A DNA stretch of 64,000 nucleotides from Xestospongia muta (taxonomy: Eukaryota; Porifera; Demospongiae; Haplosclerida; Petrosiidae). Positions 1-64,000 of this stretch are shown piece by piece (position 1 is the stretch's first letter; each line of letters begins with the position of its first letter). Both the position numbers and the translations under genes were made by a program. The DNA is taken from assembly GCA_963693285.1 (NCBI GenBank), contig OY848917.1:2234501-2298500 (forward strand), written 5' to 3'. The notes under the pieces were generated by a model that was given only the letters and a program-made list of their open reading frames with translations, was not told the DNA's origin and ran no database searches.

Positions 1-37
1 GAAGATATAATTAGATTGATGTAATTATTTATTTTAA

Positions 38-750
38 ATATTTACTGTCACAGACGTATTGACTTTTGACATTGTTGTACATAGGTTAGAGACACAAGGA
101 ACATGGCATTTCTCTCTCAGAGAGAGGAATACTTCTAGTGGCAGAACTAATAGAGAGCTAGCTATGGAGAAACATCAAAGAGACTCATTACAAGTGGGAC
201 ATAAATTAAACAATCATTACAATCATAAAAGTATATTTTATACATATAGACGCAGTTACAAGATGCAAAAGATAGAATTATGGAATTGACTACCTCTAAT
301 GAGAAGAAATGTACAATCATTTATATACTATGCTTTATACTAATAATTATGATTTTTATTATTTTAGTATATTTACTATATTTTAATTTTAAATACTAGT
401 AGAAACGTATCTATTATTATGTTAAGTACTAATTGTTACATTGAATTTGTGGTAGGTTTAAATAAGTACTACTCCTGTTAAAAATCTTACGATTGTATAT
501 TGATAATGAGAATAAAAAAGCATCTTTGGTGCAAATGTGTTCAATCAAGTGATGGTATAGACAATAGTAATAAACTAGTTGTTACTGATGATGTCAAAGC
601 CCACATTTTAGTATTAATCAGTACTTGTAAATTCATTCAAAACATGACAATACATTGATGATAATACATATGACAATATATTTTACATAATAAGTTCTTT
701 TTCATTAGAAAACAGTACTAGATGTTAGAATAATGTGGGCTAATAGATTA
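38..750 (+). repeat. Segmental duplicate A, copy 1 (partner 5904-6633)
   Basis: About 700 bp that recurs at 5904-6633 in the same orientation with scattered substitutions and small indels; both begin with the same stretch around a 'tttactgtcacagacgta' core. Both copies keep an open frame of charged, helix-prone residues (59-289 here; 5871-6155 there) containing TNRELAMEK. In another frame both then read LQDAKDRIMELT followed by about 20 hydrophobic residues, as in a tail-anchored coiled protein. The two frames do not join without a break or an unseen intron, so this is probably a fragment of a decayed gene. I cannot name the family. Confidence 0.7.
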
Positions 751-1184
751 TAGTTACAGTTTCAACAATTGTCATATACAACTTATAATAAAGTAATTAA
801 AGCAGAGATTAAACAAATCAGAATAAAAATAAATACTTTGTTTTATACTTTAACACTTTTAATTGATCTAAAATAAATCATTATGACATCAACTCTTTCT
901 GCTTTCAATTGTATTATTGAATATGTATGTAGATCAAATTATAATTCTGATCATAAACAAATTTGCTCTTCTCACATATAGATAATCAATAAATCAATAT
1001 GATATCTGTGGGGTTTCCAATTAAAACAAAGTGTATCCAGTACATGTCATTTTATATACAACTAACAAACACCAATACATACAGCTATTATAATTTTTCT
1101 AAAATAACACATAATACATAATTTACAGGCATAATCTTTTTATTTAAAAATTTAAATTAACTGCAATTATGGTAATTTCTGCAT

Positions 1185-1500
1185 TACATTTATGGCAATT
1201 ACTTGACAGATTTCTAGTAATTATAGTAGGTACTGGTGTTGAACAAGATCTGTGACCACTTTGTAAATAATTACTTCATTCAATACTTCATCATTGGAAC
1301 TTATTAATAATTGTCTGGATAAAGAAGTCATTGTATTTATATATTAATACTAAACTACATTAACTAACTTTAAATTTCCATAATTACAATTCAGTAAATC
1401 ACTGTAAACACTTTTCTTATAACATGTTTGGATATTGATGGTGAAATTTAAACACTTGTTTTGGCTAATTTAATAGATGTCTGAATGAGCTTTGACCAAG
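1185..1500 (-). pseudogene. Gamma-glutamyltransferase exon relic
   Basis: This stretch resembles the intact gene next door: 1290-1500 aligns with 3200-3430 (the exon 2/exon 3 junction and the intron between them) and 1205-1275 aligns with 2290-2350 (exon 6). Stops and indels interrupt any reading frame, and two exon pieces that are far apart in the functional gene are fused here. It is a non-functional fragment made by local DNA duplication; introns are retained, so it is not a processed copy. Confidence 0.65.
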
Positions 1501-1736
1501 GTAGGCGACTAAACTGTTGATTGACAACAAACGTTAATAGTCATGTATTTTCCAACTGGTCAATAACATTATATGTTTATAAATAAATCAGGAACAAGCA
1601 CATGATATTAATCATACTATGATAGTTAATGACGTGTCACTTTTAAACCACTTTTCAAATGAAAATGACAATACATTAAAGATTAATTAGTAATAATTAT
1701 AAAAAATAGCATTCACAATGCTTATCATCATGTAGG

Positions 1737-3956
1737 TTAGTAACCAGCTGGTTGGCCATCTCTTCGTTTATCAGACACAGCATAAATTATTCCATTACTT
1801 TTATAAATAGCTTGCACAACCCCTAAGGTTTTATTATAGGATACAATAACTTTATGATGCCTCTCTCTTAACTTTTCCACGTAAGATTCAGGAAAATCCT
1901 TTTCAACTCTCACAACATTTGGGATAAGTTGATGATGCAATCGTGGACTTGATACTGCTTCATTTAATGACATACCGAATTTGAGAACATTTAATATAAC
2001 CTGTGTAGTAATATCAAAAGTAATTTAATAACACAATGCCATGTGATATAACTAGTTGGACAATATGTGTGCATAAGCTAGCTCACTTGTATATCACTAT
2101 GAGTGATGTACAAGTAAATAGGATTTAATATTATACTGAACTTGGGACAGACCATAACTTGCTAAGATATGCTAACAAGTTAAAGCAATATACTTAAAGG
2201 CTTACTCACATATATATATATACCTGTACTGTTGCTGTTGGTATTCTTTTACCTCCTGCAGCTCCAACAATCATGACTATCTTTCCATTTTTAGTAATTA
2301 TGGTAGGTACTGCTGATGAAAGAGCCCTATGGCCACCTTGTAAGTAACTACTTTCAGAAGGAGGATAGGCATAGGAGTTATGTTTTCCTGGTATGGTGTA
2401 AACATGCAAATTATTATTAAAGAGAACACCACTTAATAGCACAAAACTGCCAAAACTAAGAAAACGTTATCAATAAATCTTCCTTTTTTATTCTTACTAG
2501 TAATTTATGGTACTTGTAATTGCCACTCCATCACCATGTTTATCCATCACACAAAGATGAGTAGTTCCAAAAGATGGTGGATTATATTGTAGGTTTCCTA
2601 AGTAGTATGTATCATCACAAGTGGTTGTGTCATTAATTTTTTCCCGCATCAGTAACGATGTTTTATCATCCATCATATATTTGACAACCTACTAATATAT
2701 AAATTATGTATGGTAAAATTAATGGATCTTACTTCATTGATAGTGTCATTGAAGTCAGGATCTCCTAAAAACATATGCTGACCATAGCCAAATTTGAATG
2801 CCTCCACAATACGATGATATGCCTCTGCTCTTAAATTAATATCAGTTTGAAGGTAATCTGAAAAAATTTAAATAAACTTTTTAATGATCAATTAGCTTTT
2901 ACCATTATCTAGTATGTTCAGTGTTAGTGCTAACATTGCACCACTAGCTGGGGGAGGAAAACTATGAATTGTCATGTCATTGTCAAAATGGGTCAATAAC
3001 ACAGGTCGAGTAACAGCAGTATAATTCCTGAAATCTTCAAATGTTAAGATACTGTTGTATTGCTCACGCAAATCTTTTACCAACTTTTTAGTAAAGTTAC
3101 TGTTATAAAAGTATTCTGGTCCTTCATCAGCAATAGCTCTTAAAGCTTTTGCTAATTCAGGTTGCTTTAAAGTGCTACCTTCATTTATTACTTGGCCATT
3201 AGGACTTATTAATAATTGTCTGGAAAAAAATCGATGCATTTATCAATACTAAACTACACTAACTAACCTTAAGTTTTCATAATCTCCATTCATTAAATCA
3301 CTGTAAACAATTTTCTTTTTCAGATACTTAGGTATTGATGGTAAAATCTTAACACCTGTTTCAGCTAATTCAATAGATGGCTGAACAAGCTCTGACCAAG
3401 GTAGGTGACCAAATTGTTGATGTGCTTCATACAATCCTTTGACTTGTCCTGGTACACCAATAGCTAATCCGCCTATTGTATATGAAAAAACAGTTAAGAA
3501 CTAATAATAAAAGCTACCTCTTTTTGTAGAGCTATTATCATTTTTTAAAATCTGCATCACTTCTTCAGGAATTTCTTGAGGAGCTTTTTCACGAAAATCA
3601 ATAGCAAAAGCTTGTTTCATTGATTCATTATAGTACATAAGTAAACCACCACCTCCAATCCCAGCTATGTGCAAGTTGTGTACCCCTATACAGAACAAAG
3701 TTGCTATTGCTGAGTCGACAGCTGATCCATTTTTCTTTAGTATTTCTACTCCTATTTTAGAGCAAATAGGAGAATCACTGGCTACAGCTCCATGTTGATA
3801 ACTATTTTTAAACGTCTCATTACCAGAATAATTATCCCACAATGTGAACCAAAAATGAATGAATGTTAAAGTGACCATCATCAATAAAGTGACGATAGAC
3901 CAAATCTTTCCACAAAAAGCCTGCACACATACTTTCCTGCTTTTCAATTGTTCCAT
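1737..3956 (-). CDS. Gamma-glutamyltransferase, membrane-anchored (7 exons)
   Basis: Gamma-glutamyltransferases hydrolyse glutathione and transfer the gamma-glutamyl group outside the cell. Exons read from the sequence are 3518-3956, 3268-3472, 2903-3219, 2733-2857, 2498-2688, 2224-2455 and 1737-2000; all borders are GT-AG and the 1773 nt join in frame to 590 residues, close to the family's usual 570-660. A single N-terminal hydrophobic segment (about residues 17-37) makes it a type II membrane protein. Family hallmarks are present: [19 protein letters not shown], the FGTTH segment holding the expected catalytic threonine (the nucleophile released by autocleavage), TSTIN, and a GAAGG segment near the C-terminus. 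The start ATG is followed directly by the anchor. No disabling lesion is visible. Subtype (GGT1, GGT5 or GGT7-like) is not decided. Confidence 0.9.
1930..2285. repeat. Segmental duplicate B, source copy (partner 5532-5805)
   Basis: The exon 7/intron/exon 6 region of the gamma-glutamyltransferase gene recurs with small deletions at 5532-5805 (start of exon 7 through start of exon 6). A sub-part, 2030-2110, recurs a second time at 6633-6715. The distant copies lack the rest of the gene. Confidence 0.75.
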
Positions 3957-4205
3957 GATTAGATGAATTGAGCCTCAACACAAAGAAGAAGGTAGAGCAG
4001 AGATAATATACTGAGAAATACTTATTAAACTTCACACTTTTCTTATTACTAATATACACTATTGCTGCCTACTGATACTACAAGGTGCAAACATTAGACA
4101 GCAATAGAGACTATCAAGAGGAAGAAACAGATCTCTACCCATATTGATTACTAATAAAGTGAAACAGACTATAATATAGAGAATAGGTTATATTGCACAT
4201 ATAGG

Positions 4206-5441
4206 TTATATTGCTCATCAAATTGGGGTCATTACCCCTTATGATGGACAACGCACTTATATTGTCCAGTACATGCAATTTAATGTAGAAACAGTTAGAG
4301 GTAGCAAATGTTGATGCCTTTCAAGGATGAGAGAAAGACTTTATTATTTTATTTTGTGTTCATTCTAATATGAATATTAAGGTTTGGGTTTTTAAATGAT
4401 GCCCGTCATCTCAATGTGGCATTGACACATGCTAAATATGGAGTAATCATCATTGGTAATAAGTTGTAATACACCACATAATGCAAGAATCTCTGTCTGT
4501 CTCAGAATATGTTATGGCATTGTCTTATCAAGGAGTACCAGGATCAAGACTCAAGCCTCCTTGTAGAAGGACCCCTTAATAATCTTTGTAAAAATGAGAT
4601 GAACCTCAGTAAACCCATCAAGATGAAGAGCAAACATATATGTAATGGCTATGATCTTGTTATTATTTAACTAAACATATCTAATGACAGGTTGATCCTC
4701 TAATTCCTCATACTACATACAATGCTAAAGAGGCTCTTCTTCCATTATCACCATCATCAGTTCTTGAACCCTATCAGATGTATGACCCACATTGTTAGTT
4801 TATTACTAATAAAACTATATAATTATGCATTATTATTATATCTCGTTATATGATGATGAGTACTATAGATCACATTTTCACATGAGTTTTATTGGTCCTG
4901 ATTGTAATCCTGCTATTACAGCTGCCTCAATGAACTTACCACACAGTCTGTTAATGCCATCTGTACCACCTCCATGTTGTTATAATAATCAGGTAGTTAA
5001 TGATCAGGTGTTTTCTCTTAAATGTATTACATATATTGTCAGGTACCTAATGTACCTAGACCAGGTTCCTTTGTCTATCAATTTATCAATAGTCAAGTTA
5101 GTATTAGTATCATCTATTAGTATATATATGTGTGTTAACTATATAGGACTCTAATCAACAACCAAGTCAACTATTAACTCAACAAAACTTGACAATGAGT
5201 CAACCTACATCACCTCTTTCTCAATCAGAATATTCTCAAGTTAGATTGTTGTTTGTGTTTACTCTTAACCCCTTTTTCCTTTCTTTAAGATATATATGAT
5301 GAAGACTTTTGTTATCAACCAGATGGTGATTTTTGTCAGGATTCTATCTATCATGGTGAAGGTAGTGGCATTAACCAAAGACCTGCTACCACCTATGATC
5401 ATCCCACAAGTCATTATAGTGATGTTAGCACTAATATATGA
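4206..5441 (+). pseudogene. UPF1 (RENT1) helicase C-terminal relic
   Basis: Broken reading frames reproduce the last part of the nonsense-mediated-decay helicase UPF1 in order. Seen are AHQIGVITPYDGQRTYIVQY (4212-4271), helicase motif V as VDAFQG then a stop where UPF1 has Arg (about 4312-4335), the motif VI region [11 protein letters not shown] (about 4410-4442), LVEGPLNNL (about 4562-4588), and then the glutamine/serine-rich tail with MSQP and SQ dipeptides (about 5170-5240) ending at a stop near 5441. Several in-frame stops and frameshifts disable it. Intron-like interruptions (for example before 5290) suggest a DNA-level copy rather than a retrocopy. The N-terminal two-thirds of UPF1 is absent. 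The functional parent is outside this window. Confidence 0.82.
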
Positions 5442-5531
5442 GTCATTATAGTGTTGTTAGCACTAATACATGTATCTGTATTTATACCAATACTTGTCAT
5501 GATTTTATAGGTCCTCAAAGAGAATCAACCA

Positions 5532-5805
5532 AGTTGATGATGCAATCGTGGACTTGATACTGCTTCATTTAATGACATACCAAACTTGAGAACATTTAAT
5601 ATAACCTGTATGAGTGATGTACAAGTAAATAGATGTTAATACTATACTGAACTTGGGACAGACCATAACTTGCTAAGATATGCTAACAAGTTATAGCAAT
5701 ATACTTAAATACTCACTCATATATATATATATATATACCTGTACTGTTGCCATTGGTATTCTTTTACCCCCTGCAGCTCCAACAATAATGACTATCTTTC
5801 ATATT
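5532..5805 (-). pseudogene. Gamma-glutamyltransferase exon 6/7 fragment
   Basis: Near-copy of the junction between the last two exons of the gene at 1737-3956, with a shortened intron and an expanded TA run (about 5721-5738). Only the first part of exon 7 and the end of exon 6 are represented, so no product is possible. It abuts the UPF1 relic at its left and a short copy of 4142-4215 (at 5800-5885) at its right. Confidence 0.7.
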
Positions 5806-5903
5806 GATTACTAATAAAGTGAAACAGACTATAATATAGAGAATAGGTTATATTGCACATATAGGTTATAATGCTCATCAAATTGGAGTCATTACTACTT
5901 ATT

Positions 5904-6633
5904 ATATTTACTGTCACAGACGTAGTGACTTTTGACATTATTGTACATAGGTTAGAGACACAAGGAACACAGCATTTCTCTCTCAGAGAGAGGGATATTT
6001 CTAGTGGCAGAACTAATAGAGAGCTAGCTATGGAGAAAAAGCAAAGAGACTCATTACAAATGGGACATAAATTAAACAATAGTTACAATCATAACAGTAT
6101 ATTTTACATATATAGACACAGTTACAAGATGCAAAAGATAGAATTATGGAGTTGACTACCTCTAATGAGAAGAAATGTACAATCATTTACATACTATGCT
6201 TTATACTAATAATTATGATTTTTATTATTTTAGTATATTAACTATATTTTAATTTTAAATTCTTGTAGAAACATATCTATTATTATGTAAAGTACTAATT
6301 ATTACACTGAATTTGTGGTAGGTTTATAATTCATAACACCAACTACTTAAATAAAACAGTACTCCAATTAAAATCATAATATTGTATGTTGATAATGAGA
6401 ATGAAAAACATCTTTGGTGCAAAAGTGCTCAATCAAGTGATGGTATAGACAATACTAATGAACTGGTTGTTACTGATCATGTCAAAGCCCACATTTATTA
6501 TTAATCAGTACTTGTAGATTATTCAAAACATGACAATTCATTGATGATAATACATTTAGCAATATTTTTACATAATCATAAGGGGTTTTTCTTTAGACAA
6601 CAGTACTAGATGTTAGAGTAATGTGGACCAATA
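5904..6633 (+). repeat. Segmental duplicate A, copy 2 (partner 38-750)
   Basis: Second copy of the 0.7-kb duplicated segment at the left window edge. It is followed immediately (6633-6715) by a short copy of 2030-2110. Its open frame (5871-6155, 94 residues) differs from the 38-750 version mainly by substitutions, and both end at the same place. Confidence 0.7.
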
Positions 6634-6715
6634 CACAATGCCATATGACATAACTAGTTGGACAATATGTGTGCATAAGCTCCCTCACTGATATATCACT
6701 ATGAGTGATGTACAA

Positions 6716-7725
6716 GTAATTGGTGCTAATACCTTACTGTATTATGTATAGTTTGTCATCACTAGATTAGTATGTTATTAACTTTACAGATTGTTGTTTA
6801 TAATTATGGCCAATTTGTAAAACTCTTTGTCACCCATGGATGACTAAAATTAATTAAATATTTATTGGCATCAACCAACTGAGGACCAGTGTATTAAACT
6901 AGTGTAATAATGTTTCCATTGTCTGTTCCAATAGCATCATGTCAATTATTGTTACAAGGAGTTTACTCAAAGCCTTATATTTACATGTACTCAATTATAT
7001 GAATTGCGTTTATGCCTATTTATATCTGTGATTTGTCAACACACCATGTATAGAACAACTTTCAATAAAGCTAGAAATGTTTATGTAACAGTTTATTATG
7101 GAGACTGTTGTGCAAATTATAGATTTTTGTAATCCAGATTATCTAACATTTCTGGAACATAAATATTGCAAGTGTAAATTTAGTTACACATTTACTAATT
7201 ATGTACTACTTCAAAAGATGTTGTTAATTAGTATATCTTTACTGTTAGGTAAACTCATAAATTTTGAAACTAAGTGTCTAATTGCACTTCCGGATAGTCC
7301 AGATTACAAAGTAAAGATTTGTGTATTTAGTATGTTATTGATTACTATACTGTAAGGGAAAGTGATATGTTTATGTGACAGTAAGGATATACTAACCAAC
7401 AACATCTTCTAAAACAACACAGAGTAATTAATAATTTATGTAAACATTTTGCATTTTTATGGCACAAAAATTGATAATAATTTGGATTTAAGGTCTGTAT
7501 TGAAATGATTTAATTTATCTACACAAATCTTCACTTTTTTATCAACACATTTTATTACAAACATTGAACACCACCTATAATGTTTATATTTGCTATAAAT
7601 GTTGAAAGGAGCAAAATCTTCATGTAACAATAAACATTGCCCTCAAGTATATAAAGTGAGCACCACACGACAGCACGAAAGATTTTATCTTTGCTAGCTG
7701 TATCCTGCTGTAGTCCCTGACCAAA
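6716..7725. other. Intergenic stretch, no supported gene
   Basis: AT-rich spacer upstream of the large membrane-protein gene. One short hydrophobic open frame (7098-7355, 85 codons) has no recognisable domain and no matching splice context, so I do not call it. The last 100 bases before 7726 presumably hold the promoter and 5' leader of the next gene. Confidence 0.5.
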
Positions 7726-10700
7726 ATGCTCTTATTCCATCTTAAATACATGCTACCAGTTGTACTGTATATCTACACTACTGGACATGTAACAGCTACT
7801 CACGAGTATTATGTCTCATCTCCTAATGGAGCACCTTGTCCTCATGCTGATCTACCTTGCCACAACCTTTTTTTCTATTCAGCTGATTACTTCACTAATG
7901 ACACAATCTTCTATTTTCTAGAGGGAACTCATATACTACAGAATCAACTCAACATCAGTGGTGTAAGTAATTTAACTCTACAGGGACTGGGTGATATACA
8001 GCAAGGTTTTCACAAGACTGTTATGCAATCCACATCCATAATTAAATGCATTGATTATTTTGAGGGTGGTATCGTCTTCATTAATAGCAAAAACATTACG
8101 TTTAAGTTCTTAACAATAGCAAATTGTAGGTATAAAAACTACTCCTTCTATTTAGCAAGTTCATTACTTTTCGTTTTCACCAATAATGTCATAATAGAGT
8201 GGGTATCTGTCCAGAATGGTTCAGACTGGGGACTCATTCTTTTTAATACTTTTGATGTTGCGATTAGTAATTCTTCTTTTGCTCAAAATAAACCTCGTAA
8301 TATATGCTCAGATTGTATTGGAGGCAATGCACTCATAAATTACAACCTTCACACTTACCAAGACACTCCCACAAGACAATACAAGGTTTATATTATGCAA
8401 TCAAATTTTACTTTGGGAATAAATCTTCAAGCTTGTATTAAATATGAAAATAATGTGTTTGATTATGGAATTAGCGGTGGTGGTTTGGCTATCATTGTTC
8501 ATTTGTTAAATGTACTGTTCTATATTGATTCTGTTGTATTCTTCAGTAATAGTGGTGATGTAGGGGCTAACTTTTACTTTTCAGGTTGGAGAAGCAATTA
8601 TTCCTTAATAATGAATAATTCAATCAGTATTTATGGTCAAGCATTGACATCTCATGCAGATACCCGGGAATGCACTATTGGAGCTGGCATGTACTTTGAG
8701 GGCTTAAGCTGTGCTAGCAATAAACCTGAAATAATCATTGAAAATGTTATTATTTCCCACAATGTTGCTGACTTGTATGGAGGAGGAATGTCTTTTCTTT
8801 GGCGTGGTGGGCCTGGTAGTATTAAGGTTCGTAATTGCATTATATACAACAATACTGGGTGCCATGGATCAGGATTGACACTCTATGGGCTTGAGTCTGC
8901 TGGTGCCTCTATTTCTTATCCTACTTTTCATTTTGCAAATCTTTTAATTGATTCCAATCAAATACCAAATAAAGGAGATCACTATCAAGGTGCTTTAATT
9001 GTAATGAACATTAATAATGTTATATTTGAGCATATTGAGATTAGAAATCACTACACAACTGGTTTAGTGAGTCTGAATAGCCTGTTGACCTTTACAAAAG
9101 ACAGCATGTTTGTAAACAATTCAGGAAGTTTTGGTGGAGGTATTGCCTTATATGATTCATCTCATTTAATATTCAAAGAACAAATGTCTGTATCATTTAT
9201 AAACAATCACGCTAGCCAATCAGGTGGAGGTATCTTTACTTCACAATTAGTTGGTGCTGACATTCCCAATACTTGCTTTTATGAAGTTATACCTCACAAT
9301 GCTAATGTAAAATTGTACTTTGTAAACAACACTGCTGACATATCAGGCGATGTGTTATATGGTGGTAATATTGACTATTGTTTAAATAATTATGATTTTC
9401 ATCATCTTTTCAACTACACTCAACAAACAGGTCTATCGGTAGTGTCATCAGATTCTATACAAGTTTGTTTTTGTGAGTCAGAAAGACAAAATTGCAGTAT
9501 TAAAAGCATTAAGATAATTGCAATACCTGGGATTGGCAAAAATATATCCCTCGCTACTGTTGGTTCAAAACAAGGACTAACACAAGGTGTGATAAAATTG
9601 ACTGATAGCACTTTCAATGTGAATATCATGAGAATAGATGCAGCTTGCTCCAATGTTACCTATGTCTTAAAAGCAAATGATTCATTGAACACCACTAAAG
9701 TTTATGCTACACTTGAAAATTCAATTATCAAAGCTAGTGCTGACCCTATGGCTAAAGTTATTGAAGTGACAATTCAATCGTGTCCAAGTGGATTTCCATT
9801 AATAAATGAGGCTTGTGTTTGCAGATCAGAGCTAGCAACTTCTCCAGACATAACTTGCAATATTAACACTCAAATCATATCTAGAGATGGTAACTTGTGG
9901 ATTGGCTATGAAAATGTCTCAGATTGTCTGATTCTATATCAAAACTGTCCTTTTAATTATTGCAATGACAAGAACATACAATTTAAAATCACCTCTCCTG
10001 ATCCACAATGTCTTCTTAATCGATCTGGCATACTATGTGGACAATGTGCAGAAGGACTTAGCCTTAAGTTAGGTTCTAATCGATGTGGAGAATGTACTGA
10101 CTATTACTTAGTTCTTATCATTCCATTTGCTCTGGCTGGTATAACACTGGTAGCTTTTCTTACTGCTTTAAATCTAACTGTGTCTGTGGGTACTATTAAT
10201 GGACTTATATTTTACGCTAACGTCATCAAAATATATGAACCCATTTTCTTTCCACATGGTCCTGTACCTTTTCTTACTCAGTTTATCTCCTGGGTTAATC
10301 TAGATCTGAGTATTGAAACTTGTTTCTTTAATGGCATGGATTCTTGCATTAAGACAGGGTTACAGTTTGTTTTTCCTATCTATGTTTGGTTTCTCCTCAT
10401 AGTCATCATATTACTAGCAAAATATTCTAACAAAGTCGTTCAACTTGTTGGAAGACATGCTGTTCCAGTACTAGCCACTATGATCTTACTCTCCTATACA
10501 AAAATAATACGAACTGTTTTTCAAGTCTTCTATTACACTAATATTCAGTGTACTTATGAGAATGATGTCATTTTCTTAAGGAAGGTGTGGAAAATTGATG
10601 CTAACGTAGAATATATGAATGGTTGTCATTTTCCATTATTTGTGGTTTCGCTAACAGTACTCGTATTACTAGTTATTCCTTACACCTGTTTTCTTCTCAC

Positions 10701-11301
10701 TATATCACTATTTGAACGATGGCTATCAAATTTTAAGTGTTGTAAAATGGTTTCAGCATATATGAAGCCTTTCTTTGATGCATATGGAGGTCCATATAAG
10801 GACAAGTGCCGTTTTTGGACTGGATTTTTACTACTAGCTCGTGTTGTTTTAGCATTGGTTGTGTCTCTAGACAGCAAAGGTACTGTAAGTTTGTATGTGC
10901 TAACATGTATTTTAATTGGTATTGTATTTATACATATCACGTTAAGAGGAACATATGCTCAGTATTCTTTAGCTGTCCTTGAAGTATCTTTTATCCTAAA
11001 CCTCATACTTTTGGCTCACCTAAATAATACAATAAGTACTGAAATTTTAGTTTCAGTTGTCTTTCTAGTGTTTTGTGGTATTATTATCTATCATGTCTGG
11101 GATCAATTATTGAAGTCTCGATTACAACAGACAATGAAGAAAATTAATGGGGTCTTTAAAAAGCCTGAAACACCTTCTAATTCTAATGACATGGAACTTC
11201 CACGATCGGTGTCTTCAACCTCCTTTTTTGTTACTAGTACAACTGTAGAAGTGGTAATGAAAAGAGAGTCATTAATACAAGGTGAAGATGATAATCCATA
11301 A
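7726..11301 (+). CDS. Beta-helix ectodomain plus multi-span membrane protein, single exon, intact
   Basis: 1191 residues without an intron. A signal peptide (about 1-25) precedes a large, Asn-rich and Cys-containing ectodomain (about 26-765) with repeated motifs of the kind GGG(M/I)xF and (I/F)xNNTxxxxGG, typical of right-handed parallel beta-helix or Pmp-like repeats. A short cysteine-rich knot follows (CGQC...CGEC, about 770-787), then about seven or eight hydrophobic spans (about 790-1125) containing the conserved LNLTVSVGTINGL and SYTKIIRT segments, and a Ser/Thr-rich cytoplasmic tail. I recognise the architecture as a family of uncharacterised proteins in sponges and some other aquatic eukaryotes; function is unknown. 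A surface receptor, adhesion or channel-like role is inference. Three decayed relatives lie at 47838-48520, 50204-52030 and 59226-61783, making this the only intact member here. Confidence 0.85.
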   Translation: MLLFHLKYMLPVVLYIYTTGHVTATHEYYVSSPNGAPCPHADLPCHNLFFYSADYFTNDTIFYFLEGTHILQNQLNISGVSNLTLQGLGDIQQGFHKTVMQSTSIIKCIDYFEGGIVFINSKNITFKFLTIANCRYKNYSFYLASSLLFVFTNNVIIEWVSVQNGSDWGLILFNTFDVAISNSSFAQNKPRNICSDCIGGNALINYNLHTYQDTPTRQYKVYIMQSNFTLGINLQACIKYENNVFDYGISGGGLAIIVHLLNVLFYIDSVVFFSNSGDVGANFYFSGWRSNYSLIMNNSISIYGQALTSHADTRECTIGAGMYFEGLSCASNKPEIIIENVIISHNVADLYGGGMSFLWRGGPGSIKVRNCIIYNNTGCHGSGLTLYGLESAGASISYPTFHFANLLIDSNQIPNKGDHYQGALIVMNINNVIFEHIEIRNHYTTGLVSLNSLLTFTKDSMFVNNSGSFGGGIALYDSSHLIFKEQMSVSFINNHASQSGGGIFTSQLVGADIPNTCFYEVIPHNANVKLYFVNNTADISGDVLYGGNIDYCLNNYDFHHLFNYTQQTGLSVVSSDSIQVCFCESERQNCSIKSIKIIAIPGIGKNISLATVGSKQGLTQGVIKLTDSTFNVNIMRIDAACSNVTYVLKANDSLNTTKVYATLENSIIKASADPMAKVIEVTIQSCPSGFPLINEACVCRSELATSPDITCNINTQIISRDGNLWIGYENVSDCLILYQNCPFNYCNDKNIQFKITSPDPQCLLNRSGILCGQCAEGLSLKLGSNRCGECTDYYLVLIIPFALAGITLVAFLTALNLTVSVGTINGLIFYANVIKIYEPIFFPHGPVPFLTQFISWVNLDLSIETCFFNGMDSCIKTGLQFVFPIYVWFLLIVIILLAKYSNKVVQLVGRHAVPVLATMILLSYTKIIRTVFQVFYYTNIQCTYENDVIFLRKVWKIDANVEYMNGCHFPLFVVSLTVLVLLVIPYTCFLLTISLFERWLSNFKCCKMVSAYMKPFFDAYGGPYKDKCRFWTGFLLLARVVLALVVSLDSKGTVSLYVLTCILIGIVFIHITLRGTYAQYSLAVLEVSFILNLILLAHLNNTISTEILVSVVFLVFCGIIIYHVWDQLLKSRLQQTMKKINGVFKKPETPSNSNDMELPRSVSSTSFFVTSTTVEVVMKRESLIQGEDDNP

Positions 11302-12079
11302 AAGTGCTAGCCTTTTTGTATATATTAAAATATATTTCATATCAATAATGTAGCTGAATAGTGTATCAACTTAAATGATTATTATTACCACTTTCTTCTT
11401 ATTTGTTTTGTATTTATATTAACCTTGATTTAAATAAATTATACAGTAATACAAATACAAATATATTATGTAGATTAGTAATGATATAAGATACATTGAG
11501 TGTTCCTTCCTCAACAAAAATAAGCTGGACTACATACAGTTATTATGAGGAACAGTTGTGTAGTTCACTTAGCTTGATGATATAGATTTAGTAATAGCAA
11601 CAACATAAACAAAACACACTGTGTTTATACAACATTGTATTTCTTGACAACAACGTTGAAATTACAATTCTGGCATATCAACAATGTAGGTATGACAACA
11701 ATATCCAAACGCCTCTACAACTGACTTTCTTTGCTGCAACATGTAGCTATGTTGATGACAAAAAAGAATATAATAAATACATTAGTGCTGAAAGGTTTTT
11801 TACAGCAGTATATGCGTATTTAGACATGTCTGTAATACTCTCTCTGTATAGTCAAGTTATAACTGAAATATTGGGAAGATTAATTGTTGATTGCATCTCA
11901 GTATATATATCACTAAAAAACTGATTGGTAAATTTAACCACTTTATGGCAATATAGGATACATGTTGCAAAAATCTTTTTTACTATTTTGACTACTAATT
12001 TACCTGTCGAATTTACTTTTTACCAAATGTTAGAAGTAATTATGAATTTATCTGTATTGTTAGACAAAATAAAATCATC
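11302..12079. other. Intergenic spacer
   Basis: AT-rich 3' flank of the membrane-protein gene, with an AATAAA-type hexamer about 130 bases after the stop. No coding feature is supported; the 60-codon frame at 11925-12107 looks incidental. Confidence 0.45.
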
Positions 12080-12455
12080 AATAGTTCTAACATTCAGTAA
12101 ACAGTAAATTCCATTGGTACATTAGTAACAAAACAGTATCAAAGAATTTTTGTTACATGCAACCTATATAACAATATAATTATTGATTAAATCAACCAAT
12201 TAGTTTATCAAATGTAGAGAAAATTGTTATGTAATAGTAGATCTGAAGTTTCATTAGTTTTTAAAATTAAATAATTGTTCAGAAACTAAAAATGTTAAAT
12301 GTTATTTAAAATCAGACATAATTCAAATTATATGAATTTTATATGTAAAAAATATTGAAGTACAGTAGAAAATAGCAAGTAAAACAAGTTAAAAAAATGT
12401 TGTGCTATCATGTATATATTTTTTTGTTAGTGCAATAAATATGTATGTATATAGA

Positions 12456-14117
12456 TTACACTCCAATAAAGATCACATCTTTGTCATCATTTGTATTTGC
12501 ATTATCAAGCACTCTCATATAATTATCTACAACTATGTTTCTCATGTAAATCTCATTACTTTCCTCTCTTTGTCTTTGCTTATACCATCTTGAAGCAACA
12601 AGATAGGTTATTAGTCCAAATATGCATATAAACAACTGAATTAACAAACTCCAAAAACTACAGGAGAGTTTTCCAGGACCATTTAGGTCCCAATATGTGA
12701 ATGGAATTAATAGGAACACTCCAATATTGATATATACAGCTCTTATTAACTTAAACATTCCTGTGAGCATACCACTCATATTAACAGGTGCTTGGCATGC
12801 TATAAATTCCAAAATGAAAATCAGACTTAATGCACCGACTAAACTTGAAAGTGCAAATGGAATGATGTAGTAAAGATATGACATGTTAATTACTTTACTT
12901 CCATTATGTAGGAAGCAACCTACTTCATCTTGAGTAATGAAATGTCCAACAGTATCAATTGTTATGATTGTGATTAGTGAAACTGTCATCACAATGTAAG
13001 TAATAGCAATTCCTTTGAGTGGGTTAAGAAGAAAATACTCAATTTTTGGAAAGAGAGGTATTATGATAAATTCTACAATTGGCACTACTATCACAATAAC
13101 TTCATCAAATGCAGTCCATACTACATATGACCCATAACCATTGAGTGTAGTAGTTGCTTCTTTAAGTCAGTTGGTGTAACGAAGAACTCCTAGTACAGTA
13201 ACGATAGTACACTATAAAGAAGCCAAATGTACTAAGCAAGACTGTAATAATCCTCCAAAATGTTTTAGTGTCTTCTATATCAATTTCTTTAAAAGGACCA
13301 CCATATTTTTCTTTACCCAGGTCAATACGACTTGGTATCTTGTTCTCCCAGTATGTTAAAGCACTCCAGTTCACTGGCGTCTTGTGTTGCCAGGCATACT
13401 TCAGGACTTGATACAACATCTTGTATGGATTTTTCTTTAATACTCCACTAAAGTTAAACTTATGATTTAGCCAACCATGAAGAATCAATGCTGTTGAAGT
13501 CACTAAAAATATCACCATTATTGTTATCATTAATAGCACTGGATTATAAATTGATTGAGGTACAAATGCAATATACCCAACGCAGTAGCCAATATAGTAC
13601 CCCCAAACAATCCAGTGAATAAAAGCCCTAGAATGTGTATGTGGTTTCTCATAGAGCTGATCTAGACCAAATGGAGGAATATTGGTAAATAAACCAGCTG
13701 TACCGACCATTAACAGCAGCAGTGCAATTACTGATATTCCATATTTGGCTATGTTAACTGGTAGTCCACATGTTCCATACTGAATGCAGTAACTAATAAC
13801 TTGAAGGACAGTTCCTAGCCAACAGGACCATAGACTCAAATGTATAGCTTTCTCCCGACCAATCTTGGTATCAGCTAACCAGCCAGTAAAAGGATAGAGA
13901 ATACAGAATATTATAAGTTGTAGCGTAGACGAAATGAACTTATGACCAGTGTTAATACTAGGAACAGGATAAAAACGGGATATTTCAGATGACGTACTTA
14001 ATGATAATATGATATTGAAGCCAAGATCACGCTAGCACCTACTACGATAGAATCAAGTACGAGGAGCCAACTCTGCAAGGTCATCAAACGATTTCGTAAC
14101 TCAATAGTGAACTTCAT
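12456..14117 (-). pseudogene. POT/PTR2-type oligopeptide transporter pseudogene (copy A)
   Basis: Nearly identical over its full length to the intact gene at 33732-35444, but disabled. Reading from the ATG at 14117, one base is missing near 14030 where copy B has 'atcaacgct' (copy A 'atcacgct'). A second single-base change, an insertion near 13197 ('cagtaacgata' against 'cagtatgata'), shifts the frame again. The remaining open segments (13162-13839 and 12456-13094) still carry the family segments ALTYWENKIPSRIDLGKEKY and FGLDQLYEKPH. POT-family proteins are proton-coupled di-/tripeptide symporters with 12 membrane spans. High identity to copy B indicates recent inactivation. Sequencing error is possible but would have to occur twice. 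Confidence 0.85.
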
Positions 14118-14189
14118 GTTTCTTGCCGAGAACATTACAAAGGCGTGACAGCAACCACAAATATATGAAATTTATTATTTTTATTATTA

Positions 14190-14310
14190 ACTAGTTATAA
14201 CAGTAGCATACGTAGTAGTACTAGTAGTACTATGTAGTAGTAATAATAGTAGTACTGGTAGTAGTAATAGTACTAGTAGTAGTAGTACTGATAGTAGTAG
14301 TTAGTAGTAC
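14190..14310. repeat. Degenerate TAG/TAC trinucleotide microsatellite
   Basis: Irregular run of tag, tac and taa triplets upstream of the transporter pseudogene start. The equivalent position upstream of the intact transporter (about 35470-35545) has a shorter version, so the array predates the duplication and has since changed length. Confidence 0.75.
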
Positions 14311-14591
14311 TATAAGTCTAATGACCTAGTACGTTTGTTTTAGTCTGATATAACAACATTACATATTTGTCTAACTGTTCGTTTTGTCAGCAACACAAAA
14401 TATCACAACAGTGTTAACATTTTAAAAGCCTTTCATCACATAGTAGTATATTTGTTCGATGCTAAAGTATTTTGAAATGTAATGTACTTACAATATAATA
14501 TTGCTATTTGGTACTCAAATTGACCTTCATGTTCTTATATTGATATATATTTGATCTTACATGTAAGTATCTAAAAACCATTTCAATATGA

Positions 14592-14930
14592 AATGTAAAA
14601 TATATTTTGAATGGCTTTATCCAAGCAGTCATTATGATCACATTCACTTTCATTCATAATGACAATAGTCAATGACAGATGTCATAAAGCATTTATGTTT
14701 TGACTTTATATAATTTTTTCTTATTCAGTTAATCCTCTGTTACATAACAATCTACAAAACAGCTCAATGTTGTAAAATAAGTTTTGAATGACTTTGTCCA
14801 AGCAGTCACTATGATCACATTCACTTTTATTCATAATGACAATAGTCAACAAGGTGTCAATGAAAATTTTTGTTATGACTTTAGAAAATGTTGCTCTTAT
14901 TCAGTTAATTCAAATATATTAACACTGGAA
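14592..14930. repeat. Direct tandem duplication of about 178 bp
   Basis: Two adjacent imperfect copies (about 14592-14769 and 14770-14930), both with a 'gatcacattcactttt/c' core followed by 'cattcataatgacaatagtcaa'. The homologous flank of the intact transporter has only one copy (about 35875-36010), so the extra unit arose after the block duplicated. Confidence 0.65.
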
Positions 14931-15620
14931 ATTGTACAAATATACTTATTTTGTATACACACTCAAACAGCACAAAGCACTCACAACTAAATTGTTTCAA
15001 AAACTTTAAACTTACACTGTAAAATCTGATTGGTTGAATTAACCACAGTTTGGTTGTAGTTTTGACTACTATTGTATTATGGAATTGATTTTTTATCAAG
15101 TCAAAACTTTTTATTTCTTTAAAAAATAATTTTAGTTTATAAACAGTTAGCATCATACAACTCGTATAGCCATATAAGGGTGAAATCAACCAATCAGTTT
15201 TTTACAGTGTAAAAATACTGCTATGCATTGTAAAACTGTTATATATCATATCTGAGATAGAATTTTTGCAAAATAAACTATTTTGATATAAATTATAATA
15301 AGTTACATTATTTTAGTATTATTATTATTTTCCCATTTAGGATTTTGATAAAGATAACAAGCCACTCACTCTATTGCAGTTATCTGCTAAAAGTCTTATT
15401 ACTCAACAATGCACACATAATAAGGTTATGACAAATGAAACTACAAAATGCACTATGGCATATAAAGGATAACCCTTCATACAGTATTAATAGTATTCTC
15501 ATCAACACTGGTTTTTGGCACTCTAACAAATTGACTAAACATTTAGCACAAAAAATTACAAAAAATATTATAATTGAATCATTAATGTTGGCCATGTTTT
15601 GCACCTGTTACATGTACAAT

Positions 15621-16625
15621 TTATAGAATCATACAATTTTCTACAAATTCATTCTTGATCAATTCATTTGCTAAATATAATCTACTTGATTGACGAATGA
15701 TATCATGTAAAGCCTTCTCATCTTCCTCTATTTGGGCTTTGAATATTTGTAAATATGCTGGGTTTTTATCTGTATTTGGAAACCCAACAGTGATAATTCC
15801 TTTACCCATGAATTGTGCAATATTTCTGGTTAGAGGATTTGTACGAAAATCTTCTATTATCTTTTCTCTCTCCTCAGCAGTCTCACATTCACAATGAGTG
15901 ATGACTAAAGCAGATATATCTTTAGCATATTTACCAAATTGGCTGATTATATACTCCAAATATTCTTTTTCCTCCCTAGTGCACCTCCCCTTTTTGTATA
16001 CAAACAGCACTAAGCTGATCCCTTCAGGAATATTGTTAGTAATATACCTTCTCACTTTGTTTGCAAAATTTCCTGTAGCGTATAGCCCCATAGTATCAAT
16101 TACTTTAAGCTGAAGCCATGTGTTCATTTCAATTTGGGAATGATTTTCTTTATGAGTTATCCATTCTTGGCTGCTAGGTTCACTACACTCAATAAAATGA
16201 GTTTCTCCAAGAATATGGTTAGCAACGGTAGATTTTCCACATCCCGTTTTTCCAACTATTAATACATTGCACTGTTGGATATTAATTCGAGGCAAATCAT
16301 TTGTCGTAGAGTAAGTTGCATTTGTTTGAGTGACATTTTGTGCTATTCCTTGAGTTGAAGAAAACTGATAACTTTCATCATTTACTGCTGTCATTTTTCT
16401 GGATCTTTTCAATGGATCTGATACCAAATTATTGTCTGCTAAGAAATCAGAAGCCATTACACTTCTATCAAAATTTTCATTAGGTTGTGTGACATACTGT
16501 TGGTGAAGAGACAAAAACAAATGCATAACTAACGAACTTAAACTTTGCTCTAAATTCGCAATTTTAGTATCATAGCTCCCACAAAATAGGCAACTATATT
16601 TACTATTATACACTATAAACTTAAA
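15621..16625 (-). CDS. Terminal exon of the chimera: AIG1/GIMAP-like GTPase domain
   Basis: The largest exon of the gene (334 residues plus stop) holds a short CxxC-containing segment (CLFCG), a Ser/Thr/Asn-rich linker and then a complete G domain. Visible motifs are G1 GKTGCGKST, switch/G3 DTMGLYATG, and the AIG1-family hydrophobic segment before GRCTREEKEYLEY; G4 is THCE in place of the usual (T/N)KxD-like motif, and a GF pair marks the G5 region. The best match I can give is AIG1/GIMAP, a family of immune-associated GTPases that often oligomerise on membranes. The degenerate G4 makes nucleotide specificity uncertain. No C-terminal membrane anchor is visible. It follows a phase-0 intron and could also be expressed alone from a downstream promoter. 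Confidence 0.82.
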   Translation of the reverse strand, partial: FKFIVYNSKYSCLFCGSYDTKIANLEQSLSSLVMHLFLSLHQQYVTQPNENFDRSVMASDFLADNNLVSDPLKRSRKMTAVNDESYQFSSTQGIAQNVTQTNATYSTTNDLPRINIQQCNVLIVGKTGCGKSTVANHILGETHFIECSEPSSQEWITHKENHSQIEMNTWLQLKVIDTMGLYATGNFANKVRRYITNNIPEGISLVLFVYKKGRCTREEKEYLEYIISQFGKYAKDISALVITHCECETAEEREKIIEDFRTNPLTRNIAQFMGKGIITVGFPNTDKNPAYLQIFKAQIEEDEKALHDIIRQSSRLYLANELIKNEFVENCMIL

Positions 16626-19600
16626 CTTAGAATGTTATGCAAGTTCAAGTAATACATAAAATGAAAAGCCAGTTCTACATATTGCAATAAATTATGAAAA
16701 CATTATATCCCATAAATAAAAAAGATACTCACATTGTTCTCATCTTCAAAATTTTCAATATTCTCATTGCCTTCAATTACAACAATTGATTGAGTACTAC
16801 AGATGGATGGAAAAGTGGGAGGAGGTGCTTGATACAATGAATTATCATCATCCTGTAAAATATGTGAAAGTTAGAGACCAAAACGTGTAAATTACAATTG
16901 ACAACCGTAAATAGAAATATTTAATATCAAATATTAAATGTAGATTTTTAGAAAAAATAACTGTTGATTTCTATATACATTGCTATTGTTACAGTTCAGG
17001 TATTATGATAGTAATAGGCTTTATTGCAAACATTTGCATTCATTTGCCTCAACGTACATAATTATTTAGTCTTTTATACACATCATTTCTTATATCATTT
17101 CCCTTATTTATGAACTCCTTATTCTGTCCACATAATGTATATAGATATTAGTAGTATTCTATTACCATCTGTAAATTATCCAACAAAATCGATGAAGTAT
17201 GTGCTTGTTTTAAATAAGAGACTTCCAATTCTAATTGAGATATTGTATCCTAAAGGATTAAAAACATCGCAATATTATTTCAAGTAATCTGCTTGGATCA
17301 CTTGATAAGTCTTATGGCATTCTTGAATCCTCTTTTCCAAGTCAAAGTTCGCTTGTTCTTGAAGTTCAAGAGAGGTTTGTAACTGAATAATTTGTTCTTC
17401 TAAGCTAAACTTTTCTAGTACCTAAATGTGTAACAACAAAACTATTAATCATGTCATCAACTGAAAAATGTTAAATGAAATTATTACTTTAACCACCAAT
17501 GCTGGCAACCAATTACTTTTATGAGCTATGGTGGGTACTGCCAATCAAGCCAATAAGAGCCAATAAGCCAATCCCAATAAGAAATTTTATAAATTACCTC
17601 TTTCTCTTTCTTAGAGAGTTGCTGTTCTAAAAGTTCAGATTTCTCTTGAAGTTGTATCATTGTTCTCTTTAACTCTTCACATTGACGACTGTAAGCTTTA
17701 ACTTGCGAGGTCAACACTAAATTGTCTTCCTCCAAAAATTTCATTTTGCCTTCCTTACTTTCCATTAAAACATTTACATCTTCAAGAGTTGAGTTTTGTT
17801 CTTTAAGTGTCTCAATTTGACTTTGAAGCTCTTCAATTTCTTTGGAATGTTTTTGATGAATTACCTTGAGAGTCTGTGTTTTATCTTTTTTTGCACGTTG
17901 AATGGCCCGATCAAATTTTTGTTGCAATTCATGAACAGCATCTTCCCTTGCAATTAACTGAGCTCTTAAATCATGAGTAATTTGTTGACTTTCTTCTAAA
18001 TTGATTTTTAGGTCAGAATGGACTTTTTCTTTTTCTTCTTTATTTCGCTCAAAATTTTCTTTTAATGTAGCAACCTATAAAAATAATGAATCAATATTAA
18101 TGATGAGGTTACCATTTACGATGTTGAAGTTTTAGTTTTGTGAGTTATATTCATGTTTTTTTCCTCATTTTTCATTAAAAAATATTAAGAAATAAATATT
18201 AAATTTGTTAATAAATAGAGTCACTATGTTTAGTTGATTTTATGCTTTAATTAATAATATGATCATATGACACACCTGCTACAATGTATAAATAATTCTA
18301 TGAAAGAGTTAAAAACAGTAGGCAATTTCTTTTCAGTATTTTATGCATACTTAGGATGATTTTAACATGATAAGCCTATATTACACCGTATGTAGAACAA
18401 AGGTCATGGTCATACAAATATTAACAGTAAACATCATCATTGTGGTCAGCAGTGTCTCCAATGCTTTAAAAGAATTTAGTCTTTAGATGAAGAGAATTAT
18501 TGTCTCTATATCTAGATATAGAGACAATAATTCTCTTCATCTATTTAGCTCAACCTTTACCCTAAAACTCTTAAATAAACAATCATGAATTGCTATATGA
18601 GTGTGATTATTTTGTATTGCTATTCTTTAAAAGAGCTGATGAAGGATTTAAACTGAAACATCTTGTAACTCTTATCAAAATAAATTTCTATGATGTTCAT
18701 AAAGCTCAATTAATCAACTAATAATAAGTATACATGTAATATGTTTATTAAAAAAATCACCATTGTAATAGTAGTTTCTAAAGAGTGTTATTTTCTTCAA
18801 ATAATGATTGTATTACTAAGCTAGCTCGTCCTCATAGGCTTGTCAAAATGGTGGAATGGCTAGCTTTCTACACAATCATTGCAATCATATAATTAAATGT
18901 CAATATTCATTTTAATATAGCAAGTAACACTAACTTAAAATCACTTATATAACTTCAACAAAGATAACCATGACTTTAAAGAAAATAGAAATGAATATAG
19001 GAACCAAGCAAGGGATGATAATACAAAATACTTAGAATAATTACATAACGTAAATAGAACTGGCACAGAACTTAATCTATTATTAATTCATAAGTTTGTT
19101 TTTACTAGTACTCTTAAATCACAAGTAATATTTTAGCAATTTAGGGTATATAATCATTCTCAGTAGATTATATAGCCATTTCTACTTGCATTTGGGCATT
19201 GCATGTAGCACACAAACACACACACATTTTGCTTTTAAAGTTTAATTACTCGTATTACAATTTATGTAATGCTTAACCATATAACAGCATCAACTAATTA
19301 AGAAAGGAAGCAAAGAAACTGCAGAAAAGTAACAGAAAATTGCTAGAGAAATATGTAATCATGCAGTGATTATATAACCCTTTATAGCACTAGAGAAATT
19401 CCTTTGATTGTACACTGAAGCAAGTATATACCTTTGTGTTGTCACAAACTGTTAATATAGCTACATTTTACTTCATTACTTTATGAAGTTGTTTATATCA
19501 TTCATGCATACTCACAGAAGCCAAAGATAAACAAAACTATGGTGTTATTGTAAATATAGTGTGCCTGTATTGCTATACCTCCATTTCTTTGCGATAAATT

Positions 19601-22600
19601 TGCTCTTCTAATTCTAGAGATTTTTCTTGAAGTTGAACCACTGTTTCTTCAAGAGTCTGAGTTTCATGATTCTTAACATTAATTGCCTGGTCCATTGTCT
19701 GCTGCAAATCACGAGTAACATTTTCACTTTCAACTAATTGAAATGCTAAATCAGACTGAATTTTCTTTTTGTCTTCTATCTCCTGCTCCAGCTCCTCGTT
19801 TAAGGAAATTATCTATACAAGTACAAATCAGAAATTATAATCCAAATTTCTTGAATTTATAGTACAATATGGTACATGCAAAGTTCATAATTTACGTATA
19901 CCATCTTAGACTTGCATTAAGTTTTCAGATATGGGATATACACAATGTTGTAGTCATGTTTTGATAGCAGTCTTCTTTAATGTTCTTGTGAATGTTCATA
20001 CACCCTGACTGGACTAGTATTAGTTTTGTACTACAATATGTAAGTAGATTAAAGGCATGTCTGATATCATCATTATGTTGACATAATCACAACTATTTTG
20101 CATTTTATCAAATGTGCATTAATATAACTTTGTGCATGTAAAATCATCATGCTTGATCTCAGGAAGATAATGAACATCCTGTTTTTTTTAAGAAAGTCTC
20201 TAAAACCAAGGCTTCTTACTGAGAGCATCACATCATCATCAAGTCAGTGTAATGGAACAATAGGAGTTACCTGTGATTTAAAAAACAGCTTCTTCTGGTA
20301 TATATGGCAAATTTGAAATAATGAAATGTGGTTGAAACAGACTACAAGTTCTTTCATCCATTAAAAGACTTAATTTGTATTAAATTTACACGTACATGCA
20401 TACTTGTTTTGGGGTTTTATAATTTTATTGCACAAAAACCCTGAGTAATAATTTTAATCACTGAGATATCACACAGTATAGTGGATAAACCACTCTACTG
20501 TATATTATTTAATGTATTAGGGAGTTAAAAAAGCAGCAAAGATATGATGACAGAGACCTACATCTAACTTTGAATATTATTTTTATATTTATAGGCATAA
20601 AGAATTGTCACATATACAATGCTATTATATATCATTACTTATTTACTCAGAATAATAACTACAATTGCTTACTTCTGCTTTGGTAGCTTCTAATTGCTTG
20701 GTGATATCATCGATCTCTAGTAGTTCACCATTTATCATAACTTTGTCATTAGGCATTTGAGATGTAGCATCCTTTAATTGTTGTTCTAAGCATGAAACAG
20801 TTTGAGCTTGGGCAGTTAGTAGTTGACTTTGCATTGCTATTTGCTCATCTTTTTCTCCTTGAAGTTTCAGCAACTCTTGCTCTTTTTGAGAGAATTGGTT
20901 TCTCAATTCATAGATTACTTTTTCTTGATCAGTTTTAATAACTACCAGTTCACCTAATGTCATTTTTAGTTGACAAATTTCTTCCTTCTTTTCTTTTAAA
21001 ACATCATTAGTTTTATCAGATTCTTTCTTGATTAACTGCAATTCCTTGAAGAATAGAAAACATATCAATAATTTGACAGTAACATTATTAGTACATCAAT
21101 AAACTAAACCATAAAAAATAATACACAACATTAAAGCACATTCGATAATGAAAATTGGAAAAGACTTTGGGGTGCCTTACTTCAATGAAATATTTTTATA
21201 AAACTAAGCTTTAACTTCAAAAATTATTTAGCAAACCAAATTAATGAATTTCATTGTAAGATATTCAAAATTCAGTGTATTGTTATTTGTTAATATTCAT
21301 TATATAATAATGTATATGCCTTACAGCAGTAGATTCTATCATAATAACAAATAAAACCAACCAAAACATTAGATTATATGTTGTTTATACAAGATATACA
21401 ATAAAAACATAAAGCATAAAGCATTTATAGTTACATACATTTTCTTTTAAATCAACTGTACTCTTATATTCTCTCAGTTTATTCTCCATTATCTGCAATT
21501 AAAATAAAAAGTTAAGTTAAGTAGAATAGTGTTTAAAAACACTCTTCATAGTGACATACATTACTCTAAATGATAATTATAATAAGTTGCTACTGCATCA
21601 AATTAGCATTATTTGTAAAGCAAAAAGCAATTGCAAGCATAAAAATGCTTTGGAAAAAGGTGAATCAAGTGTTGAGTGTTGGCAAGTTTATGTGATTCAG
21701 TCAGTAATGACGCACATGCACTCAACATGTAACAGAATATAAAGCATACTTCTCACAACATTAAATGAAAGATTTGAGGCCTCTCTAGTCTTTTAAATAG
21801 CCAACAGACAAATATATATGCTTTATCATACCATGCATTGGTCTGTACCTTTAACTGTTCCTGCTTGATCTTAGCATCTGTCTTTATATTTTCTTGCAAT
21901 TGACCAACTTTTATGCAAAGCTTTCCATTCTCATGACCTTTGTCCTAGTACAGAAATAAAAAATTATATCACTGGCATAATTATAGTAACCACTTAAAAT
22001 TATCTATATATTGAATATGTATTAATTTAGTTTAAAACGTAAGTCATGGAAATTAAATCTGTTGCATTTTGAATTAGGATAAATATAACAAAAACTTGGC
22101 CCTTACCTCAATTTTTTGGTTGATTTCAGCTATAAACTCTTTCTGCTTTTCACATTCTAATGTAGTTTGCTGTAATTTGATCATCACTTTGTCGTAATGA
22201 CTTTGTAAAGTTTGATTAGATTGTTTGAGGTCATTGTTTTCACCACTATAATCTTTTAGTTGCTTTTTCATGTCTTTTTTATCAGCTTCTAATTTTGATA
22301 TCCGGCCATAGAGAGCTTTTATTTCCTCCTCCTTCTCATCTAGCTGAATTAAACACTCTCGAAGTCTATCTTCATTACTTAAACTGTCAATCGGGATACC
22401 TGCTATGTCATCAAGCAGAGCCTGTAAAATTAAAAAGTTATAATGATAGAGAAATATTGAAAGCATCCCTGTTGACACTTGAGCAATAACAACAAAAAAC
22501 ATGATTTCATTCATACATAGTACAAATGGTCTAAAATATATATTGAACTAGAATAGTAAACAGAAATTTATTTTAGTATACCTTGTTCAGTTTAGCAGTT

Positions 22601-25600
22601 TGTTTGCTTTTGAACATCGAAATAAGTGAAGTCCATTCTTTTTTGACTTTCTCGACATCTATCCATTCTGGTGGAAAATCATAATGATTCCTCTCTAAGA
22701 CATTTTGTCCAGATAAAAGAACTTCAACTTCACTTTCCCAACAAATTAAATTTCTTTTGAAAAGTTGAAGCAGTTGAAAGTCTGCTATTGATGATGGATC
22801 ATATGAATAGCTTTCAAGATTAGTACGAGCCTATAGTGAAACTGTTTACTGCATCATCTCTGATGGAATTTACCTTAGAGAAAATCTTGATAAAATCTTG
22901 TATTTTTTGTCTAACAAGGCTGCCAAAATGACTCACTATCTTCGCATGCAATAAATCATGCCTCACCAAAACTTCTGTCTGAACCTAATTTTAAGATAAA
23001 GCATAAAAATTATTACATGATTTCTATATACTTGTCCAAAATGTATATAGACAGGACCAAAAGCTTTTTTAGTCTCAGTAGTATCTAAAGAGCGACGTGA
23101 TTTCCTATGAAAGATGGACAAATAATCATCAATTTGAATTCTCAGAAATCCTTACTCATTTACAGTTAGTTACACATGCATTTAGTAGCTTTAATCATGC
23201 TAGTTCTTTCTATAGGACATTTCCTTTCATTGTATTTAAAACAACTAAACTGTAGCTTACATAGGTTGACTATTATGAAATCATGTGAAGTATTTATTCA
23301 CTATTTTTAGTATACCATCAATTGCACAGTACACAATACACATGCATCATGATTCCATAGTAACCACACTGACACAAACTTCAAGTTTGTTGCAAAGAAA
23401 CTAGATAATTATATAGTGATATACAGCCTCTGTCTAAAATATATTGGTTAAATTAGCAGCAACTTATATCTTGCAAAATGACTACAATCTTACTCCATAT
23501 CCTTCAAAAAGTGCTGCCAAAGTTGTAGGTCTTCTCCAAGTTGAGAGGTGAACTCCTTTAAATTTATGTTCCATAAACTATGGCATCGTATCCACTTCTA
23601 TATTTGTGAGGAAGAGCTTTAGATACCCAAGTTTTCAATGTTTAGTACCTTGATGTATGTGTTAATCTCTCTGAATAAATCTTCAATAGCCCTATATGCT
23701 TCAAGTATAGGGTCAGGTTTTTCTTTCATCTTCTCAAGTAACAAAAAGGGAGAATCTTCCAATGTTTCACCTTTCGTTAAACCAACCTGTCTTATAAAGT
23801 AATTATCACATAGTAGTTATATCGAGATACCTGGCAGTCATTATACTGTATCTTTTGTAAACTAGTAACTTCACTAATCCATTTCTGAAGTTGAGTTGTG
23901 AAGTGGCACCGAGAAAACTCCAGTGGAGGTTCCAAATACATCATGTGATCATTAACAAAAAGTTCATGACAAATAGTCTAAAAGAATTTAACATAAAGTC
24001 TCCTTAATAATCCATACTTTAATTTTAGGGCCATTGTCAACTTTTTCTTGAAAAATCATTTGCTCTGGAATGGTGTTGATAGTAAACAAAGAGTCCATGT
24101 CCTGCCTTAAACTGTCTTTCCATGCACTAATGGCAAATACTAGACGAGACATCAGTGTCTTCTCAACCTAAATATACATGTATTATTTAGGACCATTTTA
24201 GAATTGATTTGACATTTACTTCTTCATTAAGATATGAGAGCCATGTTATTAAATTTGTATAAGAATGAAGACTTAAATGGTCAACAACTTCCTGCATTTC
24301 ATTCAGTAGTTTAGAAAAACAAATGAAACTGAATTCACAAGTATGCAGTCTGGCAGCTAAGGCAAAAATTTGCTTAGTGTGATAAAGAGCACCATCAACC
24401 TACATAAAATAAACATGTAATGTAGCTTATTCATTATATATTAGTTAAGTGGTTTATAGCTTTTCCAGCACAATAAATATGTTAAGACAACAACATAGTA
24501 TTTGGGTTCACTTTGTGCTAAAATTTTCTGACCAGAATGATAATTAATTTAATTTAATAGTGATCAGGCACAAGACAAGTACACAAGGTGAGCATCAGTA
24601 GTTTTTATTGTTTATCTGTGTTAAAATGAAATCAGAGTCTACTAATTGCAAGTTAACTTCCTGGAAGCAAAGCTAGATGTTCTTTGTTTAACTACCTCCT
24701 AGAAAGGAACAATGATGGTGCAATCACAAATTTCATTTAATCCATCATGCCTATTGCTGCATTAATTTTCACACAGCAAAGTTGCTTTAAATATAGCAAA
24801 TATACCACTGTTAATGTCTTTGAATTGCTACTGCTTTAATTAACATACGTACCTTCTCCTGAAAATCAAAAACACACTTTGAAAACTGCTTAGTAAAAGG
24901 TTCCACTTTATGGGACTCCCATGTCAGGCAACTGCCCTGTAATGACTCACATGATATCAGTTAATGCAAGGGCTAATTACTTCTTTAATATTATCTTCTA
25001 CTTCAGTTCTAAAACCAGCTACTAATAGATGAATAGCTTCATGAGAGTTAATCTGGTGAAATAAAATCAGTTCAATGCAAACAATAATATTTGTACACAC
25101 TATAATCATGAAAAATGTTCTAAGATTATTTTGATGGTGCTGTTGTAATTTGTGCGAGACTAGATTTTCACTAACATCAAAGACTGGTGAGTAGGCAGAA
25201 GCTACAATGTTCTCTTGAGTTTGAAGTTAGTCAAGTCTAATTAAAAAAAGGGATTGACCAATCCTGGACTTATATTTATTTATTAGTAACACTCTTACAT
25301 ATCCCTTTCAACCCAAAAAATATACTGCTTCTGTTCATATATATGAAATTTTTAAGTGTAAAACAGTAATTATTTTAGCTTGTGTTATATATTTTAACAA
25401 TATTTACAAGCTTAAGCAAATAAATCATTATTTCATGGGCATGCAATAGAATAAGCGGAATTTTATGAAATTTCAGAAACTTTGGCTGTATAGCAAGTAT
25501 ACTAAAATGCAGAGGAATACAGAAATTGTAAGAATTTTGAACCAATATTTGGGGATTTTACAAGCCAAGATGTGAAATTTCAAGGAGTTGCACCACCCCC

Positions 25601-28600
25601 TCAAGCTCAGAAGGTCTTTAAGAGCATAAACTTACTGTTTGACAAGTAACTTGATACGCTTTAATGCTTTCTTTCAGAGACACTGCTAAAGGATATAAGA
25701 TATGAACTTGACTGGCCATTTGGGATATAATAAATGGAATTCGAAATCCCGTTCTACGAAAATAACAAACCTAGAACTCATATATTAAGACTTCAACTAA
25801 AATATCACTTATGAATACCTCTTTAAAAAGGGAGATAGTTTCTTCATTGAAATTAACAAAGACCTTGAAATGAGATTCTGTTTCCTTTACTTTAGAGAAA
25901 ATAAGTCCTTCAGGAACTTGCTGATTAGATTCAATCTAAAGATAGCATTAGTATTACTTCAACTTTTTAATGTCACAAACCTTCCTTTTCCAGTCATTAA
26001 ATAACGGAGTAACATCAAGTTTACTTTTTAAAGACTCTCCCAAAGAGCTCAGTTCCTGACCATCAATGTTCATCTTCCAATCTGTTCCTAAAACATCTTC
26101 AGCACGTTGTAAACATTTGTCCACCTGATGTGCAATCTATAAAGACAAGGTTATTATTTATCATAACTTATTACAAAGAACAGACTTGTGTCATCCACAT
26201 TGCTGTCGAACAAATTGGGGGAATATCTAGCTTACAGCAAATAGCATAGGTAGACGTTTTCTTATACTGCATCTAGTGAAAATAAGAAATCAGTATTTAT
26301 ATTAAAACTACCCTAGAAGAAAAGGAAAAAGACTGAACAATTAGATATAACAAACAACCAGGGACTGTAATACCATATAGCTGGAAACATTCAAGGATGA
26401 AAACTTTCGCGAATTTCGCAGTTTTGTCTTGATTAGCGAAAGTTTTACTCACGAAATTTAAGAGGCGCGTCTTTGGGAGTGGCCAATATAGCACATTCCA
26501 CTATTAAAAATGTTATTGTTGAAGTACTTTCATCCACAGGCTTCTAACTCTGTTCTTCCAAAATCTGATGGAATGCTCTCTTCTGTAATACCTTGTTCCA
26601 GCATAGTAGCTGCCAACCATGAAGTAAAAAAGGTGTTGGAAAGTTCGGGGGATTCGCCAAGTAAGCTGCTGAACATGGCGTGACAGCTTCGATTCGACAC
26701 TTTACGAAAGTGTACCCAGGACGTTTGCAGAAGGAAAGCAGTGTTCGTATCCGGAAGATGAATTACTTGAGGGAATTATCATTGAGGAAAAATGGAGGGA
26801 AAGGCACTGATGTTAAAGAGCTTCTTGGCAAGAAGATAGGCTGTCCATTAATACATGGTGAAAATCTAGATAACCAGGTACAGGAGTATTTAAGATCACT
26901 TCATTCAAATGGTGCTGTTATTAATACTGCTATAACCATAGCTTGTGCAAAGGGTATTGTTAAAAATTACAACAATAACCTTCTTAAGTGCAATGGTGGC
27001 CATATCTCATTGACTAAAAATTGGGCAAAATACGTGACAAAACGTATGGGGTTTGTGAAGAGACGAGCAAGCTCAACGGCAAAAGTTTCTGTCAATGATT
27101 TTGAACGCTATTGACTACAGTTTATCTTTGATGTGAAGGAATTAATCATATTGGAAAATATTCCTAGTGATTTAGTGATAAATTGGGACCAAACTGGTAT
27201 ACAGGATGTCCCAGTATCTAACTGGACAATGGCAAAGGAAGGTTCTCATTGTGATGAAATTGTTGGTAAAGATGATAAAAGGCAAATCACGGCAGCTTGT
27301 AGTGGCACCATGTCTGGTGATTCCTTCCCTTGCAACTTATCTACCAAGGGAAAACTACGAAATCATTTTCTGGTTCCTCAACCTTGGTCTTCTTTTCCTG
27401 AAGTTCACTTTCAGGCTTACATGGCTTTAGCAGACCAGAATCCAGTGCTTCTTTCAAGAGGATCTTCACCCTGGCAATGAGGTTTGCTTCATTTGAAAAG
27501 GTCAGCTTACAAGGTATCTCAAGGCCACCTTGGGGCAGATGGGCTGAATACTGTTTTGTACCGATTACCTGGCATGTTAATGTACAATTTCTCCATAGAA
27601 ATGAATAGCAAACCAAGGATATTGCACGGGGAACTTGTCCTACTATAATCTCAACATTTACAATAGAAACAGCGTAGGGATCATGGATGTTACCAGGTTC
27701 CCACTGGCATAGCAGAATTTGTCCAATTGCACCATTCCAAATGTTCCTGTATACGTGATACCCTCTTATAACAGCTGCTACAGGGTAACTGTCCATCACG
27801 TACACACACGTGTGGTGATGGACCCCGCCTTTAACATAACCCACCAACCCCACTCTTTTACCCACACCACCACTACATTCGTGAAAAATTTATTTAGCGA
27901 TATTCTTTTTCTTATTTATTCACAAAAGTATTGATCCTCGAAAGTTTTAAGCTATACTGTATTACTTCATTTAGATGAATAATAATGAATAAGTATACCA
28001 AGTTAACTTATAATTATTTAACTACTTTTTTAGTGACAAATCATTTTGAGATTGATTTAAGCTTAATATAATGACCCTGCATGTTGTGAAGCTATATGCA
28101 TTTAGTCACAGTTGCACTTCAGATGCTATATTTTTATGTGTGGTCACTATAATTTATTGAGGCTGTATATTGTAATATCACTATAGTGATGTGATCTAGT
28201 ACAATTATTTATGGCAGAATATAAGCAAAAGTATCACCATAAAAATAAGTTATAATACTAGGATTTGTCATAAAAGAAAATATGAATGCTTAATCACTGT
28301 CAGTAAATGATGTCTTTATTTTTATTTATCCACACTTTCAGCGTAACAGATATAGTGATAAAAAACACACTTTGAGAAATCTTACAGTTATGACTATATC
28401 CCAGTTTTCCATAGCGAGGTCTGTCAATGTTGTTGCTTGAATGATAAGAGAATAATTCTGATGTTACTATAATTCAGAAACTTCAACCTGACCAATCAGA
28501 TTACTAGACATTACATTACCTTTAATTACCTGTGGTTTATTTAGCAGGCTCACTTATCAACCTGCTAAATCAATTAAAACCCTTCATTGAAGGCATTCTC

Positions 28601-31600
28601 CCTTTGTGTTATTTCTGTTATCACTTGGTTAGCTATACAACTAAAAAAGTTTAGTATATTATCTAATGTCTAAGCCCATGAATCATGTACACTTACGCAT
28701 CTTCATTATTCTTTATCAGCCATCCTGTTATTATTTACTAAACTCACTCAAGTTTGACTTTACACATTTATTTTAACTACAACTTTGCCATCCACTTGAT
28801 AGAGATTAATTTTAACACAATTGGATTCATCTCATTCTTGTGGTTCTTACAATAATATTCACAAGATGATTACTATTTTCTAAGTATTCTTTTTGACAAC
28901 CCTTCAATAAATTTATGTGTATTATCATTTCTTGAAAGAAATCATTTCTATCTATAAAATCAACAACAATGGAGAATGGTCTCACCTAACAAATAACATT
29001 TACAACCATATGCTTTAAAGCCAACTCTGACTTCATTATTTCAGGGTTAATAATTACCAAAAGTTCACATTATTTAAGAATTGCTTAAGGTCATCAATTT
29101 TTATTACTGTTAATTAAAATTAAAATAATCACAAGGTCTAGTACTCCCAATATTTAGGCACATATGTAGCATAATCATAAAACCTACCTTAGCTTTCTTA
29201 TGAAGAGTTTCCAAATTGTTTTGAATATATTGAATTAATATAGGTCGATATTCACATATGGCTCCACGAATACGAGGACGTGAAAATAAAGACTTAATGC
29301 GGGAAATGATGTGAAACATTTTAACAGAGTTGTGAGCACATCCAAGTTCTTCCTGTAGTTTTACAAAAATTGTAGTCTCTGCATGATAAACTCTTTCATC
29401 ATATCTATAGAACCAGTATGCATAATAATTATGTAAATATAAATAAGTTCATACTTAGTGATAGCAGCCTCCAAAATATTAGACCCTACTTCAGACAGGT
29501 CTAGGCAATCTACAACTGCAAGGCTATCATAAGCTATACGAATGTCTTTCTCTGCCTGAAGTCTTTCACCATCAATACCAGCTAAAAATTCCTACATAAT
29601 ATAAAATGTATTAAAATTGTCAGGTGTTATATATATTAGGTGAAATTTATGTACTAATATGATTATCATATGAAAGAAGATGCAAGGAAGGCAATGCCAA
29701 AAGTACAGAAACAAGGATGGAATGTATTAGACAATCCTAACATAAGAACCAATGCATCAATGTAGTCAAAAGTACTATGACTAAAGTAACATAATTTTCT
29801 TTTGACCAATGCCACTTGCATAGAGACAGTATAGTTAATTTGTATTTATAGTACATGTCAGCCAATTTTTATAGATCTATCTCTACATCTTAAGCATTAC
29901 TCAATGCTTAATAATATACTGTAGACCTTTATGCTTCCATGCATAGCTATTGTTGCTATGTGACCAAAAATCTAACTTCTTCATATGCACTTATTGTCAA
30001 GTACCTGGCATTTTATTAACGTTTAACTTACAGATTTAGATCCACTTAATTGACAAGACTTTGACACACAAGTAATGGCAGTTATAAGTTGCTCATGTTG
30101 GGAACGAAATCTAAAATTAAAAAATCACTTATTTTTAATGAATTTGTCTATTTTACTTTGTCAATATTTCCAGTCGTGTCTCTAGTTCCTTGTGAGGTAA
30201 ATTAAAGTAGAAGTGGAATCTTACAGTCTTACTATTTTGTCTTTTAAATACTTCTCGTAATAAAACTTTAAATTTCTCAAGCTCATCGTTCCATACTGAA
30301 ATCACCTCAGAAAATTCATTGACCACTTTTGAAAAATTGTCAAAAGGAATTATCATAAGTTTTTGTCTCTTAAGAACCCAGAGACTTTGATTAAGAAGAT
30401 CTCGAGAAATAGCCTCTATCAATGATATTGCTCTTTCAATTGGATAGTTAGTGCAACGAATTTTGCGTAAATGAACGAAAATAGCTTCAATTGCTGTTAT
30501 AATGGATGATAATGTGTCTGCAGCATGCAGATCCTTTACAGGAAAATCTTTCATCAATACCATATAATCATTTACATGATCTTCAATATCTTTAAGACCA
30601 GTGTCAGACTCAAATTTGATGACAGTATTAAAACGTCTTTTTGCTTTTAGCGCATTGAGAGTCAATACAACCTCTGGACACTCTAGTTGAGATCTCAAGG
30701 AAGCAACCGCATGTCTTAAGCTAACCCAAAAGGTGATTTCCTGTATTACACTTCCTACAGAGACATCTTGTGGCAATTTCGTAACCTATTGTATGAACAA
30801 TGCATTAGGTATATACTGTAAAATAACAAAAAAGGTTAACTTTCAATTCACAAAATATATGTCATAATAACATTCATGGACCATTTACAAGTGGGGCTAA
30901 GTATGTATGTTTTTTATCTTCTAAAGTAAACCAATTATTTAAAAAGAGAATGGTTCACACTAAAACATTAGACTGAAATCAAAAGAAAGGAAGTTGTATC
31001 TGAGGAGTGACTATAATTATATAGGTATAAAAAATAAAAATATAAATTTAAAGGTAAAACCAGTTAACAAAAAGCTGTGAGCCTTCAAAGCACAAACAGT
31101 CACTCATATTACTGAAACCCTACAATTACAGTTAAAGAAATGCTTTGGTTGCCATATATGTTATGAGTTAAAGTATGCAGTTTAATTTTAATTGTTGCTC
31201 ATACATGTCCCATACTATAGTAGAATAAAACAAAACAAAAAAAAAACATATGAACATACATTCAAAAACACTTTTAGGACTGCCTCACATGCTTTGTGTG
31301 CAGGTAGTCTAAACGTATTTATAAGTTCTATATGTGCTAAAACAATGCATTTTACATATTTGAAGCAATGTCTAAAAGTATATTCTATATTTGTCTGTAT
31401 ATATTTAAGAAGCATGTAAAGTATGCAAATAGGCTTCCTTATTTCAAAATGGCACAATATTACCTTTAGCATGTACTCATTAACGACATCTAACACAAGA
31501 ATTTCAAATACTGACTTTGTGTATTTCTGTAACCCATGTAGCAACTTGTTTTTGTAAATTATTGAGAAACGTAGAGTCAGCAAGATGAGTTTCAATATCT

Positions 31601-32321
31601 TCAATAACAGGTCGTCGACCTTGCTTGATTGCTTTCATTACAGCCTCAGTAATAATCGGATGACTTAACAATCGAACTTCAGGTATGGCTGTGTTTCGTT
31701 GTAATTGAACTAATCCATATGATAAATCACTCATGTTCTTTTGTACAAAAGAGACGAGTTTGTCATCCCTAACACAAAGAAAGTGTTACATTATTCCTTG
31801 ACAAAAAATGTAAAATCACTAACTCACCTTTTCTCTCTACATGATTGTTGAACAATTAAATTGAAGTAAGGAGAAATAGTATAATCAATGTAGGAATGAA
31901 TAGTTTCAAATGGAGACTCCTCTGAAATCATTAAGAATCTCAACTGGGTCTGGATTGGTTTATCAGACACAATAATAACCCCACGTTTACTAAAAATAAC
32001 ACCAACACATCGTTGTGTACAATAATGGACACCTAAATGAATATCAAAGGTTGGCAAACAGAAGGGAGTAAGATCAGATGAGCTATCAGAGTCTTCAAGA
32101 GGTAATCTATATAGAACAGACAAAGTATGTTCTTGATAGCATTCTATAAATTTCTGAAGCTTTGCTTTGTCATCCTCGTTGTCTTTCAGAATTGACTGTT
32201 GTAAGGTAATGACTGGAACTCTCTTTGTACTATCCAGTAGGGGCGTTAGTACTTTCACCAAGTACGAAGCAAGCTGTTTGATATCTACTAGACATTCAAC
32301 TGAGGGTACTTCTTTGGCCAT
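15621..32321 (-). CDS. Chimeric protein: dynein-1 heavy-chain tail + coiled coil + AIG1/GIMAP-like GTPase (30 exons, no motor)
   Basis: Thirty exons with GT-AG borders join in frame to 2162 codons. Exons 1-10: 31828-32321, 31516-31768, 30157-30785, 30032-30110, 29455-29591, 29188-29404, 26186-26272, 25981-26136, 25819-25935, 25636-25770. Exons 11-20: 24981-25052, 24853-24936, 24220-24399, 24018-24167, 23831-23977, 23649-23786, 23494-23597, 23032-23104, 22874-22984, 22582-22830. Exons 21-30: 22107-22421, 21849-21944, 21439-21492, 20673-21044, 19579-19812, 17598-18074, 17302-17421, 17166-17249, 16733-16852, 15621-16625 (acceptor 16619 is also possible). Residues 1-1204 follow the cytoplasmic dynein-1 tail (DHC_N1) in order, e.g. 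SRPRIRGAICEY, TKKAFGPVYIHFGQ, ERNHYDFPPEWID. Coiled coil is about 1205-1790. The GTPase has P-loop GKTGCGKST (about 1953), DTMG, GRCTREEKEY and a weak G4 (THCE). Linker and AAA+ motor are absent. Function unknown; the tail could dimerise or bind dynein intermediate chains (inference). Confidence 0.88.
18075..19578. other. Intron 25 of the chimera (1.5 kb) with a perfect palindrome
   Basis: Long intron between coiled-coil exons 25 and 26. It contains a 60-bp perfect palindrome at 18484-18543. The exon-proximal part (18075-18330) is duplicated, together with exon 26, at about 32930-33430. No gene is seen inside it. Confidence 0.7.
18484..18543. repeat. 60-bp perfect palindrome without spacer
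   Basis: The two 30-base arms (18484-18513 and 18514-18543) are exact reverse complements, meeting at 'atatctagatat'; the next base pair outward (18483/18544) does not pair. The RNA or single strand would form a 30-bp hairpin. It could be a small hairpin element or the record of a recent inverted duplication. Confidence 0.95.
19813..20672. other. Intron 24 of the chimera (0.86 kb)
   Basis: AT-rich intron with no coding potential that I can support; no clear repeat structure. Confidence 0.6.
26680..27480 (+). pseudogene. Pogo-type transposase, interrupted and truncated
   Basis: Two consecutive frames (26680-27114 and 27133-27480) lie in the same register and are separated only by a TGA at 27112-27114. 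The first half looks like the N-terminal DNA-binding part (basic, with NWAKYVTKRMGF). The second begins the DDE_1 nuclease fold (NWDQTGI, DKRQITAACSGTM) but ends before the second and third catalytic acidic residues. Non-functional. Confidence 0.78.
27341..27865 (-). CDS. HIRAN-domain-like protein encoded inside the transposon
   Basis: 174 residues, no intron, running tail-to-tail into the transposase frame. The segment AAVIRGYHVYRNIWNG, then GQILLCQWEPGNIHDPYAV, then VGQVPRAIS has the spacing of a HIRAN domain, known from HLTF-type helicases where it binds 3' DNA ends, and also seen alone in mobile elements. The last 30 residues, charged and ending DFVVFPW, overlap the antisense of the transposase and may not be part of the original protein. 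Whether it is expressed is unknown. Its position inside the TIRs argues that it travels with the element. Confidence 0.6.
   Translation of the reverse strand: MGKRVGLVGYVKGGVHHHTCVYVMDSYPVAAVIRGYHVYRNIWNGAIGQILLCQWEPGNIHDPYAVSIVNVEIIVGQVPRAISLVCYSFLWRNCTLTCQVIGTKQYSAHLPQGGLEIPCKLTFSNEANLIARVKILLKEALDSGLLKPCKPESELQEKKTKVEEPENDFVVFPW
30786..31515. other. Intron 2 of the chimera (0.73 kb)
   Basis: AT-rich, contains an A-rich run near 31229-31250; no gene supported. It separates exon 2 (ends ...TEIHK) from exon 3 (begins VTKLPQDV), a junction collinear with dynein-1. Confidence 0.6.
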
Positions 32322-32421
32322 TGCTAGTATCCTGAAGTGTACAACTTCCGGTGTAACTTTACTACAGTTTATTGCAAAAAATTATTTAATAATTATAGTT
32401 ATTATCCTTTTTTTAACGATA

Positions 32422-32482
32422 GACGCGAAACGCGTCATAAGATCTTGTTACGAGATATAACGACAAGTGACGCGTTCGCGTC
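32422..32482. promoter_or_regulatory. CpG-rich inverted repeat just upstream of the chimera
   Basis: Arms GACGCGAAACGCGTCA (32422-32437) and TGACGCGTTCGCGTC (32468-32482) are near-exact reverse complements around a 30-base loop that also pairs partly. It lies about 100-160 bp upstream of the start codon at 32321, in the most CpG-dense stretch of this AT-rich locus, and includes the MluI-type ACGCGT core twice. A promoter element is likely by position; the binding factor is unknown. Confidence 0.5.
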
Positions 32483-32929
32483 ATACTTGATAGCTTGCTT
32501 CAGTGCGACTTTGAAAGTTGATAGACAGACACCTGCCGAGCTCTATAACTTACATTCCGAGGAGTGATATTAATTAATAGTCCACCTTCTTGTTAACCCA
32601 ACACCGTCACTCTGTACCGAGTTTGCAAATTTTTCACAAGCACTACTGGAGCTGTTGAACACCCACACATGGTAAACCACAACACTTATATGCTTATTAT
32701 AATGTAATAAACATATATGTTGTCAATACTTTTAAATGTATTTTGAAGGCATATATGCAACTTAAGTGAGTTTTAAAGTCATCAAAACAACCAATATATT
32801 TTTAACAATGATATATAACTTCTATGATGCACATGACTGACATCATTAACCTTGCTGTCATTATTAATAGGTCTATAAACATTATAACCTGCCAATTTGT
32901 TCCCCTTAATTTCTATTTAAGCAGTTATG

Positions 32930-33430
32930 TCATCAAGAATTAAATTTTGTCCTTTAAGTGTTCCAATTTGACTTTGAAGCTCTATAATTTCTTTGTAATT
33001 TTTTTGCTGAAGGAAATACCTTCAGAATCTCAATTTTACCTTCTTTTCTCACATCAAATGGTCTTGTCAAATTTTTGCTGAAATTCACGAACAGCATCTT
33101 CCATTGTAATTAACTGAGCTTTTAAATAGCAAGTAATTTGCTGGTTTCCAGCTGAATTGATTTTTAGATCAGAATGGATTTTGTTGTTGTTCTTTCTATT
33201 TCAGTAAAAATTGTCTTTTAGCACTAATGATGAGGTTAATTTCATTAAGATTTTTAAGTGGTTTATTTATTTCTCATTTTTCAAAAAATGTATTTTTAAA
33301 AAAATTACATTAGATTGTTAGTATATAGAATGACTACATTTAGTCAATTTTAATTATGCTTTAGCTTATTATTATGATCATGTGATACGCTTGCTACATC
33401 AGATAATTTTATCCTATGAAAAAATTAAAA
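32930..33430 (-). pseudogene. Relic of the chimera's coiled-coil exon 26 and its upstream intron
   Basis: 32930-33230 aligns with 17750-18060 (exon 26) and continues into 33230-33430, which aligns with 18090-18330 (the adjoining intron). Indels and stops abolish the frame. Because intron sequence is included, this is a DNA-level duplicate. It sits between the start of the chimeric gene and the 3' end of the intact transporter. Confidence 0.75.
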
Positions 33431-33731
33431 CAAAAGGTTATTGCTATTTGTTTTTTTGCTAATATTAACCAAATGTTACAGCTAAATATAACTTTATTGT
33501 TAGACAAAAATTAATAATATTATTAATAGTTCTAATATTTAATTAACAGAAAATTCCATTAGTACATTAGCAACAAAAGAGTACCAAAGAATTTATTAAT
33601 CTGACATAATTCAACTTATATGATTTTTATAAGCAAAAAATATTGAAGTACAGTAGAAAATAGCAAGTAAAACAAGCTAAAAAAGGTTGTGTTACCATGT
33701 ATAAATTTTTGTTGGTCCAAGAAATATGTAT

Positions 33732-35444
33732 TTAACTTACACTCTCTACAATAAAGATCACATCTTTGTCATCATTTGTATTTGCATTATCAAGCACTCT
33801 CATATAATTATCTTCAACTATGTTTCTCATGTAAATCTCATAACTTTTCTCTCTTTGTCTTCGTTTATACCGTCTTGAAGCAACAAGATAGGTTATTAGT
33901 CCAAATATGCATATAAACAACTGAATTAACAAACTCCAAAAACTACAGGAAATCTTACCAGGACCATTTAAGTCCCAATATGTAAATGGGATTAATAGGA
34001 ACACTCCAATATTTATATATATAGCTCTTATTAACCAAAACATTCCTGTGAGCATACCACTCATATTAACAGGTGCTTGGCATGCTATAAATTCCAAAAT
34101 GAAAATTACACTTAATGCACCAACTAAACTTGAAAATGCAAATGGAATGATGTAATAAAGATATGACATGTTAATTACTTTACTTCCATTATGTAGGAAG
34201 CAACCTACTTCATCTTGAGTAATGAAATGTCCAACAGTATCAATTGTTATGATTGTGATTAGTGAAACTGTCATCACAATGTAAGTAATAGCAATTCCTT
34301 TGAGTGGGTTAAGAAGAAAATACTCAATTTTTGGAAAGAAAGGTATTATGATAAATTCTACAATTGGCACTACTATCACAATAACTTCATCAAATGCAGT
34401 CCATACTACATATGATCCATAACCATTGAGAGTAGTAGTTGCTTCATTAAGTGAGTTGGTGTAACGAAGAACTCCTAGTACAGTATGATAGTACACTATA
34501 AAGAAGCCAAATGTACTAAGCAAAACTGTAATTATCCTCCAAAATGTTTTAATGTCTTCTATATCAATTTCTTTAAAAGGACCACCATATTTTTCTTTAC
34601 CCAGGTCAATACGACTTGGTATCTTGTTCTCCCAGTATGTCAAAGCACTCCTGTTCACTGGCGTCTTGTGTTGCCAGGCATACTTCAGGACTTGATACAA
34701 CATCTTGTATGGATTTTTCTTTAATACTCCACTAAGGTTGAACTTATGATTTAGCCAACCATGAAGAATCAATGCTGTTGAAGTCCCTAAAAATATCACC
34801 ATTATTGTTACAATTAATAGCACTGGATTATAAATTGATTGAGGTACAAATGCAATATACCCAATACAGTAGCCAATATAGTACCCCCAAACAATCCAGT
34901 GAATAAAAGCCCTAGAATGTGTGTGTGGTTTGTCATAGAGCTGATCTAGACCAAATGGAGGAATATTGGTAAACAAACCAGCTGTACCGACCATTAACAG
35001 CAGCAGTGCAATTACTGATATTCCATATTTGGCTATGTTAACTGGTAGTCCACATGTTCCATACTGAATACAGTAACTAAAAACTTGAAGGACAGTTCCT
35101 AACCAACAGGACCATAGACTCAAATGTATAGCTTTCTCCCGACCAATCTTGGTATCGGCTAACCAGCCGGTAAAAGGATAGAGAATACAGAATATTATAA
35201 ATTGTAGTGTAGATGAAATAAATTTATGATTAGTGCTAATACTAGGAACAGGATAAAAACAAGATATTTCAGATGAAGTGCTTAATGATAATATGATATT
35301 GAAGCCAAGATCAACGCTAGCACTTGCTACGATAGAATCTAGTACGAGGAGCCAACTCTGCAAAGTCATCAAACGATTTCGTAACTCAATAGTGTACTTC
35401 ATATTCTTTGACAAAATCACTCTAAAGGGCGTGACAGACAACAA
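33732..35444 (-). CDS. POT/PTR2 (SLC15-type) oligopeptide transporter, intact copy B
   Basis: 570 residues, single exon, about 12 hydrophobic spans: the size and layout of a proton-coupled oligopeptide transporter of the major facilitator superfamily. Family-like segments include GWLADTKIGREKAIHLS after the second span, FGLDQLYDKPH, and the cytoplasmic loop YWENKIPSRIDLGKEKYGG. Translation may begin at the first ATG (35444) or 14 codons later at MKYTIELRNRL, the start shared with copy A; the second is more likely because only it is conserved. Substrate is presumably di- and tripeptides (family knowledge). Flanks on both sides match those of copy A at 12456-14117, so about 3.5 kb was duplicated together. 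Confidence 0.88.
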   Translation of the reverse strand: MLSVTPFRVILSKNMKYTIELRNRLMTLQSWLLVLDSIVASASVDLGFNIILSLSTSSEISCFYPVPSISTNHKFISSTLQFIIFCILYPFTGWLADTKIGREKAIHLSLWSCWLGTVLQVFSYCIQYGTCGLPVNIAKYGISVIALLLLMVGTAGLFTNIPPFGLDQLYDKPHTHSRAFIHWIVWGYYIGYCIGYIAFVPQSIYNPVLLIVTIMVIFLGTSTALILHGWLNHKFNLSGVLKKNPYKMLYQVLKYAWQHKTPVNRSALTYWENKIPSRIDLGKEKYGGPFKEIDIEDIKTFWRIITVLLSTFGFFIVYYHTVLGVLRYTNSLNEATTTLNGYGSYVVWTAFDEVIVIVVPIVEFIIIPFFPKIEYFLLNPLKGIAITYIVMTVSLITIITIDTVGHFITQDEVGCFLHNGSKVINMSYLYYIIPFAFSSLVGALSVIFILEFIACQAPVNMSGMLTGMFWLIRAIYINIGVFLLIPFTYWDLNGPGKISCSFWSLLIQLFICIFGLITYLVASRRYKRRQREKSYEIYMRNIVEDNYMRVLDNANTNDDKDVIFIVESVS

Positions 35445-36374
35445 ACCACAAAAATTTGAAATTTATTATTTTTATTAACTAGTAGTAATAGTAGTATACG
35501 TAGTAATCGTAGTATACCTAGGAAGTAGTAATGGTAGTAGTAGATCTCTCAATAATAAGCATATCATTCACTTATTTTTGCCTATTACAGTTAATGATTT
35601 GGTATATTTGCTTTGGTTTGTTATAATCATATTTTATACTTGTCTAGCTGTTCATTTTATCAGCAATACAAAATATCACAACAGTGTTGATGTTTTAAAA
35701 GCCATTTATTGCATAGTAGTATATTTGCTCAATGCTAAAGTTAATTTTGAAATGTAATGTTACAGTATACACAATCACAAATAATATTAATATCTGGTAC
35801 TCATCAGTGACCTTGATGTTCTTATCTTTGCGATAAACTGATCTTACATGTAATTGTCTAAAAACATTTCAATGTTGTAAATATGTCTTGAATGATATTG
35901 TCCAAGACGTCATCACATTCACTTTCATTCATAATGACAATTAGTCAATGACAAGTGTCATATATAGAACATTATGTTTTGACTTTAGAAAATGTTATCT
36001 CTTCAGTTTATCCAAATGTATTAGCACTGGCAATTGAACAGATATACTTATTTTGCACACACACTCAAACGATACAAAACACTCACAACTGATTTTGTTT
36101 CCCAAACTTTAAATTTTAAAATTGTTATGAACTCCAAATAAGTTGATTATAATTATCAGATCTACATTATGATATAGATAGCACTTAAAATAAAAGTTGG
36201 ATAGTCATTGAGATATTTCATTATAATTGATTGTTTATCTAGTCAAACATTTCGCAAAAACTTTACAAGGTTTATATGTGTTAATATCGACTTGATAAAT
36301 TATTGCCAATCAACTATTTTGAACTGTGTAGCAAAATCACATCTTATAAATATATATATATTGTCTTTAAAACA

Positions 36375-36525
36375 CATTGATTTATTTAACCAATGTAATG
36401 ATTACACATATTAATTGATTTAATTACCAATGTAATGGTTACACAAATTAATTGATTTAACCAATGTAATGGTTACACAAGTTAATTGATTTAACCAATA
36501 TATTGGTTACACAGATTGATTAATT
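36375..36525. repeat. Four imperfect tandem copies of a CCAATGTAAT-containing unit
   Basis: A unit of about 40 bp with core 'ttgatttaaccaatgtaatg' and 'gttacacaa' is repeated four times with minor changes. Each copy has a CCAAT box and TAAT homeodomain-type core. It lies between the transporter's 5' end and the 3' end of the HERC-like gene. Confidence 0.75.
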
Positions 36526-36539
36526 TGCGGTGGCCCGGT

Positions 36540-37252
36540 AGGTCGTGTAGTGTTTTGGGCCTAGTTTAGGGTTTAGGGTATTAACTTCCAATTAAAGTAC
36601 CGCATTCCACTCTAAACACCACTGATCAGAGTTCTGCTATTCATCTTTACCTTTGACTTAGTGTGTCATTAGTCCTCCATCAATCCAATTTGACAAAGAG
36701 CCAAACAATACAACAATAAGCTCTATAGTAATAGCAGGACCAAGCAGCTTGGAACAATCTTCCAAGCTTTTTGTCGAGGATGAAGGCAGTCAGATTTATA
36801 CCTGTTTCGTCTACCTCTGTTTCTTCTACTCTTGTTTGGTCTACTAACATACATGCTATTCCCAATTGGTCTAACAATTAAATAAGTTATCATCAATTAA
36901 TAGAACAGTAATTTTTATAACTATCAGAACAAAATCATCCATAATTAATCAATTCAAATCCCACCCTAGCAGCTAAATGCAAAGATATACTCTTCAAAAC
37001 TGTGGTCATTGCTACTAGATGACAAAGACTGACTTCTATTGACACTTGTTTGTTTTTAAAATATAATATTTTATGATTAAATTAACATTGTGAAGACATT
37101 ATTAAGAACACAAACAAGTTTATTAGATGGTAAAGGTACATTAGTAACAAAATAAATAGAGTAATTTTCTGGAATCACATATGCTATAGTTATAATATTT
37201 AATATAGTTATAATATCTAATACATAATATATATAATGTTTAGGACAAAGTG
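36540..37252. other. Spacer between transporter and HERC-like gene
   Basis: Contains a short GC-richer patch with two TTTAGGG units near 36563-36580. No coding region is supported; the minus-strand frame at 36680-36877 has no recognisable domain. Confidence 0.45.
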
Positions 37253-47461
<10,209 letters not shown>

Positions 47462-47837
47462 ACTGTTACACTAAAGAATGATAGAATCGTGTAATAACGA
47501 TGATCGTTGACTTAAATAATATTTAAATAGTTTGTAAGTTTGGAGTTATCAGATCCAATAGACAGTGGTCACAAAGGGCGACACTACTGGCAGCATTGAC
47601 TATAGAAAAATTGCTGAAGTAGATCTAGGCGTATACACGATAGCGTTATTCACAGTAAAGGTCAAATTACACCTTCCTTTGCTGTTTTTGTCTTCTAGAA
47701 GCTTCTTATTGTAGGCACTAGATTAGATCACACCCACACCGGTAACTATAGAGCTGATCAAAATATTGCCTAATTTGGGTGTGGTCTTCCCTCCCAATAA
47801 TTAACGTTGAACAAACGATATCTTAGCAATTGATCTG
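47462..47837. other. Putative HERC promoter region
   Basis: Spacer between the HERC start codon (minus strand) and the first membrane-family relic (plus strand). Less AT-rich than its surroundings; no gene seen. Confidence 0.4.
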
Positions 47838-48520
47838 GACTACTCTGTGGACAATGTACTGACGAACTCAGTCTCATTATAGGTTCAAATCAATGTGGAC
47901 ATTGTCCTAATGACTTTATAGCTCTTATCATTCCATTTGGTGTGGCTGGTATAGCTTTCTTCATTATGGCTTTAAGCCTAACTGATGAACGAGAACATCA
48001 ATTGACTTATAATCTATGCCTATTAATGTGGTCAAAATATATGATTCTATTTTCTTCCCTAATAGTCCTGTGAAACATCTTAATCAGTTTATTTCTATCT
48101 CAATCTAGATTTAGCTATTGAGGTTTGTTTCTTTGATGGTATGGATTCTTGCTATAAGGCATGTCTACAGTTTGTCTTTCCAGACTTTGTTTTGGATACT
48201 CATCATAATATTATCAGAATATTTTAGTAAAGCTGTTCAACTTGCACAGTCTCGGTATAGCTATATATTATGGTTATTCTCTCTTAACCAAGCTGATAAG
48301 AACTGTCTTTCCAGTGCTTTATTTCACCAATATTTAGTGTACTGGTAGGAATAATGCATTATTAAGGTGGTACATTGTTACCAATGTCTCATATTTGGGA
48401 GGTTAACCATTGTGTCTCTAAATTGTGAGGCTATTATATAAGCTTGCGTGTTTTTACATCTCTTAGTTGTTGTTATCTTCATGTATCTCCTTTTGATTGG
48501 AATATATTGACATTTTCCTT
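47838..48520 (+). pseudogene. Relic of the membrane part of the beta-helix/multi-span family
   Basis: Begins SGLLCGQCTDELSL and continues GSNQCGHCPNDFIALIIPFG, matching the Cys knot and first span of the intact gene (from about 10022). It then follows the family order through VGTINGL-like, QFISI, NLDLAIEVCFFDGMDSCYK and TKLIRTVFPVLYFTNI in shifting frames with stops. The ectodomain is missing. At least three frame changes and several stops. Confidence 0.8.
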
Positions 48521-50203
48521 TGATTTATCTAGATGGATTTTTAAATCTCAAGCTTATGTTTATGGCTCGCATGAACCTACAAACCTCTGAAAAACTCAAG
48601 CAACAAGTAACAATAAGTATTGTTTTAGCTATCAGTGTCATTTGTCGTGTTAATAATGTTTTATCATGTCTTGGATCGTCTGTTAAAATCTCATTTAATA
48701 ACACAACCAATTACAAAAATCAAGAATGGATCCCCTACCTTAATATGGTAAAGTAGTTCAGTGTCAGTGATATCATTAACAATGAGACGTGAATCATTAC
48801 TGCAAGATGACCAGTGTGACTGATTCTACTACATTAGCTGATTACTTGTCACTTCTATTTGTCATGTTTTATATGTTATATAATAGTGTAATGAGAATAA
48901 TAATAAGAAAATTGTACTGTTTTAGCAATTATTTAAGTCAAGTGCCACAATGTTACAATATTTATGTTATTGTTGTGCTAATGAAAGTGTTACCATTTCT
49001 ATTTGAACAAACATTTGATGTTTTTACATAATTATATCTAGTGACATGCACATTACATGACAATTACAAATAGTATACAGATTACCTATCGCTTACCATG
49101 TTACTGCTTATCACAACAGACACATGACACAAAACAAATTTGATCACAATCTATAACATGCCATAAGAGTGTATGATTAGTAGTGAGTGGGTGTGTAAAC
49201 TACATGATCAGTAAGTTTTTCATCTGGTTTAAAATGTAGTTATAACGTTTTTTTTTACTAATAAATACAGGAGTAGTTGATATATATGAGATCTTAAGTC
49301 AGTGTCTATTATTTTGTTTATAAGTATTCTTTATTCAGTAAAAGAATACTACAGTCTGTGCTTTAATTTTTCGTCTGACAAATTTTCAAACCCAAATAAC
49401 ATCAATATAATATCGCCATTATTATGTAGTGTTGTTTAGTGTTTATATGTGTGAATATAGGACTAAAGCAAGTATCTACATGTTATTAACATTTATAACT
49501 GCAACACAATAATTGTTAGAATGGAGTCCTACATTTTGAATTATTTTTGAAATATTAAGCTAAGTAAGAGATTTAATTTAAATAGATGGAAAGTTCAGCT
49601 TCAATGACTGTGTTAACGACTTTTCAAATTAACTTAGTCAACATAGACTCAGGTTGTAGTCGATCTAGACGAAACTTTTACATTGTCTTCTTTAGTGAAG
49701 AAATAAGATGTCGTATATGTCCCAAAATTAAAATAGGAAATAAGCAAGAGGAAACTTTGTCTCGTGTACCCAGGTGTACAGAAAAGTAATTCTCATTTCG
49801 CTAGCCACGCGAGACTAGAGAAAACTGTTTGCCAAATAAAAGAAAAAAATTGTAAAAGGAATGGGGACATAATATTCAAGGTTCCATCAACAAATATGGC
49901 TTTTACCTTTCAAAGGATTCTCTTTTATTAAGAAAGTATACACGTTATATATTTTTTGACGATATCTTACGCAATGCACGTGAAAGGTGGTATCGTTTAA
50001 ATAAACAATCTTGGGTGGCCTTTTCACTAAATGGTTGTCTTTTAATAACGATCTATTTCAAACGTTATTGAAATTTACTGAATATCTGTTTGGTTCTTGT
50101 AGCGATCTTTAGAAGTACCTAGATATTTTAGAAGGTGAATTTTGACACAAAGGCACCCGATAGTATTTGATTCATTTGTGGTGCTGTTGAACACACTATC
50201 ATC
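48521..50203. other. AT-rich spacer
   Basis: Several short open frames (48520-48756, 48789-49031, 49586-49789) without recognisable domains. The first two may be more decayed C-terminal sequence of the preceding relic. No gene supported. Confidence 0.45.
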
Positions 50204-52030
50204 ATGAGCTGGTGTCGGATCTATTGTATAACATCAGTTATACTGTATATTTGCAGTGGATATGCTACTGCTTCTGAGTATTATGTCTCTGCAACTCCTA
50301 ATGGAGCACCTTGTCTTCCCATTTACCTACCTTGTCACAACCTTTCCTACTATGCCAGTGATTATATGTTTTTCTTCACTAATAATGCAATCTTCTACTT
50401 TCTAGTGGGAGCTCATACTCTACAAGGTACATTAAATATCAGTAATGTAAGTAATATAACACTTCAAGGACTGGGTCATATAGAGCAAGGCTTCCATGAG
50501 ACAATTATGCAATCTACCTCAGTAATAAGGTGTAGCGATAACAACAAAGCTGGTATAGCATTTACTAATAATAGAGATGTTATAATAAAATCATTAACAA
50601 TAGCAAACTGTGAGTTTGATACTCACATCTCTGGCATACAATTAATGTTAGCTTACCCATTATTGACATCAATAATATCACATTGAAATGGTTATCAGTT
50701 CAGAATGGGTCGGTTATGGACTCTTTCTTGTCAATGCTCTTGAAGTGTTAATTGTTAATTCTTCATTTGCTAATAATGGAGCTGAGTCTTTAGTAGCCAA
50801 TACACATATAGCCTATGATCACCAGCTTAAAACAATGCCTAGAGTTAATATTGTAAAATCAAATTTTACACTAGGCTTAGGAGGTGGTATGGTTTTGTTC
50901 TATGGTAATGATAATGAAGCTAAGATAATTGTTGAAAACAGTACATTTTCACACAATATTGCTCAGTATCAAGGAGGAGCAGTGTACGTTGCTTTGTTAG
51001 GAGTTGGAAGTATTGAGTTTAATAACTGCACTATATACAACAATACTGTTCAGCAATTTGATGGAGGAGGAGTGTACATTAGTTCACATAAGAATAGTAG
51101 TATTGTGTTTTGTGACTGTATTATATACAACAATATTGCTCAGCAATTTTATGGAGGAGGAGTGTATATTGATTTATATGAAGGAGGTGGTAGCATTGAC
51201 TTTGGTAATTGCACTATATACAATAATATTGCTCAATCTGAAGGAGGAGGTGTGTATATCGATTTGTATGATGGAGGTGGTACTATTGAACTTCATAACT
51301 GCACTATACACGACAATGCTGCATATTTTGGATCAGGGCTGTTTCTCCATTCTCTTCAAATTAAATCAAGAGCTATTTTTAATTTTAGAAATGTTTTATT
51401 TCATTTCAATAAAGCAAGAAATAAACTGGCTATATATCAAAAAGTATATCAATCTGCTTTTGTGTTATTCAACATTGTATATCAATCTGCTGTTGTGTTA
51501 TTCAACATTGTTAATGTTACATTTGACCAAATTGAGATTAGTAATCATAACACAACTGGTTGAGTGGGTGTCAATATCCAGATTAAATTTGATGGACACA
51601 GCACATTTGTAAACAATTCTGGTATTGATGGTGGAGGCATTGCTTTGTATAAGTCTTCTCAGTTATTACTAAAGAACAATGTAAACAAGACACTGAACAT
51701 ATCATTTATCAATAATCATGCCAATGAGTCAGGTGGTTGAATCTTAGCATCACAAGTACTTGATGTAGACAAGAGTATTGATTGTTCCTTCGAAGTCATT
51801 CATCATCATTCTTACTATAATCCTAGTGCTGTATTATATTTTATCAACAATACAGCTGATATATCAGGTGATGTCCTATATGGTGGTAATGTTGACAATT
51901 GTCTTAATGATGATGAGTTTAACAACCTTTTTATCTATTCCCAACAGATGGGTCTATCAGTAGTGTCATCAGACCCTATTCAAGTGTGTTTATGTCTTTT
52001 TATTAGAGATATCACCATGACAACCAGTCC
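50204..52030 (+). pseudogene. Relic of the ectodomain part of the beta-helix/multi-span family
   Basis: Starts with a signal peptide and SEYYVSATPNGAPC, closely matching the N-terminus of the intact 1191-residue protein. Lesions: a frame change around 50640-50690; TGA at 51561 where the intact copy has a Leu codon; TGA near 51738 inside a GGG motif. It ends around 52030 with no membrane part. Within the beta-helix it has a run of near-identical repeats (50940-51320) that the intact copy lacks. Recent loss is likely because long open frames remain (50688-51563 is 291 codons). Confidence 0.85.
50940..51325 (+). repeat. Four coding tandem repeats of about 33 residues
   Basis: Each about 96-102 bp unit encodes the pattern NCTIYNN(T/I)(V/A)Q, spacer, GGGVYI, spacer, GSI. 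Units start near 50940, 51028, 51124 and 51208. Each repeat corresponds to one or two coils of a parallel beta-helix. Confidence 0.8.
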
Positions 52031-52820
52031 AATTATGTTATGATTACTATTATGTTTGTGTGTGTGCTCATAACATAACTAATTAATTGTGTTTTTTTGT
52101 CCTCACTAATTCATATAATTGCATTAGTTTATTTTATGTAAAAGTATACATTTATGATGAAGCCATTGCTTATATGAAAATCAGTCAAGCTTGTCACATA
52201 TTGTGAAAACTGCAGCATCTGTAATGTTATCCCAAATTACATGTTATATGTTATATATTATTTAGTTATATAATTTAATATTCAGTTGTGTTTACAGTAC
52301 ACTTGAAGAACAAACATATGGGATGACTGTCCTAAGATTTAGATGACTAAAGTTCCAATTATAGGAAACATTGTTTTCTTGCAAAAATGTTCACCAACAA
52401 TACTATACTTATTGTTCAAAACTAAATCATTAGAATTAATATCATTTGAAATCTTTTCTTGACATGTACATTCATCAGTGATTTCATAAATTAACTCATT
52501 TAGATGTTTGAAAAATCAGCAGTAAAGTGTATTATTGTATTATCTGGTTCTAGAATTGGAGTATGTTAGAACAATCACAATACGTATAGAGTTAGGCTTA
52601 CAGTAAAGACATCTGTATCTTTTGTTTATATAATATTATTAAGATGATGTAAACAATATACAATATTGAATTCTTTATTAAATTATAATAGTATTTAAAG
52701 GTGACTAGCATAACAAATAATCATTCCTTTTGAATTTCTTTTTCAAAATAAGCCATATTAAATAAACAAAACAGTGAACAATAAAGTATTTTTTCAGTAT
52801 AAGTCTAAGTTACACAGACA
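52031..52820. other. AT-rich spacer
   Basis: No open frame or repeat that I can support. The last part holds the promoter and leader of the receptor gene starting at 52821. Confidence 0.45.
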
Positions 52821-55800
52821 ATGAAACTGGAGATATTATCATTATGTTATATTCTACTACTAGTACAACTAGGAGATGGACAAGAACCTACCAACAGACC
52901 TAGTAATGGTAAGTAGTTGTTGATACAGTGATCATTGATATATGATTCATAATGACAGGTGTACATCTGTATCTACCCTATGAGAATAGGATAATACCAG
53001 ACTTCTCAATGTTATATGCAGGACAGTTCTTTAATATTGACCAAAATAATGATGGCACTAATGATGCCATATGGTGTCAAAGTGCTAATAATGATTCTAA
53101 TATTGGACTTTGGTATTATCCTAATGGCACTCAAGTACCTTTGTTTACTGGAGATCTTGCTGCTCTGAATGCACCAGTTCCTGTATTCTCTAAAAGGTTT
53201 ACAGGTCAGATTGCACTTGCTAGAAATTATGGATTATTAGGAGTAGAAGGTCTGTACACCTGCATCATTCCTGATGAGAATGGAGTGAATGAAACACTAG
53301 TAATAGGAGTATACAGAAATACTAATTACAATAGCAATGGTCAGAGATTGAATAATGTAGTAATAAAAGTGATGATACATGTTACTCCTATATAGATGGT
53401 CCAGATGCAGACCCCTCCATGCAGTTCTCTCTAGTATCCACGAGAGATGCTAACCCTCCTGTCTTCACTCTAACCTTCAATGTCTCTGATGGACCTCCCA
53501 CTTATGTCACTTGCATGGTTGGAAGTAACACATTTGCCATTGTTAGTGGTGATCTGTCTCGTGTCATTTTGAATGGACCAGAATCTGCTACACATGTGAC
53601 ACTGACAATTAGGATGAGACAGACTGACACCTACCATTGTATTGTCTCCAATGCCAGGGTAATTGGTGGTCCTTCTCCTGGACATAGTGGTCCAAATGCT
53701 ACAACTAGCAGTAGTTCATCACAGCCCATAACAGGTTTATAAATCATAGAGTAGGATGAATATGTCTTCTTTGTCATAGTTGCAGGCACTCCTTCTGGTC
53801 TAATTGCTACAAGACTGAACACAAGTCTGTCTCATGTGCAACTCTCCTGGTCATCTGTATCTGGAGTTGCTGGCTATGAGGTGTTCTATCATCTTAGTTG
53901 CTGCTCTCCTATGAGTGCAGGAACTACCACTAAAACAATGATGAATATAACATCAGGACTCAGTTTACTCAAAACATATGAGTTCTTTGTAGTATCATAT
54001 GGCAGTGAGGGTAATACAGTACTACCTAGTGATCATAGTAACAATGCCACAGTGACATTATGTAAGTAAATCATATATAAAGCACCAGTGTGGAACTCTT
54101 TTATTACAGCAATTCCTCACTTGACCACTCTGATTCTCACTCCAACTAAGACCACTATTACTATGACATGGATACCACCTTCATTTCCTCCTCAAACATA
54201 TCTGGCTTACCATCAATGTCTTAGACTATGTGAACAGACATTAAGCCCTTCTGTATACTCTGATTCAATTGTATCACCATATATATTAACTGGTATTAAC
54301 CCTAGTATTTACTGTATTGTCAGTCTTATTGGAGTATATGGTGGTAGTGACCATATCCTAGTTACTGGAAATGCTACTACACTCTCATCTGGTAAATATA
54401 ATGTATCCTCACATTTATAATTTTATGCTGATCTCTCATTTCTACAGCACCCACTTCATCTGCCAGTAATATTACTATCTCATCAGTTGAAGCAAGGTCC
54501 ATGACTATCTCATGGGATGAGGTACCTTGCTCTGGGCAGAATGGACCCATCACTGGTTACTTACTCTACTACACTAATTCAACGTTCAGACATACTCTTA
54601 ACATCATTGGAGGAGACAACAGACACTACAACCTCACAACACTCACACCCTATACTAGCTACACTGTGACAGTAACAGCATATAACAATGCTGGGACTGG
54701 ACCAGTAAGTAGTGATTTAATACAACAGACAAAAGAAGCCGGTTAGTCAAATTACTACTGCTGTATAATGTATTATTAATACTCTGTAGAACCTGGTATA
54801 GTATCTGGTCTAATACATACTGGCATAGATGTACAAGTGATTAACATTACATGGAATATACCTACTAACCCCAATGGTGTTATTACTATGTATGAGATAT
54901 GTTATAGACAGTTGAATAGTAATAGTCGATGCAATATGACTAATACAGCCAACACATGGTACAGTATAAAAGGATTACTACCAATCACTAACTACACTAT
55001 TGAAGTTAGAGCATATACCAGTGTAGGAGCAGGAGAATGGAGTTATATACAAGTTTCTACTGCTTTACCATGTGAGTTTGATGAAATGATTATCGAGTCA
55101 TTGTCTTTTAAATGTATATATGCAGATGTAGAAGGTCTTTCTGTTAAAGTTGTTGGTAGTATTATTTTCATATCATGGTCTTCATTGGACATTATATATC
55201 TCACAAGTTATTTGTTACGATACAGACAAGTTGATGAAGTAACACATCAAGATATCATTATACCCTCATCTCTCTTAGGTATTGGACTACCAAATTTAGT
55301 GAAAGGAAAGGATTACGTATTTCAAATATCAAGTGTATTAGCAATTAATAAAGTGACATATAATGGTCCTATATCTTCTCCGGTGACTATATTTATACCA
55401 GAGCCAATATCATCAACAATTCAATCAGCTTGTCCTCTAACAATAACAAAGACTTTACCTTATCTGATCTCCTCTTATGCTCCATCATCGGTATCACAGG
55501 AGAGTTGTTCTGGTCCTCTAGTTGGTATATCATTGTTAGCAGTGATAGTGGTCATATTACTTATTATATTAACCATATATACTGGACTAGTACTCTACCA
55601 CCATAAGAGAAAGGGATACAATATTACCAAGTAAGATAACCCTCAGAAATATTATATATAGTGTAGCCTTTGTCTCTATAGCAACCAACAGCCCATTACT
55701 ATGGCAACCTGTCCAGCATATACTAAGATAGAGGCTCACTCTACATCACTTGGAAATTATGAAAATATAACACAGTATGTTAAATATATAGTCCACATTA

Positions 55801-56046
55801 TAAGGCAATGTTGAACACTTAACTTATATTTTCTGTACATTATTTCATTTTATTATATTCCTATTAATAGTTAACTAATAATTAATAATTAATAATAATT
55901 AATATTTATCATAATTATTATGATAATTATATCTATTTCACAGAAGCACCAAAGAACCGTTGTACAAAACAACTGATCAAAAACAACCAATTTATGAAGT
56001 CATGATCACTGATACTACAACTCAACAAGAGACTGTTTATCTATAA
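52821..56046 (+). CDS. Single-pass FN3 receptor with tyrosine-motif tail (9 exons)
   Basis: Exons 52821-52908, 52959-53339, 53396-53734, 53780-54061, 54110-54391, 54448-54741, 54790-55630, 55682-55774 and 55944-56046 join in frame to 900 residues. The 56-nt intron at 53340-53395 is inferred: it is the only GT-AG pair I found that restores the frame past the TAG at 53393. A signal peptide (about 1-20) precedes an Ig-like region (about 30-269; SRRF-like strand, GLYTCI and TYHCIVSN are Ig cysteine-strand motifs). Then come five fibronectin type III domains (exons 4, 5, 6 and two in exon 7), one membrane span (about 800-823), a basic stop-transfer, and a tail of about 75 residues. Introns flanking the FN3 exons are all phase 1, as is usual for shuffled extracellular modules. 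The tail has NYENI, IYEVM and TVYL, candidate SH2-binding sites. Ligand unknown; adhesion or immune-type receptor is inference. Confidence 0.85.
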
Positions 56047-56591
56047 GGGAACAGTCTATGATAAACTTGTGCATAGTAGGCTACAGGATAGATTTAATTT
56101 AGGACAGACTTTAATGTATTAGCTTTAGCTTAATATATAGAAAGAGATATAATTATCATGTCTTTTAAAATTTAGTAATTGTGTCTGTTTTGTGACTACA
56201 ATTTTGTATATACATCATGCAGTGTGAATTTGACTGATAATATATTTTACTGCACTTGAATGATTTATATGATTTATAGTGATGCTTAGGTGGACCAATG
56301 GTACTTGACAAAGCTACACAGAGGTTTGATAAAATGACCATACCTACAGTACTATATGAACTTTCATAGAGCATCTGTAGTTAACCCAATATGAAATATA
56401 CACCACTGTTGGTAACTTTGATATGTCCTCACATTTTACTATAAATCTTTATAAATGGCAAACTAAGAGCTATCAATACAACAACAACATATATACAAAA
56501 AAGTCTAAAAGAAACTATAAAAAATATGCACTCATACTATAACTACAGTTTTGTTCAAAATAATAATATACAAGGAGTATACATGTACAGT
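56047..56591. other. Convergent 3' spacer
   Basis: Lies between the 3' ends of the receptor (+) and the DNRLRE-like gene (-). AT-rich, presumably 3' UTRs; no gene seen. Confidence 0.5.
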
Positions 56592-57278
56592 TTATGTACA
56601 GTAAACATAGAGGAATGGATGACCAGTACTGTGTTCTTTGCTAAAGAAACGAATGTCACGACCGTCACAATCCTCATTTGTTGCCCAGATCAACACACCA
56701 TGGTTAGGATCTCCTGATTTCCAATTTTGAGCTGCTTTAGTGATATCAAACTCCACGTAAGATTCACCAGTAAATATAACAGTGTCCAGCGTAGAAGCAT
56801 CAGCTTCCACTTCATCCAGAGCCACATGTTGTTTCCTCCATGTATGGCCATTGAGTCGGTTAAAGCTGGTAGCTTCTGTTTCATTCCACTCTTTCTTGAT
56901 TTGGTGGACTTGAAGTGTTCGTGGAATATTAGGTGCTTGTTGAGGAGTTAGCCAACTAGCTCTGTGAGAGTACCAATATTTCAAGTAAATTTTTGCCCAT
57001 TTTATATTTTGGCATTCAGTTGTATTTGGTATGTCTTCAAATTTGATGAGAATTCGTTTTTTGGCATATAGTGGGTGTTTTCCGACAACCAAGAAATTAT
57101 AGCCTCCTTTGTTTCCACTTCCTTCAATCCAGACATCTTGTGTAACATTAAGACGAACAATAGGATAATCATCCCAAATGGGACAAGTTGAACAAACTGG
57201 ACAGCAAATCTGTGTTGTTGCAGTGCATATGGTCATACTTGCCACAAACACAAAGATGGAAAGAGCAGATGGGGCCAT
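56592..57278 (-). CDS. Small secreted DNRLRE-like protein
   Basis: 228 residues, no intron. Signal peptide (about 1-21) is followed by a Cys-rich patch (ICCPVCSTCP) and then a single domain with the layout of DNRLRE-type beta-sandwiches: DVWIEGSGNKGGYNF, then ILIKFEDIP, WAKIYLKYW, EWNETEATSFNR, YVEFDITKAAQNWKSG, HGVLIWATNED. DNRLRE domains are known as extracellular carbohydrate- or surface-associated modules in bacteria and some animals. The fit of the domain is by motif order only. No membrane segment. Role in the sponge matrix or in host-microbe contact is speculation. Confidence 0.7.
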   Translation of the reverse strand: MAPSALSIFVFVASMTICTATTQICCPVCSTCPIWDDYPIVRLNVTQDVWIEGSGNKGGYNFLVVGKHPLYAKKRILIKFEDIPNTTECQNIKWAKIYLKYWYSHRASWLTPQQAPNIPRTLQVHQIKKEWNETEATSFNRLNGHTWRKQHVALDEVEADASTLDTVIFTGESYVEFDITKAAQNWKSGDPNHGVLIWATNEDCDGRDIRFFSKEHSTGHPFLYVYCT

Positions 57279-57348
57279 TTCTTTAAATTGAAATTAAGTA
57301 AAATTTCAATCTCTAAAAGCAATTGATGCCAATCCTTTATATAATAAA

Positions 57349-58165
57349 GTGACCTCATCCACTAATTTATTAAGTCATTAGACTGTAGATAAATATTTGT
57401 TAACACAGCTGATCACAATACTCTTTCATTAAGAAAGCAAGCGACAAACATTATTCTAACGTGAACCTCAGCACTTCATATATGTACTTGGCTTTAAGTG
57501 AATAAGTAAACCTGATATTAATTGAAAGGATGTTTGTTGTTTACTTTGTTCAAGCCACATATGGTGGAAATAAAAATAAACTTTATCTAGTAAGTAAATT
57601 TGATAACAGATGTTGTTACTTCTTTTCCAAACATAACTCTGACCTCAATATTATTTTAATTTATACTGCGGCGGTAAGTTCAAAAAGCATTATTCAAAAG
57701 CTCTATACATGCATTATAGTAACCTCATCTATTAAGTCATTAGACTGTAGATAAATGTTTGTTAACACAGCTGATCACAATACTCTTGCATTAAGAAAGC
57801 AAGTAACAAACATTATTCTAAAATGAACCTCAATATTTCATTATGTACTTGGTCCCAAGTGAATAAATAAACCTAATATTAATGTGAATGGATGTTTGTT
57901 GTTTGCTTTGTTCAAACCAAATGTGATCAAACAAAAAAATAAACTTTAGCTAGTAGACAAATTTATGAACAAATGTTGTTACAACTTTTCCAAACATAAC
58001 TCTGACCTCAATATTGTTTAAATTTATACACTGGCGGTAAGTTCAAAAAGCATTATTCAAAAGCTTTATACATGTATTATAGTAACCTCATCCATTAAAA
58101 GTTAGACTGTAGATAAGTATTTACTAAACACAGCTGATCATAATATTCTTTCATTAAGAAAGCTT
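57349..58165. repeat. Tandem repeat, about 367-bp unit, 2.2 copies
   Basis: Units start at 57349, 57719 and 58082 (the last is truncated after about 85 bp). Each starts 'gt(a/g)acctcatc' and contains 'cagctgatcacaatactct' and 'ctgacctcaatatt'. It lies upstream of the DNRLRE-like gene and may hold its promoter. Confidence 0.85.
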
Positions 58166-58286
58166 TACCTTTCCTAATGCCTGTTAGTTGATTCCATATA
58201 TGAATATGTTTATATGTATCATATATTTATACATGTATATGAACAACAAAGTCTATTCTGTAGTAAACAAGTCTATAGTACTGACA

Positions 58287-58480
58287 ATGAAACTGGAGAT
58301 ATTATCATTGTGATATATGTTACTACTAGTATCACTAGTAGCTGCAAAAGACCTACCAACAAATCTAGTAAAGGTAAGTAGTTTTGTTAGAGGGATCATT
58401 TATATAAGGTTCATACCAACAGGTGTACAACTACATGAAACAACGATATAATATCAGACTTCTCAATCTTATATGCAGTA
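58287..58480 (+). pseudogene. 5' fragment of the FN3 receptor
   Basis: Copy of exon 1, intron 1 and the first bases of exon 2 of the receptor at 52821. The signal peptide begins with the same codons MKLEILSL but hits a TGA straight after; the donor 'ggtaagtag' and the acceptor 'acaggtgtacaa' are preserved. Sequence similarity stops around 58480. Confidence 0.85.
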
Positions 58481-59225
58481 CTCTGTACAAAGTTAATTAA
58501 TATATAATTATACTGGTTGCATGTTTGTATTTGATGTGAAATGATAATAAACCTATTCATCATACTGTTTTTATTCCTAATGTACTGTTCAATTGGCTAT
58601 CTGATAATATGTTAGGAATGAAAATAATATGATGTTTATTTTCTACCTACATTTATATGTAACTTGTATACCATATATTGGTTAAATAAACTAATCTATT
58701 TCAGCAATAATATACATATATATATTATGTATATATTCCTATATTACATCACAATCCTAAAATCACAATGACTGTGTCATCTTCTATTTCATTTTTATTT
58801 CTTTAGTTTTATTTACTAGATTTTCTTTCCTTTTCTATATTTATCCATTCTTAAGCCTTTCAATTTCTGATTGCTCCTCCTTTTGCTTCTGATTAAGTAC
58901 TGTTGTTTGTAAAGTTGGAATAACAACTCTCTTTGCTGGGGGTTTTGTCTGTAGTTGTAACCATGCAGGATGCCATTTGATTCTGTGGAAATAATATCAC
59001 TGCTTCAATAGAATTGTTGATGCATTAGGTTTTTGCATGTAAATTCTGTCAAATTTTGCAAAATCCCATTCAAGAGTAATATTACATGGGTTTTAGGAAT
59101 AGATCTAGTCTCTTATTTTATAGCTAAATCATCAACATTGCAGTAGATAACTTCTGAAAGGTGATTTAGTAGTAGATTTTGAGGGGTTGTACTGAAATTT
59201 GAAAAAATAACTTGTAAAACTTCCT
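58481..59225. other. AT-rich spacer
   Basis: No gene or distinctive repeat supported, apart from a short TA run near 58712-58725. Confidence 0.4.
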
Positions 59226-61783
59226 GTGTCAGATAGGATTATTGCTGAGAAATTGAATTTGTTAATATATAACTGTTCTTTTTGCAATGAGAATACCCTT
59301 GATTTTTCCTCATTGACTGTGTTTTTAAGTTCAAGATGCTCATCTGTGAATGTATCATATTGCACTTTTAACAATGTCACTAATTTGCCATATGCTTATG
59401 TTCCTGCTGCTGCTATATTAATTTCATGTATGATTTATGATCAAACATGTTCCAGTACACATCTTTCAAATGTGACAGTAAAGCATTCCAAATCAAGAGC
59501 TAAAATTATAGATTTAAATTGCTTGTATATAGGTGTTCAGGTTAATATCAGAAATATTCAAGTACTTGACAACAATGCAACTGGTATTTTATGTGATCGT
59601 TGTGCACTTCATTTCAGAGGACACAGCATTATTGCTAACAATACTACACCATATGTTGGAGGATGTCTGGTAGTCAATGATGGTGGATATGCTGTTACAG
59701 AGAAATATGCTTCAGTTATTTTTATTAATAATACTGCTTCTAAAGGAGGAGCCTTGTACTCAAATACCAACATTCAATCAATCACGTTATTTTCAAGATT
59801 ACATTGTACATTTTTGGATTTTAAAGCCCAATTTTGAAATAACACATCCCATATTACAGGAGATAATTTATACGGAGGCATATTTCATAAATGCTTTGTG
59901 AATGGCACCATTGCTTATATTGAACATCCAGACTACACAAATGCAATACAATGCAATAAAATCATAAATATAAGTCAGGACTACACCAGAGTCTCTTCAG
60001 ATCCTTTTGCTGTTTGTTTTTGCAATCAAAGTAACTTAATTGATTACTTTGAGAATCACAATCCTATTGCTATCTATCCAGGACAATCATTCAACATATC
60101 ATTGATTACAGTTGGACGGTGGATTGAGTCCTGGTACCTTAGTTATATCATCATCACCTAACTTGCAACTTATCAGTTCTACTGAACACAACATGATAAG
60201 TACTCATTGTAAACCCTTTGTTTTTAAAGCAATACAATTGTTATCAAATGTTTCACAAGGTACTGCTACATTCAGTCTATCTTACAATCCTTTCTCCTTT
60301 TCAAAGTCACTTACTTTGAAAGTTCAATTCTTAGATTGTCCAACAGGTATGGTACTTGGACCATCACGTGAGTGTGTTTGTAATGACGTCATTATATCAT
60401 ATGTACACTGTAATGTATCATGGCAACCATATCCACTATGCAAGTCATCTGGCAACGATGTTTGGTTGGGCTATGAAGAAGTCTATGGTTGTACAATTTT
60501 ATATAAAAATTGTCCATTTGATTATTGTCAATCTTCTGAGATCTACTTCAATTTGGATTATGATACAGACCTTCAATGTAATCTCAATAGAATGGGTCTC
60601 CTTCGTGGTCAGTGTCAGTTAGGACTCAGTCTCAAACTTGGTTCTAATGAATGTTCTAAATGTACTAACATTTACCTCCTCTTAATAATTGTTTTTGTCT
60701 TCTCAGGAATCCTTTTAGTAGCTTTACTAATAACTTTAAACTTAACTGTGTCAGTAGGCACTATCAATGGATTGTTGTTTTATGCTAACATTATAAAACT
60801 CAATGAAGCTGTTTTATTTCCCAATGGAAATATTGTCATAGTTAGTCAGTTCATATCATGGATAAATTTGGACTTTGGCATTGAGGTATGTTTGTATGAT
60901 GGATTAGATGGATACTGGAAAACCTGGCTACAGTTTGTGTTTTCATTTTATATGTTGTCTCTTGTAGCTGGTATTATTGTCATATCTCGACAATATACAA
61001 GACTGTCCAAGATATTTGGATGCAACATAGTCCCCGTTCTCTCAACACTTGTACTAATATCATTTAGTAAATTGTTACAAACTACAACAAATGCTTTGAT
61101 GACATCAAAACTACAATGTGGTAGTAATGAGTGGACAGTGTGGAGTGTAGATGGTAATATTAACTATGGAAGTACCAAACATTCCATATTAGTAGCATTC
61201 TCTCTTATAGTACTAGTGTTATCAATAATATACTCTTGTTTGATCTTTTCCACTCAATGGCTACAACGATATAGTTATTTATGTTGTTGTAGTGCAAATG
61301 ATCCTGTGATTAAACTGCTACCATTTATTGATGCTTATACAGGTCCATACAAAGAGAGATATCGGTTCTGGCCTGGCCTAGGCCTGTTGCTAATTGTTTG
61401 TTTACTATTGACAGCCATATTCATTAATACTTCAGGTCCTGTACATGTAATTAATGATTATCTGATCATTGTTGTTGAAGTGATCGTTCTGATAATATAT
61501 TTTACAACGTGAGGTCTATCATGATAAATGGCTGTCTTTTCTGGAGCAATCATTTCACATCAACCTCTTCATACTATCATTTGCTAACTCTTTTATTAAT
61601 CAAAATACCTACAAAGTCTATGCACCATTCATAACTGCTGCATCTATTGCAGTTGCTATGGTAACATTTGTTGTGATTCTTGCAAATGTATACAATAAAT
61701 TTAAAAAAATTCTGTGTTACAAATGTGATAAGAGAGAAGAGACACAGCCACTACTGAATAAAGCATCAAATTATCATTCATAA
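59226..61783 (+). pseudogene. Third relic of the beta-helix/multi-span family, nearly complete C-terminal two-thirds
   Basis: Homologous to about residues 300-1190 of the intact protein. Few lesions: an in-frame TGA at 59835 just before NNTSHITGDNLYGG; a one-base shift around 60110; a one-base shift around 61505. Between them a 466-codon frame (60112-61512) carries DCPTGM, GQCQLGLSLKLGSNECSKC, LNLTVSVGTINGLLFYAN and most of the spans. After 61511 the frame EVYHDKWLSFLEQSF continues to the stop at 61781. The N-terminal signal peptide and first coils are missing. It could also be a polymorphic or mis-sequenced gene, but the absent 5' end favours pseudogene. Confidence 0.8.
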
Positions 61784-62200
61784 GATGAAGTTTATTCTCC
61801 AAGTATAACAATTAGAAGAAGAGAATCATTGATATTTGACTTGACATTAATCATGCCGAGTCATCATAAATGTATGTTGTGTTAATTTAATTTGTAATTT
61901 AAAATTAATAATTTTTAAATTGTTATTATCAGGATTAGTGGGAATTTTGTATTTTAATAATTACTGTAGTTGTGCACAATCTGGATATCCTCTTGAAGTG
62001 TATCTACTTTATCAACTTGATTGCTGGTCATTGATCAGCTAAGTAATCCTAAGAGTGATATGTATTACTAATATTTTGTATAATATATAGTTGACACTAT
62101 AAATCTGTCACAAGATAAGGTTTCTACACAACTTATGTATAATTTTTTGTGACTATTCATAAATTTAGCTATCTTTTGTCTAATTAATAATTTGTATGAC
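61784..62200. other. Spacer after the third relic
   Basis: AT-rich; nothing supported. Confidence 0.4.
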
Positions 62201-62211
62201 GACATAAAGGC

Positions 62212-62257
62212 GGAATATTCCGGTTTAGACCGCACGTTCTAGAATGTTAGACACGTG
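62212..62257. promoter_or_regulatory. Promoter-like cluster: palindromic GGAATATTCC, heat-shock-type TTCTAGAA, E-box CACGTG
   Basis: GGAATATTCC at 62212, TTCTAGAATGTT at 62237 (inverted nTTCnnGAAn-type units as in heat-shock elements) and CACGTG at 62252 lie within 46 bp. They are followed by a candidate noncoding leader with splice sites, which supports a promoter reading. Factors are inferred from consensus only. Confidence 0.45.
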
Positions 62258-62289
62258 CCACTGCTTAGTGAATGTACGTCGTTGTCTTT

Positions 62290-62467
62290 GTCTTTATATC
62301 TCCTGTTTTGTTAGCTGTACTACTTCAAGACTGTTATCACTGCATATTAGACTACGAACAAGCCAGTAGGTATTATGGAATCTGATAAATATTTATCGTT
62401 TGTTTTTCATATAGGTTTCACGGGTACTCGGTTTTCGAAGACAAAAGACTTATCAATACGATCAGCT
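62290..62467 (+). other. Possible 5' noncoding exons of a gene running off the window
   Basis: A leader ending at 62369 with donor GTATTATG, a 45-bp intron ending in CATATAG at 62414, and a second small exon 62415-62467 ended by a strong donor GTAAGTAC. No ATG-led frame of any length is present in either, so this would be 5' UTR or a noncoding transcript. Confidence 0.4.
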
Positions 62468-62966
62468 GTAAGTACTTTATAATAGTCTAATAACAATTGT
62501 TAATGGTTTAGCGGGTATTAAAATCTGTTAGTCACCTTTTGCTCAATGGTATACTGGCGTATTATTACCTTGTCTCGGCTAGCTACTGTTTATTATTACA
62601 TTGTGTAATGTTGGCCACTAACTGTTAATTGCATGCAAACTGTTACATGACTTTATCACCGTTACATATTGTCATTAGTAAGTAGAAGAGAAATAAGTTG
62701 CTCAAGAAATTGTCAATACCTTCATTAAGTCTCCTACTAAATGGTCTGTCATCTCATTTGTAGACTTTACTGGTCAGTAGTAATCTTGATTTGGTTGGCA
62801 CCTTTGATGTTCACATGAAATAGATACCAATTATTTATACTCTAGGAAACTTTATTCCAAGAGTATTAAACTGAGAACTTGTGTTGAAGGAGATATCTTC
62901 TAATTTAGTGCCTCTCAATCAATGCGTGTTACCTTTGTTGTGGTTTGAGGTGATGCCTGTTAACTC

Positions 62967-63303
62967 AGACATGTCTCATTGTACACTAGTGCTATTCAGC
63001 CTATTATGTCCAGATAAAGGTAGGACATGTCTCATTGTACACTAGTGCCATTCAGTCTGTTATGTCCAGATAAAGGTGGGACATGTCTCATTGTACACTA
63101 GTGCCATTCAGTCTGTTATGTCCAGATAAAGGTGGGACATGTCTCATTGTACACTAGTGCCATTCAGTCTGTTATGTCCAGATAAAGGTGAGACATGTCT
63201 AATTGTACACTAGTGCCATTCAGTCTGTTATGTCCAGATAAAGGTGGGACATGTCTAATTGTACACTAGTGCTATTCAGCCTATTATGTTGGGACAAAGG
63301 TCA
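62967..63303. repeat. Six tandem copies of a 56-bp unit with a p53-type half-site
   Basis: Units start at 62968, 63024, 63080, 63136, 63192 and 63248, exactly 56 bp apart. Each has (R)GACATGTCT, TACACTAGTG and TATGTCCAGATAAAGG; the first and last units are the most diverged. RGACATGTCT fits the p53-family half-site RRRCWWGYYY in every copy. Confidence 0.9.
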
Positions 63304-64000
63304 TGTCAATGCTAGTTAATTGCAATATATATATATATACGTGTCTTGTATTAATGAGACAGGGAGTCTTCATTGCCTTTTATTTATATCTGCATTTTTT
63401 CAATTGTTATCCTTTGCATTCTGTAAGATAAATGCATGTTTAAAGTGCATACCTGTTGTAACTTCATTTGAACTTGTGAGCTAGCTTCCTTCTTGTGAGT
63501 AGCAACTTACTGCATATGAGTAGGTCTATATATGCCATGCCCTCAACGTATAAAAACTTTAGTGAGCAGTAACGACAGTTTTGTATACTAGTTAACCTAG
63601 GCTACTTAAAGCTACATTTCCAATTTCAATTTGACAAATGGTTATGTCAAAGCTAACTAACATTTGTTGAGCCTTTTCTGATCATGGGTTTGTTTTCATA
63701 AAAAAGCGCATGCTTTATACACAAAACTTGTACAATAGTTAAAGATCTCTTGGACAAACTGTATGACCATGTTTTTAAGGCCTTGAATCAGGAAGGCATG
63801 TTGCTCAGACTTGTACTGCTGACATGTGATATGAGAACAGAGCTACTACAGACCTAATTTTCAACTGACATGTAACTATACTGTACATTCATTGATGACA
63901 ACTGATAACTCTTTATTGATGAATTTTGCGGTATTAAAATGGATAGATAATTTCGGATAATAATTAGGAAGCATTGCACTTCCAGTCGAGGTATTTGTTG
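63304..64000. other. Right-edge stretch, probably intronic or intergenic
   Basis: Contains a TA run near 63331-63341; no coding region supported. Confidence 0.4.

Follow-up and report, generated by a model that had tools for sequence, protein, structure and literature searches.

A predicted motorless dynein-1 tail joined to a coiled coil and an AIG1/GIMAP-type GTPase in the sponge Xestospongia muta

The sponge Xestospongia muta carries, on the minus strand of the 64,000-nucleotide stretch of contig OY848917.1 that we analysed (positions 2,234,501 to 2,298,500; hereafter the window, with C1 for the contig), a 30-exon gene model in which the tail of a cytoplasmic dynein-1 heavy chain runs in frame into a coiled coil and an AIG1/GIMAP-like GTPase, with no dynein motor. 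The model spans 32321..15621 and comprises 2,114 codons and a stop, with no internal stop. A first-pass annotation, made from the letters of the window, had described such an open multi-exon frame, and that observation stands: the frame is open and both DHC_N1 and AIG1 score above their cut-offs. The proposed architecture (dynein-1 tail, coiled coil, GTPase, no motor) and the suggestion of a motorless partner of dynein are likewise supported; the accompanying idea of intermediate-chain binding is the weaker half of that earlier inference, because exons 5-6 have diverged more than expected. We tentatively propose, with somewhat less than even confidence, that the predicted product is anchored to a membrane at its GTPase end and likely grips the native dynein heavy chain at the other.

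Results

The gene model and its surroundings

All 29 introns of the model have GT-AG borders and 25 of them are in phase 0; since most introns here share this phase, the in-frame joining of adjacent exons is in itself weak evidence. The reconstruction agrees with the first-pass annotation in the number of exons (30, of them 20 dynein) and in the junction 22582/22421, and gives 2,114 codons where 2162 had been counted. The last acceptor had been placed at 16625, which extends the last exon by 43 codons that score like intron (-0.057 bits/codon), and this extension was rejected in favour of the better supported 16496. A 31-exon version that includes 28985-28851 is also open (2,159 codons, or 2,202 residues and a stop with the acceptor at 16625); the additional segment was left out because it scores 0.007 bits/codon and has a counterpart in none of the five dyneins aligned. 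The principal features, in window coordinates and with C6 for the contig that bears the full-length dynein-1 gene described below, are as follows.

22582..32321, minus strand: exons 1-20, dynein-1 heavy chain tail, residues 1-1199; Pfam and PDB matches, collinear with the C6 gene
31516..32321, minus strand: exons 1-2, start codon and N-terminal dimerisation domain; match to PDB 5owo, 61% identical to C6
29188..29591, minus strand: exons 5-6, the part of the tail that has drifted; identity to C6 49%, compared with 68% between C6 and a fluke dynein
26137..28385, minus strand: intron 7, 2,249 bases, holding the open reading frame 27341-27865
22422..22581, minus strand: 160-base intron at the dynein-coil join, with an in-frame stop and AATAAA at 22572
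16733..22421, minus strand: exons 21-29, coiled coil and linker, residues 1200-1823; exons 21, 24, 25 and 26 match a cluster on C1
15621..16496, minus strand: exon 30, linker, AIG1/GIMAP-type G domain and stop codon
15813..16271 (C1:2250313-2250771), minus strand: AIG1 profile match inside exon 30, 69.2 bits in the genome profile search
15624..15635, minus strand: CaaX-like C-terminus CMIL; Cys at position -4 in relatives
32893..33220, minus strand: broken copy of coil exon 26 upstream of the gene; 77% and 80% DNA identity, stops inside

Codon usage was scored for each exon after training on the other exons, and the 30 kept exons reach 0.11-0.65 bits/codon, compared with an intron background of stop-free 40-codon windows with a mean of -0.04 and a 95th percentile of 0.20 bits/codon. 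Nine of the 30 lie under that percentile and are placed by homology. The coil exons all score at least 0.29 bits/codon, in part because the composition of a coil is itself biased.

The open reading frame within intron 7, which we had at first presumed to encode a HIRAN protein, matches no Pfam family at E <= 0.1, and that identity was dropped. Copies of a POT-type transporter gene lie on both sides of the fusion (12456-14470 and 33732-35741, with repeats 80-87% alike), which indicates that the locus has been duplicated and rearranged. Elsewhere in the window, two long plus-strand frames (7726-11301 and 60112-61512) have in common a CGQC/RGQC...GLSLKLGSN...C stretch and membrane-like segments, with Pfam giving a weak PMP repeat only for the former; a minus-strand frame at 56592-57278 matches CBM96 (40 bits, cut-off 26); and a tandem array of period 56 occupies 62968-63289 (5.8 copies, 96% matches).

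A dynein-1 tail beside a retained full-length gene

Exons 1-20 match residues 17-626 and 654-1231 of a dynein-1 heavy chain in the PDB with 821 bits. A profile search of the joined protein against Pfam, the check proposed with the first-pass annotation, bore out its domain assignments, with DHC_N1 at 229 bits (cut-off 28.3), AIG1 at 63 bits and every motor and linker family below its cut-off; the AAA_7 match, of 15.9 bits against a cut-off of 25.8, is sited on the P-loop of the GTPase. Residues 4-190 match the 201-residue dynein-1 heavy chain fragment of PDB 5owo with 82.5 bits; the dimerisation domain is identified by sequence only. In the genome profile search, none of at least 68 places matching AAA_6 is on C1.

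The same genome retains a dynein-1 heavy chain gene with its motor on C6. When the genome (28 contigs, 158 Mb) was searched with the tail, at least 30 matches were obtained, of which 18 lie in the window and 12 in a single C6 gene that is collinear with the tail between 8052084 and 8043426, is 42-64% identical to it and continues into AAA_6 motor pieces at C6:8039642-8038007; here and below, the genome searches score only the best candidates and their match counts are lower bounds. At least 56 DHC_N1 matches fall into 12 loci, 10 of which lie within about 25 kb of an AAA_6 match, the other two being the window and C4:9940242. The C4 locus (9940242-9940826) consists of one weak DHC_N1 piece of 35 bits with nine stops, on a contig with no AAA_6 match, and is either a relic or a poorly found gene.

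The exon borders that were checked, those of exons 1-3, 13, 19 and 20, agree with the C6 gene, and a processed copy was rejected because of this agreement. Exon 20 ends in EWTSLISMFKSKQTAKLNK before its GT donor and the C6 counterpart, equal in length and in phase 0, ends in EWSAFNDILKRKDGAMQSQ before its own, the distance from EW to the donor being 19 residues in both; beyond this donor C6 continues with dynein sequence, whereas the window continues with the coil. Since exon 20 ends at the same codon and in the same phase as in C6, the dynein-coil join uses an inherited splice donor. On the acceptor side, the counterpart of exon 21 in a coiled-coil paralogue (C1 2.54-2.78 Mb) likewise starts after AG in phase 0. 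With donor and acceptor both at inherited places, the join is thus as expected for recombination inside introns.

A coiled coil with local relatives

The coiled coil named in the first-pass annotation is present, and part of it has a local source that had been missed. Four of the nine coil exons (21, 24, 25 and 26) match a coiled-coil cluster 0.3-0.5 Mb away on C1; exons 22, 23 and 27-29 have no clear match in this cluster. A search with the coil returned 22 matches, 13 in the cluster, eight in the gene itself and one in the broken copy just upstream. The cluster (C1:2542788-2780621) consists of long coiled-coil genes with a zinc-finger-like end.

A GIMAP-like GTPase exon with a CaaX-like end

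The last exon matches the Pfam AIG1 profile with 63 bits (cut-off 27). Because this profile also matches 12 of 14 prokaryote control genomes, above cut-off in eight, the identity of the GTPase leans on the PDB and fold results: the PDB chains nearest by sequence are GIMAP4 and GIMAP7, and a fold search with a predicted structure returned GIMAP chains at all of ranks 1-20 (the model of the last exon has a mean pLDDT of 77 and is poor in residues 1-62 and 284-291). The P-loop GKTGCGKST and the DxxG motif (DTMG) are retained.

The protein ends in CMIL, in a region of low confidence in the structure model. A cysteine at position -4 is found in 51 of 57 AIG1-exon matches (a near-identical copy of this gene is among the 57), compared with two of 50 dynein exon controls, and CMIL looks like a prenylation box. 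This possible membrane end had not been listed in the earlier annotation. The Arabidopsis AIG1 family is counted among prenylated proteins in a review, of which we cite an excerpt (PMC6866125).

The nearest relatives of the last exon from another contig, P0010 and P0011, are 64-65% identical to it and apparently stand-alone, and the first residues of stand-alone AIG1 proteins align with an internal Met of exon 30. The genome holds 59 matches to the AIG1 profile, the one that also matches prokaryote controls, several of them in arrays (C13 3.84-3.96 Mb, C5 1.50-1.53 Mb and elsewhere). For another sponge, Amphimedon, AIG1 is reported as not found in excerpts of two papers (PMC3723955, PMC7053062).

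Selection and uneven change along the tail

Compared with the C6 gene over 838 of its 1,199 codons, in six regions from which the pieces of exons 10-12 were excluded (their alignments ran across introns), the tail has dN/dS values of 0.15-0.37 at dS of 0.80-2.22, so near saturation that the ratios are rough. Third codon positions differ most in each of the six regions. Judged by these substitution patterns, the sampled tail exons are under purifying selection; a decaying copy is ruled out for them by the dN/dS values.

Change is distributed unevenly along the tail when the identity of window and C6 is set against that of C6 and a fluke dynein (Paragonimus, P0001). In exons 1-2 the window and C6 agree at 146 of 241 positions (61%) and C6 and the fluke dynein at 98 of 244 (40%), whereas in exons 5-6 the corresponding counts are 61 of 124 (49%) and 91 of 134 (68%). 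The paired values are 56% and 50% for exon 3, 56% and 59% for exons 8-9, 51% and 43% for exon 13, and 50% and 58% for exons 19-20. Only exons 1-2 and exons 5-6 are significant alone, and the contrast between them has an odds ratio of 5.0 (p = 4e-7), with exons 1-2 differing also from exons 8-9 (p = 0.009), exons 19-20 (p = 0.0003) and exon 3 (p = 0.03); the p-values are guides, since they rely on a single outside dynein and on sites that are not independent. The likeness of exons 1-2 to C6 does not stem from recent copying, because their dS is 1.39.

By our own estimate from residue numbers, exons 5-6 presumably fall in the intermediate-chain region. In the human complex, as described in an excerpt of the structural report, the heavy chains dimerise via their first 200 residues, the intermediate chain touches bundles 4 and 5, and the light-intermediate chain touches bundles 6 and 7 (PMC5473941). 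Our reading of the uneven divergence is that the dimerisation domain has been kept near the native C6 heavy chain and would retain pairing with it. Intermediate-chain binding may have been weakened, and it is doubtful that the predicted tail binds intermediate and light-intermediate chains.

Relatives in other genomes

A whole-protein search over 5,424 candidates, with search words from the first 500 residues and limited candidate length, returned eight proteins, each of which has Pfam domains of dynein heavy chains and lacks AIG1; within this limited search the order tail, coil, AIG1 was not seen in a second species, which does not imply that it is absent elsewhere. Among the best 50 of 210 candidate matches to exon 3, none is on a contig of 172,687 bases, the length of the one bearing P0010 and P0011, which hints, without proving it, that the tail does not lie beside these two. 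Pattern scans of genomic contigs (22 matches) and viral contigs (23 matches) yielded no relative.

Discussion

The proposed function combines the two ends of the molecule. Were the 30 exons read as one transcript, the kept dimerisation domain would pair with the native heavy chain or with itself, and a prenylated CMIL would attach the GTPase to the membrane of an endolysosome, a phagosome or a comparable compartment. Assembly of the G domains, driven by GTP, could then gather or stall dynein at this membrane, separated from the G domains by a rod some 620 residues long. Given the drift of exons 5-6, pairing with the native heavy chain would be expected to outweigh intermediate-chain binding by the product itself. 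The outcome might be recruitment, that is, a one-motor dynein on the membrane, or a brake, and we rate recruitment slightly higher. In its fullest form, the proposal is that a dynein-1 tail was co-opted by an immune-type GTPase as the end with which to hold dynein, giving a rod that is switched by GTP, anchored by a prenyl group and paired with a native heavy chain, and that generates dynein with a single motor on selected membranes; we consider this possible but doubtful. As for precedents, GIMAPs and septins are described in an excerpt of one paper as nucleotide-regulated scaffolds on membranes, with dynein moving autophagosomes (PMC4239108), and GIMAP6 is recruited to autophagosomes according to an extract of another (PMC3804274). 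Vesicular GIMAP5 co-localised in human cells with kinesin and not with dynein, in the part of the study that we cite (PMC5293772), which counts against a general link between GIMAPs and dynein; the fusion would itself supply such a link.

With respect to the transcript, the window could hold two or three head-to-tail genes, namely a tail-only gene ending in the intron 22581-22422, a gene for a coil protein and a stand-alone AIG1 GTPase. Beyond exon 20 the frame stays open for two codons and then meets a stop, and with the AATAAA at 22572 a tail-only product is therefore possible; moreover, the aligned Met of exon 30 would suit a stand-alone GTPase, and with introns mostly in phase 0 agreement in frame comes cheaply. 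Nevertheless, we regard separate genes as unlikely, given that the dynein-coil intron measures 160 bases and has an inherited donor and acceptor, that exon 21 has no ATG at its start and its first Met well inside, that neither AATAAA nor ATTAAA occurs in intron 29, and that the hexamer after exon 20 has to be read against a local background of 52 AATAAA or ATTAAA in 19 kb, about one per 365 bases. An assembly error or a decaying copy would fit the rearranged state of the locus, with its broken coil exon copy, duplicated transporter and inserted intron sequence, but is very improbable in view of the tail dN/dS and the open frame; furthermore, the window is matched by two proteins of other assemblies, neither of which spans a join: P0009 matches the last exon at 99%, and P0066, from a contig of 1,029,327 bases, matches exon 3.

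With respect to function, the product might act as a decoy: by pairing with a native heavy chain or capturing the chains that partner it, it would reduce the activity of dynein close to the membrane on which the GTPase is located. Over-expressed dynein tails disturb dynein, and a retained dimerisation domain without a motor would be in line with this; yet a decoy would require neither the GTPase nor the anchor, and the drift of exons 5-6 speaks against the uptake of chains, which makes this reading rather unlikely. Still less probable, in our view, is a tail that has lost its association with dynein altogether and acts as an extended scaffold of the GTPase. Exons 5-6, diverged here although conserved between C6 and the fluke dynein, would be consistent with such a loss, but exons 1-2 are the best kept relative to expectation and purifying selection is indicated in every sampled region of the tail. 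We therefore continue to favour, tentatively, the membrane-anchored product that grips the native heavy chain.

If the gene is real, it would indicate that a dynein tail can be lifted out by recombination in introns and then kept by selection. It would also offer a natural experiment for distinguishing the tail regions needed for pairing from those that bind chains, and would tie to microtubule transport the AIG1/GIMAP family, whose role in invertebrates is termed uncertain in an excerpt of a review (PMC7053062). Were the proposed function true as well, the recruitment of dynein would be achieved within one protein rather than by a series of adaptors.

Comparison with known systems

None of the open-access papers searched describes a motorless dynein-1 tail fused to a GTPase. 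In relation to DYNC1H1, the gene model is collinear with tail residues 17-1231 of dynein-1 and lacks about 3,400 residues (the end of the tail, the linker and the motor), in place of which it has the coil and the GTPase. The coiled-coil paralogues on C1 have a last exon with a CxxC...H..C zinc-finger-like end, whereas the gene model has no such end; one of four paralogues tested matches the NEMO CC2-LZ profile below threshold (21.9 bits, cut-off 35.3), and the NEMO/optineurin CC2-LZ profile has no match in the fusion protein. Among AIG1/GIMAP proteins, a coiled coil beside the domain is also found in many AIG proteins, and for the AIG proteins of snails the same excerpt names death, kinase, ARM and Hint domains and not dynein (PMC7053062); to these the gene model adds a dynein tail of 1,199 residues. 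Thus, the parts are each known, and their combination, a motorless dynein-1 tail with a coil and a GTPase, is apparently new, at least to us.
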